Shown piece after piece: positions 1 through 64,000 of a DNA stretch of 64,000 nucleotides (position 1 is its first letter; every line of letters starts with the position of its first letter). Under the pieces are notes generated by a model. That model did not search any database. It saw only the letters and a program-made list of their open reading frames with translations, and had not been told where the DNA came from. Origin of the DNA: Laspinema sp. D2d (GTDB taxonomy: Bacteria; Cyanobacteriota; Cyanobacteriia; Cyanobacteriales; Laspinemataceae); the NCBI RefSeq assembly GCF_025370755.1, contig NZ_JAMXFC010000015.1, forward strand, positions 1-64,000, in the 5' to 3' direction. The translations under genes were made by a program, and so were the position numbers.

Positions 1-40
1 AATGCTTGCGCCCTCCGGAGGGCGCAAGCATTGCGCCCCT
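1..40. repeat. Palindromic repeat cut by the window edge
   Basis: Bases 1-32 form a perfect palindrome of 16 + 16 bases (AATGCTTGCGCCCTCC and its complement), followed by TGCGCCCC. The repeat probably continues to the left of the window. It resembles the short palindromic repeats that fill intergenic spaces in large cyanobacterial genomes. I see no gene in it. Confidence 0.7.
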
Positions 41-125
41 ACTACTCCGTTGATCCTACGAACGAACGTTTTGGAGATTTTATTTTTTGGAGTTCCCTTG
101 CAAGAAGTCTTAATATCCACACCCT

Positions 126-1619
126 TCACCGTTTCGGTTTTTCTGATGGCCTTTCCTTCACATCCCGGAAGGGAAATCGCCCCTGTTTAATCCCTTCTTT
201 GGCCCAATACCAGGCCCCCACCGAACAGGCCGCACTGAAGAACAACGCAATCAGAAAAGCCAACAACGGCAAAGGAAAAGAGGGTTCAACTTTTTCCCCT
301 TTCCACTCCCAAGGTTGAAACATTAACCCTGAAGTCGAAGCCACGATCGCCCCAGCAGCAATCCCCACCCCCACCGCTTGAATCTGGTCTTGCAAGTCTT
401 GATTTTCTTGCTGCTGATTGTGATTCATCTTGGCTTGTTCCACCTCAACAATGCCGCGCATGGTAGCAATACAGTGGCCGAATAGGGCTTGTCCTGGTTT
501 TAAATAATTCAGGTTTGTGTGGATTTGTCCTAATAATTTGGACCGGCATTCATAGCTAAAGGCTTGTAAAAAACTTAACTCCTGTTCTCCGTCAATATTT
601 GTTAATTCTTCCAATGTTGTGGTATAATTCTTTAAATTCGTAATTATCGTGGTGCGCTGGTCTTCAATATCCCGGATATGACTGGCATAGCTAAAGGCTT
701 GGGGGTTGATTTTGAGGAGAGCCTCCTGCAAAACCGTTAACTTTTCAGCCGTATCATCCGGCAATGTTTTTAATGCCTTCATCAGGGTTTCTAGCTCGGT
801 ATAAAGTTGACGACAGTCTCGATAGCTAGTCCGGGCTTGGTGATAGCTTAAACGGATTTTGCTGCGACAACAAAGCAAATTCATCAGGGGGTGATAGTAT
901 TTTGTAGATGCTTCGAGTTTGGCGGTATCAGGATGGCAGTCTAACCAGATGAGAATGTGACAGGATTGGGCCGGATTTTCCGCATCATTGTCATATTCAA
1001 AAATGGGACTGCTTAACAGTTTACCCTCGGCACGATAGGAGGGTAGAATAGGGAGGGTAGCGTTTGTGAGTAAGGCTTGTAAACAGCGATCGGCTAACTG
1101 GCGCAGGGTGTCAGGGGAGGGGGATTCTTCCGCGATGACAGGTTTGGCGAACAGGACCAACGTTTGGCCAATGGAAGCACAAATGCGATCGGGCAGCAGC
1201 ATTCCCTCGGGGTTGAGGTGAGTGAGTTCGGCAACAGGAACAATTCCCGGATAGCGAAACGTGAGGTCAGCCACATAAGTATCATGAAGTTGGACCGCGT
1301 AGAGTTCCCCATTGCGCCGAGGAGTATCCGATTTACCCTCTACCTCGGGAAAGTGGAAGCGCAAACAGCGATCGATTTCCTCCGAGAGGAGTTCTCGAAA
1401 CGCGATCGCTGCCTGCTGTTCCGGAATATTTAACCATTGACGACAGGTCTTGAGGGCTAGGATATCCAGCGACTCTCCCAATTCCTCAAACCGCTGCCAG
1501 AGCACATCAGCATCTTCCACCCGTTGCCCTTCCGCCAATGCCATATCATGACAGAGGTGGAAGGCATATAAGCTAAATTTGGGATAGTGGAGTAATTCTC
1601 CCGATAATTGTTCGATCAT
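126..1619 (-). CDS. Hypothetical protein with C-terminal membrane hairpin
   Basis: I do not recognise this 497-aa family. The first ~400 residues look soluble and mainly helical, with a charged, coiled-coil-like stretch around residues 260-400. The C-terminus carries two hydrophobic segments (one beginning VGVGIAAGAIVAS, one beginning PLPLLAFLIALFF) and ends in a basic tail, so it is probably anchored by its C-terminus. I chose the ATG at 1619 because AGGAAA precedes it at good spacing. A TTG ten codons upstream (1649) is in frame but has no ribosome-binding site. The gene stands alone, divergent from the Rpn gene at 1765. A soluble sensor-like part plus C-terminal TM hairpin is seen in some stress or defence effectors, but that role is only a guess. 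Confidence 0.75.
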   Translation of the reverse strand: MIEQLSGELLHYPKFSLYAFHLCHDMALAEGQRVEDADVLWQRFEELGESLDILALKTCRQWLNIPEQQAAIAFRELLSEEIDRCLRFHFPEVEGKSDTPRRNGELYAVQLHDTYVADLTFRYPGIVPVAELTHLNPEGMLLPDRICASIGQTLVLFAKPVIAEESPSPDTLRQLADRCLQALLTNATLPILPSYRAEGKLLSSPIFEYDNDAENPAQSCHILIWLDCHPDTAKLEASTKYYHPLMNLLCCRSKIRLSYHQARTSYRDCRQLYTELETLMKALKTLPDDTAEKLTVLQEALLKINPQAFSYASHIRDIEDQRTTIITNLKNYTTTLEELTNIDGEQELSFLQAFSYECRSKLLGQIHTNLNYLKPGQALFGHCIATMRGIVEVEQAKMNHNQQQENQDLQDQIQAVGVGIAAGAIVASTSGLMFQPWEWKGEKVEPSFPLPLLAFLIALFFSAACSVGAWYWAKEGIKQGRFPFRDVKERPSEKPKR

Positions 1620-1764
1620 AGGGTTTCCTGGGGCAGCCAATAGATACAAATAATAGCATTTTCTCAGGTTTTTTGATAAAATTTGAAATCAGGAGGGAGA
1701 GTCCCCCCCGAGAGTTTTCTAGTCCTCAGAAAGAGCCTACCCAGACCTTACATTTATACCAACC

Positions 1765-2595
1765 ATGTGTTATGACAACCTGCTAAAATACTGGGCAGAA
1801 AAATATGCCCAACAAATGGCATCCTGGGCCTTCAGACAACCCATTACCACCCCGGTTGAAATCTTAAAAACTGAACTCTCCGTCGAACCGATTCGGGCGG
1901 ATTCAGTTATTTTTCTAAAAAGCGGCCCCGAAATTCAGCATTTAGAATTTCAGACGAGAGTTCCGCAAAATAGGCCGATGCCGATCCGGATGTGCAGCTA
2001 TTCCATTCGGTTACAGTGGGAATATGAACTGCCCGTCAGACAAGTCTTGATTTGGCTAGTTCCCACCAGTAACCAGGCGGTATTCGAGACCGAATTTCGG
2101 ACCGAATTCACCCACCACCGATATCAGGTCATTCGGTTATGGGAAGAATCCCCCGAACCTTTACTGGAGAATAATGCCTTACTGCCATTGGCGGTGTTAT
2201 GCGCCACACAGAACCCCACGGAACTCTTGGGTCAAGTGGCTCAAGAAGTGGGTAAAATACAGGATACAGACCTACGACAGGAAATTGCAGCCTGCACTCA
2301 AATTTTAGCGGGGTTGCGGTTTGATAACCAGTTAATATCCACGATGTTCAGGGAGGAAATCATGCAAGAATCTGTAGTCTATCAAGACATTCTGCAAAAG
2401 GGAATTGCCCAGGGCGAAAAACAAGGTGAAGTTGCGGTAATTTTGCGCCTGCTTCATCGCTTTTGTGGGCCGCTAAATCCTGAGATGAAGTCCAGAATTC
2501 AGTCCCTAATTAAGCCGCAATTAGAGGAGTTGAGTGAAGCGTTATTAGACTTTACCAACTTGGCGGATTTACAGCAGTGGCTGGATTCTCATTAA
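1765..2595 (+). CDS. Rpn family nuclease/DUF4351-type protein
   Basis: This 276-aa protein belongs to the Rpn (recombination-promoting nuclease, PD-(D/E)XK fold) families that are abundant in cyanobacteria. The N-terminal half shows the expected core: Asp in RADSV near residue 45 and the Glu/Gln pair in LEFQT near residue 60. The C-terminal ~75 residues (QGEKQGEVAVILRLL, then LEELSEALLDF) form the helical DUF4351-like tail. Relatives in E. coli are DNA-cleaving toxins. An internal Shine-Dalgarno and ATG lies at 2347-2364, and the 3' third is duplicated directly downstream. The start is the first ATG after an upstream non-coding stretch. Family call good; activity inferred. Confidence 0.8.
   Translation: MCYDNLLKYWAEKYAQQMASWAFRQPITTPVEILKTELSVEPIRADSVIFLKSGPEIQHLEFQTRVPQNRPMPIRMCSYSIRLQWEYELPVRQVLIWLVPTSNQAVFETEFRTEFTHHRYQVIRLWEESPEPLLENNALLPLAVLCATQNPTELLGQVAQEVGKIQDTDLRQEIAACTQILAGLRFDNQLISTMFREEIMQESVVYQDILQKGIAQGEKQGEVAVILRLLHRFCGPLNPEMKSRIQSLIKPQLEELSEALLDFTNLADLQQWLDSH
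2362..2595 (+). CDS. Candidate intragenic small protein (RpnS-like) inside the Rpn gene
   Basis: Within the Rpn frame, GGGAGG (2351-2356) stands a few bases before ATG at 2362, an ideal initiation signal inside a coding region. It would yield a 77-aa protein equal to the C-terminal domain. In E. coli rpn loci, internal translation makes a small C-terminal protein that neutralises the full-length nuclease. The same arrangement here is inference, supported by the retained ribosome-binding site in the downstream duplicate. Confidence 0.45.
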   Translation: MQESVVYQDILQKGIAQGEKQGEVAVILRLLHRFCGPLNPEMKSRIQSLIKPQLEELSEALLDFTNLADLQQWLDSH

Positions 2596-2667
2596 AGTCG
2601 ATTTGGGGCAGTTTTTTAATTGCCCCATTCCTCATCAGACCCCTTGCCCATATTCAGGGAGGAAGTT

Positions 2668-2913
2668 ATGCAAGAATCTGTAGTCTATCAAGACATTCTA
2701 CAAAAGGGAATCGCCCAAGGGTTAGAGCAGGGTGAAAAACAAGGTGAAGTAGCGGTAATTTTGCGCCTGCTTCATCGCTTTTGTGGACCGCTTAATCCTG
2801 AGATTGAGTCTCGAATTCAGTCCCTAAGTAAGCCGCAATTAGAGGAGTTGAGTGAAGCGTTATTAGACTTTACCAACTTGGCGGATTTACAGCAATGGCT
2901 GGATTCTCATTAA
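2668..2913 (+). CDS. Free-standing duplicate of the Rpn C-terminal domain
   Basis: This short 81-aa gene is a near-identical copy of the last third of the upstream Rpn gene. The duplicated DNA runs from TTCAGGGAGG at 2347 and again at 2653, through both stop codons and into a GGGGCA/TGCCCC hairpin. The copy keeps the internal ribosome-binding site (GGGAGGAAGTT then ATG at 2668). It differs by an added GLEQ-type insertion before GEKQGEV and a few substitutions. A TTG-started frame extends upstream to 2620, but that region has no Rpn homology and no ribosome-binding site. It is either a degenerate remnant or a genuine small antitoxin-like paralogue. Intact frame and intact start favour expression. 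Confidence 0.55.
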   Translation: MQESVVYQDILQKGIAQGLEQGEKQGEVAVILRLLHRFCGPLNPEIESRIQSLSKPQLEELSEALLDFTNLADLQQWLDSH

Positions 2914-2920
2914 ATTAGAT

Positions 2921-2947
2921 TTGGGGCAATTGAAAAAATTGCCCCAA
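2921..2947. terminator. Hairpin after the Rpn duplicate
   Basis: TTGGGGCAATT and its exact complement flank a five-base loop, an 11-bp stem just after the stop at 2913. A weaker version (GGGGCA 2605-2610, TGCCCC 2621-2626) follows the parent gene, so the hairpin belongs to the duplicated unit. No U-tract follows, so termination is uncertain. Confidence 0.45.
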
Positions 2948-2981
2948 CCCCATGAGGGAATATTTTGTTCGCTTATGGGGT

Positions 2982-3305
2982 TTACTTAGGCGGTGACTGG
3001 ATGCGACGGATGGCATTTTCCAGGATGTTTCGGTAGGTTTTGGGGTCGGGTGGCGGTGGGGCATGGCCTTGGGTTCCGGGGGCTTTGGAGTAATCAGAAA
3101 TAACATTCCCAGACATGGCATCCATTGCATCGCGAATGGGGGGATGAGATTCGTACCAATCGGCGATCGCATCGGACATTCCTTCCTTATCCTCCGGCAA
3201 ACTCTCTATCAAAGCTTCCACTTCCCCTGGGTAGTCCGCAAATAAAAGCGATTGGGTCTCTACCAATGTGATAAAATCTTGAATCATCTTGTCTTCTAGT
3301 GACAT
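2982..3305 (-). CDS. Small protein downstream of CHAT protease
   Basis: This 107-aa acidic protein of unknown family starts at ATG 3305 with a perfect AGGAGG ribosome-binding site, 11 bases after the stop of the CHAT protease gene, so the two are co-transcribed. The N-terminal ~65 residues look helical (MSLEDKMIQDFITLVETQ and a DAIADWYESHPPI segment). A proline-rich linker (APPPPDP) follows, then a basic C-terminal helix (NILENAIRRIQ). A longer frame to 3347 would overlap the CHAT gene and lacks a ribosome-binding site. By analogy with other TPR-CHAT proteases encoded beside a small partner or substrate, it could be the regulator or target of the protease. That is inference only. Confidence 0.7.
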   Translation of the reverse strand: MSLEDKMIQDFITLVETQSLLFADYPGEVEALIESLPEDKEGMSDAIADWYESHPPIRDAMDAMSGNVISDYSKAPGTQGHAPPPPDPKTYRNILENAIRRIQSPPK

Positions 3306-3316
3306 GGGGACTCCTC

Positions 3317-6300
3317 CTAAACACCGATCGCACAAAACCCCGCCCAATAATAAGGGGAGGCAAACGGTTTAGCCGTTGCATCCATTGTACTAAACCGCCG
3401 GAACTGCCGTCGATAAGTGGAACGTAACGTTAACTGACTTGACCACTCCTGCAACCCCTCCACCGTCACATCCCGCAGCCAGATTTGGGCCTGTTTCAGC
3501 GCCAGGGGAACCGTTTCACCCCTTTTGACATTTTGGTAAAAACGAATCATCAGCAAAGCTGTAGAAAGGTCATTCACGGTCCACAGAGAACAGACCACAT
3601 TGGGAGAACCCGCCAAAATAAACCCACTGGGTAACCCGATATATTCATCACTGGTGGAGGTAAAATCAGTGATGCCGGTTTCGCAAGCGGAGAGGGTGAC
3701 GAGACGGCAGTGGGTCAGGTCGAGGCGTAAGATATCCTCTATCGTGAGACACTTGCCCAAGTCGCGGAGATTGCCATTTTCCAGGGGAATATAGCGGCTT
3801 TGGTCCTCACTGGGTGGTGGCGGGGTAAATTCGCTCTTTGCCAGGATGAGGGCCGATTTCAGGGCATCTTCAAAATTGAAATAGCCGTGACAGGAGAAGT
3901 GAGTGCAGTGGGCATTTTTCAAGTTATCCCCATCGAGAATCGCGGCTTTTTCCGCTGCTTTATGTTGCAGGATATGGTGTGGATTGAATAGGGATTGAAT
4001 CGCTGCCACTTCGATATCCGTAAATTCCAAATCTTCGGTCGGGTTTTGGATAGCAAAGAGTTGGTTAAAATCGGGACGGGGCCGATTTTGGGCTTGCTTC
4101 AACACTTGGCAGTTAGGCGCGTAAGCGACCCCTTTCGGGAACAATTCCTGTAGGGTTGATGGCTGATTCTCTCCTGTGGCAACGGGTAAAGCATGGAGGG
4201 GAAACAGGTGCAGGAAGCAGTGAGGGATGAGGATGAGTTTTTTGCAGTTGGGGAATTTTTCCCGCAGGTTTTGCAGGATTTCATCCAGATGCAGGATTTG
4301 GGCAAGTTGTTCAAGACCTTGGGAGAGGTTATTTTGCCATTGGGTTTTGTTGTTGCGGTAGTCGTGGAGATAGGCGTTTCCCCAGTCGATGAGGTTTTGC
4401 CGGTCTTCCTGGGAAGATGTCCAGAGGTTAAGGGTTTGTTTGGTGAGGGTGAAAGTGAGGAATTTGTCATCTAGGACATACCATTCTAAGATGACGGTTT
4501 CATCATCAAGTAGAGATTTCATATCCGAGAATTTCAAGGGTTTATAGGGATATTTGGCTTGGAATTCTTCCCGCAGTTGGGTGATATGGGTATAGTCGGG
4601 TTTGGGGTCTTGTTGCAGGCGGCGGTCTTCTTCAGAAATCGCTTGACGGAGTTCTTGCAACCGTTGGCGGACTTCGGCAGGAATTTCTCCCCCTGGGTAT
4701 GCGTCACGGGTGGCAATTAGTTCGGTGAGGTTGCGGGCTTTACTGCGGTCTACATATTCAATCGCATCCTGATATCTGCCCAATTCTAGGCACACTTCCA
4801 CCATGCCGAGATAGATTCGATTATATTCTTCATTCAGTTTCCGTTTAGCTTCATCCCCAGAGATAATCTCCCCGCGCAGATATTCTACCGTATTTAGTGC
4901 CTGGTCAAAGATGTTGTAAGCATTTTCGAGAGCCGTTTGTTTCTTTTCGGGGTTGTGGGTGTAATGTTGATGAGATTGCTCTCGGTAGGCAAGACCGAGG
5001 TTAAATAAGGTTTTAATATGGTCTTGGGGAAAAGCCTCACGGGTTCTAACTGCTAAGGCGAGTTGATAGGCAGTGATCCCCTTTTCAAGGTTATCAGTCC
5101 GTTCCCCTTGGATGCGATATAAGTAGGCACAACCCAGATTATTTTGAATCTCTGCCCATTGTTCGGGAAAAGCCTTACGAGTATGAACGGCTAAGGCGAG
5201 TTGATAGGCAATAATCGCCTTTTCTAGATTATCAGATCGTTCCCCTTTGATGCGGTTACGGTAGGCATTACCCAGATTATTTTGAGTCATTGCCCATTCG
5301 TAGGGAAAAGCCTCACGGGTTCTAACTGCTAAGGCGAGTTGATAGGCAGCGATCGCCTGTTCCAGGTTATCAGCCCGTTCCCCTTTGATGCGGTCAGAGT
5401 AGACAGCAGCCAGATTATTTTGAGTCACTGCCCATTCGTAGGGGAAAGCCTCACGGGTACAAACGGCTAAGGCGAGTTCAGAGGCAGCAATCGCCTGTTC
5501 CAGGTTATCAGTCCGTTCCCCTTTGATGCGGTTATTGTAGGCAGCAGCCAGATTATTTTGAGTACGAGCCCATTTTTCGGGAAAAGCCTTACGGGTACAA
5601 ACGGCTAAGGCGATTTGATAGGCAGCGATCGCCTGTTCCAAGTTATCGGCTCGTTCTCCTTTGATGCGATATAAGTAGGCATTACCCAGATTATTTTGAG
5701 TGTCTGCCCAATATTGGGGAAAAGCCTCACGGGTATAAACGGCTAAGGCGAGTTCAGAGGCAGCAATCGCCTGTTCCAAGTTATCTGCCCGTTCCCCTTT
5801 GATGCGGTTACGGTAGGTTTCACCCAGATTACTTTGAGTAAGAGCCCATTTTTCGGGAAAAGCCTCACGGGTATAAACGGCTAAGGCGAGTTGATGGGCA
5901 GCGATTGCTTTTTCCACGTTATCAGCCCGTTCCCCTTTGATGCGGTTATTGTAGGCAACAGCCAGATTATTTTGAATCGCTGCCCATTCGTAGGGAAAAG
6001 GCTCATGGGTATAAACGGCTAAGGCGAGTTGATAGGCAGCGATGGCGATTTCCAGGTTATCGACCCGACGACCTAGGGGGAATTGTTGAATTAAATTGGC
6101 AAAACTGACAATAACTGCGGCAATGCCTGCGGCTTGTTCGACATTAACTTGAGAAAATTTATCCCTTGCCCAATCTGTTAATATTTTGGCTAAGTTTAAG
6201 TCTAATTTATCTAAGTTCTGCCTGAAGAGAGGAAAAACCATTGCTGAATTACCGTTGCTATCGGATGTGGCTTGCAGCACTTCCATCAAAAACTGTAAAT

Positions 6301-6979
6301 ACTCTTCCTGGGTGGCGTTACCCTGGGTTTTCCCCCGGCCTAAAAACGCCGTCATATCCTGCGCCACATTCCGCAAAAACTGCGCCTGATTGTCTTGTCC
6401 CGCCTCCTGCAACTGCGCTGCCTCCTGTTCACAGACCTGCACAAACTCCGCATCCACCAATTCGGTGGATCGGTTGAGGATATTGTTTTCCTCCCCACTC
6501 GGACAGTTGAGGAGTTGTTGAATCAAAGAGAAATAAGCCTGGACTCGTTGTTCATCTCTTCTTAGGAGAGCAGTTTGCAGTTTGGAAGGTTGAATATTTA
6601 GGTTTTCTAAAACCCGAATTGCGAGAGGATCTTGGCCTTGTAATAAACCCAATAGTAGATGTTCTGTCTTAATTTTATCACTACCCAATCTTTGAGATTC
6701 TTCGGCTGCAAATTCTACTAATTGTTTAACGCCAGACGTAAAAGAAATCTGTACGGTCACTGCCCCAGAACCACGACCAATTATTCTTTCAACTTCTTGA
6801 CGAGCAGCTTCCAGCTTAATATCTTGTTCTGCAAAAATCTGAGCAGCAACTCCTGTGCCTTCGCCAATTAATCCTAAAAGAATTTGTTCTGTTCCCACAA
6901 AGTTATGACCTAGGCGTCGGGCTTCTTCTTGTGCTAGGAGCATGACTTTGATGGCTTTATCGTTGAAACGTTCAATCAT
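3317..6979 (-). CDS. ClpC N-domain / TPR / CHAT protease fusion
   Basis: A 1220-aa three-part protein. Residues 1-~145 are a double Clp N-terminal repeat almost identical to the start of cyanobacterial ClpC (MIERFNDKAIKVMLLAQEEA, then HNFVGTEQILLGLI, then KTEHLLLGLLQ). About 150 residues follow that match the free protein encoded just upstream (IQQLLNCPSGEE). Next come eight 50-aa TPR-like units (core RIKGERADNLEQAIAAYQLA, about 4990-6080). The C-terminal ~330 residues are a CHAT caspase-like domain with His1031 in SCHGYF and Cys1099 in LSACETG. The start matches ClpC (MFERF in homologues); an ATG five codons earlier at 6994 is possible. No AAA+ domain follows the Clp N repeats. The gene lies between the solo module gene and the 107-aa gene in one operon. 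Proteolysis and recruitment through the N-domain are inferred. Confidence 0.9.
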   Translation of the reverse strand: MIERFNDKAIKVMLLAQEEARRLGHNFVGTEQILLGLIGEGTGVAAQIFAEQDIKLEAARQEVERIIGRGSGAVTVQISFTSGVKQLVEFAAEESQRLGSDKIKTEHLLLGLLQGQDPLAIRVLENLNIQPSKLQTALLRRDEQRVQAYFSLIQQLLNCPSGEENNILNRSTELVDAEFVQVCEQEAAQLQEAGQDNQAQFLRNVAQDMTAFLGRGKTQGNATQEEYLQFLMEVLQATSDSNGNSAMVFPLFRQNLDKLDLNLAKILTDWARDKFSQVNVEQAAGIAAVIVSFANLIQQFPLGRRVDNLEIAIAAYQLALAVYTHEPFPYEWAAIQNNLAVAYNNRIKGERADNVEKAIAAHQLALAVYTREAFPEKWALTQSNLGETYRNRIKGERADNLEQAIAASELALAVYTREAFPQYWADTQNNLGNAYLYRIKGERADNLEQAIAAYQIALAVCTRKAFPEKWARTQNNLAAAYNNRIKGERTDNLEQAIAASELALAVCTREAFPYEWAVTQNNLAAVYSDRIKGERADNLEQAIAAYQLALAVRTREAFPYEWAMTQNNLGNAYRNRIKGERSDNLEKAIIAYQLALAVHTRKAFPEQWAEIQNNLGCAYLYRIQGERTDNLEKGITAYQLALAVRTREAFPQDHIKTLFNLGLAYREQSHQHYTHNPEKKQTALENAYNIFDQALNTVEYLRGEIISGDEAKRKLNEEYNRIYLGMVEVCLELGRYQDAIEYVDRSKARNLTELIATRDAYPGGEIPAEVRQRLQELRQAISEEDRRLQQDPKPDYTHITQLREEFQAKYPYKPLKFSDMKSLLDDETVILEWYVLDDKFLTFTLTKQTLNLWTSSQEDRQNLIDWGNAYLHDYRNNKTQWQNNLSQGLEQLAQILHLDEILQNLREKFPNCKKLILIPHCFLHLFPLHALPVATGENQPSTLQELFPKGVAYAPNCQVLKQAQNRPRPDFNQLFAIQNPTEDLEFTDIEVAAIQSLFNPHHILQHKAAEKAAILDGDNLKNAHCTHFSCHGYFNFEDALKSALILAKSEFTPPPPSEDQSRYIPLENGNLRDLGKCLTIEDILRLDLTHCRLVTLSACETGITDFTSTSDEYIGLPSGFILAGSPNVVCSLWTVNDLSTALLMIRFYQNVKRGETVPLALKQAQIWLRDVTVEGLQEWSSQLTLRSTYRRQFRRFSTMDATAKPFASPYYWAGFCAIGV

Positions 6980-7021
6980 TGTTTTCTCAACCATTGTTTT
7001 CAGGGATAGTGATTGTATGAG

Positions 7022-7399
7022 TTAGGCCAGAAAATATTGCTTTACTACCAACTCCATATTTTTCCGCATCACCTGATGTACTGCTACCGCATCGCCACCA
7101 TTTTCCTTTTCGGCTTGTAGTAGTTTTTGGCAAAATTGTAGTAATGCCCCTTCCTGATTTTCTCCAGTCCCCTGCCTCGCCAAAAACGCCCCCACCTGTT
7201 GTGCCACATTCTGCAAAAACCCTGCATCATTCTCTCGCCAGGCCCCCTGCAACTGTGCCGCCACCTGTTCACACACCTGCACAAACCCCTCATCCACCCA
7301 CTCCCCATGACGGTTGAGGATTTGGTTTTCCTCCCCATCCGGACAGTTGAGGAGTTGTTGAATCAGGGACAGATAAGCCTGCATTCGTTGTTCGTTCAT
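7022..7399 (-). CDS. Free-standing N-terminal module of CHAT/TPR proteins
   Basis: This 125-aa protein (MNEQRMQAYLSLIQQLLNCP) matches residues ~145-270 of the ClpN-TPR-CHAT protein encoded 43 bases downstream, including VQVCEQ, AAQLQ and a FLA/FLGR segment. From general knowledge of the family, this sequence is the normal N-terminus of cyanobacterial TPR-CHAT proteins. The module therefore exists here twice, once alone and once behind a ClpC N-domain. It starts at ATG 7399 and heads the three-gene minus-strand operon. Its function is unknown; self-association with the matching region of the protease is a plausible inference. Confidence 0.75.
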   Translation of the reverse strand: MNEQRMQAYLSLIQQLLNCPDGEENQILNRHGEWVDEGFVQVCEQVAAQLQGAWRENDAGFLQNVAQQVGAFLARQGTGENQEGALLQFCQKLLQAEKENGGDAVAVHQVMRKNMELVVKQYFLA

Positions 7400-7445
7400 A
7401 GTGGCGCATCGGGTAGGGGATAGACCCCGATTTTACCCCATTCCT

Positions 7446-7549
7446 GCCACTCAGAAACCGGGTTTGTTTCTTAAATCTTTGTGAAGGAATAGAGATACTG
7501 CCAGAAACCCGGTTTCTTTTCCCACACCGAACTGCCAGAAACCGAATAT
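7446..7549. repeat. GAAACCGGGTTTC-type short repeats
   Basis: Copies of AGAAACCGGGTTTG, AGAAACCCGGTTTCT and a partial AGAAACCGAAT occur in this spacer upstream of the CHAT operon. Related copies lie near 8615 and at about 59315-59330. They are short imperfect palindromes typical of dispersed cyanobacterial repeats. Confidence 0.6.
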
Positions 7550-7615
7550 CTTCCCTGATCAAGATGATTTATAATGATTCTTAGACTCAAATCACCTTAA
7601 AACTCAACCTTTCCC

Positions 7616-7828
7616 ATGACCCTGGAATCCACCCAAAATCAACCCCAACCCATCGAAGCACGAGTCACAAGTTTGGAACTCGAACTCACTGAAATTAAAC
7701 AAATCTTAGCCACCGTCACGCCACCACAAAAACCCTGGTGGGAACGCATTGCTGGGAGTCACGCCAATGATTCTACATTTGAAGCGGTGATTCAACTCGG
7801 TCAAGAATGGCGCAAAACTGCCCAATAA
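7616..7828 (+). CDS. VapB-like antitoxin (orphan)
   Basis: This 70-aa protein has an N-terminal coiled-coil stretch (RVTSLELELTEIKQIL) and a C-terminal segment (KPWWERIAGSHANDSTFEA, ending QEWRKTAQ). Small cyanobacterial proteins of this layout normally precede PIN-domain (VapC) toxins and act as their antitoxins. The start is ATG 7616, which fits the usual length. Sixteen bases after its stop a vapC-like start is seen but quickly degenerates, so the antitoxin is now an orphan. Family assignment rests on pattern memory and gene context. Confidence 0.65.
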   Translation: MTLESTQNQPQPIEARVTSLELELTEIKQILATVTPPQKPWWERIAGSHANDSTFEAVIQLGQEWRKTAQ

Positions 7829-7843
7829 AGTGATTCAAATCTG

Positions 7844-7906
7844 ATGTATATTTTGGAGGGTGACCATCTGAGTCTCATTGAACTCTCTAGTGCAACACAG
7901 TTTCTC
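7844..7906 (+). pseudogene. Truncated vapC (PIN toxin) remnant
   Basis: ATG 7844 begins MYILEGDHLSLIE, which closely matches the usual start of cyanobacterial VapC toxins (MYILDTDHLSLI). The first metal-binding Asp is already changed to Glu. Similarity ends after about 15 codons, and the frame then runs into the antisense of the RelE-type toxin gene at 7916. The body of the toxin, with the other acidic PIN residues, is absent. It sits where a toxin partner of the preceding antitoxin should be. Confidence 0.6.
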
Positions 7907-7915
7907 CGAGTCTCT

Positions 7916-8158
7916 TTAAGGGAAATACCGATAAAAGTCCTTACGGTGCAGAACTCGCATGAGTTCTATCTGGTCTCCATTGACCTCAAAACCAATCCGA
8001 TAATTGCCAACTCGGATACGATATCGGTTGGATGCTCCCGCTAACGCCTTAAGATTCGGTAAATCTTGAAGAGATGCTGTTTCTGGTAATGTGGTGAAAA
8101 CCAATTCATAAATTGATGAATGAATTTCCTGTTTGTTGAGCTTTTTTAAATCTTTCAA
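7916..8158 (-). CDS. RelE/ParE-type toxin
   Basis: An 80-aa protein with the typical RelE-fold sequence: an N-terminal helix (MKDLKKLNKQEI), a DLPNLKALAG segment, YRIRVGNYRIGFEV, and a C-terminal LMRVLHRKDFYRYFP that carries the basic and aromatic residues of the active surface. Such toxins cleave translated mRNA at the ribosome. Translation probably begins at TTG 8158, preceded by AGAGGA; an in-frame TAG a few codons upstream leaves little room for a longer form. The start of the usual N-terminal strand is therefore shorter than in many relatives. The antitoxin gene ends 23 bases upstream on the same strand. Confidence 0.85.
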   Translation of the reverse strand: MKDLKKLNKQEIHSSIYELVFTTLPETASLQDLPNLKALAGASNRYRIRVGNYRIGFEVNGDQIELMRVLHRKDFYRYFP

Positions 8159-8181
8159 AAACAGCGTCCTCTACTCAATAT

Positions 8182-8412
8182 TCAATCTTCATCGTCTCCT
8201 AAAAATTCAAGAGCTTGCTGGCGGCTGAGAAGCGGGGTTTCTTTGGCTTCATCCATTGCTTTATTGAGGCAATAGTCTTCGATATTTTCTGTCATGGTTT
8301 CGAGGGAGGGGTTGTCTTGAGGGAGAATTTGCCTCCACAAATCAATTGGAACAACGACAGCCGTTAGCTTGCCCTCTGAATCGGTGATATATCCAACTTC
8401 TTGGGGATTCAT
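8182..8412 (-). CDS. Antitoxin of the RelE-type pair
   Basis: This 76-aa acidic protein (MNPQEVGYITDSEGKLTAVV, then VPIDLWRQI, ending EFLGDDED) precedes the RelE-like toxin in the same transcript. Its N-terminal half has the layout of Phd/RelB-like antitoxins in cyanobacteria: a short strand region that would bind DNA and dimerise. The acidic C-terminal tail would wrap the toxin. It starts at ATG 8412. As with other type II pairs it probably represses its own promoter, inferred from the family. Confidence 0.75.
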   Translation of the reverse strand: MNPQEVGYITDSEGKLTAVVVPIDLWRQILPQDNPSLETMTENIEDYCLNKAMDEAKETPLLSRQQALEFLGDDED

Positions 8413-8522
8413 GCCTTTTATGTCTCCTTGGTTTCCTAATATGGGTAGTCCAATTCATACTAAATTTTCTGCGTTTACAATTGTAGCGCAATTAAGGGCA
8501 TTTGCATCTCCCATCGCTCAAA

Positions 8523-8560
8523 TCAATGTAGAGGCGATTCGCGAATCGCCTCTACATTGA
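8523..8560. repeat. Perfect 38-bp palindrome
   Basis: TCAATGTAGAGGCGATTCG is followed at once by its exact complement. The centre is TTCGCGAA with flanking GGCGATTC/GAATCGCC. It lies in the short spacer between the toxin-antitoxin pair and the 183-aa gene. It looks like a dispersed palindromic repeat rather than a terminator, since no T-run follows. Confidence 0.75.
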
Positions 8561-8633
8561 GCGTTTAATATACCTCGGGCCAGATTCTCATCTAGGATAC
8601 AAAATCTGGCGTAGCAACCCGGTTTCTTATCTT

Positions 8634-9185
8634 CTAAGAATTAGAAGGCTCTAACCGAATCTCACCGGCGTTGGTGGATGTGCGATAGACCCAGGTTTGG
8701 TCTTCGTGAGCGATGACGACTCGCCAGCCTTCTACTAACATTTCCACACAACCCTCGTTGGGGTCGGGGAGTCCTAAGCAATTATTGGGCCAGGTTTTGC
8801 GTTCTTCTTCCTGGATCTCTAGTTGGTTTTTCGGGAGGTGCGATCGCGCGGAGGCTTCTTCCATCACTGCCTCGAATACTTCCGGGGGTAGGGAACCGCT
8901 ATATATATATTGATCCTCTAACCGAATCTCTTCGGCTTCTAAGGAGGTTCGATACACCCACTTGTGTCCGTTCTCTTGATTTTCAATGACGACTCGCCAC
9001 CCTTCTACTTTGGCGAGGCTGCATAATTCGTCGGGTTCGGCGATGCCGAGGCAGCCATTGGGCCAAGTTCGCTTTTCAGCTTGGACGATCTGGAGTTGGT
9101 AGGGGGAAATTCCTGTTTGTTCTGAGGCGGCTTCTTTGACCGCTGTTTCTACGGAATCGGATAATGTTATAAGGGTTTGGTTCAT
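8634..9185 (-). CDS. Hypothetical protein with tandem-duplicated domain
   Basis: A 183-aa protein made of two homologous ~80-90-residue halves. Each half has a TWPNGCLG or TWPNNCLG motif, then a short acidic stretch ending at a second Cys, then VEGWRVVI and WVYRT. Similar single domains occur in cyanobacterial proteins of unknown function, often secreted ones; here no signal peptide is visible. The two Cys per repeat could form a disulfide. The start is ATG 9185. The gene stands alone and is followed by the palindrome at 8523. No function can be given. Confidence 0.7.
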   Translation of the reverse strand: MNQTLITLSDSVETAVKEAASEQTGISPYQLQIVQAEKRTWPNGCLGIAEPDELCSLAKVEGWRVVIENQENGHKWVYRTSLEAEEIRLEDQYIYSGSLPPEVFEAVMEEASARSHLPKNQLEIQEEERKTWPNNCLGLPDPNEGCVEMLVEGWRVVIAHEDQTWVYRTSTNAGEIRLEPSNS

Positions 9186-9526
9186 GATTAACCTCTGATG
9201 AATTGGGATCTTTGTATTGGGTAGCCTGTGATCCCCATCTTAGAAGTGATTTTTGAAAATCTTGTGAAATTTTGGAGAGATACAGCTTTTTTATGCCTTT
9301 AGGTATAGGTCAGCTATCCTAGGTTCGGCTAATTTATACTCCTCTACCAATCTTAAAAAGCCCCACTTTTTGAGGGGGTGAGGTTTTTCTTAATTAAAAA
9401 GCCGAGGGTTTTTCTCCTCGGCTTTTTGGGAATTTATTTTTCTGTTCAATGAGACGTAAAACCACATAAAAGCGGGTTCATTCATCCCTAAATCATCCTC
9501 CTTGTGATTGCTTGAGGACTACCTGT
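9186..9526. other. Intergenic stretch without a gene
   Basis: This 341-base spacer separates two minus-strand genes. The only clear element is a strong bidirectional hairpin at 9396-9427. A weaker pair of segments (AAAAAGCCCCAC near 9355 and a GGTTTTTC run) precedes it. I see no reading frame with homology. Confidence 0.6.
9396..9427. terminator. Bidirectional intrinsic terminator
   Basis: AAAAAGCCGAGG and CCTCGGCTTTTT form a perfect 12-bp inverted repeat around an 8-base loop. A-runs and T-runs on either side give a U-tract in both directions. On the minus strand it ends transcription from the DUF2949 gene. Confidence 0.85.
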
Positions 9527-9754
9527 TCAGGTAGTGGTGGGGGTGGTTTCTTGCCAATCAAAGATGCGCTCTAGTTGGTCGATGGTGACAAATCCATACT
9601 GCCAGAGTACCATTGGTAAGGTGCTGTAGTCTAGTTCGCGACTATGTAGGCCAAAAGTCCCGCAAATCCGCTCGGCGAAGGCGATCGACGCGGTGGAAAT
9701 GGCGAGTTCTTCTTGGAGAAATCGGATAAATTGAGAATAGGTTGCCGGGGCCAT
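9527..9754 (-). CDS. DUF2949 family protein
   Basis: A 75-aa cyanobacterial protein of the DUF2949 family, recognised from FIRFLQEELAISTASIAFA, LPMVLWQYGFVTIDQL and a C-terminal IFDWQE. Its function is unknown; members are small soluble helical proteins. I prefer ATG 9754, which has AGGAGG about 11 bases upstream. The longer frame to 9787 would place the ribosome-binding site inside the gene. The gene is monocistronic and followed by the terminator at 9396-9427. Confidence 0.85.
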   Translation of the reverse strand: MAPATYSQFIRFLQEELAISTASIAFAERICGTFGLHSRELDYSTLPMVLWQYGFVTIDQLERIFDWQETTPTTT

Positions 9755-10098
9755 AAGAACTATCACCTCCTCTGTTATTCCTCCCAATTGTGATTGGAAA
9801 CTGTTAAAGATGGGGTAGCGGAGTAGCTACTTTGCCATCTGTCCATTCTGGGGTTCGATCGCCCATAAAATATCAGCTCAGATTGCCGCAGATTTTATGA
9901 CGACTTATTACTAATGCAGCATATCTAGCTGACAATGACATCCGAAAATTTACCGAATTCCAATCATAAGGCGGCAAATGCCGCCTTATGACAGTCTGAT
10001 TTGTGTCTGATTCGCATTTTCTACAGAGGGGGAGGAGTCAACCGGGGTGTTCTCGTCCTCTTAAAAACTCTGAACCGCATTACTCAGCTTTAAGTAGT
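9755..10098. other. Intergenic stretch with one palindrome
   Basis: This 344-base spacer lies between guaA and the DUF2949 gene. The only element is the near-perfect palindrome at 9965-9990: CATAAGGCGGCA, two bases, then its complement. It could be a terminator for guaA but lacks a T-run and looks like a dispersed repeat. No gene is seen. Confidence 0.6.
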
Positions 10099-11733
10099 TT
10101 ATTCCCACTCGATAGTTCCAGGCGGTTTGGAGGTGATGTCATAAACCACCCGATTCACCCCGCGCACTTCATTGACAATGCGGTTAGAAATGGTTTCCAA
10201 CAAGTCGTAAGGAACCCGCGACCAATCTGCCGTCATCCCATCTTCACTGGACACCAAGCGCAACACGATGGGATAAGCATAAGTCCGTTGGTCCCCCATG
10301 ACTCCGACACTGCGGATGGGTAACAAGACGGCAAAGGCTTGCCAAAAATCATGGTAGAGTCCCTGGCGATTAATTTCTTGGCGAACTACATAGTCCGCAT
10401 CCCGCAGGATATCTAATCGTTCTGCGGTAACTTCCCCGAGGATGCGAATCGCTAACCCAGGACCGGGGAAGGGGTGACGTTGGACGATTTCCTCGGGTAA
10501 CCCAATCGATCGCCCGACTTTGCGGACTTCATCTTTAAACAGTTTCCGCAGGGGTTCCACCAGCTTAAAGCAGAGGTCGTCGGGTAAACCGCCGACGTTG
10601 TGATGACTCTTGATTTTAACGGCCACCCGTTGACCCGGTTGGGAGGGAATGCTAGTATCTGCGGACTCAATCACATCGGGGTAGAGGGTGCCTTGGGCGA
10701 GAAAATCAAAGGGGCCCAGACGTTTGGATTCTTCTTCAAATACACGGATGAACTCATGTCCAATCCGTTTGCGCTTTTCTTCCGGGTCGGTAATCCCGTC
10801 AATTTGGGCGAGGAAGCGATCGCGCGCATTGACGTAGGCAACGGGAATATGAAACTGTTCTTGAAACAGCTTGACCAAGCGTTCTGGTTCATATTTCCGC
10901 ATGAACCCTTGATCAATGAACATACAGGTGAGTTGATCTCCGATCGCCTTGTGCAACAGGAACGCCAAGGTGGAAGAATCCACCCCACCAGATAACGCCA
11001 ATAATACCCGACGGTCCCCGACTTGAGCCCGAATGTCTTTAATCGATTCTTCGACAAAGGTGGCTGTCGTCCAGGTGGGTTGGCATTCGCAAATATGATA
11101 AACAAAATTGCGAATGAGGGGCATTCCTCCTTCGGAATGGACGACTTCGGGATGAAACTGGACGCCATATAATTGCTTTTCGTGGTTGGCGATCGCAGCG
11201 CATTCCGTATTCTCTGTATGTGCCAGTCGTTCAAACCCTTCTGGCATCCGGATTACTGAGTCACCATGACTCATCCACATGGTGGAACCTTCCTCCACAT
11301 TGGTGAGCAAATCTGTGGGGTCGTCAATGTGCAGCGATGCTTTGCCATATTCGGCGCGTTCTGCCTGTGCCACATGGCCCCCAAGCTGCTGCACCATCAG
11401 TTGCATTCCATAGCAGACTCCCAGGACTGGGATACCCAGATGCCAAATTTCGGGGTCACACAGGGGCGCACCTTCATCGTAAACGGAGTTTGGTCCCCCA
11501 GATAAGATAATCCCTTTGGGATTGAGTTTTCGTAAAGTGGCCGCGTCAGTGCGATGGGATAAAACCTCAGAATAAACCTGGGTTTCACGAATCCGACGGG
11601 CAATCAATTCGGAATACTGAGAACCAAAGTCTAAAATCAGAATGGTCTCGCGGTCGATAGCACGGCGATCGCGTTGGTCTTCGATAGACTCACTAATTGG
11701 ACTTTGTGGAGTTGGAGTTTGGGTAGTCGTCAC
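10099..11733 (-). CDS. guaA: GMP synthase (glutamine-hydrolysing)
   Basis: Complete 544-aa GuaA, which converts XMP, ATP and glutamine to GMP in the cytoplasm. The N-terminal class I glutamine amidotransferase domain (~residues 30-220) shows [18 protein letters not shown], the nucleophile Cys in GVCYGMQ and the His/Glu pair in [11 protein letters not shown]. The ATP pyrophosphatase domain has the P-loop [10 protein letters not shown]. The C-terminal dimerisation domain ends in the conserved [10 protein letters not shown] ~28-residue low-complexity N-terminal extension precedes the core. Length is normal for the family. The gene is monocistronic, with a repeat-rich spacer upstream. Confidence 0.98.
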
Positions 11734-12375
11734 GGGTCAATCCTAATGGGTTGGGTGGTAGGCGGAAAACTGATGAACTCAGGACTTACTCAGAAGAAAG
11801 CAGAACTCTAACGATTGGGTCATCCCCTGAAAAATATCCTTGGGTGGTAAGTCCTGGAATTGGAGGGATTAAGATTAATTTTACCTCCTCTATTTGCTTT
11901 TTTTTATTGAGAAATTTAGGATTAAATACCACGTTCTCCAGGATTCCATCTAAGATTAACTGCACCTCCGGTCCCCTCCCCTTAGCAAGGTCCGGGTTAG
12001 GGTGGGGTCCAGCCCTTAAAAGAGAAGGAGAGGTTTGTATGCTGAGGGTGATTTACCGCAGATTAAATGCACTTCCGGTCCCCTCCCCTGTGTCTTGGTC
12101 CGGGTTAGGGTGGGGTTCTTCTTGAGGTAGCGATTCCCTATGGGATAGCTCCGCTTACCGCCACGTCACGCACTATGAGCCGCGATCGCGCCTGTATGGA
12201 GGGTGGGGAACCCTCTTCCCTCTTTCTTCCTGACGTGGCCTGCGCCACGTCAGGAGGACCCCACCCTAACCCTCCCCTTGCCAAGGGGAGGGGACCGGAG
12301 GAGTTGTACGTCCTATCCCTTCCCGGTGTCTTGGGGTAGGCGATCGCCAAGTCCGATCGCCCTGCCAAGCAATTC
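11734..12375. repeat. Repeat-rich spacer, no gene
   Basis: This 640-base spacer holds two direct copies of CCGGTCCCCTCCCC followed by TCCGGGTTAGGGTGGGG (about 11969-12007 and 12072-12116). A third, inverted relative lies at 12257-12300, containing the hairpin CCTCCCCTTG/CCAAGGGGAGG. Next to it, CCTGACGTGGC/GCCACGTCAGG (about 12230-12255) is another perfect hairpin. All look like dispersed cyanobacterial repeats. The small frames in it have repeat-like composition, and I do not regard them as genes. Confidence 0.65.
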
Positions 12376-14151
12376 TTAGGAACCCAGGCGGATGAACAAG
12401 TCAGCTAAGGGAGACCCCTTGATTGGCTGTAGATCTATCGCTGGGTCGATCGCTGGTGCAGGCGAACTTAGGGAGATGGACTGCAAGCGCTGGAACAGGG
12501 GTTTTCCGGCGAGGGTGACTAATCGCAGAACCGGGAAGCGACGGGTTAAGCTCTCTTCAGAGGCCAACCAATCTAGGTAGAAATAGCCGTAATTGGATTG
12601 GGGAAGGGGCGCGATCGCACTCTGAAAGTCTGGATTACTCACGATTGAACCCGTGGTTGGGGCATCGATCGCCGCTGTTAAGGTTTCTAGGGAACTGGCA
12701 AAAATCTCATAAGCCCCAATTTCGGTATGCACGGCCCGAATATCGGCGGCAATCTGTAACGGTTGGGTGCCTTTTGCCTTGGTGGGGACAGGTTTCGTGG
12801 TTAATTTACTCCAGGTGGAAATTGGGCGATTCCCCCAGGAGACGGGTCCGACGCTGAACCCTTGTTCTTGGGCGATCGCATCTAATTGTTCAATCCCTTT
12901 CACTGCCGTGTCCCCAGATTTCTGGGCGACAAAAATCCAGGCCAATCCAGGATTATCCACGTTTTCGACTGAGGATTGTGGTAATAAACCGATCGCATAT
13001 TCCCCTTGGACCCAGTTAAAAATTGCCTCGGGTAAATCTAATCCCCAGCGCGATCGCACCATTGCTACAGGTTGGCGCAGAATTTGACCCACCGCCCCGG
13101 ATTCGGGAAATCCTTTTTCCAGGGCTAACCATAATTGATTTAAGTCGGCACCGGCAATGGCAAAGGCAGTCTGTTCCGGCAGATATTGTAATGCCTGGAC
13201 AGGTCCTAATAAACTCGGTAAACTCGTCGCCCATTCGGTGGAAGTGCTGCCATTCCAGATGGTATGGGCCAGCAATCCCTGGCGATTTAAGCCGAGGGCG
13301 ATTCCTAAGCTGGGGGAGGTTTGGGCGGCGAGAACGCGCTCAGAGGGGGGTTTGAGGCCGGTTTCCCCAGGGCGATCGCTAATCCATGCGGTGAATTGTT
13401 CGACATTGATAAAACTGAGTCCAATTCCTGTAGAGGCCATATTGGCGATCGCCTCTTGATAGGCGGGATTTCCCTTGAGGCTGAGATTTTGAGCTTGGAC
13501 GTTATTAATGGCATCCCGCAGCACTTTCGGATGATTGGCAAACAACACGAAGCGATCGCCTACCACCGCAGAGGCCCAATTTCCCCCGGAGTCTGCATTG
13601 CCCGGAGTTTGGCGATAAATCAGCTTCACCCCTTGATAATTTTCAACCGCAACCTCTACCCCATTACTGGCATTTTGGGCCCACAATACCTCTAAAAAAT
13701 CCCGGCTGCGTTGAGGGCTTTTCGTTTCCACCGCCAGCAAATACCCCGCTTGCCGTCCATTCCCCTGTTCCCGATCAAAGTCGGAACTGGTGACGGCAAA
13801 GGTAATCTCATCCCCCAGCCAAGGTTCAATATCCTTGTGATAGTTTAAATCCGTGTTGGCGAGGACACCCTTTTTAATCTTGTCAAATTCCTCCCGGACC
13901 TGACCCCGCAATTTGGGGGCGACTGCCAATCGACCCACATCCTCTAATTTGTCCACATTGACTAAGAGAGAGGTCATCAGGGGCGCTTGTCGGGGCACAA
14001 ACATCGCCGCCTCGACCCGGGTTTCGACAGGTTCGCGCAATAAGGCAACAGGTCCAGTCGCGAGGATTTCATAGAAGCCCCCGGCACCGAGGAGGCAGAG
14101 GACCAGGGCTACTGCCCCTAACACCGTGAAAAATAAGTTTCGATTCATCAT
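12376..14151 (-). CDS. DUF3352 domain membrane-anchored protein
   Basis: A ~590-aa protein of the cyanobacterial DUF3352 family. An N-terminal uncleaved signal or TM segment (NLFFTVLGAVALVLCLLGAG) is followed by a large extracytoplasmic domain (PLMTSLLVNVDKLEDVG, WLGDEITFAVTSS, QAGYLLAVETKS). Such proteins are anchored in the cytoplasmic or thylakoid membrane facing the periplasm or lumen; the function is unknown. I prefer ATG 14151 or 14148. The frame can begin at a TTG at 14157, and none has a clear ribosome-binding site. A GC-rich, probably structured region lies upstream (14200-14410). Confidence 0.85.
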   Translation of the reverse strand: MMNRNLFFTVLGAVALVLCLLGAGGFYEILATGPVALLREPVETRVEAAMFVPRQAPLMTSLLVNVDKLEDVGRLAVAPKLRGQVREEFDKIKKGVLANTDLNYHKDIEPWLGDEITFAVTSSDFDREQGNGRQAGYLLAVETKSPQRSRDFLEVLWAQNASNGVEVAVENYQGVKLIYRQTPGNADSGGNWASAVVGDRFVLFANHPKVLRDAINNVQAQNLSLKGNPAYQEAIANMASTGIGLSFINVEQFTAWISDRPGETGLKPPSERVLAAQTSPSLGIALGLNRQGLLAHTIWNGSTSTEWATSLPSLLGPVQALQYLPEQTAFAIAGADLNQLWLALEKGFPESGAVGQILRQPVAMVRSRWGLDLPEAIFNWVQGEYAIGLLPQSSVENVDNPGLAWIFVAQKSGDTAVKGIEQLDAIAQEQGFSVGPVSWGNRPISTWSKLTTKPVPTKAKGTQPLQIAADIRAVHTEIGAYEIFASSLETLTAAIDAPTTGSIVSNPDFQSAIAPLPQSNYGYFYLDWLASEESLTRRFPVLRLVTLAGKPLFQRLQSISLSSPAPAIDPAIDLQPIKGSPLADLFIRLGS

Positions 14152-14199
14152 TATCAATAAGAGTTAAGCGTAACGGGGGTTTACCGATTAGTTTATCGG

Positions 14200-14410
14200 G
14201 TTTCCGGGGCGGGTAGATTACCGGGTGAGCGTTGATACTCTCTTGTAGCGGGCTTAGGCAGGCTTTGCCCGTATAGTCCCACCCTTGAGGGTGTAGGTTT
14301 TTCTCCGATTCTCAGCCGCGATCGCTCGATACCCGAGGGACTCTTTCCAGGATACTCCTTCCGGTGCCGGTGGCTCCTAGATCCGGCGAGGGTTCATCAG
14401 GCTGATTGTT
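14200..14410 (-). ncRNA. Possible structured 5' leader (c-di-AMP riboswitch-like?)
   Basis: Read on the minus strand, the region has several hairpins (ACCCTCAAGGGT; GGGC/GCCC around CAAAGCCTGCCTAA) and blocks such as AGGAGCCACCGG, GGAGTATCC and GAGAATCGGAG. These loosely recall the GGGGACCCA, GGGUGAAUCC and GAAUCCG blocks of ydaO-type c-di-AMP riboswitches. The match is weak and was made by eye. At minimum it is a GC-rich, folded leader upstream of the DUF3352 gene. Confidence 0.3.
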
Positions 14411-14727
14411 CTCATCTATTTATAACTATTCTCAATAAACTAGCAAGAAAAGGCAGAATAATATCATAAATTGACAAAATTACTTCATAATTTTCTCAAT
14501 AGCTGCCCTAGAGGGCAGGGGGAGTTCAAAAAAGTCATAAATTTGTAAAATTATTGCTAAACAAGGATTTCAAGGCTTATTTAGGAAGGATAAGGCGGAT
14601 TTTTGTCCGAACGGGCTGAGGTGTCTAAAACGCTGTAAACTCTTGATTTGCAAGGATTTAATGAATTAATCCCTGGAAACGAGAGGGATTGGCAACTATC
14701 AGATTATCAAAAAAATATTTTTGAACC

Positions 14728-14748
14728 TATTGAATATTACTCTCAATA
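14728..14748 (+). promoter_or_regulatory. Fur-box-like operator upstream of TonB receptor
   Basis: TATTGAATATTACTCTCAATA is a 21-bp imperfect inverted repeat (TATTGA...TCAATA) resembling the iron-dependent repressor Fur operator of cyanobacteria. It lies about 195 bases before the receptor start and shares the ACTCTCAAT half with the site before the biosynthetic operon. Confidence 0.6.
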
Positions 14749-14825
14749 AACGTATGATAGGTTCGGTAAAAACCCAGAGGTTACCTGGATCCTTGATTCA
14801 CTTAAAGGATCTGGGCGAGGAAGTC

Positions 14826-14899
14826 TCCCTTACAGCATCCCCGAGTCGCGGATGCAGGGAAAGGGTCTCAGAGCCCACCGGGAAAGTGGGATGGAGACC
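14826..14899 (+). promoter_or_regulatory. Hairpin-rich 5' leader of the TonB receptor
   Basis: Two stem-loops lie between the Fur-like box and the receptor start. In one, TCCCT/AGGGA encloses GCATCC/GGATGC. In the other, GGTCTC/GAGACC encloses CCCAC/GTGGG. The ribosome-binding site (AAGGAG, 14933-14938) follows 34 bases later. I could not match it to a known riboswitch; it lacks the cobalamin-box pattern. Confidence 0.45.
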
Positions 14900-14943
14900 A
14901 AAAAGCGATCGCAATGGTAGAGATGGGGGTTTAAGGAGAGCGT

Positions 14944-17502
14944 GTGAGACAAGAGCATTTATTCAATAGTCTATGGATGGCAAGCACGATTGCCCTCGTC
15001 GCAGCGGGTCCCGTGTCTGCACAGGTGTCGCTGATTACCGGGGTTCGCCTCAATCCAACCCCGACGGGCGTGGAGGTGGTTTTAGAAACCCTCTCAGGAG
15101 GAACGCCGGAAGTGTTGACTTCTCAAGACGGGGAAACGTTTATTGCTGATATTGTTAACGCCCAATTACGCTTACCCGGTGGGGAAAATTTTCAGGCGGA
15201 TAACCCGATTGAGGGGATTAGTGCGATCGCCGTGACAGCAGGGGAAGGAAACCAAGTGCGAGTCACCGTCACCGGCGCAACTGCCGTCCCTGTCACCGAT
15301 TTTGTGGTGGAAAATGGACAAATTGGGTTCCGGGTCACTCCTTCGGCGGAAACCGTAACGGTTCCACCCACAGAAACAGAAACATCCCCGGAAACGGAAA
15401 CAGAAACATCCCCGGAAACGGAAACAGAAACAGAAACAGAAACAGTGCCTGCGGATCAGGAGATTATTGAACTGATTGTGACGGCAACCCGGATCGCCGA
15501 ACAAATCACAGATGTTCCCGCATCGATTTCCGTGGTGGGGGAAGAAAAAATCGAAGAACAAACCCGACTAACGCGAGATTTGGGAACTATTCTCTCACAG
15601 GAGGTCCCGGGATTGTCTGTGGGGACTCAAAGTGCGAGTACCTTCGGACAAACCTTGCGGGGTCGCAATATTAGTGTGATTATTGATGGAGTCCCGCAGT
15701 CTACGAACCGCAACTCTGCCCGGGATTTACGGACTATTGATCCCTCGGCGATCGAACGGGTGGAAGTGCTACGAGGACCGACGGCGATTTATGGCGATGG
15801 CGCAACCGGCGGGGTCATTAATATTATTACGAAGCGGGGAAGAGGCGAGGGAGTACAAGCGGAAACCACCGTAGATCTCAATGCCTTTCCTACTAATTTG
15901 GGTGAGACTTTTGGACAAAATATCCAACAATCTTTTTCCGGCAGTTTAGGGAATTTTGATTTTGCTCTGAATGGTTCGTTTAGTCGTACCAGTGCTCAGT
16001 TTGATGCGTGGGGCGATCGCATTCCTCCAGACCCCAATGCTCAAGGGGGAATTGGGGATAGTAATACGTTTAACCTTTTAAGCAAAGTTGGGGTCAACCT
16101 TACCGATTCCCAACGCCTACAATTCACTGCAAATTACTTTCGGGATACGCAAGATACGGACTACACCACCGATCCCATTGTCGATGAAATTCCCGGACGA
16201 CAAAGGGCGCGAGCATTGGAGGGATTGGATTTAGACGAGTCCCAACAAACCACAAATTTGAATACGAGTCTGGACTATACTCATGATGATATTTTGGGGA
16301 GTAGTTTCCAGGGTCAGATTTATTATCGAGATTATTTTACCCGGTTCTTTCCCTTCGATGCCCGGGAATTTGCCAGTTTAGGCAATACGATTTTTCAGTC
16401 CCGAGTCGAATCGGAAAAATATGGAGCAAGGCTACAAGTTGATACGCCCATTGTAGATGCAGGCCGAGCCAATTTACTCTGGGGAGTCGATTTAGTTCGG
16501 GAAAATACCAATCAGCCGGTTTCTATCTTTGATCCAGTGGCTTTTGATAACAGTAATGGCTTGACTTACGACCGGACGGGGAGCCGTACTTGGTCACCGT
16601 TTCAGCGGCAAGATAATTTAGGATTATTTGCTCAATTGAAATGGAACGTTAGCGATCGCGTGGTGTTGCGCGGGGGCGTCCGTCACGAACGGATTAACGT
16701 GGATGTGAATGACTATACCACCCTATCGGGAAACCGCATCCAAGGGGGTGAACTGGATTATAATGCCACCCTATTTAATGTGGGAAGCGTGGTTTATCCC
16801 ACAGAGGAAATTAGTTTATTCGCTAATTTTTCCCAAGGATTTTCTATTGCTGATGTGGGACGGGTCCTGCGGGGGGCTGCCCCAGGATTTACCGTAGAAT
16901 CCCTCGATCCCGAAGCCCAAACCGTCAATAATTATGAAATTGGAATTCGGGGCAACTATGAACGAATTCAAACCTCCCTCGCCGGGTTTTATAATACCTC
17001 CAATCTCGGGTCTAGCTTTACCCAAGATTTTGAAATTCTACGCGCACCGGAACGAGTTTATGGGGTAGAATTTGCCCTGGATGCTCAACCGAGTGAGAAT
17101 TGGGGATTAGGAACTTCCTTCACTTGGACTGAAGGCGGGGCGGATATCAATGATGATGGAGATTATGAAAGTCCCCTCAATGGGTTCCGGATTTCTCCGA
17201 TTAAAATTACCGCCTATATCGAGAATGAAACCTTACCCGGATGGAACAACCGTCTCCAAGCATTGTATTCTGGAACTCGCAATCCCACCGGGGAAGGATT
17301 TGGTTTGTTAGAGGTGGATAGCTACGTTACTTTAGATTTAATCAGTAGCTTGAATATTGGGCGGGGTCGTCTCGTTTTGGGGGTGGAAAATTTATTCAAT
17401 GCGGAATATTTTCCGGTGGTTTCTCAATTGCAAGGTGCGGATACCGCTTATGCCGCAGGGCGCGGGAGAAGCATTCGCTTAGGATATTCTTTCAGTTGGT
17501 AA
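14944..17502 (+). CDS. TonB-dependent siderophore receptor with AMIN domain
   Basis: An 852-aa outer-membrane receptor of the FhuA/IutA-like cyanobacterial class, expected to import the ferric siderophore made by the genes that follow. A signal peptide (to about residue 26, PVSAQ) is followed by an AMIN-like domain (~residues 28-135), a Thr/Glu/Pro spacer with repeated PETETETS units, the plug (ELIVTATRIAEQITDVP; VEVLRGPTAIYGDGATGGVINI) and the barrel, ending with the aromatic terminal residue in RLGYSFSW. Start is GTG 14944 with AAGGAG five bases upstream. A Fur-like site and a structured leader precede it. A likely counterpart is the schizokinen receptor SchT of Anabaena; substrate identity is inferred. 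Confidence 0.93.
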   Translation: MRQEHLFNSLWMASTIALVAAGPVSAQVSLITGVRLNPTPTGVEVVLETLSGGTPEVLTSQDGETFIADIVNAQLRLPGGENFQADNPIEGISAIAVTAGEGNQVRVTVTGATAVPVTDFVVENGQIGFRVTPSAETVTVPPTETETSPETETETSPETETETETETVPADQEIIELIVTATRIAEQITDVPASISVVGEEKIEEQTRLTRDLGTILSQEVPGLSVGTQSASTFGQTLRGRNISVIIDGVPQSTNRNSARDLRTIDPSAIERVEVLRGPTAIYGDGATGGVINIITKRGRGEGVQAETTVDLNAFPTNLGETFGQNIQQSFSGSLGNFDFALNGSFSRTSAQFDAWGDRIPPDPNAQGGIGDSNTFNLLSKVGVNLTDSQRLQFTANYFRDTQDTDYTTDPIVDEIPGRQRARALEGLDLDESQQTTNLNTSLDYTHDDILGSSFQGQIYYRDYFTRFFPFDAREFASLGNTIFQSRVESEKYGARLQVDTPIVDAGRANLLWGVDLVRENTNQPVSIFDPVAFDNSNGLTYDRTGSRTWSPFQRQDNLGLFAQLKWNVSDRVVLRGGVRHERINVDVNDYTTLSGNRIQGGELDYNATLFNVGSVVYPTEEISLFANFSQGFSIADVGRVLRGAAPGFTVESLDPEAQTVNNYEIGIRGNYERIQTSLAGFYNTSNLGSSFTQDFEILRAPERVYGVEFALDAQPSENWGLGTSFTWTEGGADINDDGDYESPLNGFRISPIKITAYIENETLPGWNNRLQALYSGTRNPTGEGFGLLEVDSYVTLDLISSLNIGRGRLVLGVENLFNAEYFPVVSQLQGADTAYAAGRGRSIRLGYSFSW

Positions 17503-17651
17503 GGGAGGGGGAACGCTAACCCAGTGAATTGCGATCGCCGATGAATCAGAACAGGTTCGGAGGCGATCGCACTAAGAAAATCGGCTCAAAACCTTGCAGC
17601 ATCAGGATTCCGGGTAATCCCGAGAGACACTAAAAAAAAATTTTCTCTAGC

Positions 17652-17710
17652 TATTGCTAAAATTTCTCAGGAGTAGTATGCTGAATCACAATTGAAAATA
17701 ACTCTCAATT
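17652..17710 (+). promoter_or_regulatory. Tandem Fur-like boxes before the siderophore operon
   Basis: AATTGAAAATAACTCTCAATT (17690-17710) is a clear 21-bp imperfect palindrome of Fur type. A second weaker match, TATTGCTAAAATTTCTCAGGA, lies at 17652-17672. They precede the diaminobutyrate transaminase gene by 41 and 79 bases. Iron repression of the operon is the natural inference. Confidence 0.65.
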
Positions 17711-17751
17711 ATTATTTAGGATTCTGTGCAACAAATCAGAGGGATCAAATC

Positions 17752-19200
17752 GTGGTAAATCACATCAATAAAGGCTTTCATGACCAGGAACCGGACCTTA
17801 CTTTACTCCCCAGGGCTGATTACCCAACTTCATTACCTAAGAATCAATCGCAAGAGTATTTAAACCGGCAGGCGCAGCGCGAATCTAATGCCCGCAGCTA
17901 TCCCCGGCGGATTCCCATCGCCATTCGGGAAGCAAAAGGAGTGTTTATTACCGATACCGATGGTAATCAATATTTAGACTGTTTAGCAGGGGCGGGAACC
18001 CTGGCATTGGGACATAATCATCCAGTAGCGATCGCCGCCATGCGAGAGGTTCTCGATAGTAGTCTCCCCTTGCATACCTTGGACCTAACAACTCCGGTGA
18101 AAGACCAGTTTGTCGAGGAGTTGTTTGCTAGTTTACCTGCTGGGTTTGCCCGGAATGCCCGGATCCAGTTTTGTGGGCCGACTGGGGCTGACGCCACGGA
18201 AGCGGCAGTTAAGCTAGTCAAGACGGCAACAGGTCGGCGGAGTATGCTATCGTTTCATGGCGGTTATCATGGAATGACTCATGGGGCGTTAAGTTTGACG
18301 GGAAACCTTGCACCGAAACAGCAAGTTGCGAATTTAATGCCGGAGGTTCATTTTCTCCCCTATCCCTATAATTATCGCTGTCCGTTTGGGATCGGAGGTG
18401 AGTTTGGACATCGCCTCAGCAGTCATTATATTGAGCATATTCTCACAGACCCTGAAAGTGGGATTACACCCCCTGCCGGGATGATTCTGGAAATGGTTCA
18501 AGGGGAAGGCGGGGCGATTCCAGCCCCCGATCGCTGGGTGAGAGAGATTCGACGGATTACCCGCGATCGCGGCATCCCCCTGATTGTGGATGAAATTCAG
18601 ACGGGGTGGGGTCGGACGGGCAAACTCTATGCCTTTGAACACGCGGGGATTGTTCCCGATGTGGTGTTGTTATCGAAGGCGATCGGGGGGAGTTTACCCT
18701 TATCGGTGGTGTTGTATCACAAAGATTTGGATCAATGGTCTCCTGGCGCACACGCGGGTACATTCCGAGGAAATCAAATGGCAATGGCGGCAGGATTAGC
18801 GACCCTGCGATACATTCAGGATTTTGGCTTGGTGGATCGCGCCCATGAATTGGGCGATCGCCTGATGGGTCATTTGCGGCAATTACAAGGGGATTCCCGC
18901 TGTATCGGTGAGGTACGGGGACGGGGGTTAATGGTGGGGGTAGAAATCGTGAATACCGACGCTACAGCCTGCGATCGCGGTAGTTATCCAGCCCATACCT
19001 TACTAGCGCGGCGCATCCAATCGGAATGTCTGAGTCGGGGGTTGATTCTGGAATTGGGGGGTCGTCATGGATCTGTAGTCCGGTTTTTACCGCCTTTGAT
19101 TATCACCGCAGAGCAAATTGACCAGGTTTGTGAGATATTCGCCGCAGCGGTGAAGGCAGCGGAAGGGCTGATGTCGGAACAGTTAGCAGAGGTAAGCTAA
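17752..19200 (+). CDS. dat: Diaminobutyrate--2-oxoglutarate transaminase
   Basis: A 482-aa class III PLP aminotransferase that makes L-2,4-diaminobutyrate from aspartate semialdehyde, the first step toward 1,3-diaminopropane. Visible features: GAGTLALGHNHP, GPTGADATEAAVKL (cofactor phosphate site), SFHGGYHGMTHG, the DEIQTGWGRTG block and the PLP lysine in LLSKAIGGSLP. I chose GTG 17752 because AGAGGG stands eight bases before it and the Fur-like box lies just upstream. The longer frame from TTG 17692 would put the operator inside the gene. Its stop overlaps the decarboxylase start (TAATG), so the two are translationally coupled, as in rhizobactin-type clusters. Confidence 0.93.
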   Translation: MVNHINKGFHDQEPDLTLLPRADYPTSLPKNQSQEYLNRQAQRESNARSYPRRIPIAIREAKGVFITDTDGNQYLDCLAGAGTLALGHNHPVAIAAMREVLDSSLPLHTLDLTTPVKDQFVEELFASLPAGFARNARIQFCGPTGADATEAAVKLVKTATGRRSMLSFHGGYHGMTHGALSLTGNLAPKQQVANLMPEVHFLPYPYNYRCPFGIGGEFGHRLSSHYIEHILTDPESGITPPAGMILEMVQGEGGAIPAPDRWVREIRRITRDRGIPLIVDEIQTGWGRTGKLYAFEHAGIVPDVVLLSKAIGGSLPLSVVLYHKDLDQWSPGAHAGTFRGNQMAMAAGLATLRYIQDFGLVDRAHELGDRLMGHLRQLQGDSRCIGEVRGRGLMVGVEIVNTDATACDRGSYPAHTLLARRIQSECLSRGLILELGGRHGSVVRFLPPLIITAEQIDQVCEIFAAAVKAAEGLMSEQLAEVS

Positions 19201-20720
19201 TGTTAGAGGTAGAACAAAAAGGGGTGATCGCGTCAGAGGATGGGCGGTGGGATACCTGTTTTCTGACAGATTCTGAGGTGAGTATTGAGGCGTATCGGCA
19301 GGCGATCGCGGATGCGGCAGCGGAGGTGATTCGCCAGTTTGCCTGTCAGAAACAGCCCTATAGTGGCGCAACGCCGATTGAGTTGGTGGCAGGGTTGGCA
19401 GGGACAGAGATTTGTCCGAAAAATCCACAATTATTAGGAGATATTCTTAATAAGGTGGGGGAGAAGGCGATCGCGCATTCCGTGGTTGTCACCCATCCGC
19501 GCTGTATCGCACATTTACATTGTCCTCCTCTGATTCCGGCGTTAGCGGCAGAGGTGTTGATTTCGGCAACGAATCAATCGATGGATTCCTGGGACCAAAG
19601 TCCTGCCGCGACTGTGTTGGAACAGCAGTTAACCAACTGGTTATGCAGTGAATTTGGCTATGATGCGGCAGCGGATGGCATCTTCACCAGTGGGGGAACC
19701 CAGTCGAATTTTATGGGGATGTTACTAGCGCGCGATCGCTATGCTAAACAGCAATTAAATTGGTCGATTCAGCAGCAAGGATTACCCCCTCAAGCGCATC
19801 AATGGCGCATTTTATGTTCAGATGTCGCCCATTTTACGATTCGCCAATCTTGTGCGTTATTAGGATTGGGAGAACAAGCGGTTATTCCCGTAGAAACAGA
19901 TGAAAATTACCGATTATCTCCCGATGCAGTTCGGATGAAATTAGCTGAATTGCAGGCACAAGGGTTAACGGCGATCGCAATGGTAGCAACCGTTGGAACT
20001 ACGGATTTTGGCAGTATTGATCCGTTGCTTCCCTTAGCAGAAATTGCTCAAGAAAACGGACTGTGGTTCCACATTGATGCTGCTTATGGGGGGGCATTGG
20101 TAATGAGCGATCGGTATCGCCCCCAACTCGCAGGAATCGAGTTGTCAGATTCAATTACGGTAGACTTTCACAAGTTATTTTATCAGCCGATTAGTTGTGG
20201 AGCATTTTTGCTTAAAGACAAGTCAAATTTTGAATTAATGAAACTCCACGCCGATTATCTCAACCCTGAAACTAACGAAGCGGAAGGAATTTCCGATTTA
20301 GTTACAAAATCCATCCAAACTACTCGCCGATTTGATGCCCTAAAACTTTGGATTTCGTTACAGGTATTGGGACGAGCAAAGTTTTGTGAAATGATAGAAA
20401 CCACGATTCAAATTGCCTCTGCAACGGCACAAATGATTCGCGCCGATTCTCAATTGGAACTCGCCACTATTCCAACCCTGAATGCCGTAGTTTTTCGCTA
20501 CAGTTCCGGAAATTCAGAACAGGATAATTGGATTAATTCCCAAATTCGCTTAACGTTGCTGCAACGGGGGGAAGTTGTGTTGGCGCAAACCTGCATTGCC
20601 GGGAATGCGTATCTTAAATTTACCCTCCTCAATCCTCGAACAACCCTGGCTGATATTGGGACAATTCTCGACAGAGTGAAGCAAGTCGGGACTGAATTCA
20701 GTTTGTCTTTGTCGAACTAA
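19200..20720 (+). CDS. ddc: L-2,4-diaminobutyrate decarboxylase
   Basis: A 506-aa group II PLP-dependent decarboxylase that turns diaminobutyrate into 1,3-diaminopropane, the diamine backbone of the siderophore. Motifs: HPRCIAHLHCPPLIPALAAE, GIFTSGGTQSNFMGML, the cofactor-binding HIDAAYGGAL and the PLP lysine in TVDFHKLFYQP. Length is typical for the Dat/Ddc pair. It starts at ATG 19200, overlapping the transaminase stop by one base. An IucA/IucC synthetase follows after 24 bases, so it lies within the operon. Confidence 0.93.
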   Translation: MLEVEQKGVIASEDGRWDTCFLTDSEVSIEAYRQAIADAAAEVIRQFACQKQPYSGATPIELVAGLAGTEICPKNPQLLGDILNKVGEKAIAHSVVVTHPRCIAHLHCPPLIPALAAEVLISATNQSMDSWDQSPAATVLEQQLTNWLCSEFGYDAAADGIFTSGGTQSNFMGMLLARDRYAKQQLNWSIQQQGLPPQAHQWRILCSDVAHFTIRQSCALLGLGEQAVIPVETDENYRLSPDAVRMKLAELQAQGLTAIAMVATVGTTDFGSIDPLLPLAEIAQENGLWFHIDAAYGGALVMSDRYRPQLAGIELSDSITVDFHKLFYQPISCGAFLLKDKSNFELMKLHADYLNPETNEAEGISDLVTKSIQTTRRFDALKLWISLQVLGRAKFCEMIETTIQIASATAQMIRADSQLELATIPTLNAVVFRYSSGNSEQDNWINSQIRLTLLQRGEVVLAQTCIAGNAYLKFTLLNPRTTLADIGTILDRVKQVGTEFSLSLSN

Positions 20721-20744
20721 CCCACCTTACCTCAACCCATCAAA

Positions 20745-22574
20745 ATGGTACAACAACTGACCGTAATTAAACGAGAACAGAACATCAATCTGACGGATAA
20801 ACAGATTGCCGATCGCGCTACGATTCAAAGTTTTTTGAATTGTTATCTGAAGGAAACCGGCAGCGGCAAAGTTGGCAGTCGAGAAGAGTATCCCGAACTG
20901 CAAACCCGCCTGGAATCTGCCCAAATTCTCTGCTGTTCTTTACCGAATCAAGGGGTAGAAGTCAAGGCGGGAGTTCGCTATTTGTCCCTAACAGGACGGC
21001 ATTGCTTTGAATTTCCCCTGTACTATCAAATGGCGGGGAAATCGGAACTGATAGAACTCGATTATGTAACATTAGTCGCCCTATTTAGCAAAGAATTAGC
21101 CCTGGCGAATCATAGCAGTGGGTCCCAAGATGAACTGCTGTTACGGGTGGTTCAAAGTTGCCGCAATATTGAACAATTCGTCCGCGATCGGCGTCGGGAT
21201 GCAGAAATCCTCACAGGGTTTCACAGCACCTTTGGGGAAACGGAACAAGCCTTAATTTTCGGACATCTGTTGCATCCCACTCCCAAGAGTCGTCAAGGGT
21301 TTGCGGATGAAGATTTACCGATTTATTCCCCAGAATTAAAAGGCAAATTTCCCTTACATTATTTTCGGCTACATCCCTCGATAGTCTTAGAAGGGTCTGC
21401 ACTTCCAGAAACCGCTACCCAGTTGATTAAAACTGAACTGATTGCGGATCCGCAAGTCTCTGAACAATTTAAGCAGCAGTATTGTCAAACCGATGAGTAT
21501 TCCCTGCTGCCGTTGCATCCCTGGCAAGCACAGTATTTGCGCCGCCAACCTGTGGGACAAACCTTATTTAATCAGGGATTACTCGAAGATTTGGGACCCC
21601 AGGGACGGGCATTTTTGCCCACTTCTTCCATTCGGACGGTTTATCATTCTGATGCCGCTTTCATGTTCAAACTTTCCCTGAATGTGAAGATTACCAACTC
21701 GGTACGAATGAATCTTTATAAAGAGTTGGAACGCAGTGTGGAAGTCTATCAGATTTTAGCCGGTCCCATAGGGAAAGAATTGCAACAAAATTATCCGGAT
21801 TTTGATATCATTCGGGACCCGGCATTTTTAGCGGTTCAATTCAACGGCGAACCCCTCCCCGCTTTTGCCACAATTCTGCGACAAAATCCCTTTCAAACTA
21901 ATCCAGCAACCGATGCTACCTGCATTAGTTCCCTCTGCCAAGATTCAATTTATGGGGATGGTTCTCGTTTAGCACATCTGATTAAAACGTTAGCTAAACA
22001 AGAAAATCGTACCTCATCAGAGGTGAGTTTAGATTGGTTCCGCCGCTACTTAAAAGTTTCTTTACAACCGATTCTCTGGTTGTATTTCACGCATGGAATC
22101 GCGGTGGAAGCCCATCAGCAAAATAGTGTAGTGCAGTTAGCCGAGGGATATCCAGAACGGTTTTACTATCGAGACAATCAAGGCTATTATTTCCGTCAGT
22201 CTTGTTATGAACATCTCAACACAATTCAGCCGGGAATTGGGGAGAAAAGTCAAACGGTATGCGAGGATGCCGTTGCCGATGAACGTTTGGCATATTATTT
22301 CTTCCAAAACAATCTGTTTGGCTTAATTAATGGGTTTGGAGTAGCGGGATTAGTGGATGAAACCCTCTTGCTGGCTGAGTTGCGTCAAGTGTTGGAACAG
22401 GCAAAAGAGATAAATTCCAATGGGTCCAATATTTTGGAAAATTTATCTAAGCCGAAGTTACGTTGTAAAGCCAATTTACTAACGCGATTTCATGATATGG
22501 ATGAGTTAGTGGGTTCTTTGGCAACTCAGTCGGTTTATGTGGAGTTGGATAATCCATTGGTTGCCGGTTTATAG
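20745..22574 (+). CDS. IucA/IucC family siderophore synthetase (first)
   Basis: A 609-aa NRPS-independent siderophore (NIS) synthetase. These ATP-dependent enzymes adenylate a carboxylate of citrate and join it to the hydroxylated, acylated diamine. The family signature is present: GHLLHPTPKSRQGF for ATP binding, LLPLHPWQAQY, FLPTSSIRTVYH and KLSLNVKITNSVRM. C-terminal ferric-iron-reductase-like helices follow (LKVSLQPILWLYFTHGIAVEAH). Type A or B by position; exact substrate order is inferred. The gene is complete with an ATG start, 24 bases after the decarboxylase. A ~100-base repeat-containing spacer follows. Confidence 0.93.
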   Translation: MVQQLTVIKREQNINLTDKQIADRATIQSFLNCYLKETGSGKVGSREEYPELQTRLESAQILCCSLPNQGVEVKAGVRYLSLTGRHCFEFPLYYQMAGKSELIELDYVTLVALFSKELALANHSSGSQDELLLRVVQSCRNIEQFVRDRRRDAEILTGFHSTFGETEQALIFGHLLHPTPKSRQGFADEDLPIYSPELKGKFPLHYFRLHPSIVLEGSALPETATQLIKTELIADPQVSEQFKQQYCQTDEYSLLPLHPWQAQYLRRQPVGQTLFNQGLLEDLGPQGRAFLPTSSIRTVYHSDAAFMFKLSLNVKITNSVRMNLYKELERSVEVYQILAGPIGKELQQNYPDFDIIRDPAFLAVQFNGEPLPAFATILRQNPFQTNPATDATCISSLCQDSIYGDGSRLAHLIKTLAKQENRTSSEVSLDWFRRYLKVSLQPILWLYFTHGIAVEAHQQNSVVQLAEGYPERFYYRDNQGYYFRQSCYEHLNTIQPGIGEKSQTVCEDAVADERLAYYFFQNNLFGLINGFGVAGLVDETLLLAELRQVLEQAKEINSNGSNILENLSKPKLRCKANLLTRFHDMDELVGSLATQSVYVELDNPLVAGL

Positions 22575-22676
22575 AATGTTCGTAGTGACGCCTTCAGGGG
22601 TCAAAAAAAGGCAACCCATGAAGGGGTTACTACAAACGTTCCTAGTGACGCAAGAAATAGAATAATACCGAAAATT
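22575..22676. repeat. Short direct/inverted repeats in operon spacer
   Basis: GTTCGTAGTGACGCCTTCA and GTTCCTAGTGACGCAAG flank AACCCATGAAGGGGTTACTAC. CGTAGTGACG-type repeats of this kind are dispersed in Oscillatoriales. They interrupt the otherwise tightly packed operon. Confidence 0.55.
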
Positions 22677-23267
22677 ATGGCATCAATAGAATTAGAAAAA
22701 AAGCTAGATTTTGCTTACCAGAAGTATGACTCAACCTTGGATAAAACCATTGCTTTTCGCCCGGTTCAGTTAGAGAAAGATTTACGGAGAATTCATCAGT
22801 GGATGAATCAACCTCATGTGATTCCCTTTTGGAATTTAGGGTTAGCGTTGGATAAAATGCAGGCGCATTTGGAACGGGCGATCGCAGATACCCATCAAAT
22901 GCTCTATATTGGGTATTTAGATGGCGTTCCCATGAGTTATTGGGAGTCCTATTGGACGAAGGATGATATCATTGCTAAGTGTTATCAACCCCATCTGGAG
23001 GACCAGGGAATTCATTTGTTAATTGGCGAACCGGATTATCTGGGAAAAGGGTATGCGTTACCGTTGTTAAAGGCGATGACGGCGTTTCAGTTGCAGCATT
23101 TGCCGACTCAAAAAATTGTCACAGAACCGGATATTCGCAATCAAAAAATGATTCATGTATTTGAACGTTGCGGGTTTGAATTTCAGCGGCAAATTACTTT
23201 ACCGGATAAACAAGCTGCTTTGATGTTTTGCAGTCGCGATCGCTTTATGGAGAAGTGGGAATCATGA
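22677..23267 (+). CDS. GNAT N-acyltransferase of siderophore synthesis (IucB/RhbD-like)
   Basis: A 196-aa acetyltransferase of the IucB/RhbD type that acylates the N-hydroxylated diaminopropane to make the hydroxamate. Features: FRPVQLEKDLRRIHQWMNQPHV, PFWNLG, LYIGYLDGVPMSYWESYW, the acyl-CoA loop in GEPDYLGKGYALPLL and the C-terminal RNQKMIHVFERCGFEF. With acetyl-CoA the product would be schizokinen; with a fatty acyl-CoA, synechobactin. The sequence alone does not decide. Its stop overlaps the next gene's ATG by four bases (ATGA), so it is translationally coupled to the monooxygenase. Confidence 0.9.
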   Translation: MASIELEKKLDFAYQKYDSTLDKTIAFRPVQLEKDLRRIHQWMNQPHVIPFWNLGLALDKMQAHLERAIADTHQMLYIGYLDGVPMSYWESYWTKDDIIAKCYQPHLEDQGIHLLIGEPDYLGKGYALPLLKAMTAFQLQHLPTQKIVTEPDIRNQKMIHVFERCGFEFQRQITLPDKQAALMFCSRDRFMEKWES

Positions 23268-24565
23268 TAGAACCCCTTTATGATATTATCGGTGTAGGAA
23301 TTGGACCGTTTAACTTAGGATTAGCGGCCCTTTTAGCCCCCACAGGCGTTAAATCTCTGTTCCTAGAACAAAAACCAGCCTTTCAATGGCATTCGGGATT
23401 ACTCATTGAAGGCTGTACGATTCAAGTGCCCTTTTTGGCGGATTTGGTGACAATGGCAGACCCCACCAGTCCTTATAGTTTCCTCAACTATCTCCAGGCA
23501 CATTCACGTCTGTATCATTTCTATTTTTACGAAAATTTTCACATTCCCCGCCAGGAATATAACCACTATTGTCAGTGGGTGGCACAACAGCTAGATTGTT
23601 GTCAATTTGGACAACGGGTGGAAGGGATTACCTGGGAAAATACGGGAACTGAGAGTTATTATCAGGTGCAAGTTCGGCAAATTGAAACGGGGGCAATTTT
23701 AACCTATAATACTCGGCATTTAGTCTTAGGAGTAGGAAGTATTCCCCAGGTTCCCCCCTGTTTTAGAACGGTACATTCGGAGAAAGTCTTTCATTCTGCC
23801 GAGTTTCTCCACAAGCGCGATCGCTGCCGGGAATCTGAATCTATTACTGTGATTGGTTCAGGACAAAGTGCAGGGGAAGTGTTTTATGAACTGTTGCAGG
23901 AACAGCCGAGTTATGGCTATCACCTGGAATGGCATACGCGATCCTCGGGATTCTTTCCAATGGAATATTCTAAGCTGGGGTTAGAGCATTTTTCCCCAGA
24001 TTATACGAATTATTTCTATTCCTTGCCTCCGCAAAAACGGGATATGGTTCTGTCTCAGCAAAACTTGCTTTATAAAGGCATTAGTGCGAAAACTATTGCC
24101 GATATTTACGACTTACTGTATGAACGTTCCGTTTGTGGCAATCAACCCGATGTTAAGCTACTCTCCCTGGTGGAAGTGAAGGAAGTCGAATCCGTAGGCG
24201 ATCGCTTTATTTTGGGATACCGACATCGCCAACAAGACACACGCCTTACCCATGAAACCGACTGCATTATTCTCGCGACAGGGTATCACCATGAAATTCC
24301 CAACTGTATTGAAGGGATTCGGGATTTGATTCGTTGGGATGACAAGAATCGCTATGGGGTCAACCTCGATTATCGACTGGCATTAACCGAAGATATCCCC
24401 AATCAAATTTTTGTGCAAAATGGCGAATTGCACAGTCATGGCGTAGGTGCACCGGATTTAGGATTAGGCTGTTATCGCAACTCAGTGATTATTAATACCC
24501 TGTTGGGTGAAAGCGTTTATCGAGTTGATCGCCGCAATGTTTTTCAGCAGTTTGGTGTCGCTTGA
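23264..24565 (+). CDS. Diamine N-monooxygenase (IucD/RhbE-like)
   Basis: A 433-aa FAD/NADPH-dependent N-hydroxylating monooxygenase of the lysine/ornithine hydroxylase family, here expected to act on 1,3-diaminopropane. Motifs: the FAD site in DIIGVGIGPFNLGLAALL, FLADLVTMADPTSPYSFLNY, the NADPH site ITVIGSGQSAGEVF and the terminal ATGYHHEIP and LHSHGVGAPDLGLG blocks. ATG 23264 matches the family start; a frame to 23228 lies wholly inside the acyltransferase gene. It overlaps the gene before by ATGA and the one after by TGATG. Confidence 0.93.
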   Translation: MIEPLYDIIGVGIGPFNLGLAALLAPTGVKSLFLEQKPAFQWHSGLLIEGCTIQVPFLADLVTMADPTSPYSFLNYLQAHSRLYHFYFYENFHIPRQEYNHYCQWVAQQLDCCQFGQRVEGITWENTGTESYYQVQVRQIETGAILTYNTRHLVLGVGSIPQVPPCFRTVHSEKVFHSAEFLHKRDRCRESESITVIGSGQSAGEVFYELLQEQPSYGYHLEWHTRSSGFFPMEYSKLGLEHFSPDYTNYFYSLPPQKRDMVLSQQNLLYKGISAKTIADIYDLLYERSVCGNQPDVKLLSLVEVKEVESVGDRFILGYRHRQQDTRLTHETDCIILATGYHHEIPNCIEGIRDLIRWDDKNRYGVNLDYRLALTEDIPNQIFVQNGELHSHGVGAPDLGLGCYRNSVIINTLLGESVYRVDRRNVFQQFGVA

Positions 24566-25764
24566 TGAACCCTGAGAAATCCCTGAAATTTGGCGCATTG
24601 TTTTTATGTGTATTCCTCGCAATTTTTTCGGAGGTTTTACTCTCGCCATTCTATCCCCAATTTTTCAGCAAAGTGTTTGGGGTGGAGGATTTAGCCTATA
24701 CCGGCTTTTACATCTTTGTCTGTCGGCTAACCGTGGTCATTTGTGCGCCCGCATGGGGATTTTTAGCCCGCTTTTTCGAGGTTAAATATCTCCTATATGG
24801 GGGTCAATTAGGGGCAGCGGTGATGACAGCATTGATGGCAACCAGTACCCATGTAAATCAGTTCCTTGCCTACACCATTTGTTTGCTGCTGTTCAAAAGT
24901 TCTTACCTGTTAGTCTATCCTTTAATCATTCAACTGGCAGGGAAAGAACGGCAATCCACCATCGCAGGAACCTATCAATCCGTATTTCATGGGGCTATTG
25001 TTGCGGGGACGATCGCCGGGGCTTGGATGGTGAATTTAGAAGCACCTTTGCGGCTATTTTATGGAGTTGCCGCAGCGGATTTATTCCAATTTTGCCTCTG
25101 TTTATTCATCTTAAGAAAGGTATCCACTCGCCAGCCGGAAAAATCGGAAACAGGGACAGGCGCAATTGACAATCAATGGGGGTTTATGCTTGCCATCGGG
25201 TTGGTGATTTTAACCTTTCAACTTGCCAATAATTTAGTCCGTCCCTTTTTCACCGCTTATGTCACCCAAGCCGACAAATTTAATGTGGATTTGGTGACAA
25301 GTAGCTATCTGTTTATGATTCCAAGCGTGATGGCGATCGCCGCTTTACCTTACATCCGCAAATTTTGTAAATCTGAACGTCTAAGTTCGATTTATTTGAT
25401 AGGAATTGGAGTATTAGCCGTGACCCTCTTCCTCCAAGGGTGGACAAACTCTCTAGGAATTGTGGTGCTTTCCCGCATTGTTTATGGCTTTTGTTTAGCC
25501 ATAACTCAGGCAACTTTAGAACTGAGATTATTTGGCAATAGTAGCAGCGATCGCCTGCATTTTAACTATAGCCTTGCCATGTCTTTTGCAAACTTGGGTC
25601 ATTTGTCTGCGCCCTTGCTGGCATCTTGGGTGGTGAGTAGCTTTAGTTTAGCTGCCCCCCTGTGGGTTGCAGCAGCAATTTGTTTGGCAAATTTAGCCTT
25701 TGCAAAATGGACAATTTTCACCCGATTCCCTCACCCGATTCCGGTGGAAATACCGGGTAAATAA
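24565..25764 (+). CDS. MFS transporter, probable siderophore exporter
   Basis: A 399-aa major facilitator superfamily membrane protein with about 12 hydrophobic segments (LKFGALFLCVFLAIFSEVLL; GFYIFVCRLTVVICAPAWGF; LALVLSRIVYGF-like later helices). It lies inside the biosynthetic operon between the monooxygenase and the second synthetase. Its ATG overlaps the previous stop (TGATG). A TTG one codon earlier (24562) is possible. An MFS protein, SchE, exports schizokinen in Anabaena, so export is the likely role, inferred from context. Confidence 0.87.
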   Translation: MNPEKSLKFGALFLCVFLAIFSEVLLSPFYPQFFSKVFGVEDLAYTGFYIFVCRLTVVICAPAWGFLARFFEVKYLLYGGQLGAAVMTALMATSTHVNQFLAYTICLLLFKSSYLLVYPLIIQLAGKERQSTIAGTYQSVFHGAIVAGTIAGAWMVNLEAPLRLFYGVAAADLFQFCLCLFILRKVSTRQPEKSETGTGAIDNQWGFMLAIGLVILTFQLANNLVRPFFTAYVTQADKFNVDLVTSSYLFMIPSVMAIAALPYIRKFCKSERLSSIYLIGIGVLAVTLFLQGWTNSLGIVVLSRIVYGFCLAITQATLELRLFGNSSSDRLHFNYSLAMSFANLGHLSAPLLASWVVSSFSLAAPLWVAAAICLANLAFAKWTIFTRFPHPIPVEIPGK

Positions 25765-25786
25765 TTGAATTTAAGGAATTAAAACA

Positions 25787-27610
25787 ATGGAAAATTTAGC
25801 AACTCTCAACCAAGCCTTACAACCCCAACGCTGGCAAAAAGTTAGCGCAAAGCTACTGACAAAAATGCTGTCTGAGTTCATGTATGAGGAAATTATCCAA
25901 CCCGAAGTCATCGAACAAATCAGCGAGACAGAAGCCCGATATAAAGTGTCTCTGCCGGAAGGGATTGCCTATCAGTTTGAAGCCAAACAACGGTTATTTG
26001 ATAGCTATCGCGTCAAAGTTGAATCAATTCAACGGTGGAATGGAACCGCATGGGAAGTCACAACGAATCCCTTCCAATTTGTTCTTGATTCTCATACCGC
26101 TGTAGGTATGACGGCACAAACTGCCGGACATTTGATTAAAGAATTCAGCAATACTTTACTGGCAGATGCTCATTTAGATGCCCGAAAAGAAACCCAAGAA
26201 ATTGACTTACTGGGGTTAGATTATGCCCAATTAGAAGGAGAAATGGAGGGTCATCCTTGGATTACGTTTAACAAGGGACGCATCGGGTTTGGGTATGATG
26301 ATTATCTTGCCCATGCCCCAGAAAGTAAGCAACCCATTCATCTGACTTGGATTGCAGTATTTAAAGAACGCGCCCAATTTAATGCGGTACAAACCCTGAA
26401 TTATCAAACTCTGATTCAAGAAGAATTAGGACAAGCCACAATTGCAGAATTCCAAAACATCCTAAATGCTCATTCTGTCAATTCCGAGGATTATTTCTTC
26501 ATGCCAGTTCATGATTGGCAGTGGAATAATATTGTAGTATCCCTATATGCGGAAGAAATTGCCACCGGGGGGATTATCTTTTTGGGCAAAAGTCCCGACT
26601 CTTATTTACCTCAACAGTCAATCCGCACCTTTGTCAATATCAGCAATTCCCAAAAACGTCACGTTAAATTACCCCTGAGTATTTTCAATACCTTAGTCTA
26701 TCGGGGACTGCCAGGAGAACGAACGGCGATTGCCCCCAAAGTCACAGAATTGGTCAAATCTATCTGCGATCGCGACACTTTTCTCTCGGAAGAATGCCGG
26801 ATGATTCTCCCGGGAGAAGTTGCCAGTATCAACTACGATCGCTGTTACTATACAGAACTTCAGGGCGCACCTTATCAATATAAAGAAATGCTGGGCTGTC
26901 TCTGGCGAGAAAGTGTGCTTTCCTATTGTGAACCCGAGGAAAAACCAATTACTTTAGCCGCATTAGTTCATATCGACGGCAATGGCAAACCCTTTATTTC
27001 CCAACTGATTGAAAAATCAGGATTGACAGTGGAAGCATGGCTGGAAAAGCTATTTAATGTTATCTTACCCCCGCTGCTGCATTACCTGTATCGGTATGGC
27101 GTAGTCTTTTCTCCTCATGGGGAAAACACGATTTTGGTTCTCAAAAATAATCTGCCGCATCGCTTGGCAATGAAAGATTTTGTAGATGATGTCAACATCA
27201 GCCGTCATCCTTTGCCGGAATTAGATATCATTTCCCCCGAATTACGGGCAGTGTTACTCACCGAACCCCCGGAAGGACTTTGCCAGTTTATTTTTGCCGG
27301 ATTGTTTATTTGCCATCATCGGTATTTATCCGATATTGTGGAAACGTATCACAACTATCCGGAACGTGCTTTTTGGAAACAAGTGCGTCAAGCAATCTTG
27401 AACTATCAAAATCGCTTTCCTGAATTACAAGAACGATTTGAATTGTTCAATCTGCTTGCACCAAAGTTTACCAAACTGTGCTTAAATCGGAATCGGTTAA
27501 TTACTTATGGATATGCCGACGATGGAGATCGCCCTCATGCTTCTGCTTTCGGAACTGTCACCAATGCCTTATATGAAGTAGCGGAGGACCCGGTAAAAAT
27601 TGGTTTTTAA
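25787..27610 (+). CDS. IucA/IucC family siderophore synthetase (second)
   Basis: A 607-aa second NIS synthetase, expected to add the second hydroxamate arm to the citrate monoamide. Signatures are EGHPWITFNKGRIGFGYDDY, FMPVHDWQWNN, SYLPQQSIRTFVN and KLPLSIFNTLVYRGLP. The C-terminal domain includes VVFSPHGENTILVL and LAMKDFVDDVN. Sequence divergence from the first synthetase suggests distinct acceptor specificity. Start is ATG 25787, 22 bases after the exporter. A hairpin (ATTAGCCCG/CGGGCTAAT, 27648-27671) follows before the uptake genes. Confidence 0.93.
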   Translation: MENLATLNQALQPQRWQKVSAKLLTKMLSEFMYEEIIQPEVIEQISETEARYKVSLPEGIAYQFEAKQRLFDSYRVKVESIQRWNGTAWEVTTNPFQFVLDSHTAVGMTAQTAGHLIKEFSNTLLADAHLDARKETQEIDLLGLDYAQLEGEMEGHPWITFNKGRIGFGYDDYLAHAPESKQPIHLTWIAVFKERAQFNAVQTLNYQTLIQEELGQATIAEFQNILNAHSVNSEDYFFMPVHDWQWNNIVVSLYAEEIATGGIIFLGKSPDSYLPQQSIRTFVNISNSQKRHVKLPLSIFNTLVYRGLPGERTAIAPKVTELVKSICDRDTFLSEECRMILPGEVASINYDRCYYTELQGAPYQYKEMLGCLWRESVLSYCEPEEKPITLAALVHIDGNGKPFISQLIEKSGLTVEAWLEKLFNVILPPLLHYLYRYGVVFSPHGENTILVLKNNLPHRLAMKDFVDDVNISRHPLPELDIISPELRAVLLTEPPEGLCQFIFAGLFICHHRYLSDIVETYHNYPERAFWKQVRQAILNYQNRFPELQERFELFNLLAPKFTKLCLNRNRLITYGYADDGDRPHASAFGTVTNALYEVAEDPVKIGF

Positions 27611-27647
27611 AAAAGAACCAACCCTTACCGGCGTTAGGTTTCAGCGG

Positions 27648-27671
27648 ATTAGCCCGTCAAGGCGGGCTAAT
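27648..27671. terminator. Hairpin between biosynthesis and uptake genes
   Basis: ATTAGCCCG and CGGGCTAAT form a stem around a short loop in the spacer after the second synthetase. No U-run follows, so it may attenuate rather than end transcription, or may be a repeat. Confidence 0.35.
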
Positions 27672-27765
27672 TCCCGGCAAGGAGTTTAAAGGTAAATGAG
27701 GGAAAAAATGATGCAAACTCAAAGTACAATTAGCCCAATTGTTGACAACGTAAGGAGGACTCATC

Positions 27766-28578
27766 TTGGTTGCCATTAATGCCCGCAACCTGAACATTAG
27801 TTACGGCGATCGCCCGATTGTTCCTAATCTTTCCCTCTCCCTGGAAACAGGAAAGGTGACGGCTTTAATTGGACCCAATGGATCGGGAAAAAGCACCGTA
27901 TTACGCACCCTGGCGCGACTTTTAAAGCCGCAGCAGGGTGCAATTTATCTGCATGGGCGAGAGATTGCTACAATGCCGACTCGGACGATCGCCCGTCAGT
28001 TGGCGATGCTGCCGCAGTCCCCGGATATCCCGGCGGGAATTACGGTGTGGGAGGCGATCGCTTATGGGCGATATCCCCATCGATCGCTGTTGGGGGGACT
28101 GTCTCACAATGATTTAGCAGCGATGGATTGGGCATTAAGTGTAACAGGACTCACTTCATTACGCGATCGCCTGATGGATACCCTTTCTGGCGGCGAACGT
28201 CAACGGGCTTGGATTGCGATGGCATTAGCCCAAGAAACCCAGGTTTTATTATTAGATGAACCGACAACATTTTTAGATATTCGCCATCAAATTGATATTT
28301 TAGCATTAGTTAGAACACTCAATCGAGAACGGAAAATAACCGTGGGTTGGGTGTTACATGATTTGAATCAAGCGGCTGCCTATAGCGATCATATTTTGAT
28401 GTTACGTTCCGGTGAACTGATTGCTAGTGGTCCTCCGGCAGAAGTGATGACGCCGGAGAATATTTTAGCCGGATTTGGAGTGGAAATGATGGTGATTCCT
28501 CATCCGTTAACGGGAACTCCGACTTGCTTTCCGTCCGAGTTAGGAATTTTAGAGGAGATGGCGGAGGTTAAATCATGA
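27766..28578 (+). CDS. Iron-siderophore ABC transporter ATP-binding protein
   Basis: A 270-aa FecE/FhuC-type ATPase that powers import of the ferric siderophore across the cytoplasmic membrane. Walker A is GPNGSGKST (~residue 36), the Q-loop AMLPQSPDIP, the ABC signature LSGGERQR, Walker B VLLLDEPT, and the switch His lies in VGWVLHDLN. Start is TTG 27766, preceded by AAGGAGG seven bases upstream. It overlaps the binding-protein gene by ATGA. Confidence 0.93.
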   Translation: MVAINARNLNISYGDRPIVPNLSLSLETGKVTALIGPNGSGKSTVLRTLARLLKPQQGAIYLHGREIATMPTRTIARQLAMLPQSPDIPAGITVWEAIAYGRYPHRSLLGGLSHNDLAAMDWALSVTGLTSLRDRLMDTLSGGERQRAWIAMALAQETQVLLLDEPTTFLDIRHQIDILALVRTLNRERKITVGWVLHDLNQAAAYSDHILMLRSGELIASGPPAEVMTPENILAGFGVEMMVIPHPLTGTPTCFPSELGILEEMAEVKS

Positions 28579-29837
28579 CAGGAGTTTTATTAGCAGTTTT
28601 GGTGATTGTCACAGCGGTTAGATCCCCCCAACCCCCCTTACTAAGGGGGGCTTTAGAGTGTTTTGAGTTGGGTGGAAAAGCTGGAATTAATCCCCCCCCC
28701 TTCTTAAGGGGGGGTCAGGGGGGGATCCTCCGATTACTTGCCCCAGTTATCCGATTTGTTGTTTGTTTTTCCGTGGGTTTAAAAGAAGCGGTTAGATCCC
28801 CCAAACCCCCCTTACTAAGGGGGGCTTTAGAGTGTTTTGAGTTGGGGGGAAAAGCTGGAATTAATTCTCCCCCCTTTAAGAAGGGGGGTCAGGGGGGGAT
28901 CCTGCGATTACTTGCGCCAGTTATCCGATTTGTTGTTTGTTTTTTTCTGGGTTTAGTGGTGGTTGCCTGTACCAATAATACCCCTTCTCAAACCGAGGTG
29001 AATTCTTCCATAGAATTTGCAGAACCCCCCACGCGAATTGTGGCATTGGAATGGGTTTATGTGGAGGATTTGTTAGCTTTGGGAATTCAGCCGGTGGGGG
29101 TAGCGGATATCGCCGGTTATAACGAATTTGTGCAAATTGAACCCCAACTCGCGGATACGGTAAAGGATGTGGGAACCCGGCAGGAACCGAGTTTGGAAGC
29201 GATCGCCCAATTGGAACCGGATCTGATTATTGGGGTGAAGTTGCGCCATGAGGCAATTGTGGATACTCTCTCTGCGATCGCGCCTACTTTATTATTTGAC
29301 CCCTATCCCGCCCCAGAAACAGGAATTCGTCAATTGGATGAAATGGAACAAACTTTTCTGAAGATTGCCCACGTGGTTAATGCCAAACCAAAAGGTGAAG
29401 CAGTCTTGCAAGAAATGCAAGAAAAATTTAAGGTTGCCGCCCAACAGCTACAGGGGAAACAACTCGCCCAAAATCCATTTATTCTCGGTCAATTCGTCGG
29501 GGGTGCGCCGCAAATTCGGTTATTTAATGATAACGCAATGGCGGTGCAAATTTTGCAAAATTTGGGCTTAAACAATGCTTGGAAAGGCGCGGTTGATCCA
29601 TTTGGGTTTAATACGGTTTGGATTGAGTCTCTGCCTCCCGTAGAAAATGCTAACTTTTTCTATAGTACCGAAGAGAATAATCCTTATTTCAAGCAGTTAG
29701 AAAAAAATCTTATTTGGAACAATCTGGCATTCGTGAAAGAGAGTCGCTTGTACTCTATTGGTAGCGATACTTGGATATTTGGGGGTCCGCTTTCGGCGGA
29801 GGTATTTGTGGATAAAGTATTGCAGGCATTGATGTAA
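28575..29837 (+). CDS. Siderophore-binding lipoprotein with duplicated insertion in its signal region
   Basis: A 420-aa FecB/FhuD-like periplasmic binding protein. The solute-binding domain runs from about residue 150 (PTRIVALEWVYVEDLLALGI; EPSLEAIAQLEPDLIIG). The lipobox is VVVAC at Cys132, far from the ATG at 28575, which overlaps the ATPase stop by ATGA. The cause is a 174-bp direct repeat (58 codons, 28614-28787 and 28788-28961). Each copy contains a 107-bp inverted-repeat element read in frame, so the hydrophobic segment LRLLAPVIRFVVCF occurs twice. Without the two insertions the protein would be ~304 aa, normal for the family. Whether export still works from this extended N-terminus is uncertain. 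Confidence 0.88.
   Translation: MTGVLLAVLVIVTAVRSPQPPLLRGALECFELGGKAGINPPPFLRGGQGGILRLLAPVIRFVVCFSVGLKEAVRSPKPPLLRGALECFELGGKAGINSPPFKKGGQGGILRLLAPVIRFVVCFFLGLVVVACTNNTPSQTEVNSSIEFAEPPTRIVALEWVYVEDLLALGIQPVGVADIAGYNEFVQIEPQLADTVKDVGTRQEPSLEAIAQLEPDLIIGVKLRHEAIVDTLSAIAPTLLFDPYPAPETGIRQLDEMEQTFLKIAHVVNAKPKGEAVLQEMQEKFKVAAQQLQGKQLAQNPFILGQFVGGAPQIRLFNDNAMAVQILQNLGLNNAWKGAVDPFGFNTVWIESLPPVENANFFYSTEENNPYFKQLEKNLIWNNLAFVKESRLYSIGSDTWIFGGPLSAEVFVDKVLQALM
28621..28727. mobile_element. MITE-like inverted-repeat element, copy 1
   Basis: A 107-bp element that begins GATCCCCCCAACCCCCCTTA and ends with its near-complement (AAGGGGGGGTCAGGGGGGATC). The interior contains TTTAGAGTGTTTTGAG. It lies inside the lipoprotein signal region and preserves the reading frame. 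No transposase is encoded. Confidence 0.7.
28795..28901. mobile_element. MITE-like inverted-repeat element, copy 2
   Basis: A second 107-bp copy, exactly 174 bases downstream of the first, in a tandem duplication that also includes the flanking host sequence (GCGGTTA on the left, signal-peptide DNA on the right). The copies differ at several positions, so the duplication is not brand new. Confidence 0.7.
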
Positions 29838-29849
29838 AATCAGGCAATT

Positions 29850-30004
29850 TCCTCGTGACTTGGCTCTGCCGAGTCACGCGCTTATAGAGGCTCTGCCTCC
29901 AGTCCTAATACAGGAGCTTAAGCTGCAAAGAGGTTCTCTAAACTTAGAGAGTCTTCATACAGGCGGCAGAGCCACCAAGGGGTGTGACGCGGCAGAGCCA
30001 CGTC
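29850..30004. repeat. GGCTCTGCC-type repeats
   Basis: Several copies of GGCTCTGCC or its complement GGCAGAGCC occur, with CGTGACT/AGTCACG stems (29851-29878) and GTGACGCGGCAGAGCCACG near the end. They separate the lipoprotein gene from the permease gene and look like dispersed repeats that could also form RNA hairpins. Confidence 0.6.
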
Positions 30005-30038
30005 ACCAGTAACAACCGAATTTTGTATTAATTATAGA

Positions 30039-32111
30039 ATGGTGTTTAAGATTTTTGGATCTAAAGTATCTCCAATTGCTTCTCGACAATTGATTTCGGC
30101 GGCAGTGATTTTGTTGGGGGGATTGTTGCTGCTGGTGATGTTGCTGTTTATGCATATCATTCAGGGACAAACTGATATTAATATAGGGACAACGATTAAT
30201 GCTATTGTTGCCCCCAATGATGAACTCGCCACCCATAATATTGTGCGATTGATGCGCTTGCCTCGGGCAGCGATCGCAGTCATTACCGGGGCTGCTTGGG
30301 GAATTGCCGGTGCATTGCTACAAACCGTTACACGCAATCCCCTCGCGTCTTCTTCTACATTGGGGATTAATGCGGGCGCTTATTTTGCGGTGGCAGCAAC
30401 AGGAATTTTTGCCCCAGAGTTGTTTGCCCGATCGCCAGTTTTGGTCGCACTCATCGGGGGATTGCTGGCGGCGGGATTAACCTATGCTATTGCTGCCGGA
30501 GTCCAGGTTTCTCCCATTCGTCTCACCCTCTCGGGAGTTGCCGTTTCCCTCGCCTTGGCTTCATTTACGGCACTCTTGCAAGTCTTTTATGAAAATCAAA
30601 CCACAGGATTATTCTTTTGGGGGGCTGGTTCGTTACTACAAACAGACTGGAGTAATAGCGCTTATGCCTTTCCTCGGGTGGCGATCGCTGCTGGGTTAGC
30701 CCTCTTGATATCACAATCTCTCGATGTGCTACTCTTAGGCGATGACATGGCGCGATCGCTGGGACAACGGGTGCAACTGACGCGCTTATCTGCAACAGCG
30801 ATCGCCGTCTTCCTGGCAGCAGTTGCGGTGAGTGTGGTAGGACCTATTGGATTTATCGGATTAGTCGCCCCCCACTTAGTGCGATTGCTGGGATGTCGCC
30901 CTCATGCCCTCTTGCTGCCCGGTTCAGCCATTTGGGGGGCAGTGGTCCTCGTTGCTGCGGATATTTTCGCTCAAAGTGTGAAAACCAATTTAAGCGAAAT
31001 TCCCGTAGGAACTGTCATTCCCCTTGTGGGTGCACCCTTTTTAATTGGATTAGTCCGGAAAACTGCCAATTTGGATGGAGGCAAAGGGAGAACCGCTCTC
31101 ACATCCAGTCATCGTCCTTCCCGTCGCTTTTCTTATCCTTTGTTACTGGTAACCGCAATGGTTGCCCTAGCAGTTGCCTTAGTTGCTGGGTTAGTCTGGG
31201 GCGGAATTACCTTGAACCTCTCCCAAATCCTGGCAACCTTACTCGGAGGCGGAACTGCCCTCTCACAAAAAGTTATCTTCAGCTTACGCTTACCCCGTCT
31301 GCTGGTGGCAATCTTTGCCGGGGCGTCTCTGTCGGTGAGTGGGTTGCTGTTGCAAGGGGTTGTGAGAAATGCGATCGCTGGTCCCGAAATCGTTGGGATT
31401 ACCTCCGGGGCGGGATTAGGGGCAATGTGCGTTCTTATCTTACTGCCCAATCCCCCTGTAGAAGCAGTGGCGATCGCAGCGTTTGTCGGCGCTTTTGTTG
31501 CCTTTGGTGCCGTCTGCCTCCTGGCATGGCGCGATGGACTCTCTCCTGCTAGTTTAGCCCTCGTCGGAATTGCCGTTTCTGCCTTCTGTAGTTCCGGAAT
31601 CAACCTGTTAGTTGTTATGGCTAAATTGCGCGTCGCCCAAGCCCTAGTCTGGCTGTCTGGGAGCACGTATGCCCGGGAATGGGTGGATTTGTGGCGGTTA
31701 ATTGCATGGCCCTTGGTTCTGCTACCCATTGCTTGGATTTTCTCACGTTGGCTAGATTTAATGGCCCTCGGGGATGATGTACCCCGGTTGGTAGGAATTC
31801 CCCTGCAAAAAGCCCGAGGCATCTTATTGGCGATCGCCGTTGCCTTAGCTGCCGCAGCGGTTTCCACTGTGGGAACCGTTAGTTTTGTAGGATTAATTGC
31901 CCCCCATGCCGCCCGGATTCTGGTTGGCACAAATCATCGGAAATTAGTACCCTTTGCCGCAATTCTAGGCGCACTTTTAGTCGCTATTTCTGATACCCTG
32001 GGACGAGTCGTATTAGCCCCGAAAGAAATTCCCGCTGGGTTAGTAGTTGCGGCGATCGGCACCCCTTATTTCCTATGGTTGCTGTGGCAAACCCGAGGGA
32101 AAATGGCTTAA
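30039..32111 (+). CDS. Fused FecCD iron-siderophore permease (FhuB-like)
   Basis: A 690-aa membrane protein made of two fused FecCD permease halves, as in E. coli FhuB, with roughly 18-20 TM helices. The first half carries LMRLPRAAIAVITGAAWGIA, NPLASSSTLGINAGAYF and GFIGLVAPHLVRLL. The second repeats these as LRLPRLLVAIFAGASLSVSG, GPEIVGITSGAGLGA and SFVGLIAPHAARIL. The Gly-rich loops before LVAPH and LIAPH contact the ATPase. It completes the importer with the preceding ATPase and lipoprotein. One polypeptide replaces the usual heterodimer. Start is ATG 30039. Confidence 0.95.
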   Translation: MVFKIFGSKVSPIASRQLISAAVILLGGLLLLVMLLFMHIIQGQTDINIGTTINAIVAPNDELATHNIVRLMRLPRAAIAVITGAAWGIAGALLQTVTRNPLASSSTLGINAGAYFAVAATGIFAPELFARSPVLVALIGGLLAAGLTYAIAAGVQVSPIRLTLSGVAVSLALASFTALLQVFYENQTTGLFFWGAGSLLQTDWSNSAYAFPRVAIAAGLALLISQSLDVLLLGDDMARSLGQRVQLTRLSATAIAVFLAAVAVSVVGPIGFIGLVAPHLVRLLGCRPHALLLPGSAIWGAVVLVAADIFAQSVKTNLSEIPVGTVIPLVGAPFLIGLVRKTANLDGGKGRTALTSSHRPSRRFSYPLLLVTAMVALAVALVAGLVWGGITLNLSQILATLLGGGTALSQKVIFSLRLPRLLVAIFAGASLSVSGLLLQGVVRNAIAGPEIVGITSGAGLGAMCVLILLPNPPVEAVAIAAFVGAFVAFGAVCLLAWRDGLSPASLALVGIAVSAFCSSGINLLVVMAKLRVAQALVWLSGSTYAREWVDLWRLIAWPLVLLPIAWIFSRWLDLMALGDDVPRLVGIPLQKARGILLAIAVALAAAAVSTVGTVSFVGLIAPHAARILVGTNHRKLVPFAAILGALLVAISDTLGRVVLAPKEIPAGLVVAAIGTPYFLWLLWQTRGKMA

Positions 32112-32175
32112 AAATAAGCATCACTTCTGCCAAATACCGGCAAATTCCCGGTCCAACTCAGAAAATAAGAGGGTT

Positions 32176-33126
32176 ATGAATCAATTTTTTTGCTCGCAAC
32201 AAACCGAAGGAGAAGATTTAATCGGAACGGCAGATACCGCGCCTACCTATGTATTTATAGAATGCCCACCCCCTTGGACAATGGATATCTGGAATTCTCC
32301 GGCCATTTCTGAAGAATTTAAACGAGATTATCAGCAACTCAGGGCAGCTATTCAGGACAATCAATTAGAGGTGCGCTTCGGCTTCATGTATCGGAATTGC
32401 CCCGGTAACACTACGAAACTCTTGATTTTCCGCAAATCTCCCGGATTTGCTTTGGGCTATCAAAAGCAAGAATTCAACTTACCGAATCTTGAGGCAACTC
32501 TGCCGATTGTAAGAACAAACTTGTTAGAGCAATTTGACATTAATCCAGCAGTCCATGACGCGAAAGATATTTTAATCTGCACTCATGGCAGTTACGATAA
32601 ATGCTGTGCCAGATATGGAAATATTTTCTATCGACAAGCCTTAGAAACCGTAGAGAAATTATCTCTAAATCAGGTTAAAATTTGGCAATGTACCCACTTT
32701 GGAGGTCATCGGTTTGCGCCGACAGCGATCGCCTTTCCCGAGGGTCGGTTTTATGGAAGACTTACCCCTGAATCCTTGACGGCAATTCTCACCCGTCAGG
32801 GTGATATTCACCAATTAGATTCAGTGTATCGCGGTTGGTCACTGTTACCCCATCCGGCTCAAATTGTGGAACGAGAATTGCTTCATCGTTTAGGCTGGGA
32901 TTGGTTTAATTATACCGTAACTTGTCAGATTTTAGAACAAGATAAAGAGCAGAATTATTATTGCCTCAAAATAGAATATCAATCACCGGAAGGGATTCGC
33001 ACTTGCGATCGCATTGAAGTGATCAAAGACCCAACTCGGGCAGTCTCACTCCATTTATCCTGCCAAAGTGACGCTGTTTCTCACATTTCTCCCTTTTTCA
33101 TCAAAACCTGGGCAAACATTTACTGA
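32176..33126 (+). CDS. Sucrase/ferredoxin-like [2Fe-2S] protein
   Basis: A 316-aa member of the sucrase/ferredoxin-like family, a thioredoxin-fold [2Fe-2S] protein. The cluster-binding region is visible: CTHGSYDKCCARYG, and WQCTHFGGHRFAPTA with the conserved His residues. An N-terminal domain (residues 1-120) and a C-terminal ~100-residue domain flank it. I chose ATG 32176 because GAGGG precedes it; the longer frame to 32047 overlaps the permease gene. As the last gene of the uptake set, it is a good candidate to reduce the imported ferric siderophore and release iron. That role is inferred from position and cluster chemistry. Confidence 0.85.
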   Translation: MNQFFCSQQTEGEDLIGTADTAPTYVFIECPPPWTMDIWNSPAISEEFKRDYQQLRAAIQDNQLEVRFGFMYRNCPGNTTKLLIFRKSPGFALGYQKQEFNLPNLEATLPIVRTNLLEQFDINPAVHDAKDILICTHGSYDKCCARYGNIFYRQALETVEKLSLNQVKIWQCTHFGGHRFAPTAIAFPEGRFYGRLTPESLTAILTRQGDIHQLDSVYRGWSLLPHPAQIVERELLHRLGWDWFNYTVTCQILEQDKEQNYYCLKIEYQSPEGIRTCDRIEVIKDPTRAVSLHLSCQSDAVSHISPFFIKTWANIY

Positions 33127-33606
33127 GTCGTAAAACCCGACACCCGGGGTAGCCTTCCGTCAAGAAAGGGTAAGGGTTTAGGTAACTGGCCCCTCTATTC
33201 TTAGTAAAATTTGTTAAAAACTCCATACATAATTGAAACTAATTTTCAAGACTCTAGGGAAGATTTTACCTCCACTTGGGGACTTTCCTCTGGTGGAGAG
33301 TACAGGGTAAAAGCCTTAAAACTCTTTCCTACAAATCATTTCAAACCCTAAAACTGATCCCCTAAACTCGGACTTGACAAATCAGCCCCCTTGTTTTATG
33401 GAAACGAAACCCCTTCGATCCGAGTGCTTTTCATCTCAATTTGCCGTAATAGTGCTAATATTTTTACGACGCTATTGCTAATAACTTTCAATAGTGGTAA
33501 AAACTTTAAGGGGTATTACTCCGGCATTTTTTGGGTGTTGGAGAAACAGGACGGAGCGATCGCCCCCTGTTGTCCACACCTTATGTTCTGAGGAGATCTA
33601 GCAGGC
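33127..33606. other. Intergenic promoter region of tonB
   Basis: This 480-base AT-rich spacer has no gene. It holds a Fur-like palindrome at 33473-33493 and an earlier AATTGAAACTAATTTTCAAG stretch near 33231-33250 that could be a second, weaker site. Both fit iron control of the tonB gene. Confidence 0.55.
33473..33493 (+). promoter_or_regulatory. Fur-box-like operator upstream of tonB
   Basis: TATTGCTAATAACTTTCAATA is an imperfect 21-bp inverted repeat sharing the AATAAC-TTCAAT core with the other Fur-like boxes in the locus. It lies 113 bases before the tonB start. Confidence 0.55.
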
Positions 33607-35349
33607 ATGACTTTTTCTACCGTTTCTGCGGCGCAACGAGAACAACAAGAGGAGCAAATCAAAAAGCTGATTGGATGGACCCTGGTGGGTTCAGCCGTAG
33701 TGCATTTGGTTGTGTTGCCATTGATGGCGAACTTGATGGAGACGCGATTAGCTGAGGCGATCGAGGAACCCATTGAGTTTATCGTTCTTGAGGAACCAGA
33801 ACCAGAACCGGAACCGGAGGAAGACCCGCCACCGCCAGAACCCGAAGCATTAGCAATCCCAGAACCGGAACTGGAACCGGAACCCGAGCCCCAACCGGAA
33901 CCGGAACCCTTGCCGGAACCAGAAATGGTCGAACCAGAACCCTTGCCGGAACCGGAAATAGTCGAACCGGAACCCTTGCCAGAACCGGAAATAGTCGAAC
34001 CGGAACTCTTGCCAGAACCGGAAATGGTCGAACCGGAACCCTTGCCGGAACCAGAAATGGTCGAACCGGAACCGTTACTGCAAGAGCAACCCCCCGCAGT
34101 TCCTGAACCCTTCATGCCGGAACCTGCGCCAACTCCTGCACCCCTAATACCCCAGGAAGCACCTTCTGTATCGGCACCAGCGCCCCTGGATCCGGTAGAA
34201 AGTCCACCGATCGCCCAGGAACCGGAGACCCCAAATTTAGAACCCCTACCTCAAGTTAATCCGGTGGATAGACTACCGGAACCCCCGGTAGTGAGTACGG
34301 TCCCGCAAACCCCGGGTCCCGAATCCGAGTGGATGAACGAATTAAACTCAACGAATCAACCGATCGCCTTGGACGATCCAGAGGTTGCTTCATCCAATCC
34401 GTTTAATGAAAATATTCGGTCCCTCAATGAACCCTTAAACGAACCCCAATCCCTCGAACCCCCAGTCACCAGCAGTTTACCCGAACCCACAGAGGAAGAA
34501 TTCCTCACCGAACTTCCGAACTCAGAGACAACCCCTGTAATAGAGGAGCCCAGTCCCGACGCGCGATCGCCTTGGGATGACAACAGCAGCGATCCTCCCG
34601 AGGAACCGTTCACCCCGAATCTCCAACCCCTACCCGACAATACCGGCAGTCCCGTCCTCAACCCCAGACTCGATAACACCGGCAATCCTGACTTGCTCTC
34701 ACAACTGGAACCGAACAATCCTGCACCGACAACTGCGGACAATCAGAACAGTGCCCCTTCAAATTGGGATAATAATAGTGATTCGGGACTCAATGAACCC
34801 TTCACCCCCAATGCCAATAGTGCGCCACCGCGTATTGCTGAATCGCCCGTAATCAACCCGAACCCCGGGAGTGGTGAGACGGGTTCTGACTTCTTGGATG
34901 ATTTAGAAACCGCTGGCAACCCCTACTCTCCCGGGAACAACACCGCCTCAACTTCTCCCTCCACCTGGACCGGAAACAGTGATAACGGTACGGCATCCGA
35001 ACCGTTTGGTGGCAACATTGGACCAATGGAACCGGGTGCTAATTCCGGAGCTGTTGCTGGTTCGCCCAATGGTTCCCCAGATGGGTCAGGATCCGTAGAA
35101 TGCATTCGCTGCGGAAAACCCAGCTATCCTAGAATTGCCCGAGACGCCGGATTGGAAGGGGTGGTCTTACTGAGTTTGGATGTTGACCCCTCCGGTAACG
35201 TGATTGACGTCAGATTAGAAGAGTCTAGTGGTCATCCGGCCCTCGATAACTCAGCAATCAAGCAAGTTGAGAACTGGAAATTTGAGCCATCAGAGAATGG
35301 TCTACAGGGTCAGATTCGTCGCATTGTCTTCCGCCTAGAGGACTCATAA
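33607..35349 (+). CDS. tonB: TonB family energy transducer
   Basis: A 580-aa TonB-like protein that would couple the inner-membrane proton motive force to the outer-membrane receptor. One N-terminal TM helix (LIGWTLVGSAVVHLVVLPLM, ~residues 22-41) is followed by a very long Pro/Glu-rich periplasmic span with imperfect repeats (LPEPEMVEPEP, LPEPEIVEPEP), then a Pro/Asn/Ser-rich stretch. The TonB C-terminal domain (~residues 500-580) contains PSYPRIARDAGLEGVVLLSL, SGNVIDVRLEESSGHPALD and a WKFEP motif. It is about twice the length of E. coli TonB. A CIRCGKPSYP segment starts the C-terminal domain; its two Cys are unusual. It follows the siderophore genes behind its own Fur-like box; ExbB/ExbD are not in the window. 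Confidence 0.88.
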   Translation: MTFSTVSAAQREQQEEQIKKLIGWTLVGSAVVHLVVLPLMANLMETRLAEAIEEPIEFIVLEEPEPEPEPEEDPPPPEPEALAIPEPELEPEPEPQPEPEPLPEPEMVEPEPLPEPEIVEPEPLPEPEIVEPELLPEPEMVEPEPLPEPEMVEPEPLLQEQPPAVPEPFMPEPAPTPAPLIPQEAPSVSAPAPLDPVESPPIAQEPETPNLEPLPQVNPVDRLPEPPVVSTVPQTPGPESEWMNELNSTNQPIALDDPEVASSNPFNENIRSLNEPLNEPQSLEPPVTSSLPEPTEEEFLTELPNSETTPVIEEPSPDARSPWDDNSSDPPEEPFTPNLQPLPDNTGSPVLNPRLDNTGNPDLLSQLEPNNPAPTTADNQNSAPSNWDNNSDSGLNEPFTPNANSAPPRIAESPVINPNPGSGETGSDFLDDLETAGNPYSPGNNTASTSPSTWTGNSDNGTASEPFGGNIGPMEPGANSGAVAGSPNGSPDGSGSVECIRCGKPSYPRIARDAGLEGVVLLSLDVDPSGNVIDVRLEESSGHPALDNSAIKQVENWKFEPSENGLQGQIRRIVFRLEDS

Positions 35350-35438
35350 ATGATGGGATGCAGTAGGTGATGGATGTAATTTCACCACAACTTAAAAACT
35401 AAACCCCTAACTGAATGTTGTTTACCCTGAATTGATTT

Positions 35439-36620
35439 ATGCTTCGTTCTATCCACTCATTCGGAATTCCCCTATCCATTGCCTTTACCTTAACGCTTCC
35501 CTGGCCTGCGATCGCCGGGGTGGTTACCTTACCCGATGGCGGTCGTTGTGAGGGAGAACTGCAAGAGGGCAAACTCAGCGGGCCCGCAGTCTGTACCTAT
35601 GCCAATGGCGATCACTATGAGGGAGAGTTTAAAGAGGGCCAACCTCATGGCCGAGGCATTTATACTTTTGCCGACAATAGTCGATATGAAGGCGAATTTG
35701 GTAATGGTCAATTTAATGGAACCGGAGTCCGGGAATTTGCCAATGGCAATCGCTACGAAGGCACTTTTAAAGATGGCAAATTTCACGGCACCGGGTCCTA
35801 TACTTCGGGGAATGGCATCCGATTTGAAGGAGAATTTGTAGAGGGTTCTCCTGCCGGTAGCGGCACGTTTGTATTTCCCAATGGCAACCGCTGCACTGGA
35901 ACCGTTGCCGATGGTAAACTCAACGGTCAAGGGTCTTGTGAATATGCCAATGGCAATCGTTATGAAGGGGAATTGGTGAATAGTCAACCCCAAGGCCAGG
36001 GAATTTATACCTTTGCCGATGGCGGACGATACGAAGGCGAATTTACCGAAGGCCAATTAAACGGACAAGGAGTGCGCGAGTATAGCAATGGCGATCGCTA
36101 TGAAGGACAGTTTGTCAATGGCAAACCCGAGGGCCGGGGAATTTTCGCCTTTGCCGATCGCAGTCGCTATGAAGGGGAATTTAGGGAGGGTCAATTTAAC
36201 GGCGAAGGAGTCCGGGAATTTACCAATGGCAACCGTTATCAAGGACCTTTTGTCAATGGAAAACCCCAAGGACGGGGAACCTTAACCTTTCAAAATGGTA
36301 ATCGGTATGAAGGGGAATTTGTCGAAGGCAAATTTAGTGGACAAGGGGTGTTTACCTTTGCTAACGGAAATAGTTATTCCGGAACATTTCAAGACGGACA
36401 ATTTAGCGGTCAAGGTACTTATAGTTTTGCCAATGGCGATCGCTGTGAAGGAGAATTTGCCGATGGGAAATTTCACGGCACCGGAAGCTGTACCTACGCC
36501 AATGGCGATCGCTACGAAGGCCAATTTTCCGAAGGTGAAAAACACGGAACCGGCATCTATATTTATGCCGATGGGACTCGCATCGAGGGCAGTTGGCAAA
36601 ATGGAGAACTGAAAAACTAA
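35439..36620 (+). CDS. Secreted MORN-repeat protein
   Basis: A 393-aa protein with an N-terminal signal peptide (SIHSFGIPLSIAFTLTLPWP, cleavage after AIA) and about 16 MORN repeats of 23 residues each. The unit is of the type YANGDRYEGEFxEGQxxGxG. MORN repeats form elongated beta surfaces. Repeat-to-repeat identity is high and the DNA repeats throughout, so frames on both strands stay open; only this one makes sense. It starts at ATG 35439, 89 bases after tonB, on the same strand and possibly co-transcribed. Function unknown; a cell-envelope role is likely from the signal peptide. Confidence 0.9.
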   Translation: MLRSIHSFGIPLSIAFTLTLPWPAIAGVVTLPDGGRCEGELQEGKLSGPAVCTYANGDHYEGEFKEGQPHGRGIYTFADNSRYEGEFGNGQFNGTGVREFANGNRYEGTFKDGKFHGTGSYTSGNGIRFEGEFVEGSPAGSGTFVFPNGNRCTGTVADGKLNGQGSCEYANGNRYEGELVNSQPQGQGIYTFADGGRYEGEFTEGQLNGQGVREYSNGDRYEGQFVNGKPEGRGIFAFADRSRYEGEFREGQFNGEGVREFTNGNRYQGPFVNGKPQGRGTLTFQNGNRYEGEFVEGKFSGQGVFTFANGNSYSGTFQDGQFSGQGTYSFANGDRCEGEFADGKFHGTGSCTYANGDRYEGQFSEGEKHGTGIYIYADGTRIEGSWQNGELKN

Positions 36621-36674
36621 CACTTTAACCCGCACCCTTTTCTCACCGAACACTGCGCCGGGTGTGGGTTTTTG

Positions 36675-37286
36675 CTAACAAATGGGTCGATTGCCCGGAT
36701 TAACCGCATGAATATCTTCAGTCCCCGATTCGGGCCACGATCGCCGATAGGATGCCTCTTCCGGTTTACCCCATCCCAGTTGCAGGAGGATTTCCAGAAA
36801 GTCGGATTTTTCCCATTTAAACAAAGTCGCCCATTCAGTTTTGAGGGCGATCGCCTCCACATCTGCTTTAGAAATCTGGCGATCGTTCAACCCATTATTC
36901 ACCCGCAGATACAAATCCATACCCTCAGTCACGTCCGACCAAAACGACAACAGCGCAGGTTTTGCCGCTTTCAGAGTCTTCAGGTCCTCGGGTAGCGCAA
37001 TCAACTGATCATGGAGTTGAGGATAGGAGAGGGTTTTGCCTTTGAGGGTAATTTCATGGCAAATCAGACCCGACACCTGGTGCGATCGCTGATAGTCATG
37101 CACCGCTGCCTTAAAATCTTGATAAGCCGTAAACTTTTGCAGACCTTCCGGTTTGAGAAACTGGTCAACCACCGAAAGACCGATCGCCGGAGTCGCTGAT
37201 AAGTTCAAACGCTCCCCTCTCAAGCAAGCACGGCGCTCCTGCTCTAAAATTTCAATTAACTCCTGCGTACTGTAGACCTTCGCCAT
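36675..37286 (-). CDS. Hypothetical protein
   Basis: A 203-aa soluble protein I do not recognise. It is mostly helical and charged, with an N-terminal MAKVYSTQELIEILEQERRA, a central IALPEDLKTLKAAKPALLSF segment and a C-terminal segment containing WATLFKWEKSDFLEILLQLG. No TM segment or signal peptide is present. It starts at ATG 37286 and is convergent with the MORN gene. Confidence 0.7.
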   Translation of the reverse strand: MAKVYSTQELIEILEQERRACLRGERLNLSATPAIGLSVVDQFLKPEGLQKFTAYQDFKAAVHDYQRSHQVSGLICHEITLKGKTLSYPQLHDQLIALPEDLKTLKAAKPALLSFWSDVTEGMDLYLRVNNGLNDRQISKADVEAIALKTEWATLFKWEKSDFLEILLQLGWGKPEEASYRRSWPESGTEDIHAVNPGNRPIC

Positions 37287-37422
37287 CAGAACACCATCGG
37301 GTTGGACTTTACCGATAGTTTAACCTGGCTCAGGTATTCCAGGAGTGGGATAAGCTACCCAAAAACAGGGGTAAATAGGGCGATCGCCCCCAAGCTTCGA
37401 CCCCTCGCCCATCCCCTCTCAA

Positions 37423-37881
37423 TTAACCCGTTCTCCCATACCGTCCCATCAATTCCACTGCCCCTAAAATATGACCTTCCATTGCCGATTTCACCTCCGC
37501 CTTGCTGGCCCCAGGTTCTAAACTCAGCAAAGTATCCAAGGCATACAGTTTGAAAAAATAGCGGTGGGTTCCCTCCTCGGGACAAGGCGCACTATATCCT
37601 AACGTGCCAAAATCATTTTTTCCCTGGACTCCTCCTCGTTCCAGTCTCGGTTCATTTGGCACTCCGTGAGGCAGGTGACGAATATTTGCCGGAATATCAT
37701 AAGCCAGCCAGTGGGTTACGCTGCGGGTAGCCACATCCGGATCCTCCATAATCAGAACAAAACTAATCGTCCCAGGCGGGGGAGAGTCCCAGCTTAGGGG
37801 TGGAGAACTCTTTTCACCATCGCAAGTATGTTCAAACGGAAGGGTATTACCAATGAAAAAAGCCGGACTTTTAAATTCCAT
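37423..37881 (-). CDS. YbhB/YbcL family (PEBP-like) protein
   Basis: A 152-aa phosphatidylethanolamine-binding-protein-like protein of the bacterial YbhB/YbcL family. Key blocks are the ligand-pocket sequence SPPLSWDSPPPGT, MEDPDVATRSVTHWLAYDIP (the DPD and HW residues), GKNDFGTLGYSAPCPEEGTH and YFFKLYALD. Length is standard. Start is ATG 37881. Bacterial members have no established role in this group. It lies alone between a hypothetical gene and a GH13 gene. Confidence 0.92.
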   Translation of the reverse strand: MEFKSPAFFIGNTLPFEHTCDGEKSSPPLSWDSPPPGTISFVLIMEDPDVATRSVTHWLAYDIPANIRHLPHGVPNEPRLERGGVQGKNDFGTLGYSAPCPEEGTHRYFFKLYALDTLLSLEPGASKAEVKSAMEGHILGAVELMGRYGRTG

Positions 37882-38386
37882 GACGTTAATACAGTTGACA
37901 GTTAGCTCAGTGCGAGTGGTGTTTTTATCAATCGTTCCATTTTAACGGCTGAAGAGATATCTGGCTGCCTGAGTATCGATTTCGGAGTAAACCGTTCCCT
38001 TCCTCATCACCTTTGGACCGCCCCAGGGCGATCGCCTTCTCCCATCTTGACCCCTGGGTTTGGGTTCTCGATCCGCCAAGTTTAGCCAAAGATCTAACTT
38101 CCGATAGATAAGTGATACTTTCTTCAGTTAGAGAGTCCTGACAATTGAGTTGAGTTATCATTACTATCACGACCCCAAAAGGTAATAAATAGAGCGCCTT
38201 CGTCTCCTCCCAGAAAAGGTCAGCTAAATCGAGCAGAGAATTTCCACCTCAATGGAAGAAGGAGTCTCGTATAAAGCCTTCCCTTCTTTGGACCCCTACC
38301 CCCTTTAAGCAAACTCCGACCCGTCTCAAGGGACAATTAAGGGTTTTTGCTGCGGATTTATTTTTTTAAAAAAAGAGAGAACTTTA
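37882..38386. other. Intergenic stretch, no gene seen
   Basis: This 505-base spacer lies between divergent genes (YbhB-like on minus, GH13 on plus) and presumably carries both promoters. A short minus-strand frame (37928-38170) has no ribosome-binding site or recognisable sequence and is not called. A purine-rich AAAAAAAGAGAGAACTTT directly precedes the GH13 start. Confidence 0.5.
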
Positions 38387-40048
38387 ATGGCTAATGCGAT
38401 TGAATTTAAGTTGTTTGCACCCTATAATAAAGGGGCCGCACTAATCGGCTCGTTTTCCAAATGGGAAAATATTCCGATGGAAAAAGACGACCAGGGTTAT
38501 TTTCGCACGTCAGTCAACCTCGAAGATGGGGTTTATGAGTATAAATTTCGAGTACAGACTAAAACCGAATATTTAGATCCAGATTCCTGGGTGTATGCGA
38601 TCGACCCCTATGCCAAAGAAATTGATAAAACCGGGCAAAATGGAATTATCAGAATTAAAGATGGGGAACCCATTGTTGATACTTATGTTTGGCAGCATGA
38701 CCAGGTTTCCTTGGCCAGTAATGGAGAGTTAGTCATCTATGAAATGCTATTGGGTAACTTTTGCGGTCAAAAAGAAGACCTAGATCAAGGAAGTTTTGAA
38801 TCAGCGATCGCCAAATTAGACTACTTAGCAGATTTGGGGATTAATGCGATCGAATTAATGCCCGTCATGGGCGGAGATCAAGGCTGGGGATATCTCGTCA
38901 GTCACTATTTTGCCCCCGCCCCTCATTACGGTTCCTCCTTTGATTTAAAGCGCTTCGTCGATGAATGTCATGCCCGAGGAATTCGGGTGATCATGGATAT
39001 CGTTTTGAATCATTCCAATGATGAATGTCCTTTGTTAAAAATTGACCGCGATTACTGGTACTATCACTATAAGCATTATCCCGACGATGAAAACAATTGG
39101 TGGGGTCCAGAATTTAATTACGACCATTATGATGAAAACTTAGATATTCGTCCAGCCTGGTCCTTTACCGGGGATGTCGTCCGCTACTGGATTCAAGAAT
39201 ATCATATTGACGGACTGCGTTATGATGCCTTAAGTCAACTCGCCAATTGGGAGTATTTACATTGGATTGCCAAAGTTGCCCGAGAAACCGCTGGGCCTAA
39301 ACCCTTTTATAATATCGGAGAACATATCCCCGAAAAACCGAAATATGCCCGATTTGAAGGGCCGATGGATGGCTGTTGGCATGACAGTTTTCACTACTTT
39401 TTAGTAGATTATATTTGCAACAATGACAGCCTTGACATGGAACAACTCAAGGAAGTGCTAGATTGCAAAAAGCAGGGGTATGAAGACTCCACCAATGTCA
39501 TTAATTACCTCTCCAACCATGACCAGGAACGGATCCTTAACTTGTTAGGCGATCGCGGCATTTTTGATGACCCTGCTTTTGGGCGAACTAAATTAGGGGC
39601 GGTCATCCTAATGACCACTGTGGGTATTCCTATGCTATGGATGGGTCAAGAATTTGGTCAAGATAGCTGCCGACATCCCAATCAAACCTGCGAACTCAAA
39701 TGGTATCTTTTAGACAACGAACGTAACCGCAGTTTGTTTGATTACTATAAAGGATTAATTGCCTTACGCAAAGGAAATCATGCCATACAAAGCGAAAACA
39801 TTGAGTTTATCCACGAAAATCCTGATGACCAAGTGATTGCGTATATTCGATGGAATGACGAAGGGTCGCGAGTCGTCGTCGTTGCCAATTTCTCCGGGAA
39901 TTTTCTCGGAGGTTATACCATTCCCGACTTCCCCGAAAATGGAAAATGGCACGAATGGACAAGAAACTACGATATTGAATCTCACGATAACCAATTAGTT
40001 CTCGATTTGGGTGAATATGAAGCCCAAGTCTTTGTCTGGAATCAGTAA
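38387..40048 (+). CDS. GH13 alpha-amylase family glycoside hydrolase
   Basis: A 553-aa enzyme of glycoside hydrolase family 13, probably acting on glycogen or maltooligosaccharides in the cytoplasm (no signal peptide). An N-terminal CBM48/E-set domain (residues 1-~95, starting FKLFAPYNKGAALIGSFSKW) precedes the TIM barrel. The four GH13 regions are visible: MDIVLNHSN; GLRYDAL with the nucleophile Asp; YNIGEHIP with the acid Glu; and YLSNHDQER. A C-terminal beta domain follows (IAYIRWNDEGSRVVVVANFS). The domain layout recalls branching enzyme and trehalohydrolase-type GH13 proteins, so exact specificity stays open. Monocistronic. Confidence 0.92.
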   Translation: MANAIEFKLFAPYNKGAALIGSFSKWENIPMEKDDQGYFRTSVNLEDGVYEYKFRVQTKTEYLDPDSWVYAIDPYAKEIDKTGQNGIIRIKDGEPIVDTYVWQHDQVSLASNGELVIYEMLLGNFCGQKEDLDQGSFESAIAKLDYLADLGINAIELMPVMGGDQGWGYLVSHYFAPAPHYGSSFDLKRFVDECHARGIRVIMDIVLNHSNDECPLLKIDRDYWYYHYKHYPDDENNWWGPEFNYDHYDENLDIRPAWSFTGDVVRYWIQEYHIDGLRYDALSQLANWEYLHWIAKVARETAGPKPFYNIGEHIPEKPKYARFEGPMDGCWHDSFHYFLVDYICNNDSLDMEQLKEVLDCKKQGYEDSTNVINYLSNHDQERILNLLGDRGIFDDPAFGRTKLGAVILMTTVGIPMLWMGQEFGQDSCRHPNQTCELKWYLLDNERNRSLFDYYKGLIALRKGNHAIQSENIEFIHENPDDQVIAYIRWNDEGSRVVVVANFSGNFLGGYTIPDFPENGKWHEWTRNYDIESHDNQLVLDLGEYEAQVFVWNQ

Positions 40049-40110
40049 GAGTTTGAGTAGAGTTAACCTCACTCATTAGATGTATGGTTTTCATTCTGTA
40101 AAACTCTCCC

Positions 40111-40135
40111 TAGCCCCCCTTCAAAAAGGGGGCTA
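40111..40135. terminator. Hairpin between convergent genes
   Basis: TAGCCCCCCTT, a short loop and AAGGGGGCTA form a strong G/C stem with one bulge. It lies between the convergent GH13 and cardiolipin synthase genes. It resembles a common cyanobacterial repeat and may work as a bidirectional terminator. Confidence 0.5.
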
Positions 40136-40250
40136 AAGAGAAGTTTAATCATGAGGGGGTGCGTCTTGTTCCCGATTTTTGTAAAGGAGTAAAATGCTCT
40201 TTTAGATAAAAGAAATGCAAAACTTATCCCTAATTCATGCCCTAAATTCT

Positions 40251-41684
40251 CTATAAAATAGGGGACATTAAACGGGCGACCCGCACCGCTAACCGAAACC
40301 CAAGTGTCTGATGGGCCAGTTGAGTTGAATCCACTAAATAGGCGTTCTCAAAATCAGTTGTTAGCATGGCTTCGACATCGCTAACAAAGCGAGAATTTGC
40401 TATAAAAGCCATAATTTCAAAATTGAGGTGGAACGAGCGATTATCTAAATTAGTGGTGCCCACTCCTGCCAGAGTGCGATCGATCAGGAAAACTTTCTGG
40501 TGCAGGAATCCTGGACGATAACGATACAGCTTAACTCCCGTGCTTTCAACTTCCGTAATATAGGACAAGGAAGCGAGATAAACATGGATATGATCCGGGC
40601 GGCTGGGTAATAAAATTCGCACATCTACCCCCCGTAAGGCGGCCAATTTTAAAGCTGTAAGGACGGGTTCATTCGGAACAAAATAGGGACTCGTGATCCA
40701 CAACCGACTACGGGCGCTATTGATCAGACTGACCATAAAAAGAGTACAAGCAGGGAGTTTATCTCCAGGACCCGTAGGCACAATAATCGCCGTTTGATTC
40801 TCCTGGGCTATTTGAATGGTCCAATGGACCTCCGGAATTTCTCGAACCGCCCAATACCAATCCTTGAGAAAGGCAACTTGAATACATTGCACCGACGGAC
40901 CTTTAATTTCTAAATGAGTATCCCGCCAAGGACTCAAACGGGGGTCTTTTCCCAGGTATTCTTTCCCCAGATTTAACCCTCCGATAAACGCTTGTTTGCC
41001 ATCAACAATTAAGATTTTGCGATGATTCCGAAAATTAAGCTGAAATCGGTTTCGTTTCCGTTTGGTACTATTAAAGGAGGCCACCCAAACTCCACTCCTT
41101 CTGAGTTCCCGTAAATATTCAGCCGAAAGGGTATAAGACCCGATCGCATCATAAATAAAATAAACCCGCACTCCTTCCCGGGCTTTGGCAATCATTTTTT
41201 CCTTAAAAGCATTCCCAATTTCATCGTCCCGCACAATGTAAAATTGAATTAAAAGGTAATCCTCTGCTGTATCCATCGCCTTGAGAAGCGCTGGAAAGGT
41301 TTGCCTTCCATCAATGAGTAAAGTCGCGGAGTTCCCGGAGGTAAAAGGAAGTTGAGTCAATCCATCAGCTAATTGCGCTATCTCCGTAAAGTTTTCCAGT
41401 TCAGGGGAGGAACATTCTCGAATATCCTGATAAACTTGTTGAATAATCCCCCGATATTCGTGGTCAGCATAGCGATGGGCGTCGGCATATCCATAAAATT
41501 TGTGACTTCCAAACACCCAATACAGGGGAAGGGCAATAAATGGAAAAGTACACAAAGAAATTGCCCAAGCTACTGCACCCCGTGCCGATCGCACTGTCAT
41601 GACTGCATGACCTGCCGTCCCAAATCCCACTCCATAAAAGGCGACAATAATTGCGATCGCCAGTGCCGTATAATTTAGATCCAC
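40251..41684 (-). CDS. cls: Cardiolipin synthase (phospholipase D family)
   Basis: A 477-aa membrane enzyme that joins phosphatidylglycerol molecules to form cardiolipin. Two N-terminal TM segments (LNYTALAIAIIVAFYGVGFG; RGAVAWAISLCTFPFIALPL) are followed by two PLD domains, each with an HKD motif: NHRKILIVDGKQAFIGG, and LHQKVFLIDRTLAGVGTTNL. Length and layout match bacterial ClsA. Start is ATG 41684. The gene is separated by 42 bases from the endonuclease/phosphatase-family gene upstream on the same strand, so they may be co-transcribed. Confidence 0.93.
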   Translation of the reverse strand: MDLNYTALAIAIIVAFYGVGFGTAGHAVMTVRSARGAVAWAISLCTFPFIALPLYWVFGSHKFYGYADAHRYADHEYRGIIQQVYQDIRECSSPELENFTEIAQLADGLTQLPFTSGNSATLLIDGRQTFPALLKAMDTAEDYLLIQFYIVRDDEIGNAFKEKMIAKAREGVRVYFIYDAIGSYTLSAEYLRELRRSGVWVASFNSTKRKRNRFQLNFRNHRKILIVDGKQAFIGGLNLGKEYLGKDPRLSPWRDTHLEIKGPSVQCIQVAFLKDWYWAVREIPEVHWTIQIAQENQTAIIVPTGPGDKLPACTLFMVSLINSARSRLWITSPYFVPNEPVLTALKLAALRGVDVRILLPSRPDHIHVYLASLSYITEVESTGVKLYRYRPGFLHQKVFLIDRTLAGVGTTNLDNRSFHLNFEIMAFIANSRFVSDVEAMLTTDFENAYLVDSTQLAHQTLGFRLAVRVARLMSPIL

Positions 41685-41726
41685 AGTTTCCCTATTAAGC
41701 GCCGCTTCTGCTCTGCTTATTCTAGG

Positions 41727-42545
41727 TTACACGACAAGGGCCAATTCTACTACCATCGGTTTATGATCCGATGAGTACAGTTTATCTAAAACCTTTGCGG
41801 TCTGGGGTTTAAGCCTTAAACCGCGATAAAAAATATGATCTAAAGGCGGCGAACCCAAAAAGGTTTTAAGTTTAGCTTGTTCCTCTCTGGAAAAATTAAC
41901 CGAGATTAAATGTAGTCGTTTTGCCATTAACTTTAATAAATTAAACCGCCCTTGACTCCAGGTATTAAAATCTCCACACATAATCAACGGTTCCCGGCGA
42001 TCGCCTAAAACCGCTTCTAGTTTCTGAAGTTGGGATTTAAACTTATGGAGGTTGACAAAATTAATAGCATGAGTATTCACTACTAAAAGAGTTTGTCCCG
42101 TTTCTTTTAAGGGATATTCAGCTATGAGCGAAACCTTGGGGGTATTGGTTACGGGTTCAAATTCTGGCGTCAGAATGGCTCGACTGGCAATCGGCTGGAC
42201 TTTAGATGCCGTTAAAATCCCACAATAAGTATTGTAATAAGAATCGATAAAATTGGGAGAAAATCTCCAGCCCATTGATTCTAAAGCTAAAATTTTTTGA
42301 GTATTTTTATTTAACTCAATTTCTTGAAAACAAATTAAATCGGGCTGATAACTCTCTACGATATTATAAAAATCGATAGCCCATTTAGAAGTATTATTAT
42401 TTTTAGCAACATTCCAATTGAGGATTTTTATACCCTTTCCCGCCATAGCGAAATCAGAAAAATTCTCTTGAGACAGGACCGTTTCCTGGACCGGAATAAA
42501 GCGGGTAGGCGAGATAAATCCAGAAAAGGGAAATTGATTATCCAT
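41727..42545 (-). CDS. Endonuclease/exonuclease/phosphatase family protein
   Basis: A 272-aa metal-dependent hydrolase of the EEP superfamily. Core motifs: KILNWNVAKNNN, DLICFQEIE (metal-binding Glu), VNTHAINF, MCGDFNTW and the terminal SSDHKPMVVEL (catalytic Asp-His). The substrate could be DNA, a phospholipid head group or a nucleotide. Its place directly upstream of cardiolipin synthase makes a lipid-related role possible but unproven. No signal peptide. Start ATG 42545. Confidence 0.9.
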   Translation of the reverse strand: MDNQFPFSGFISPTRFIPVQETVLSQENFSDFAMAGKGIKILNWNVAKNNNTSKWAIDFYNIVESYQPDLICFQEIELNKNTQKILALESMGWRFSPNFIDSYYNTYCGILTASKVQPIASRAILTPEFEPVTNTPKVSLIAEYPLKETGQTLLVVNTHAINFVNLHKFKSQLQKLEAVLGDRREPLIMCGDFNTWSQGRFNLLKLMAKRLHLISVNFSREEQAKLKTFLGSPPLDHIFYRGLRLKPQTAKVLDKLYSSDHKPMVVELALVV

Positions 42546-43075
42546 CGGAATTTAGGGGTAACCGTTAGAATATGAAGAATAACAGCGACGTTAAACCAGA
42601 AGGTAAATCAGCCCCGGTGATAGGGCATTCAACTCATTTTAACCCTTCCTTCATTGGGGGGGGTTCACTTTATTCAGGTTCATCTTAGCCGATCGCCCAC
42701 TCGCTCACCTCTATCAACAGTCAGGTATAGGGATTGCTGCAGCGATGAGGTAAAGATGATGACTGGGAGTTCCCTTAAACCATCCTCTGAAAGCTCGCCC
42801 CTTGGCTCAGGAAAGGCTGACTGGGGTCCCCTTTATCATCATACAGACCCGACCTAGCCTCTTTAATTAGGCCAGCTATCCTCTACAACTAGCCTTTTTT
42901 CCCGGAACAGGGGCTAAACCCTCTGAAAAAAACTGGATTAATCCGGATAAATCATCGGTACTGTAGTAAGATATCTTATAAATGGAGCAGAATTCTGGGA
43001 TACCCTCTGAAACCGAGGAACTATCCGAGGATAACAGAGTCTCTGTTATTGTATCGTTAAAGGGGCAGTAAATCG
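42546..43075. other. Intergenic stretch, no gene seen
   Basis: This 530-base spacer lies between a minus-strand and a plus-strand gene. I see a short palindrome TAAGATATCTTA near 42967-42978 and G/C-rich runs, but no reading frame with recognisable content and no RNA gene. Confidence 0.5.
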
Positions 43076-44986
43076 GTGTTTTCCCGCGAGTTCCTAACTC
43101 AAATAGCGCATCAGCATCAGCTTTCTCCCGATCAGGAGCGAGTCTTTTTGCTACGGTTTGCCGAGGATCAGGATTATGAAGATATTGCCGAACAGGTAGA
43201 AACTTCAAAAGGAGCCTGCCTTAAACGGATGGGCCAAGTTTATAAGAAATTTGGCATTGAAGGGGGGACTCGCGGGAAGGAAAGCGAACTGCGAGCATTT
43301 CTGGATCAACGCTGGGTGCAACATCGCGCCGCAGTGTTACCCGGTTTGGAGGTGAATCTGGGTTCGCCAACCGCCAGAGGTGCAGACTCCTGGGTGTTAC
43401 CGGAGACATCAAGTGCGATCGCCGCTGTTTCGTCGCCAGCAATGGTAAGTCGGAAAGTTGCGATATTTTTCGGCGATCGCCAACCGGATGAGCGACTCCT
43501 GACGCCGTTAACCCAGGCGATCGCCAGTGCGGGTCATCAACTCATCCTCGCGGGGAATCATCCCCAGTCAGGAGAGAAGGGATTGGGACAACTGCAACAG
43601 GAACTCCAAGCTTGCGATCGCTTGTTACTGTTGCTCTCCGGACAATCCGCCTTTAGTGACCTTGTAATTGAAGAAGTGCGCCTCGCCCGAGAAGTGCGAG
43701 AGACCCGCAAAGATGGCACACTGGATATGTTCGCCATTCGGATCAATTGGCCGACGGATTCTCCCGTCAGCTATGATCTGCGCACTTTATTACAAGGTGT
43801 ACCCCAGCGCGAATGGCGATCGCCTACCGATACCCCGGAACTCGTCACCGAAGTGCTCCAGGCGATCGACACGGGGATTCTCCCCCGGCAAGTTGCGGTA
43901 GAATCTGCCGTGATCAGCGCCTTAACCCCCACCTGGGAAAGTGCCGATGGTCGTCCCCTCCCCTTTGCCGGACCGGAACTCCCGGAAGGGCAAGTAGATT
44001 TAGCCTCTCCCTTTTACGTTCATCGCAGCCCGATCGAAGAGCGCTGTTATGAAATGATTTTGCAACCCGGTGCGCTGATTCGGATCAAAGCACCGCGACA
44101 AATGGGCAAAACTTCTTTAATGGCTCGCATTCTCAATCATGCGGCCAATCATGGCTATCGCCCGGTTCATTTGAGCTTTCATTTAGCCGATAAAGGGGTA
44201 TTTGCCAGCCTGGATAAATTCTTACAATGGTTCTGTGCCTATATCGGTCAGCAGTTACAACTCCCTAATCAACTTCCCGAATATTGGGATGATTTTTTAG
44301 GCAGTAATGTCAACTGCAAATCCTACTTTGAAGACTATCTTCTCAGAGAAATTAATACCCCTTTAGCCTTATGTCTGGATGAAGTAGACCGGGTGTTTCA
44401 ACATCCGGATATTGCCGATGACTTTTTTGGGTTATTGCGAGCATGGCACGAAGAATCAAAACGGCGCGAGATTTGGAAAAAACTTCGCTTAGTCGTGGTT
44501 CATTCCACTGAAGTTTACATTCCCATGAATATCAATCAATCCCCCTTTAATGTAGGATTACCGATTGAATTACCGGAATTTACCTCCAATCTTGTCCAAG
44601 ATTTAGCCCAGCGATATGGAATCAATTGGTGCGAAACGGACGTCAATCGTCTTATGAATATGGTAGGAGGACACCCCTTCTTAGTGCGGTTGGCGCTCTA
44701 TCATATTGCTCGACAAGACATTACCTTAGAAACCCTATTAAAAACTGCTCCCACTGAAGCTGGTTTTTATAACGACCATTTGCGGCGTCACCTCTGGAAT
44801 TTAGAACAGCATCCGGCATTGGCTAGAGCCATGAAAGAGGTTGTTTTTAGTCCAAATCCGATACGCCTGCCCTCAGAACAGGCGTTTAAATTACATAGCA
44901 TGGGGTTAGTTAAGTTTCAAGGGAATGAGGCTGTCGAACGATGTGATTTATATCGCCAATATTTCCGCAATCGACTCGATGAATAA
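43076..44986 (+). CDS. HTH-TIR-like-AAA (AAA_35) signalling protein
   Basis: A 636-aa three-domain protein. Residues 1-~85 form a sigma-like HTH region (LSPDQERVFLLRFAEDQDYE, then KRMGQVYKKFGI) seen at the start of other cyanobacterial signalling proteins. Residues ~125-265 look TIR-like: SRKVAIFFGDRQPDE, GHQLILAG, CDRLLLLLSGQSAFS and a conserved EEV. From ~residue 318 comes an AAA-like ATPase of the AAA_35 type: YVHRSPIEERCYEMI, Walker A APRQMGKTS, Walker B LALCLDEVDRV, then PIELPEFT and NMVGGHPFLVRLALY. TIR plus NTPase proteins often act in immunity or cell death; here that is inference. Start is GTG 43076 with only a weak distant ribosome-binding site. Confidence 0.82.
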   Translation: MFSREFLTQIAHQHQLSPDQERVFLLRFAEDQDYEDIAEQVETSKGACLKRMGQVYKKFGIEGGTRGKESELRAFLDQRWVQHRAAVLPGLEVNLGSPTARGADSWVLPETSSAIAAVSSPAMVSRKVAIFFGDRQPDERLLTPLTQAIASAGHQLILAGNHPQSGEKGLGQLQQELQACDRLLLLLSGQSAFSDLVIEEVRLAREVRETRKDGTLDMFAIRINWPTDSPVSYDLRTLLQGVPQREWRSPTDTPELVTEVLQAIDTGILPRQVAVESAVISALTPTWESADGRPLPFAGPELPEGQVDLASPFYVHRSPIEERCYEMILQPGALIRIKAPRQMGKTSLMARILNHAANHGYRPVHLSFHLADKGVFASLDKFLQWFCAYIGQQLQLPNQLPEYWDDFLGSNVNCKSYFEDYLLREINTPLALCLDEVDRVFQHPDIADDFFGLLRAWHEESKRREIWKKLRLVVVHSTEVYIPMNINQSPFNVGLPIELPEFTSNLVQDLAQRYGINWCETDVNRLMNMVGGHPFLVRLALYHIARQDITLETLLKTAPTEAGFYNDHLRRHLWNLEQHPALARAMKEVVFSPNPIRLPSEQAFKLHSMGLVKFQGNEAVERCDLYRQYFRNRLDE

Positions 44987-45049
44987 TTGAGTTTTAGGGG
45001 CCTTTTATCATAGTCGGGCCAGTTATATTCGAGGAGCTGATAAGTTTCC

Positions 45050-45646
45050 ATGACTCTCAAACATCTACCCGAAATTATCATGATGGTAGCCTTGACAATC
45101 CCGGCGTATTTTACTCCGGCAGTGCATTCTCAAACGGTTAGAGTTTTCCCGGAAAACTGTTCCCGAGAGAATCAACAAAACTTAGCGCTATCTTCTGGCT
45201 TAGGTGCAGACAGTAGAGGGTCTGAGCAGATTCAGCGAGTGCAAACCACTGGGCAATCAGCAGTTTCTGAAACCTGTTCTAGGGTGTCATCAGGGGAGTT
45301 GAAATCACAGACAATCGAGCAAGGGTTAGCACAGCAGAAACAAAGTAAAGATGCTTGCTATATTTCGGGCAGAATTTATGGAATTGAAAACCAGAATTCC
45401 CGGGGAATTTATGTGGTAGTCATTGACCCCAATACAGATAATGCTTTAGCTCGATTTCCGGCTTATGCTAACGGCCCAAATCAACCCAATTATGAATTTT
45501 CATTGATGCGACCGGGGCGTTATTTATTGAGTGTTTTTCAAGACCGGGCTGGAACGTTAGTTCCCTTTAGAACGCGACCGAGTGAACGGTCAATTAACTG
45601 TAGTCGCGGGAGTGAGTTACCAGAAACGGATTTTGAGTTGCCATAA
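45050..45646 (+). CDS. Exported hypothetical protein
   Basis: A 198-aa protein with a signal peptide (MVALTIPAYFTPAVHSQ) and a poorly conserved Ser/Gln-rich middle. The C-terminal ~95 residues (CYISGRIYGIENQNSRGIYV, then GRYLLSVFQD) look like a beta-sandwich of the carboxypeptidase-regulatory or transthyretin-like kind. Four Cys in the mature part could form disulfides. It lies 63 bases after the HTH-TIR-AAA gene and 63 bases before the AAA-WD40 gene, all on the same strand, but nothing links its function to theirs. Start ATG 45050. Confidence 0.7.
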   Translation: MTLKHLPEIIMMVALTIPAYFTPAVHSQTVRVFPENCSRENQQNLALSSGLGADSRGSEQIQRVQTTGQSAVSETCSRVSSGELKSQTIEQGLAQQKQSKDACYISGRIYGIENQNSRGIYVVVIDPNTDNALARFPAYANGPNQPNYEFSLMRPGRYLLSVFQDRAGTLVPFRTRPSERSINCSRGSELPETDFELP

Positions 45647-45709
45647 CTCATCGGGTGAAAATAAGACTGAAGGGTTTTCGAGGTTGTTCAGGGTTAAAAC
45701 CGAGGGCCA

Positions 45710-48700
45710 ATGCAGGTAGAGACAGGTGACTGGATGAATAAAAAACTGACGTCAATGTACTATCAAGTCGGGGGAAGTTTACCGCCTGATTCTCCCACCT
45801 ATGTGGTCCGTAAAGCCGATCGCGAACTCTATGAGAATCTCAAGGCGGGAGAGTTTTGCTATGTCTTAACGTCGCGGCAAATGGGTAAATCCAGCTTGCA
45901 ACTGCGGACGATGCAAACCCTACAAGCTGAGGGATGCGCTTGTGCAGCGATCGATTTATCGGCGATCGGGAATAAAGACGTGACCCCGGTGCAGTGGTAT
46001 AGCGGGATTATTCATACCCTGGTCAGTTATTTTAATTTGTTCAGTCGCCTGGAATTTAGAACCTGGTTGCGCGATCGCGACGAACTCTCTCCAGTTCAAC
46101 GATTGCATGAATTTATCGACTCGGTTCTGCTGGTGCGGATGTCAGAAAATATCGTCATTTTTATTGACGAAATTGATAGCGTTCTGGGGTTAAATTTTCC
46201 GATTGATGACTTTTTTGCCGCAATTCGCGCTTGTTATAATAAACGAGCGCAAAACCAAGACTATAAACGGCTCACTTTTGTTTTACTCGGTGTTGCCACC
46301 CCCACGGAGTTGATTCAGGATAAAAGTCGCACCCCATTTAATATCGGTCGAGCCATTCAAATTGAGGGGTTTAAAATTCACGAAGCTCAACCCTTAGCAG
46401 AGGGATTAGCACAAGGGTGTAGTCGCCCCGAAGTCGTCCTGGAAGAGATTTTAAACTGGACCAATGGACAACCCTTTTTGACTCAAAAAATCTGTCAATT
46501 AGTGTTAGCGCAATCGAGTCCAATTGGGGCGGGGATGGAGGCAGAACGGGTGGAAGAGTTGGCCCGATCGCAAATTGTGGACAACTGGGAATCCCAGGAT
46601 GAACCTCCCCATTTAAAAACCCTGCGCGATCGCCTCTTACGAAATGAACAAAAGGCGAGTCGGCTATTAGGACTCTATCAGCAAGTGTTACTCTCCGGAG
46701 AACTCCCCGCTGATAACAGTCCGGAACAACTGGAGTTGCAACTATCCGGTTTAACCCTAAAGCGCCATTCTAAATTAACCGTTTATAACCCGATTTATGC
46801 CTTAGTTTTTAATGAGCATTGGGTGGAACAAGCATTAGCGGATTTGCGGCCCTATGCCGAAGCCTTATCCGCTTGGGTGGCGTCGAATTACCTGGATGAA
46901 TCGCGACTGTTGCGGGGACAGGCGTTGCGGGATGCTCAACAATGGGCGACGACCCATAGTTTAAGCGATCGCGACTATCAGTTTCTCGCCGCCAGTCAAG
47001 AGGTGGAAAAACGTGAGGTGCAAAAAGCCCTAGAAGCAGAGAAAAAAGCGATTCAATTGTTAGCGGAAGCCAACCAAAAGCAGGTAGAAGCCAATCGCAT
47101 TTTAACCGAAGCTCAACAAAAAGCTAATCGGATGCTCAAACGAGCCTATTGGGGAATTATGGGACTGGTTGTTCTAGCTGCAATTATCGTTTGTCGCGGC
47201 ACCATTGCCTTAAAAGAAGCTCAAAAGGGAACATTAATTGAGCGCCAAGGGGCGAATGCTTTAAAGTGGTTTGAATCCGAAGGGGTGGAACTTGAAGCTT
47301 TGTTATTGGCAATGCAAGCCGGACAAGATTTGCAAGCCTTGGTGAAGGGCGATCGGCGCTTAATCAATTATCCCACGATTAGCCCTTTGTATGCATTACA
47401 AACCATTCTTCATGAAATCCATGAGAAAAATCAACTCAGAGGACATCAAGGTGCTGTTCGCAGTGTCAGCTTCAGTCCCAATGGAGAATTTTTAGCCACC
47501 GCAGGAGAAGATGGGCAGGTAGAACTTTGGACTCGTGCCGGGGAGCATCTCCGGACCCTGGGAGTTCATAAAAGTGCTGTTGATAGCGTTAGATTTAGTT
47601 TGGATGGTATGCAAGTTGCCACCGCTTCTGAAGATGGAACCGTCCAAATTTGGCAACGCGATGGAACCCCGATTGGGGCAATCACTGCCGAAACCGAAGC
47701 CATTGATAGCGTTAGTTTTAGTCCTGATGGTAGGCGAGTTGCTACCGCTTCAGAAAGTGGCACAGTCCGAGTCTGGAATCAGCAAGGAAAGTTGCTTAAT
47801 AAAGTAGGAAGCGTTAACCGTCCAATTAATACTGTGAGCTTTAGTCCTGACGGAGAACACTTTGCCACTGCTGAAGTCGAGGGAACCGTGCAAATTTGGA
47901 ATCTAAATGGCAAACGTAAAGCTACCTTTACCATTCCGCCAAATCCGAGCCAAGAGTTCAGTTCTACTCCCGATGCTCAACCCTCAGTCAACAGCATGAG
48001 CTTTAGCCCCAACGGGGAATTATTAGCTACTGCTGGATTTGATGGAACGGTGAGAATTTGGAACCTATCGGGTCAAGAAATCTCGGAGTTTAACACCGCT
48101 CAAAGTGCAGTGAATAGTATGAGTTTTCATCCCAATGGGGCGGAAATTGCAATTGTTGGATTTGATGGCAAAGTGCGACTCTGGACATTAGAAGGGGTAT
48201 TAATTAAGCAATTTAAAGGCGATCGTCATGATCGAATTACCAGCATGACCTTTAGTCCTGATGGAGAGCGTTTAGTCACGGGAGGAGTAGATGGAACCGT
48301 CCGACTCTGGGATATTTCCCGCCAGCGTAATCAGCCCTTTCCCCGGACTCAAACTCCTAACAACATACCCGGAGCAGAAAACGAGGCCCTAGTCCCCAAC
48401 AACTCACCTAAAATGATGGCGCGATCGACTAAAATCCCTGTGGAAAATCAATTTTTACGGATCGGATTTAGCCCGAATGGGGAACACTTTGCCACTGCTC
48501 AACCCGATGGAACGGTACAAATTTGGACCAGTTCCGGTCAAGCGGTGATTCCCCCCTTTCAAGCTCATCAAAGCCGGATTTCCACCCTCAGTTTTAGTTG
48601 GGATGGAGAGACTCTTGCCACCGCTGGGGAAGACGGAACGGTTCGCCTTTGGAATCAGTTGGGTCAACCCTTACAGCCGGAGTTAAATCATAGCAGTGGG

Positions 48701-49270
48701 GAAGTCAAAAGCCTGAGTTTTAGTTTTGATGGACAGCGAATTGCCTTCGCGAATGGACCTGGAAAATTACAAATTTGGAATCTCTCCACCAACCAAGTCG
48801 ATGAAGTTCTCTTTCCCTACGGTCAAATTAGTAGCATTAGCTTTAGTCCCGAGGGGGACCGGCTGGCGATCGCCTCTGCGGATGGCAAAATTCGTTTATG
48901 GACTCTATCCGGTGAAGAACTGGATAAATTTAACAGTGATACTCGGTGGGTAACCAGCCTGAGTTTTAATCCCACCGGACAACTTTTAGCCACCGCTGGA
49001 ACCGATGGAACGGTTACGGTTTTTTTACTCACGGGCCAACTTTCAAAACAAGTTTTAGCCAAATTTAAAGCGGATGAAACCGATGTTTTAAGCATGACTT
49101 TTCTCTCTAATCATGAAGGACTTATCACCGTGGGAACCGACAATACATTGAGGTGGTGGCACATCAAACAATTAGATGAATTGCTGGCAACTGGATGTAA
49201 CTGGCTCACCGATTATTTGAAAGCACATCCCCAAGCCCAAGCGGACCTCCCCCTTTGCCAGCAACCCTAA
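45710..49270 (+). CDS. AAA_35 ATPase with TM helix and WD40 propeller
   Basis: An ~1180-aa sensor-like protein. The N-terminal AAA-like domain begins [20 protein letters not shown] with Walker [10 protein letters not shown] (~54-62) and Walker [10 protein letters not shown] (~150). A helical region and a charged coiled coil ([17 protein letters not shown]) lead to one TM helix ([16 protein letters not shown], ~480-497). Then come about 13 WD40 units of diverged sequence (core [16 protein letters not shown]), probably two stacked propellers or one large one. The C-terminal cap [13 protein letters not shown] is also seen in the nSTAND-WD40 protein at 55306. Start is 45710 or, equally well, ATG 45734 (AGGTGA just before it). 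No effector domain is recognisable. Confidence 0.87.
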
Positions 49271-49469
49271 ACGTTACCCACTGTTGAAGGCTCATATTTG
49301 TCAGGATTTTAATTGAGGAATTGTTATGTTAGTTTGGCAAATTTTTAAAATCAATCCCCGGTGTCGAAGTGATTGATTTTTAACTCAAACCCTACCTTTT
49401 AGAAAATTCTCATTCTGAGCGTTACTCACGCCACTGAACCTTTTTTATACTACACCCCAGGAAATTACC

Positions 49470-50678
49470 ATGATTTCAAATTTAACCTTGTCTCCCCTTC
49501 CTATCACCAAAGCCCCTCTCCGCGAAGTCCTTTCCCCCCGTTATATTCCCAACCCAACCCCTGTGGAAGTCCCCCGAACCCTCCCCAAAGAGGCTGTTAC
49601 ATCTCACCTCACCTGGCCTGCGGATACAGAATTGCTCGGGTTAGTCTTTGAAGTAACCCCTCGGGCAGCGGATTATCTATACGCGCAGTACACCATTGGA
49701 TTGCACGCTTGGTTTTTAGACCAAGTGCGACAAGCTGACCCGGAACTGTCCGCCTATTTACATGATGTCCAAACAGAAAAACCCTTTACCCTATCCGGTT
49801 TAGAAGGCAAATTAGTCTCCTGCGGAAAAGATTTTCAACTCCAACCGGGAGAAACCTATCGCTGGTATGTGACAGCCCTTTCTAAACCCGTTGTCCAGTT
49901 TTTGCAACAGTGGGTGAAGCAGTTACCGGAGACGATCGCCTTGCGGAAAGCACCGTTAGAAATTCGGTCCTGTAAAATTTCGATTGCGCCGACTACTTAT
50001 CGGCAATTATTTGCTTCCCAAGACATGAATTCCTCCACTCTGCAACTGAGTTTTATGACCCCAACCAGTTTCCGGCGGAAGAAACATCATTTCCCCTTGC
50101 CGGTCCCGGCGAATGTTTTTCATAGTTATTTGCGCCGGTGGAATGATTTTTCGGGGATGAATATCGATCGCGATCTGTTTTTAAAATGGGTGGAAGAATC
50201 GGTATTGATCCACCGTCATGAATTGCAGTCGGCAAAAGTAGCCGCCGGTAAAAAAGGCATGGTCACCGGATTTACGGGATTGGTGGAATTTGGATTATCT
50301 CGGCAGTCGGGAGAAGTACCCGAATTCGAGCGCCTCTTCTATACCTTGGGACAATTTGCCCCCTATTGCGGAACAGGACATAAAACCACGTTTGGTTTGG
50401 GCCAAACCCGCTTAGGATGGTCCATTGAGGAAGCAATTCCGATTCCTTCTATCCAAGGAATGTTAGCCGAACGGATTGGGGAATTAACGGAATTGTTCAT
50501 CGGCCAACGGAAACGCAAAGGAGGCGATCGCGCTCGGGAAATTGCCGAAACCTGGGCCACTATCCTTGCCCGTCGTGAATTAGGGGAATCCTTACAGGCG
50601 ATCGCCTCCGATTTACAAATGCCCTATCAAACGGTCAAAACTTATGCTAAATTAGCTCGCCGAGCTTTAAAAGTTTAG
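49470..50678 (+). CDS. cas6: Orphan Cas6-like endoribonuclease with C-terminal HTH
   Basis: A 402-aa RAMP protein of the Cas6 family, the enzymes that cut CRISPR precursor RNA. Family marks: LLGLVFEVTPRAADYLYAQY, GLHAWFLDQ (candidate catalytic His), AYLH and KPFTLSGL, then the glycine-rich loop PYCGTGHKTTFGLGQTRLG. After the Cas6 core there are ~65 extra residues that look like a small HTH (RELGESLQAIASDLQMPYQT). No other cas gene and no repeat-spacer array is present in the window. The gene is monocistronic with an ATG start and is followed by a hairpin (50708-50736). It may serve arrays elsewhere or have another RNA substrate. Confidence 0.85.
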   Translation: MISNLTLSPLPITKAPLREVLSPRYIPNPTPVEVPRTLPKEAVTSHLTWPADTELLGLVFEVTPRAADYLYAQYTIGLHAWFLDQVRQADPELSAYLHDVQTEKPFTLSGLEGKLVSCGKDFQLQPGETYRWYVTALSKPVVQFLQQWVKQLPETIALRKAPLEIRSCKISIAPTTYRQLFASQDMNSSTLQLSFMTPTSFRRKKHHFPLPVPANVFHSYLRRWNDFSGMNIDRDLFLKWVEESVLIHRHELQSAKVAAGKKGMVTGFTGLVEFGLSRQSGEVPEFERLFYTLGQFAPYCGTGHKTTFGLGQTRLGWSIEEAIPIPSIQGMLAERIGELTELFIGQRKRKGGDRAREIAETWATILARRELGESLQAIASDLQMPYQTVKTYAKLARRALKV

Positions 50679-50707
50679 CAGAATCTGATGTTTGATTCAT
50701 CAATTCT

Positions 50708-50736
50708 GTAGGGACATAACCTAGTTATGTCCCTAC
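50708..50736. terminator. Hairpin after cas6
   Basis: GTAGGGACATAAC, three bases, then the exact complement, followed by TTTGCTTTTTT. The 13-bp stem plus T-rich tail fits an intrinsic terminator. The stem sequence is also a common dispersed cyanobacterial repeat. Confidence 0.65.
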
Positions 50737-50802
50737 TTTGCTTTTTTAACTGGTGTCAAGGGGTTGGGAGAGTGAGAACATCTATACTCCCATTTTTTCC
50801 GG

Positions 50803-51393
50803 TTACAGGATGTCAAATCCCGCTTCCCCTAATGCGCGATCGTAGATATCGACGGTATGGAGTGCGATCGCCCATTCGCGAAGATACTCAAAGTCTAAAT
50901 CCTGATTCTGCACTTTTAGCATCCAGACAATATCCCGCCAGAGTTGATCTCCATTGCGATCGCTATCCCGATATTCAATCAGTTTTTCTAAGAAAATATC
51001 TTCCAAGGAAGGTATCCATAGCGATCGCTCGGGGTTGAGTTGCACCGTAATCGACTTGCGCCGACTAAAGAGAGACTGCCAAAACGATTCATCTTTTAGC
51101 AACAACAGATTCACCGCAATATTTGTCTCTTTATGCACTAAGGTAAACCCCGATTGCGCCCGAATCGCTTCTCGCATGGCCGCTTCTGTTACCTTGAAAT
51201 GGGGTTCAACCGCCTCAAACAATCCCGCCACCTTATCCCGACGCAAATCGACAATTAGGGCGATAAAACTCGGAAGCTGGCGGTCCGTTTTCAGCGCCCG
51301 GGCTAACCCACTTTCCGTCACATAAGGAATCAATAATCCTTCAAAAATTTTAACCAGTTTTAAAATAATTTTAATCGGATCTGCGTTAGCCAC
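50803..51393 (-). CDS. Nucleotidyltransferase-fold protein lacking the catalytic motif
   Basis: A 196-aa protein whose body matches the cyanobacterial nucleotidyltransferase-like family with a C-terminal IPSLEDIFLEKLIEYRDSD, LWRDIVWMLKVQ and LDFEYLREWAIAL. In active relatives the N-terminus has a Gly-Gly-Ser loop and a DxD metal pair after about 20 residues. Here those positions read PYVTESGLA and SFIALIVD, so the metal-binding residues appear to be lost. It starts at GTG 51393 with GGAGAA upstream and is convergent with cas6. It may be a catalytically dead relative, a decoy or a regulator. Confidence 0.65.
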   Translation of the reverse strand: MANADPIKIILKLVKIFEGLLIPYVTESGLARALKTDRQLPSFIALIVDLRRDKVAGLFEAVEPHFKVTEAAMREAIRAQSGFTLVHKETNIAVNLLLLKDESFWQSLFSRRKSITVQLNPERSLWIPSLEDIFLEKLIEYRDSDRNGDQLWRDIVWMLKVQNQDLDFEYLREWAIALHTVDIYDRALGEAGFDIL

Positions 51394-51947
51394 AGCTTTT
51401 CTCCTATTTCTGTTGTTTTAGTTTAATTCAGAGCTTCATACAATCATAACCTATCCTCATTTAAAACATCTGTTAATTCCTTTTATTATTCTTCAATAAT
51501 AAAATAATTTTCTCCACCTGTCAACTTCAGGATAAAGCCTCCAGTTTGTAGTAATTTAACCCTTTATACCCTTAGAGTGATAATGGTTTGGCACTACAGC
51601 TTGTGGTGTGAAACCAAGGGAAGGCATGGGATGGGTTTTTACCGACTTATCACAACTGGATGCCGAATCAGGGACCACAAGGGTGATGCTGTGGCAAACG
51701 ACTGTTGGCGCGAGGACCCTCCAAAAACATCCGGGTCACATAAGGGTTTGAGCCTCCACCTAGCCAAAAGTATAGGTTGTTTCCTAGACTGAGGGTGAGT
51801 TAAAAACTGGACGATCAGTTAGTTTTTTTTAGGGGGGATAAGGTTACAGTAGTTGTGCGGAGAACGTGCCAGCAGCTATCATCCGGGCTGCTCTAATCAA
51901 TTCACGGTGTTCACATTCTTTATAAATAAAATGGCGTTAAAATCCTG
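51394..51947. other. Intergenic stretch upstream of the NACHT module
   Basis: This 554-base spacer separates divergent genes and must carry the promoter of the NACHT-CHAT genes. A 71-codon plus-strand frame (51577-51792) has no recognisable content and is not called. I see no strong palindrome or repeat. Confidence 0.5.
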
Positions 51948-54074
51948 ATGAGCGACCCTTCGGAATCCAATGTAGCCAAAAACATTAATATAGAAGAAGA
52001 TTTGAGGATTAAAAGCGAAGTGATTCAACACTCGCAAATTGGTCAAGCTGGAGGGAATTTAAGCCAAGTCCAGTATGTGACGGTGTACGAGAGTACCCTG
52101 AAGTGGTCGCGCTTATTTCACCAAGAAAGTAGACCCTCTAGCCCCCAAGATTATCGCTTTAGAAAAATCCTTCTCAATAAAATTAAACAAGATTGGGTAA
52201 AAGGCGTTTTAGAGAAATCGCTACACTCCAAAGCGATGATAGAATTGGGATTACAAGAGCGGGTCGATGCTGTAGATCGTCCGGTGAACCAACTTTTAGA
52301 AATGCCGGAAGAATGCGATCGCCTCTTGCCATCTGGAACCAGTGCCTCGGATATATTCACAGAAATGGGAGAGGGAAGAACCTTATTAATTTTAGGAGAA
52401 CCTGGCTCTGGAAAAACCACAATTTTACTCAAAATTACCCGAGATTTAATCAACGAGACTGAAGCGGATTTGACCAAACCCATCCCTGTCATTTTTAACC
52501 TTTCTTCTTGGGTAACCAAACGCCAATCCATCGCCGAATGGCTGATTCAAGAACTCAATAGTAACTATCAAGTCTCTAAATCCCTAGGAAAATGCTGGAT
52601 TAATGAACAGCAACTTTTGCTGATGCTGGATGGGTTAGATGAAGTCAAAGGAGAGCATCGGGAAGCCTGCGTTCAAGGGTTAAATCAATTTATTGAACAG
52701 TATGGTCAGACCGAAATTGTTGTCTGTAGTCGCATCCGAGATTATGAAGCCCTTTCCGCTCGATTAAAGCTGCGATGTTCTATTTGTGTTCAATCCTTGA
52801 CACCGGAACAAATTCACCAGTATTTGAATGCAGCGGGAGACCAACTCGAAGCAGTAAAAATGCTCCTCAAGGAAGATAGCACCCTCCAAGAATTAGCGCG
52901 ATCGCCTTTAATGTTGAGCATTATAACCGTTGCCTATCAAAATCTTTCTGGGGAAGATTTAACCCACCATAGCTTAATAGAAGAACGCCGTCAGCACTTG
53001 CTGAATACCTATATCGAGCGAATGTTTAGACGTAAACTAATTAAGGAAGAATATGCCAAGTATCGAGCAACCCGCTGGCTGATTTGGCTGTCAAAAAAAA
53101 TGGTGCAAGAGTCTCAAAGCATATTTTTAATTGAAAAAATGCAGCCGACTTGGCTAGAAAGTACCCTCGAAAGAATTCTTTACCGATTAGGAAGTTTTAT
53201 CATTGCTTTTACAGTTTCTACATTGGGTTCCATATTGGTCTCTATTTCTTTAGCCCTGATGTTTCTGCCAATTTTATTGAGTGCAGACTCATCCTACCCC
53301 TTAAAATCTGTAGTTGAAATTTTGAAGTTAGCCTGGTATAAAGCGCTATCAGAAGGCTCTATAATTGGCTTAAGTTATGGAGTTGTAATTCTTTCCAAAC
53401 AAGATAAAATTCAACCGATTGATAGCCTAAATTGGTCTTGGGAGGAAGCCCTGAAAAGCCGGAAAACTGCGCTAATCATTGGATTAATATCTGGAATTGG
53501 ACTGGGAATCCTTAAGGGACTTTATCACGAGGTGCAACGACAATTTGGGGTGCAAGGTATTCCCCCAGGATCAGGGGTAGTCATAGGCATTTTTGTAGCG
53601 ATTATGTCTGGAGTCAGTACGGCTTTGATTTATGGATTTACGCAAGGATTTAAAGGGGAAAAAATCCAGCCCAAAAACTTTCCAAATCAAAATATTTGGG
53701 AATCAGCTAAAAATGCTTGTATTTTAGGGTTAGCCGGAGGACTCATGCCAGGGATTTTTTCCATTGTGATCGCTGTCTTTTTCCTCCTGTTGACTAGAGA
53801 TACCAGCAATATGCTACCGAATTTAATCGGTGCATTGACGGGAGGATTTGTTTTTGGCACACCCCTGGGTTTAATTTTTGGAGGAATTGGAGTTTGTATT
53901 AAACATTTCACATTGCGCCTGATTATTTATTCTGCACAATATATCCCCTGGAATTATGCCCGCTTTCTGGACTACGCAGCGGAACGGATATTCTTACAAA
54001 GGGTTGGCGGTGGCTATATTTTTATTCATCGGATTCTGCTGGAACATTTTGCAAAAATGGAGATAAAACCATGA
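51948..54074 (+). CDS. NACHT NTPase with C-terminal membrane domain
   Basis: A 708-aa STAND NTPase. Residues 26-42 carry a short motif, QIGQAGGNLSQVQ, also found in the next two gene products. The NACHT domain follows, with Walker A GEPGSGKT (150-157), Walker B LLLMLDGLDE (~222-231), a sensor-like VVCSRIRDYE and helical EELARSPLM-type elements. From ~residue 410 there are about five hydrophobic segments (SFIIAFTVSTLGSILVSISL; ALIIGLISGIGLGIL; GSGVVIGIFVAIMSG and others), so the C-terminal half sits in a membrane. No repeat sensor domain is present. Its stop overlaps the CHAT gene start by ATGA, so the two are coupled. It could form a membrane pore or platform on activation; inferred. Confidence 0.87.
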   Translation: MSDPSESNVAKNINIEEDLRIKSEVIQHSQIGQAGGNLSQVQYVTVYESTLKWSRLFHQESRPSSPQDYRFRKILLNKIKQDWVKGVLEKSLHSKAMIELGLQERVDAVDRPVNQLLEMPEECDRLLPSGTSASDIFTEMGEGRTLLILGEPGSGKTTILLKITRDLINETEADLTKPIPVIFNLSSWVTKRQSIAEWLIQELNSNYQVSKSLGKCWINEQQLLLMLDGLDEVKGEHREACVQGLNQFIEQYGQTEIVVCSRIRDYEALSARLKLRCSICVQSLTPEQIHQYLNAAGDQLEAVKMLLKEDSTLQELARSPLMLSIITVAYQNLSGEDLTHHSLIEERRQHLLNTYIERMFRRKLIKEEYAKYRATRWLIWLSKKMVQESQSIFLIEKMQPTWLESTLERILYRLGSFIIAFTVSTLGSILVSISLALMFLPILLSADSSYPLKSVVEILKLAWYKALSEGSIIGLSYGVVILSKQDKIQPIDSLNWSWEEALKSRKTALIIGLISGIGLGILKGLYHEVQRQFGVQGIPPGSGVVIGIFVAIMSGVSTALIYGFTQGFKGEKIQPKNFPNQNIWESAKNACILGLAGGLMPGIFSIVIAVFFLLLTRDTSNMLPNLIGALTGGFVFGTPLGLIFGGIGVCIKHFTLRLIIYSAQYIPWNYARFLDYAAERIFLQRVGGGYIFIHRILLEHFAKMEIKP

Positions 54075-55108
54075 AAACTATTCTCATTTTATCGGTTAAT
54101 CCACCGGGAACGACGAGATTGAGACTCGATCGCGAAGTTAGAGAAATTCAAGATGCTTTGAGACGGTCGAAATATCGCGACTGCTTTCAAGTGGTTACGG
54201 CAGGCGCTGTTCGAGTGGAAGACTTGACGCGGGCTTTATTAGAATATCAACCGGCGATCGTTCACTTTTCGGGACATGGTGTGGGAACTGAGGGACTGGT
54301 TTTAGAAAACGAGTCGGGAGACACCAAACTGGTGAGTAGCGAATCTCTCGGCTATCTGTTTAAACTCTTCCAAACTAAAGTTGAGTGTGTTTTGCTCAAC
54401 GCTTGTTATAGTGAAATTCAAGCCCAAGTCATTCACCACTATATTGATTATCTGATTGGCATGAATCGACCTATTGGGGATGAAGCCGCTATCAAATTTT
54501 CCCTTGGATTTTACGATGCTTTGGGGGCCGGTGAACCTTATGAGCGTTGTTTTGAAATCGGTCGAGCCTCTATCGATTTACAAGGCATTCCGGAAACGGA
54601 AACACCCCAACTGAAAGCCCGCCCTCGCGCCTATTCTCTAGCTGGAGTACAAGACTCAGAACCGTTAGAAAAATCGCTGGTTTCTGCTCCACCTGTCTCT
54701 AAAAAAACCGTCTCTCAAACCTTTAAGATTAAGTCTAAACAAATTTCTAATAATGAAATCGCTCAATCGTCAGGAGATAATGTAGTTCTAACCCAGACCA
54801 ATAACTCGAAAATTCCTAAAAAATCATTAACTGTCCCTGAAGTTTTAGGATTGATCCACCAAATCTATTTAACCCTTGACCGTTCAGAATTACCGGATAA
54901 ATATAAACAAAAAGCGGTCAAACATCTCCAAAATGCCCAGGAAGAAATTGAGGAGGAAGAACCGGATAAAGATTTTGCAGCCAAAAATTTGCAAAAACTG
55001 ACCAAGGTTTTGAAAGAAGCGGAAGAAACTACCCAATTGAGTGAGAGCCTTTTGCAAAAGCTAGACCCTATTTATCAAAAACTATTGCTTTGGTTAGAAG
55101 CATCTTAA
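54071..55108 (+). CDS. CHAT caspase-like protease coupled to NACHT
   Basis: A 345-aa protein with an N-terminal CHAT-type caspase-like domain (residues 1-~180). The strand KTILILSVNPPGTTRLRLD begins it, the catalytic His69 lies in HFSGHG and the Cys112 in LLNACYS. A linker follows, then the motif EIAQSSGDNVVLTQ (229-242), which resembles motifs in the NACHT and nSTAND proteins beside it. The C-terminus (~250-345) is a helical bundle (VPEVLGLIHQIYLTLDRSEL). The start ATG 54071 overlaps the NACHT stop. The position suggests a protease effector held by the NTPase. Its substrate is unknown; the WD40 protein or the 49-aa product downstream are candidates only by position. Confidence 0.88.
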   Translation: MKTILILSVNPPGTTRLRLDREVREIQDALRRSKYRDCFQVVTAGAVRVEDLTRALLEYQPAIVHFSGHGVGTEGLVLENESGDTKLVSSESLGYLFKLFQTKVECVLLNACYSEIQAQVIHHYIDYLIGMNRPIGDEAAIKFSLGFYDALGAGEPYERCFEIGRASIDLQGIPETETPQLKARPRAYSLAGVQDSEPLEKSLVSAPPVSKKTVSQTFKIKSKQISNNEIAQSSGDNVVLTQTNNSKIPKKSLTVPEVLGLIHQIYLTLDRSELPDKYKQKAVKHLQNAQEEIEEEEPDKDFAAKNLQKLTKVLKEAEETTQLSESLLQKLDPIYQKLLLWLEAS

Positions 55109-55159
55109 AACCGAAAGCAGTTGTTTATAGCGGTTCCCACAATTATAAGGTAAATTTTG

Positions 55160-55214
55160 GGAGTGCGAGCATCTTGCTCGCTATTATCAAGAGCGAGCAA
55201 GATGCTCGCACTCC
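55160..55214. repeat. Perfect 22-bp inverted repeat
   Basis: GGAGTGCGAGCATCTTGCTC (continuing GC) and its exact complement flank an 11-base loop. A related GCGAGC/GCTCGC hairpin is at 61056-61080. It lies between the CHAT and nSTAND-WD40 genes and may attenuate transcription or be a dispersed repeat. Confidence 0.8.
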
Positions 55215-55305
55215 TCTATTTACCTGTAACTCATAAGTCTAGGAAGCGTTCTATCTAAAGCTACAGACAGTATTGAAAAATTTATTTAAGGGGCATCAAA
55301 CTGAA

Positions 55306-58300
55306 ATGAGTGAAATATCAGGGAGCGAGACCAACCAAAAACTTAATTTTGAGAGCGATAAAATTAAGCAGAACTTAATCGCCCAACAAGCCGATGGCAA
55401 TATTTATCAATATAGTGGAGTGACGTTTAACGAGACCAAAATTATTCAATCTTCGTTTGAGGAGATTAAACACCGGGAGTTTATTTCTACGTCGCCCTAC
55501 AAAGGCTTAAAGAAATTTGATTGTGAAGATAAAGACCTATTTTTTGGCCGCGACCAATTTTTAACGGGCTTAGTCAATGAACTGGAACAAAGCAATTTAA
55601 TTTTACTGATGGGAGCAAGTGGGAGTGGGAAATCCTCGGTAATTAGAGCGGGTTTAATTCCTTGGTTAGCCCAGAAATGGGGTTTACGGTTTGTGAAAAT
55701 CATCTTTACCCCGGATCGTGACCCTTTTGATTCGTTCTATGCCAGCTTACTGAGTAAATACAAACAAGCAGACGCCCAAATTGCCCGAGAAGCGAAAGCC
55801 GATACTCTGCATCGGGTGATTACCCAACTCAAACAGCCCGATGAATATTGGTTAATTGCGATCGACCAATTTGAGGAACTCTTTACCACGACTCAGGGTG
55901 ATAAGCGTGACCTATTTATCAATAGCTTAGTCCACTTAAATAAAACCCAACTCAACGCCGTCAAAATCATCGGGACCATGCGGGCGGATTTCCTAGATAA
56001 ACTGAGTCCGCACCCCAAATTAGCCAAAATCACCGATAAGCATCGCCCCCTGATTGCGGAAATGCAGCCGGATGAATTGCGATTGGCGATCGAGCAACCT
56101 GCCGCCCATCATGGCGTGCTTGTTAACCCCGAATTAGTCCAGGAAATTCTCAAAGACATTCAGGGACAAGCGGGATATTTACCCTTATTGCAATACACCC
56201 TCAACTTACTCTGGGAAACCGAACTTAAACAGAATTTAATCCAAGAACGCACCCTCAATCTCGCCACCTATCGCCAGTTAGGAAGAGTTCAAGGAGCCTT
56301 ACAACAGCACGTCAATACCCTCTATGAGGCGCTATCACTGGAGGAAAAACAAGCCACCCAAAGAATCTTTCTAAAATTGGTGGATATTGGACAGGATGCT
56401 GCATCCGGCAGCGAATGGAAACCCGTCCGCAGAAGGGTTTCTAAATCCATATTTACCAGTGAACTAGAGCAGCAGGTTCTCCTTAAACTCATTAATGAAA
56501 ATTTATTAGTCAGTGATTTTTCTCCAGAAACGCAAGAATCCACGATAGATATTACCCATGAAATTTTGCTGACTTCCTGGACTCAGTTGCATGAGTGGAT
56601 TAAGGAAAATCGAGAGGCTATAGCCATTCGTAACCGCCTCAACTACGATATGAGTCTCTGTAAAGGCAAAAAAAAATCCGAGGATGAATTGTGGAGTGGA
56701 TCTAAGTTAGAACAAGTTCTGGAACTCAGGAAAGATCCAAACTTTAATCAAGTGTTGGGGGGGTTTAGCCGAGAGGAAAATGAATTTATTGACTTGAGTC
56801 TAGGATTGCGTGATTCACAACGGCGCAAAAGTAATAGGAGACTCGCTAGGTTATGTCTATTTTTCTTCATATTAGCAGGGGGTGCGGGGTGGCAATGGCG
56901 ATTAGCAGAAATCTCTAAACGAGAAACGATTGTCCGAAATTCACAGTTACTATTTAATCAAGGACAAAATTTTGACGCCCTGATAGAAATTTTACGAGTT
57001 GCCACCCCTTTTAAAAATGCCGTATTAACAGGGAAACCTCCGCTCTCTGTCCACGGTACTTTGATAGATGCCGTGTATGCAAAGAAAGAATATAAGCGAT
57101 TAGAAGGACATCAGGAATCAGTAAATAGCATTGTCTTCAGTCCCGATGGCAAAACCCTGGCTTCTAGCAGTGGGGATAAGACTATCAAACTTTGGAATGT
57201 GGAGACTGGGGAAGAAATTCATACCTTGGCTGGACATCAGGATAAGGTTTGGAGCATCGCCTTCAGTCCCGATGGCAAAACCCTCGCTTCTAGCAGTTAT
57301 GATAAGACTATCAAACTCTGGAATGTGGAGACGGGTAAAGAAATTCATACCTTCACTAGACATCAGCATTCGGTTGCGACCATCCGCTTCAGTCCCGATG
57401 GCAAAACCCTGGCTTCTAGTAGTATTGAAGATAAGACTATCAGCCTTTGGAATGTGGAGACAGGGGAAATTTTTCATACCTTGATTGGACATCATGATCA
57501 GGTTTGGCGCATCGCCTTTAGTCCCGAGGGAAATATCCTCGCTTCTGGGAGTAAAGATAAGACTATAAAAATCTGGAATGTAGAGACAGGAGAAGAAATT
57601 CATACCTTGACTGGACATCAGGATTTAATTTGGAGAATCGCTTTCAGTCCCGATGGCGCAACTCTCGCTTCTGGGAGTATGGATAACATGATCAAACTGT
57701 GGAATGTAGAGACTGGTAAAAATTTTTATACCTTGACTGGACATCAGCATTTGATTTGGAGTCTCGCCTTCCATCCAGATGGTAAAACTCTCGCTTCTGG
57801 GAGTGGGGATAAGACTATCAAACTGTGGAATGTAGAGACCGGAAAAGAAATTTATACCTTAACTGGACATGACGAAGAGGTGAAGAGTATTGCCTTCAGT
57901 CCTGATGGCAACACTTTAGCTTCTGGGAGTGTGGATAATAGTATCAAACTCTGGAATGTAGAGACTGGGGAAGAAATTCATACCTTGACTGGACATCAAG
58001 CGAGGGTTTTGCTCCTCGCTTTCACTCCCGATGGTAAAACCCTCGCTTCTATGAGTGATGATAACAGTATCAAACTTTGGACTGTGGAGATTAGAGAAGA
58101 AATTCATACCTTGATGGGGCATCAAAGTTGGGTGAATAGCATCGCCTTCAGTCCTGATGGCAACACTTTAGCTTCTGGGAGTGTGGATAATAGTATCAAA
58201 CTCTGGAATGTGGAGGCTGGGGAAGAAATTCATACCTTGACTGGACATCAGGAACAGGTTAGTAGTATTGCCTTCAGTCCCGATGGCAACACTTTAGCTT

Positions 58301-59208
58301 CTGGAAGTGGGGATAACAGTATCAAACTCTGGAATGTGGAGACTGGGGAAGAAATTCATACCTTGACTGGACATCAGGAATGGGTTTATAGCATTGCCTT
58401 CAGTCCCGATGGCAACACTTTAGCTTCTGGAAGTGGGGATAACAGTATCAAACTCTGGAATGTGGAGACTGGGGAAGAAATTCATACCTTGACTGGACAT
58501 CAGGAATGGGTTTATAGCATTGCCTTCAGTCCTGATGGCAACACTTTAGCTTCTGGGAGTGTGGATAATAGTATCAAACTCTGGAATGTGGAGACTGGGG
58601 AAAAAATTCATACCTTGACTGGACATCAGGAACAGGTTAGTAGTATTGCCTTCAGTCCCGATGGCAACACTTTAGCTTCTGGAAGTGGGGATAACAGTAT
58701 CAAACTCTGGAATGTGGAGACTGGGGAAGAAATTCATACCTTGACTGGACATCAGGAATCGGTTTATAGCATTGCCTTCAGTCCCGATGGCCACACTTTA
58801 GCTTCTGGGAGTAGGGATAAAAGTATCAAACTCTGGAATGTGGAGACTGGGGAAGAAATTCAGACTTTGAGTAGACATCAAGATAGGGTTGAAAGTATCA
58901 GCTTCAGTCCCGATGGCAAAACCCTTGCTTCTGGGAGTGGGGATAAGACTATCAAACTGTGGGATGTGGAGACGGGGAAAGAAATTCCTACCTTGAGTAG
59001 ACATCAGGGTGGGGTTGATAACATCGCCTTCCGTCCCCAGGATAATACCTTAGCTTTTTCCGCTGGCAATACAATCCATATCTGGAATATCAATTTTGAG
59101 GAACTCTTAAAACGGGGTTGTAAGCAGGTTTATCACTATTTAAAAACTAGCCCGAATGTGAGTAAAAGCGATCGCAAAATGTGTAATGGTATTGTTACAA
59201 ACCAATGA
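55306..59208 (+). CDS. nSTAND1-type NTPase with homogenised WD40 propellers
   Basis: A 1300-aa NLR-like protein. The N-terminus has the short motif LIAQQADGNIYQ (~24-35). The nSTAND domain starts SPYKGLKKFDCEDKDLFFGR, with Walker A MGASGSGKSS and Walker B LIAIDQFEELF, TMRADFLDKL and the winged-helix-like VRRRVSK and ITHEILLTSW. One TM segment (LCLFFFILAGGAGWQW) precedes 15 full WD40 units plus one degenerate unit, each 42 aa (unit LTGHQEWVYSIAFSPDGNTL...). The C-terminal cap is GCKQVYHYLKTSP. ATG 55306 is preferred; a TTG at 55273 is in frame but lacks a ribosome-binding site. No effector domain is visible, so it probably acts through partners. The next ORF starts at its stop (ATGA). Confidence 0.9.
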   Translation: MSEISGSETNQKLNFESDKIKQNLIAQQADGNIYQYSGVTFNETKIIQSSFEEIKHREFISTSPYKGLKKFDCEDKDLFFGRDQFLTGLVNELEQSNLILLMGASGSGKSSVIRAGLIPWLAQKWGLRFVKIIFTPDRDPFDSFYASLLSKYKQADAQIAREAKADTLHRVITQLKQPDEYWLIAIDQFEELFTTTQGDKRDLFINSLVHLNKTQLNAVKIIGTMRADFLDKLSPHPKLAKITDKHRPLIAEMQPDELRLAIEQPAAHHGVLVNPELVQEILKDIQGQAGYLPLLQYTLNLLWETELKQNLIQERTLNLATYRQLGRVQGALQQHVNTLYEALSLEEKQATQRIFLKLVDIGQDAASGSEWKPVRRRVSKSIFTSELEQQVLLKLINENLLVSDFSPETQESTIDITHEILLTSWTQLHEWIKENREAIAIRNRLNYDMSLCKGKKKSEDELWSGSKLEQVLELRKDPNFNQVLGGFSREENEFIDLSLGLRDSQRRKSNRRLARLCLFFFILAGGAGWQWRLAEISKRETIVRNSQLLFNQGQNFDALIEILRVATPFKNAVLTGKPPLSVHGTLIDAVYAKKEYKRLEGHQESVNSIVFSPDGKTLASSSGDKTIKLWNVETGEEIHTLAGHQDKVWSIAFSPDGKTLASSSYDKTIKLWNVETGKEIHTFTRHQHSVATIRFSPDGKTLASSSIEDKTISLWNVETGEIFHTLIGHHDQVWRIAFSPEGNILASGSKDKTIKIWNVETGEEIHTLTGHQDLIWRIAFSPDGATLASGSMDNMIKLWNVETGKNFYTLTGHQHLIWSLAFHPDGKTLASGSGDKTIKLWNVETGKEIYTLTGHDEEVKSIAFSPDGNTLASGSVDNSIKLWNVETGEEIHTLTGHQARVLLLAFTPDGKTLASMSDDNSIKLWTVEIREEIHTLMGHQSWVNSIAFSPDGNTLASGSVDNSIKLWNVEAGEEIHTLTGHQEQVSSIAFSPDGNTLASGSGDNSIKLWNVETGEEIHTLTGHQEWVYSIAFSPDGNTLASGSGDNSIKLWNVETGEEIHTLTGHQEWVYSIAFSPDGNTLASGSVDNSIKLWNVETGEKIHTLTGHQEQVSSIAFSPDGNTLASGSGDNSIKLWNVETGEEIHTLTGHQESVYSIAFSPDGHTLASGSRDKSIKLWNVETGEEIQTLSRHQDRVESISFSPDGKTLASGSGDKTIKLWDVETGKEIPTLSRHQGGVDNIAFRPQDNTLAFSAGNTIHIWNINFEELLKRGCKQVYHYLKTSPNVSKSDRKMCNGIVTNQ
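57100..59060 (+). repeat. 126-bp tandem DNA repeats encoding WD40 units
   Basis: About fifteen 126-bp units encode the propeller blades. Units starting at 58261 and 58639 are identical for well over 100 bases, 378 bases apart (three units). This shows a recent three-unit duplication or gene conversion. Differences between units cluster at a few codons just after GHQ. Confidence 0.9.
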
Positions 59209-59354
59209 GCGACAACTTTAAACGAATCCAAGAGGTTTTACCTCGCTTTCAAAGCTCTGATTGTGCTGCTGCCTCTGGCAAGGGAAGCAGAAAATTTACG
59301 GCAAGGGAACCAGAAACCGGGTTTCTGCGATACATCAGGTCTTTTTCTTTTTAA
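59205..59354 (+). CDS. Short overlapping ORF, possible truncated operon gene
   Basis: ATG 59205 overlaps the stop of the WD40 gene (ATGA), the coupling used by NACHT-CHAT upstream. The 49-codon product begins MSDNFKRIQEVLPRFQ, a gene-like start. It then runs into a copy of the GAAACCGGGTTTC dispersed repeat (about 59315-59330) and stops. This looks like the 5' stump of a fourth operon gene cut off by a repeat, or a genuine microprotein. No homology is recognised. Confidence 0.4.
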   Translation: MSDNFKRIQEVLPRFQSSDCAAASGKGSRKFTAREPETGFLRYIRSFSF

Positions 59355-59399
59355 GCCTGTTCTACCGGACATGATATAATTTTTCATGTTTGGTGGGGT

Positions 59400-61004
59400 C
59401 TAATCCAGCAGAAGACCGATCGCAGCTAGTCCCCAGAAGCCGAACAATAACCAATCGCCCCATCGCACATAAAGGGTCTGAGTTTGGCGTCGGTAAATGG
59501 TATCGGTATGAATTTGATAGGTATTCTGTTCGGAAATCCAGAGGGTTTTGCCTTGGGGATTGACGATCGCCGAATAACCTGTATTGGTGGCACGAACCGC
59601 CCAGCGATCGGTCTCGATCGCCCGCATCACGTCTTGAGCATGATGTTGTTCCATCATGGTTGCGGTATAATGAGCATCATTAGACGCACTCAGGATAAAC
59701 TCCCCTCCGGCTGCTGCTTGGCGTCGAAACAGTTCAGAAAAGGCAGAATCATAACAAATCCCGGCGATCGCTCGTCCGAAGGGTGTATCAAATACTTGAT
59801 CCGGTTTCCCTGCCACTAATCGCGCCTCTAATGGTGATAACCTGGAGACGATTTTACCAAAAATTTCCTCAAATGGAATATATTCTCCCAAGGGAACCAG
59901 CTTGGTTTTATCGTACCGGCTAAAGGTTTCTCCATCGGGAGTTACGGTGATTAAACTATTGGTAAAGTTGCCCTCTCGACTGCCAAAGGTTCCCACCCAA
60001 GCTGTTGCATTATAATCCAGAATGGTTTGATAAAAGGAACTGTAACGGGTATTTTCATCGGTCCATAAATAGGGAAATGCAGTTTCGGGAATCAAGATGC
60101 CATCGACTCCCGCCTCGGCTAATTCTTGATAGCCTGTGGTATATCCTTCCAAGGCGCGACGCCATCCCTGGGAATCAAACTTAATTTCATTGGGAATATT
60201 CCCTTGAATGATGCCAACGGTTAAGGCAGTTTCTGGAGATTGGGTCAGGGGGCGATTGTAGAGAGCAAATCCAATTCCATGTAAAATCAGGAATAAAATA
60301 ATGGGTGAAGCTAATAATAACCCTCGGGTTCGGGTGGGAGAGTTTCGGTTAGAATTGAAGGACAGGATGGCTTCAGCAATTAATCCATTGACGATGACGA
60401 TCGCCCCGGTAATTGTGGTCGGTCCCGATAGTTGTCCCAGGTGCAAAATCACTAAGTTTTGGTGACTTTGGGTATAAGCGAGGGCGGTCCACCAGAGGTT
60501 TCCTGCACTCCATAAGGCTTCTAAACTACACCAGATAGCAGTTGCGATCGCTACCCGAACCCAGGGAGAGGGAGGATGTCCAGAAACTTTTGTAAATCGC
60601 CGAGTAATTGCGGTTAGAGTGATGGCCCAAACGGTGACTAATGCCGCACCCAAGAGGGTGATAAAAGTCCAACAAAAGGAGGCGATCGCCAAACTTGCCA
60701 GCCAAGGAACCCCCAACCAAGTCATCGGATGAATTCCGGTAATCCAAAACAAGGCGATGCCGTGATATCCGATTCCCCATAATAAAGGCAATCCTAAAAA
60801 TTTCCACTGCCAGATTCGCTGAGTTTCTGAGGGGTTGCCTCCAGTTTTGACCAGGAGAATCCACAGGGGAACCAAGGCAATCCAAGCCAAGGGCCAAGCG
60901 TTGAAAGGGGCGGGGGTTAATCCCATTAAAATACCCCCGAATAAAGCGGCGGATAATCTCCAGAAATTGTTAGATTTTAAAGCAATTTTGATAGTATTTA
61001 CCAC
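59400..61004 (-). CDS. lnt: Apolipoprotein N-acyltransferase
   Basis: A 534-aa inner-membrane enzyme that adds the third acyl chain to lipoproteins. About eight hydrophobic N-terminal segments (AALFGGILMGLTPAPFNAWP; GIALFWITGIHPMTWLG) are followed by the periplasmic nitrilase-fold domain. The triad is visible: Glu in ILIPETAFPY, Lys in KTKLVPLGEYIPFEE and Cys in AGICYDSAFSEL (Asp replaces the more common Glu after CY). One C-terminal TM helix (WLLFGFWGLAAIGLLL) ends it. Start ATG 61004. It lies downstream of gyrA on the same strand, with a hairpin between, and is convergent with the NACHT-WD40 island. Confidence 0.95.
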   Translation of the reverse strand: MVNTIKIALKSNNFWRLSAALFGGILMGLTPAPFNAWPLAWIALVPLWILLVKTGGNPSETQRIWQWKFLGLPLLWGIGYHGIALFWITGIHPMTWLGVPWLASLAIASFCWTFITLLGAALVTVWAITLTAITRRFTKVSGHPPSPWVRVAIATAIWCSLEALWSAGNLWWTALAYTQSHQNLVILHLGQLSGPTTITGAIVIVNGLIAEAILSFNSNRNSPTRTRGLLLASPIILFLILHGIGFALYNRPLTQSPETALTVGIIQGNIPNEIKFDSQGWRRALEGYTTGYQELAEAGVDGILIPETAFPYLWTDENTRYSSFYQTILDYNATAWVGTFGSREGNFTNSLITVTPDGETFSRYDKTKLVPLGEYIPFEEIFGKIVSRLSPLEARLVAGKPDQVFDTPFGRAIAGICYDSAFSELFRRQAAAGGEFILSASNDAHYTATMMEQHHAQDVMRAIETDRWAVRATNTGYSAIVNPQGKTLWISEQNTYQIHTDTIYRRQTQTLYVRWGDWLLFGFWGLAAIGLLLD

Positions 61005-61055
61005 GGCTATTTGTTTTAAATTATGGTTTTTGGATAATACAAATTAGTTATAAAG

Positions 61056-61080
61056 AAAGCGAGCCAGATGCTCGCTTTTT
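61056..61080. terminator. Hairpin between gyrA and lnt
   Basis: AAAGCGAGC, a five-base loop and GCTCGCTTTTT form a stem. On the plus strand it has a T-run. It lies between gyrA and lnt, where transcription runs on the minus strand, with AAAGC/GCTTT able to work both ways. Confidence 0.55.
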
Positions 61081-61165
61081 CTATTATAAACTAATTGTAA
61101 ATTGCTACAACGGACAGGGTGAAAAACCTGCCGGTTGTGGCAATTATTAACGGTTCAGAGGGGTT

Positions 61166-63889
61166 TTAATTTTCCTCGTCGCTTCCGTTGTCCGGGGTGA
61201 GGTCATCCTCTTCACCAGATGCGGTGACTACATCAACTCCAGCTTCGATATCCAGGTCGATCGCGCTGTCGGTAGTGAGGTCATCTTCTTCACCAGATGC
61301 GGGAACTAAGGCCACTCCGGCGATCGCATCCGAAGAATCGAGACGCTGAACTCGCACTCCTCGGGCCGATCGCGACTGGGAGGAAATCGCCTTACTCGCC
61401 TGCCGAATGATAATCCCGCGATTGGTCACAATCATCAATTCATCATCTTCATTGACGATTCGCAAGGCCGCCAAACGGTCTTTTTCATTGCGGAATTTAA
61501 TTGCACAAACGCCTTTTCCGGCCCGTCGTTGGAGGCGGAATTGCGTCACCGGAACCCGTTTCCCAAACCCGCCAGTGGTAATCACCAAGGCCCAAGGTCC
61601 TGGATAGGAAGAGGTTTCGGCAATGTTCTCTTCTTCCCCTTCTATCTCCTCAGTTTGGAGTTCCATTTCTTCCTGTTCGAGTTCTGCATCGAGTTCTACA
61701 TCGAGTTCCAGATTTTCATCCTCGATCGCCTCCTCCATTGCAGCAGTCACTTGGGAGGGAAGCACATCCATGCTAATAATATTATCACCCTTGCGCAGGT
61801 TCATAGATTTCACCCCGCGCGTGGCCCGACCCAGAGGACGCAGTTGCTTATGATCCGCTTTGAAATGAATCGCCATTCCTTTAGCAGAACCGATGATAAT
61901 AGTATCTTCCGGTCGCGCTTTCCGGACCCAGCGCAATTCGTCCCCTTCGGATAACGAGATAGCAATTAATCCATTGGCGCGGATATTGGAAAAGGCAGAA
62001 AGGGCAGTTTTTTTAATGTAACCGCCTTTAGTAAGCATCACCAAATATTCTTCATCGGAGAATTCTTCCACCGAAACAATGGAGGTGATTTTTTCATTAA
62101 AGGGAATCGGCAACATTTGAGTAATTGCCATGCCTCGGGCGGTGCGAGACCCGGTGGGAATTTGATAGGCATTCAGGGAGTACACAACCCCGCGATCGCT
62201 GAAGAACAAAATGGCATCATGGTCGCGACAGGTTAAGAAATGGGCAATCCCATCATCCTCTTTAATCTTCGCCCCAGATTTGCCTCGGGTGGCCCGACTT
62301 TGCGCCTCGAAGGTGTTAACCGGCATCCGCTTGATATACCCTTGTTCCGTAATCATCACCAGGGCTTTTTCATTGGCGATTAAGTCGGTAACATCGATTT
62401 CACCTTCGGCGTGTTCGATGACAGTGCGACGGGGGGTAGAAAACTTGGTTTTGAGTTCTACCGCTTCGTTTTCAATAATTTCTAAAACCCGTTCCCGCCT
62501 TGCCAAAATATCCCGCAAATCGGTGATAGTTAGTTGCAAGTCCTCATGTTCTTGTTGAATTTTATCGGCTTCTAAGGCGGTTAACCGGCGCAATTGCATT
62601 TGCAAAATGGCGTCCGCTTGAACTTCCGAAAATTCATAAGTAGCGATTAATTCTTGTTTGGCAGTGGGGGTATCCGCTGCCCGTCGAATTAGCGCAATAA
62701 TGCTATCTAAATTTTCTAAGGCAATTAACAATCCCTGTAAGAGGTGGTCCCGTTCTTCCGCTTTTCGCAGTTCATAGCGTGTCCGGCGTTCGATGGTTTC
62801 GATACGGAATTCTAGGAAGACAGTGAGGAATTGTCTGAGGGTGAGTAACTGCGGTTCGCTGTTGACCAGCGCCAGCATATTTGCCCCGAAATTGGCCTGT
62901 AATGGAGTTTGTTTGTACAGGTTGTTGAGGACGACGCGGGGGTAAGCATCGCGCTTGAGTTCGATGACGATTCGCATCCCGTCGCGATCGCTCTCATCCC
63001 GGATATCCGAGATGCCTTCAAGACGCTTCTCGTTGACCATTTCGGCGATGCGCTCAATCATCGATGCCTTATTGGTTTGGTAAGGCAACTCGGTAATCAC
63101 GATCGCGTCTCTGTCGGGACGTCCGCGATGTTCGATGGTTTCAATGGTTGCCACACCGCGCATGGTGATCGAACCCCGTCCGGTGGTATAGGCTTCTCGA
63201 ATGCTGCCAACTCCCAGAATTTGGCCCCCGGTGGGAAAATCTGGACCGGGTATATATTGCATCAACTCAATATCTGTAATCTCGGGATTGTTAATCAGTG
63301 CGACTAACCCATCGAGAAGTTCTCCCAAGTTGTGGGGAGGAATATTGGTTGCCATCCCCACGGCGATGCCAGAGGACCCGTTGAGTAAGAGTTGGGGGAC
63401 GCGGGTGGGTAGAACAATCGGTTCTTGCTGCGATCCATCAAAGTTATCAATGAAATCGACGGTTTCTTGGTCGATATCCCGTAACATCGCATCCATGCTC
63501 AGGGACTGTAGACGACATTCCGTATAACGCATGGCTGCCGGAGGGTCGTTATCAATGGAGCCAAAGTTGCCGTGACCATTGATCAGGGGCGATCGCATGG
63601 AAAAATCCTGGGCCATCCGTACCAAGGCATCGTAAACAGCGGTATCCCCGTGTGGATGGTACTTCCCGAGGACTTCCCCGACCACACGAGCGCATTTACG
63701 AAAGGGGCGGTCTGGGGTCAAGCCCAACTCGTGCATAGCATAGAGAATCCGCCTGTGTACAGGCTTCAGACCATCCCTAGCATCTGGGAGCGCCCGACCC
63801 ACGATCACGCTCATGGCGTATTCGAGGTAGGACTGTTGCATTTCATTCCGCAGATCCGTCGGGATTATCCGCTCCGGGGAGGTGGTCAT
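61166..63889 (-). CDS. gyrA: DNA gyrase subunit A
   Basis: A complete 907-aa GyrA, the DNA-cutting subunit that introduces negative supercoils with GyrB. The breakage-reunion domain shows [51 protein letters not shown] and the catalytic Tyr in [10 protein letters not shown]. The C-terminal beta-pinwheel has the GyrA box in the form QRRAGKG (usual QRRGGKG). A Glu-rich insert of ~45 residues ([20 protein letters not shown]) lies in the pinwheel region. The tail contains a duplicated ASGEEDDLT unit and is very acidic. The gyrA identity over parC rests on the box and length. Start ATG 63889; promoter in 63890-64000. Confidence 0.97.
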
Positions 63890-64000
63890 AAGATGAAAAA
63901 CTCCAAAAATGTGAGACTAAATAACAATGAGCTACAGAACCGATTTGATGCTACCTCGCATCGAAATATTGCTAAATTCTGATAAATATTTTAACATAGA

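What the first reader, a model, noticed from the sequence alone, without database searches (positions are those of the whole stretch)
3317..6979. ClpC N-domain fused to TPR repeats and a CHAT protease
The first ~145 residues are almost a copy of the ClpC substrate/adaptor-binding N-domain, yet no AAA+ module follows. Eight 50-aa TPR units and a CHAT protease with intact His1031/Cys1099 come instead. A chaperone-protease recognition domain has been placed on a caspase-like protease. It could read the same adaptors or degron marks as ClpC, or sense attack on ClpC. I know CHAT-TPR proteins as a family but not this fusion.
Basis: partly seen in the sequence, partly recalled or inferred. Interest (0 to 1): 0.8.

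Follow-up and report, generated by a model that had tools for sequence, protein, structure and literature searches.

The report
ClpC domain on caspase-like protease
A filamentous cyanobacterium carries a caspase-like protease whose front end is the recognition domain of the chaperone ClpC, which suggests a protease switch whose trigger module can be swapped and which may read signals of protein quality control.

Summary
Confirmed: an intact minus-strand ORF (1,225 aa; 1,220 from the ClpC-like start) joins a ClpC-type N-domain, a helical linker, eight 46-residue TPR units and a CHAT domain with His and Cys in place. Laspinema olomoucense D3b has the same fusion, so it is no assembly chimera. 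The N-domain is no fresh copy of the host's ClpC: it is 61% identical and forms its own clade (96/95) with a Clp_N on a Ser/Thr kinase of a Spirulina MAG. At the same locus three other Laspinema genomes keep the CHAT half (56-74% identical over the shared part) behind a long TPR solenoid; against one of them about 1.36 kb differs. A protein with two predicted TM segments lies within 4 kb of 38 of 44 CHAT relatives, and a 107-aa protein follows CHAT directly in 12 of 20 loci. Best reading: a CHAT protease switch with exchangeable inputs, here a ClpC N-domain, acting with these partners. What the N-domain binds is unknown: a ClpC client or adaptor, ClpC itself, or an attacker of ClpC. ClpN repeats on vWA conflict proteins are in print; my searches found none on CHAT. 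New variant of a known kind.

The parts
3317..6994 (-). Clp_N-linker-TPR-CHAT fusion gene, 1,225 aa (1,220 aa if started at 6979)
   Evidence: same fused frame in L. olomoucense D3b
6557..6979 (-). ClpC-type N-domain (two Clp_N repeats), residues 6-146
   Evidence: Pfam; PDB sequence match; AlphaFold model of the N-terminal part matches 5gui at TM 0.90 by target length
6065..6556 (-). helical linker domain, residues 147-310, shared with other cyanobacterial CHAT-TPR proteins; no PDB match (best E 0.16)
4895..6064 (-). TPR array, eight units of 46 residues (one unit more in L. olomoucense)
3323..4306 (-). CHAT domain, residues 897-1224; His1036 (3887-3889), Cys1104 (3683-3685)
   Evidence: Cys aligned with the Cys of the ACET/ACES motif of Csx29-type chains in weak matches; dN/dS 0.137
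6073..7430 (-). exchanged block: window sequence that stands where the syntenic CHAT gene of G003 has a long TPR N-terminus
   Evidence: protein homology starts at residue 308; DNA homology resumes at 7430
7022..7399 (-). 125-aa stand-alone copy of the linker's N-terminal part, 27 bp upstream of the fusion ORF; nucleotide identity 1.000 to L. olomoucense
2982..3305 (-). 107-aa protein starting 11 bp after the CHAT stop; directly downstream of CHAT in 12 of 20 loci fetched; candidate substrate or inhibitor (inference)
126..1616 (-). 496-aa protein with two predicted C-terminal TM segments (415-433, 449-467, hydropathy only); a relative lies within 4 kb of 38 of 44 CHAT rows; candidate membrane effector or substrate (inference)

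Best explanation
It is a TPR-CHAT protease switch with an exchangeable input module. Shown: at one Laspinema locus the CHAT half is kept while the N-terminus is either a TPR solenoid or Clp_N plus linker; the CHAT half is under purifying selection; a small protein and a protein with two predicted TM segments recur beside CHAT genes. Inferred: the ClpC N-domain binds a peptide-type ligand of the sort ClpC's N-domain binds (an adaptor-held or damaged client), this relieves autoinhibition by the TPR array, and the CHAT protease then cleaves the downstream 107-aa protein and/or the two-TM protein, ending in growth arrest or cell death. In effect it would couple overload or disturbance of ClpC-dependent proteolysis to a caspase-like response. 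The ligand is the weakest step; I would give the ClpC-client/adaptor version about 0.35 by itself.
For: Domains and dyad. Module swap at one locus: G003, G007 and G005 carry the CHAT half (74, 59 and 56% identical over the shared part) behind a TPR N-terminus without Clp_N; against G003 homology breaks at residue 308 and at base 7430. Purifying selection on CHAT, dN/dS 0.137. The 5' block is almost identical to L. olomoucense (dS 0.029 for Clp_N, 0 for P0002) against dS 0.14-0.35 for five neighbouring genes and 0.49 for CHAT, from which I infer a recent move of the cassette. Same Clp_N lineage on a kinase elsewhere. Partners: 12 of 20 loci and 38 of 44 CHAT rows. By my reading of the sequences the genome holds ClpC, a second ClpC-like protein and two ClpB-like proteins, and it has two ClpS matches, so ligands of ClpC's N-domain are likely present.
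Against: No activity, binding or expression data. The N-domain has lost ClpC's F2 (Ile7) and T6 (Asn11), and of 130 columns at least 95% invariant in 57 ClpC rows only 74 are kept in all three fusions, so the ligand may not be ClpC's. dN/dS outside CHAT is higher: 0.62 for Clp_N (few changes), 0.71 for the linker, 0.80 for the TPR array, so constraint on the input half is not shown by this pair. Close Clp_N fusions are rare: 3 of 291 genomes in the order sample scored above ClpC, two of them CHAT and one kinase (the listing was cut, so lower-scoring ones could be hidden). The partners follow CHAT genes with other N-termini too, so they say nothing about the ClpC domain, and 7 of 20 loci with the small gene showed no CHAT. 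That the CHAT protein cleaves them rests on analogy only.
Confidence: 0.55

Rival explanations
1. Integrated decoy: the ClpC N-domain is bait. Phage proteins or cyclic peptides that attack ClpC's N-domain bind it and thereby switch on the CHAT protease, giving altruistic death or dormancy.
For: The N-domain is an antibiotic target in mycobacteria, and a stand-alone relative (ClpC2) protects by sequestering cyclomarin (PMC10030653, passages). F85 and K90 are kept in all three fusions and E94 in the two CHAT fusions. Phages carry Clp_N proteins too short for AAA+ modules: Myrna gp251, a 708-nt CDS, phrog_35667 (235 positions) matched at E 4.9e-32, and a 215-codon frame on an IMG/VR contig.
Against: F2, reported critical for cyclomarin, is Ile7; no cyanobacterial attacker of ClpC is known to me; a decoy should stay close to its model, yet repeat 2 is only 45% identical. 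Many of the 24 phage records are short unannotated Listeria, Staphylococcus or faecal contigs that may simply hold bacterial ClpC (my reading).
Confidence: 0.17
2. Adaptor docking in the style of effector-associated domains: Clp_N pairs with another Clp_N, or with ClpC itself, and brings CHAT or kinase modules to a shared complex.
For: One Clp_N lineage occurs on both a CHAT protein and a kinase; divergent proteins that look Clp_N-like to me sit beside kinase genes in four genomes (only the Spirulina kinase was confirmed by Pfam, the other three are by eye); ClpN repeats on vWA proteins of FtsH ternary systems are in print (PMC7159879 passage).
Against: In this genome the only other PF02861 matches are in four proteins that I read as two ClpC-like and two ClpB-like ATPases; no second Clp_N copy was found beside the fusion. 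Of the 15 matches to the divergent Clp_N-like protein, 11 lie in frames of 809-896 codons, the three of these that I looked at being Clp-type ATPases by eye. ClpC N-domains are not known to me to pair with each other.
Confidence: 0.2
3. Substrate delivery: the N-domain recruits ClpS1, ClpS2 or NblA and hands their cargo to the CHAT protease for limited cleavage, an ATP-independent side route to ClpCP.
For: ClpS and NblA are the known cyanobacterial ClpC adaptors (PMC7966870 passages); two ClpS matches are present.
Against: CHAT proteases studied so far are specific rather than bulk degraders (recalled); the alternative N-terminus at the same locus is a TPR solenoid, not another degron reader. 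NblA was not searched in this genome.
Confidence: 0.13
4. Neutral fusion: the N-domain is a passenger left by recombination.
For: dN/dS of the N-domain is 0.62 on very few changes; narrow distribution.
Against: Both repeats and the frame are intact in two species; the same lineage recurs on a kinase, and 64 of 152 alignment columns are invariant across the three fusions and both ClpC paralogues of the host.
Confidence: 0.06

Closest known systems
TPR-CHAT proteases (Csx29 of type III-E CRISPR, Craspase)
   Same: TPR array followed by CHAT with His/Cys; the Cys aligns with the Cys of the ACET/ACES motif of Csx29-type chains (that this is their catalytic Cys is recalled); a cleavable partner is encoded nearby (Csx30 for Csx29, recalled; only proposed here)
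   Different: Sequence match is weak (PDB E 0.0024; NCBIfam 42 bits against a cut-off of 300). Cas7-11 was not searched for in the genome; the PADLOC scan of seven window proteins gave one weak gRAMP match (E 0.007) to the 507-aa neighbour, which I take as noise. The N-terminus is a ClpC domain
ClpC (Hsp100) N-domain
   Same: Fold and 61% identity to the host ClpC N-domain
   Different: No AAA+ family found, so no unfoldase; separate clade
Mycobacterial ClpC2
   Same: ClpC-type N-domain without AAA+ (PMC10030653, passages)
   Different: ClpC2 sequesters a drug and is not described there as carrying a protease domain
Effector-associated domains and the FtsH ternary conflict systems with ClpN repeats on the vWA component (Kaur et al. 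2020, PMC7159879, passages)
   Same: A small non-catalytic domain joined to different effectors; ClpN is named there as a rare fusion
   Different: There ClpN sits on a vWA protein of a MoxR/FtsH system; the word CHAT does not occur in that paper's main text

Membership tests
CHAT caspase-like protease | CHAT domain over the curated cut-off | tested here: met
   166.6 bits against 24
CHAT caspase-like protease | His and Cys in the conserved motifs | tested here: met
   SCHG and SACETG in the window and in four syntenic relatives; Cys aligned to Csx29-type chains
CHAT caspase-like protease | proteolytic activity | not testable with these tools
   needs an assay
ClpC / Hsp100 ATPase | two-repeat Clp_N domain | tested here: met
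ClpC / Hsp100 ATPase | AAA+ modules | tested here: not met
   no AAA family in the Pfam scan; TPR and CHAT follow
Effector-associated domain (EAD) system | small non-catalytic domain found on different effectors | tested here: met
   the same Clp_N lineage on CHAT and on a kinase, though in different organisms
Effector-associated domain (EAD) system | second copy of the domain on a core component, often in the same operon or genome | tested here: not met
   other PF02861 proteins of this genome read as ClpC- and ClpB-type ATPases; the neighbour P0002 repeats the linker, not Clp_N
Type III-E CRISPR Csx29 | match over NCBIfam cut-off | tested here: not met
   42 bits against 300

The most novel reading that the evidence does not exclude
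A bacterial integrated-decoy sensor: a caspase-like protease wears the attacked part of the essential ClpC machine so that phage proteins or peptide antibiotics aimed at ClpC's N-domain trigger the host's death or dormancy programme, with the bait exchanged between species as a cassette.
Probability: 0.15. Interest if true: 0.88.

Novelty: new variant of a known kind. Interest (0 to 1): 0.6.

Why it matters
It gives a natural comparison (same CHAT half, same locus, two different N-termini) with which to ask what switches on cyanobacterial CHAT proteases, which are numerous (32 CHAT matches in this genome) and, to my knowledge, mostly of unknown trigger. It also shows a ClpC-type N-domain outside ClpC on two kinds of signalling enzyme, and it points to a small protein and a protein with two predicted TM segments as candidate targets of a large CHAT family.

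Tried and rejected
Assembly chimera: rejected, because the same fused frame is in L. olomoucense D3b. Recent capture from host ClpC: rejected by the tree. Defence-system membership: PADLOC gave no match for the fusion at E <= 0.01; the gRAMP match of the 507-aa neighbour (E 0.007) was treated as noise. Search for close Clp_N relatives outside ClpC: the genome-contig scan with repeat 2 found four loci, two of them fusions (L. olomoucense CHAT, Spirulina MAG kinase) and two ClpC-type ATPases by eye. In the phylum sample of 386 genomes every listed row other than the window has a frame of 820-923 codons, which I took as ClpC by length; weaker rows were cut from the output. Linker fold: the AlphaFold model of P0002 (pLDDT 77) had no PDB match at E <= 0.001. 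Plasmid search with the first 198 residues gave 65 records; of the 40 listed none has a CHAT annotation under the match, 25 were not listed. Promoter and terminator scan: about as many sites as in shuffles. The dN/dS row for the 107-aa gene failed through my wrong coordinates in L101 and was dropped.

Counts. The 44 CHAT rows were picked by hand from the listed rows, aiming at one row per gene that reaches the CHAT half; N-terminal-only rows were left out, and rows cut from that listing were not seen. One of the 44 is the window itself and many are from the same genus, so they are not independent. The partner rows were a hand-typed part of the listed rows; rows left out could only raise the count. 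Of the six CHAT rows without a partner within 4 kb, five had none typed on their contig (G033:C28 is only 3,028 bases long) and one lay 511 kb away. I expect about 1% by chance, an estimate and not a computation. The 20 loci are those fetched for the 24 matches; 12 have CHAT directly upstream, one has a CHAT end about 1.35 kb upstream with another ORF between, 7 showed no CHAT by tblastn.
Full report
WHAT IS THERE. The ORF lies on the minus strand, 3317-6994 (1,225 aa). Pfam finds two Clp_N stretches, TPR repeats and CHAT, and no AAA family. Residues 6-146 match the solved N-domain of chloroplast ClpC1 (5gui, E 2.5e-48), and an AlphaFold model of the N-terminal part (mean pLDDT 70.9, its last 60 residues under 50) matches it at TM 0.90 by target length. 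Residues 147-310 form a helical linker that other cyanobacterial CHAT-TPR proteins share; its best PDB sequence match has E 0.16. The TPR units repeat every 46 residues. The CHAT domain has His1036 and Cys1104, and the Cys aligns with the Cys of the ACET/ACES motif of Csx29-type chains in weak matches.

IS IT REAL. The same fused frame, 1,272 aa, occurs in G002, which is Laspinema olomoucense D3b by the named record; the Clp_N part is 96% and the CHAT part 89% identical. So the fusion is not an assembly artefact. The CHAT part is under purifying selection (dN/dS 0.137). The ratio is 0.62 for Clp_N, 0.71 for the linker and 0.80 for the TPR array, on few changes in the first two, so constraint on the input half is not shown by this pair.

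WHERE THE N-DOMAIN COMES FROM. Cyanobacterial ClpC N-domains are nearly invariant: 27 of the 64 rows of my tree are one identical sequence over the 140 columns kept. The fusion N-domain is 61% identical to the host's ClpC and 52% to its second ClpC-like protein, with repeat 1 at 75% and repeat 2 at 45% to ClpC. In the tree it forms a clade of three (96/95) with L. olomoucense and with a Clp_N of a Spirulina MAG. That third protein is Clp_N plus Ser/Thr kinase plus TPR, cut by the contig end. So a Clp_N lineage separate from ClpC has been joined to at least two kinds of signalling enzyme. Close members are rare: 3 of 291 genomes in the order sample scored above ClpC, only the window stood out among the listed rows of 386 phylum genomes, and the GTDB-wide pattern scan gave 2 fusion loci (records very near the window's own may be left out there). 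Two of these listings were cut, and the queries favour close relatives, so distant Clp_N fusions could be missed.

A MODULE SWAP AT ONE LOCUS. In the window the CHAT gene has the 107-aa gene, DUF4351 and the 496-aa gene on one side and P0003 and guaA on the other. In G003, G007 and G005 the same neighbourhood holds a CHAT gene; in G005 the order of the genes differs. Its C-terminal part is 74%, 59% and 56% identical to window residues 308-1225, 314-1224 and 245-1225 (the last includes part of the linker), but its N-terminus is a long TPR solenoid without Clp_N. G004 has no CHAT match in the 15 kb fetched beside guaA, and the contigs of G001 and G006 end near it. Against G003 the break points are residue 308 and base 7430, so a block of about 1.36 kb differs. 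Which state is older is not shown. Between the window and L. olomoucense the seven 100-bp bins from 6861 to 7560 have identity 1.00 to two decimals, and bins on to about 8360 have 0.94-0.99. Synonymous divergence is 0 in P0002 and 0.029 in Clp_N, against 0.14 (DUF4351), 0.15 (P0003), 0.23 (496-aa gene), 0.29 (guaA), 0.35 (DUF3352) and 0.49 (CHAT). I infer recent exchange of this block between species. It carries a 125-aa stand-alone copy of the linker's first part. A ParE-like and RelB-like pair lies just beyond the block that differs from G003.

PARTNERS. A 107-aa protein starts 11 bp after the CHAT stop. Matches were found in 19 of 59 genomes, the own one included; in 12 of the 20 loci fetched the gene follows a CHAT gene directly, in one more a CHAT end lies about 1.35 kb upstream with another ORF between, and in seven my tblastn saw no CHAT. 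The 496-aa protein at 126-1616 has two C-terminal TM segments by hydropathy and no Pfam family better than E 0.03; matches occur in 36 of 59 genomes, and one lies within 4 kb of 38 of 44 hand-picked CHAT rows, the window included. By analogy with other CHAT systems I propose that one or both are targets. This is inference.

WHAT THE N-DOMAIN MIGHT READ. Of 130 columns that are at least 95% invariant in 57 ClpC rows, 74 are kept in all three fusions. The glutamates that correspond to E32 and E106 of Staphylococcus ClpC, tied to the phosphoarginine sites (PMC12583610 passages), are kept (E36, E111). K85, described there as crucial for ClpC's resting state and contacted by cyclic peptides in the Mycobacterium protein, is kept as K90. 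Of F2, F80 and E89, reported critical for cyclomarin (PMC10030653 passages), F80 is kept as F85, E89 as E94 in the two CHAT fusions but not in the kinase fusion, and F2 is Ile7 in the CHAT fusions. Residue equivalences are mine, from the alignments. Cyanobacteria are not known to me to have the arginine kinase McsB, so phosphoarginine seems an unlikely ligand. The known cyanobacterial ClpC adaptors are ClpS1, ClpS2 and NblA (PMC7966870 passages); this genome has two ClpS matches; NblA was not searched. The other PF02861 proteins of the genome read as two ClpC-like and two ClpB-like ATPases, so a private Clp_N partner is unlikely here. In other cyanobacteria, divergent proteins that look Clp_N-like to me (Pfam does not call the 262-aa one) stand beside kinase genes: Spirulina MAG, G133, G032 and, in a 605-codon frame with AAA-like sequence, G053 (the last three kinases by eye). 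Against this as a rule: that search matched 15 of 194 genomes, and 11 of the 15 matches lie in frames of 809-896 codons, of which the three I looked at are Clp-type ATPases by eye.

COMPARISON. It works like a TPR-CHAT protease with a changed input. It is a CHAT family member by domain and motif, not a ClpC (no AAA family), and not a Csx29 (42 bits against 300). An EAD reading is tempting, but the feature of a second copy on a core component was tested in this genome and not met. In print, Kaur et al. 2020 mention ClpN repeats fused to the vWA component in rare variants of FtsH ternary systems (PMC7159879, passage); [quoted passage not shown] Searches for Clp_N or ClpC with CHAT or effector-associated domains returned no paper, and one with Clp_N and kinase returned only PMC7159879; the library lacks most subscription journals.

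VERDICT. Real, intact and unusual; a new variant of a known kind. The strongest new facts are the module swap at one locus, the separate Clp_N lineage shared with a kinase, and the recurrent partners. The mechanism of recognition remains open.

Noticed in passing
window 7916-8158 and 8182-8412 (-): ParE-like toxin and RelB-like antitoxin pair inside the stretch of high identity to L. olomoucense, next to the exchanged block.
   Followed up: partly
window 51948-59208 (+): NACHT protein, then a short CHAT protein overlapping it by 4 bp, then an nSTAND1-WD40 protein of 1,311 aa: a second conflict-type cluster in the same window.
   Followed up: no
window 14944-32111 (+): TonB-dependent receptor, two IucA/IucC-type proteins and a FecCD transporter: looks like a siderophore locus of the NRPS-independent type.
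   Followed up: no
L102, L166, L167, L169: Divergent proteins that look Clp_N-like beside Ser/Thr kinase genes in four cyanobacterial genomes; three of the kinases by eye only.
   Followed up: partly
L192 1471-2178 (Mycobacterium phage Myrna gp251); L141 4740-5384: Phage-encoded Clp_N proteins too short to carry AAA+ modules.
   Followed up: partly
L104 (G000:C56:28000-34000): A second, diverged ClpC-like ATPase (842 codons) besides the main ClpC of this genome, followed by an ORF that reads by eye as a C5-type DNA methyltransferase.
   Followed up: no
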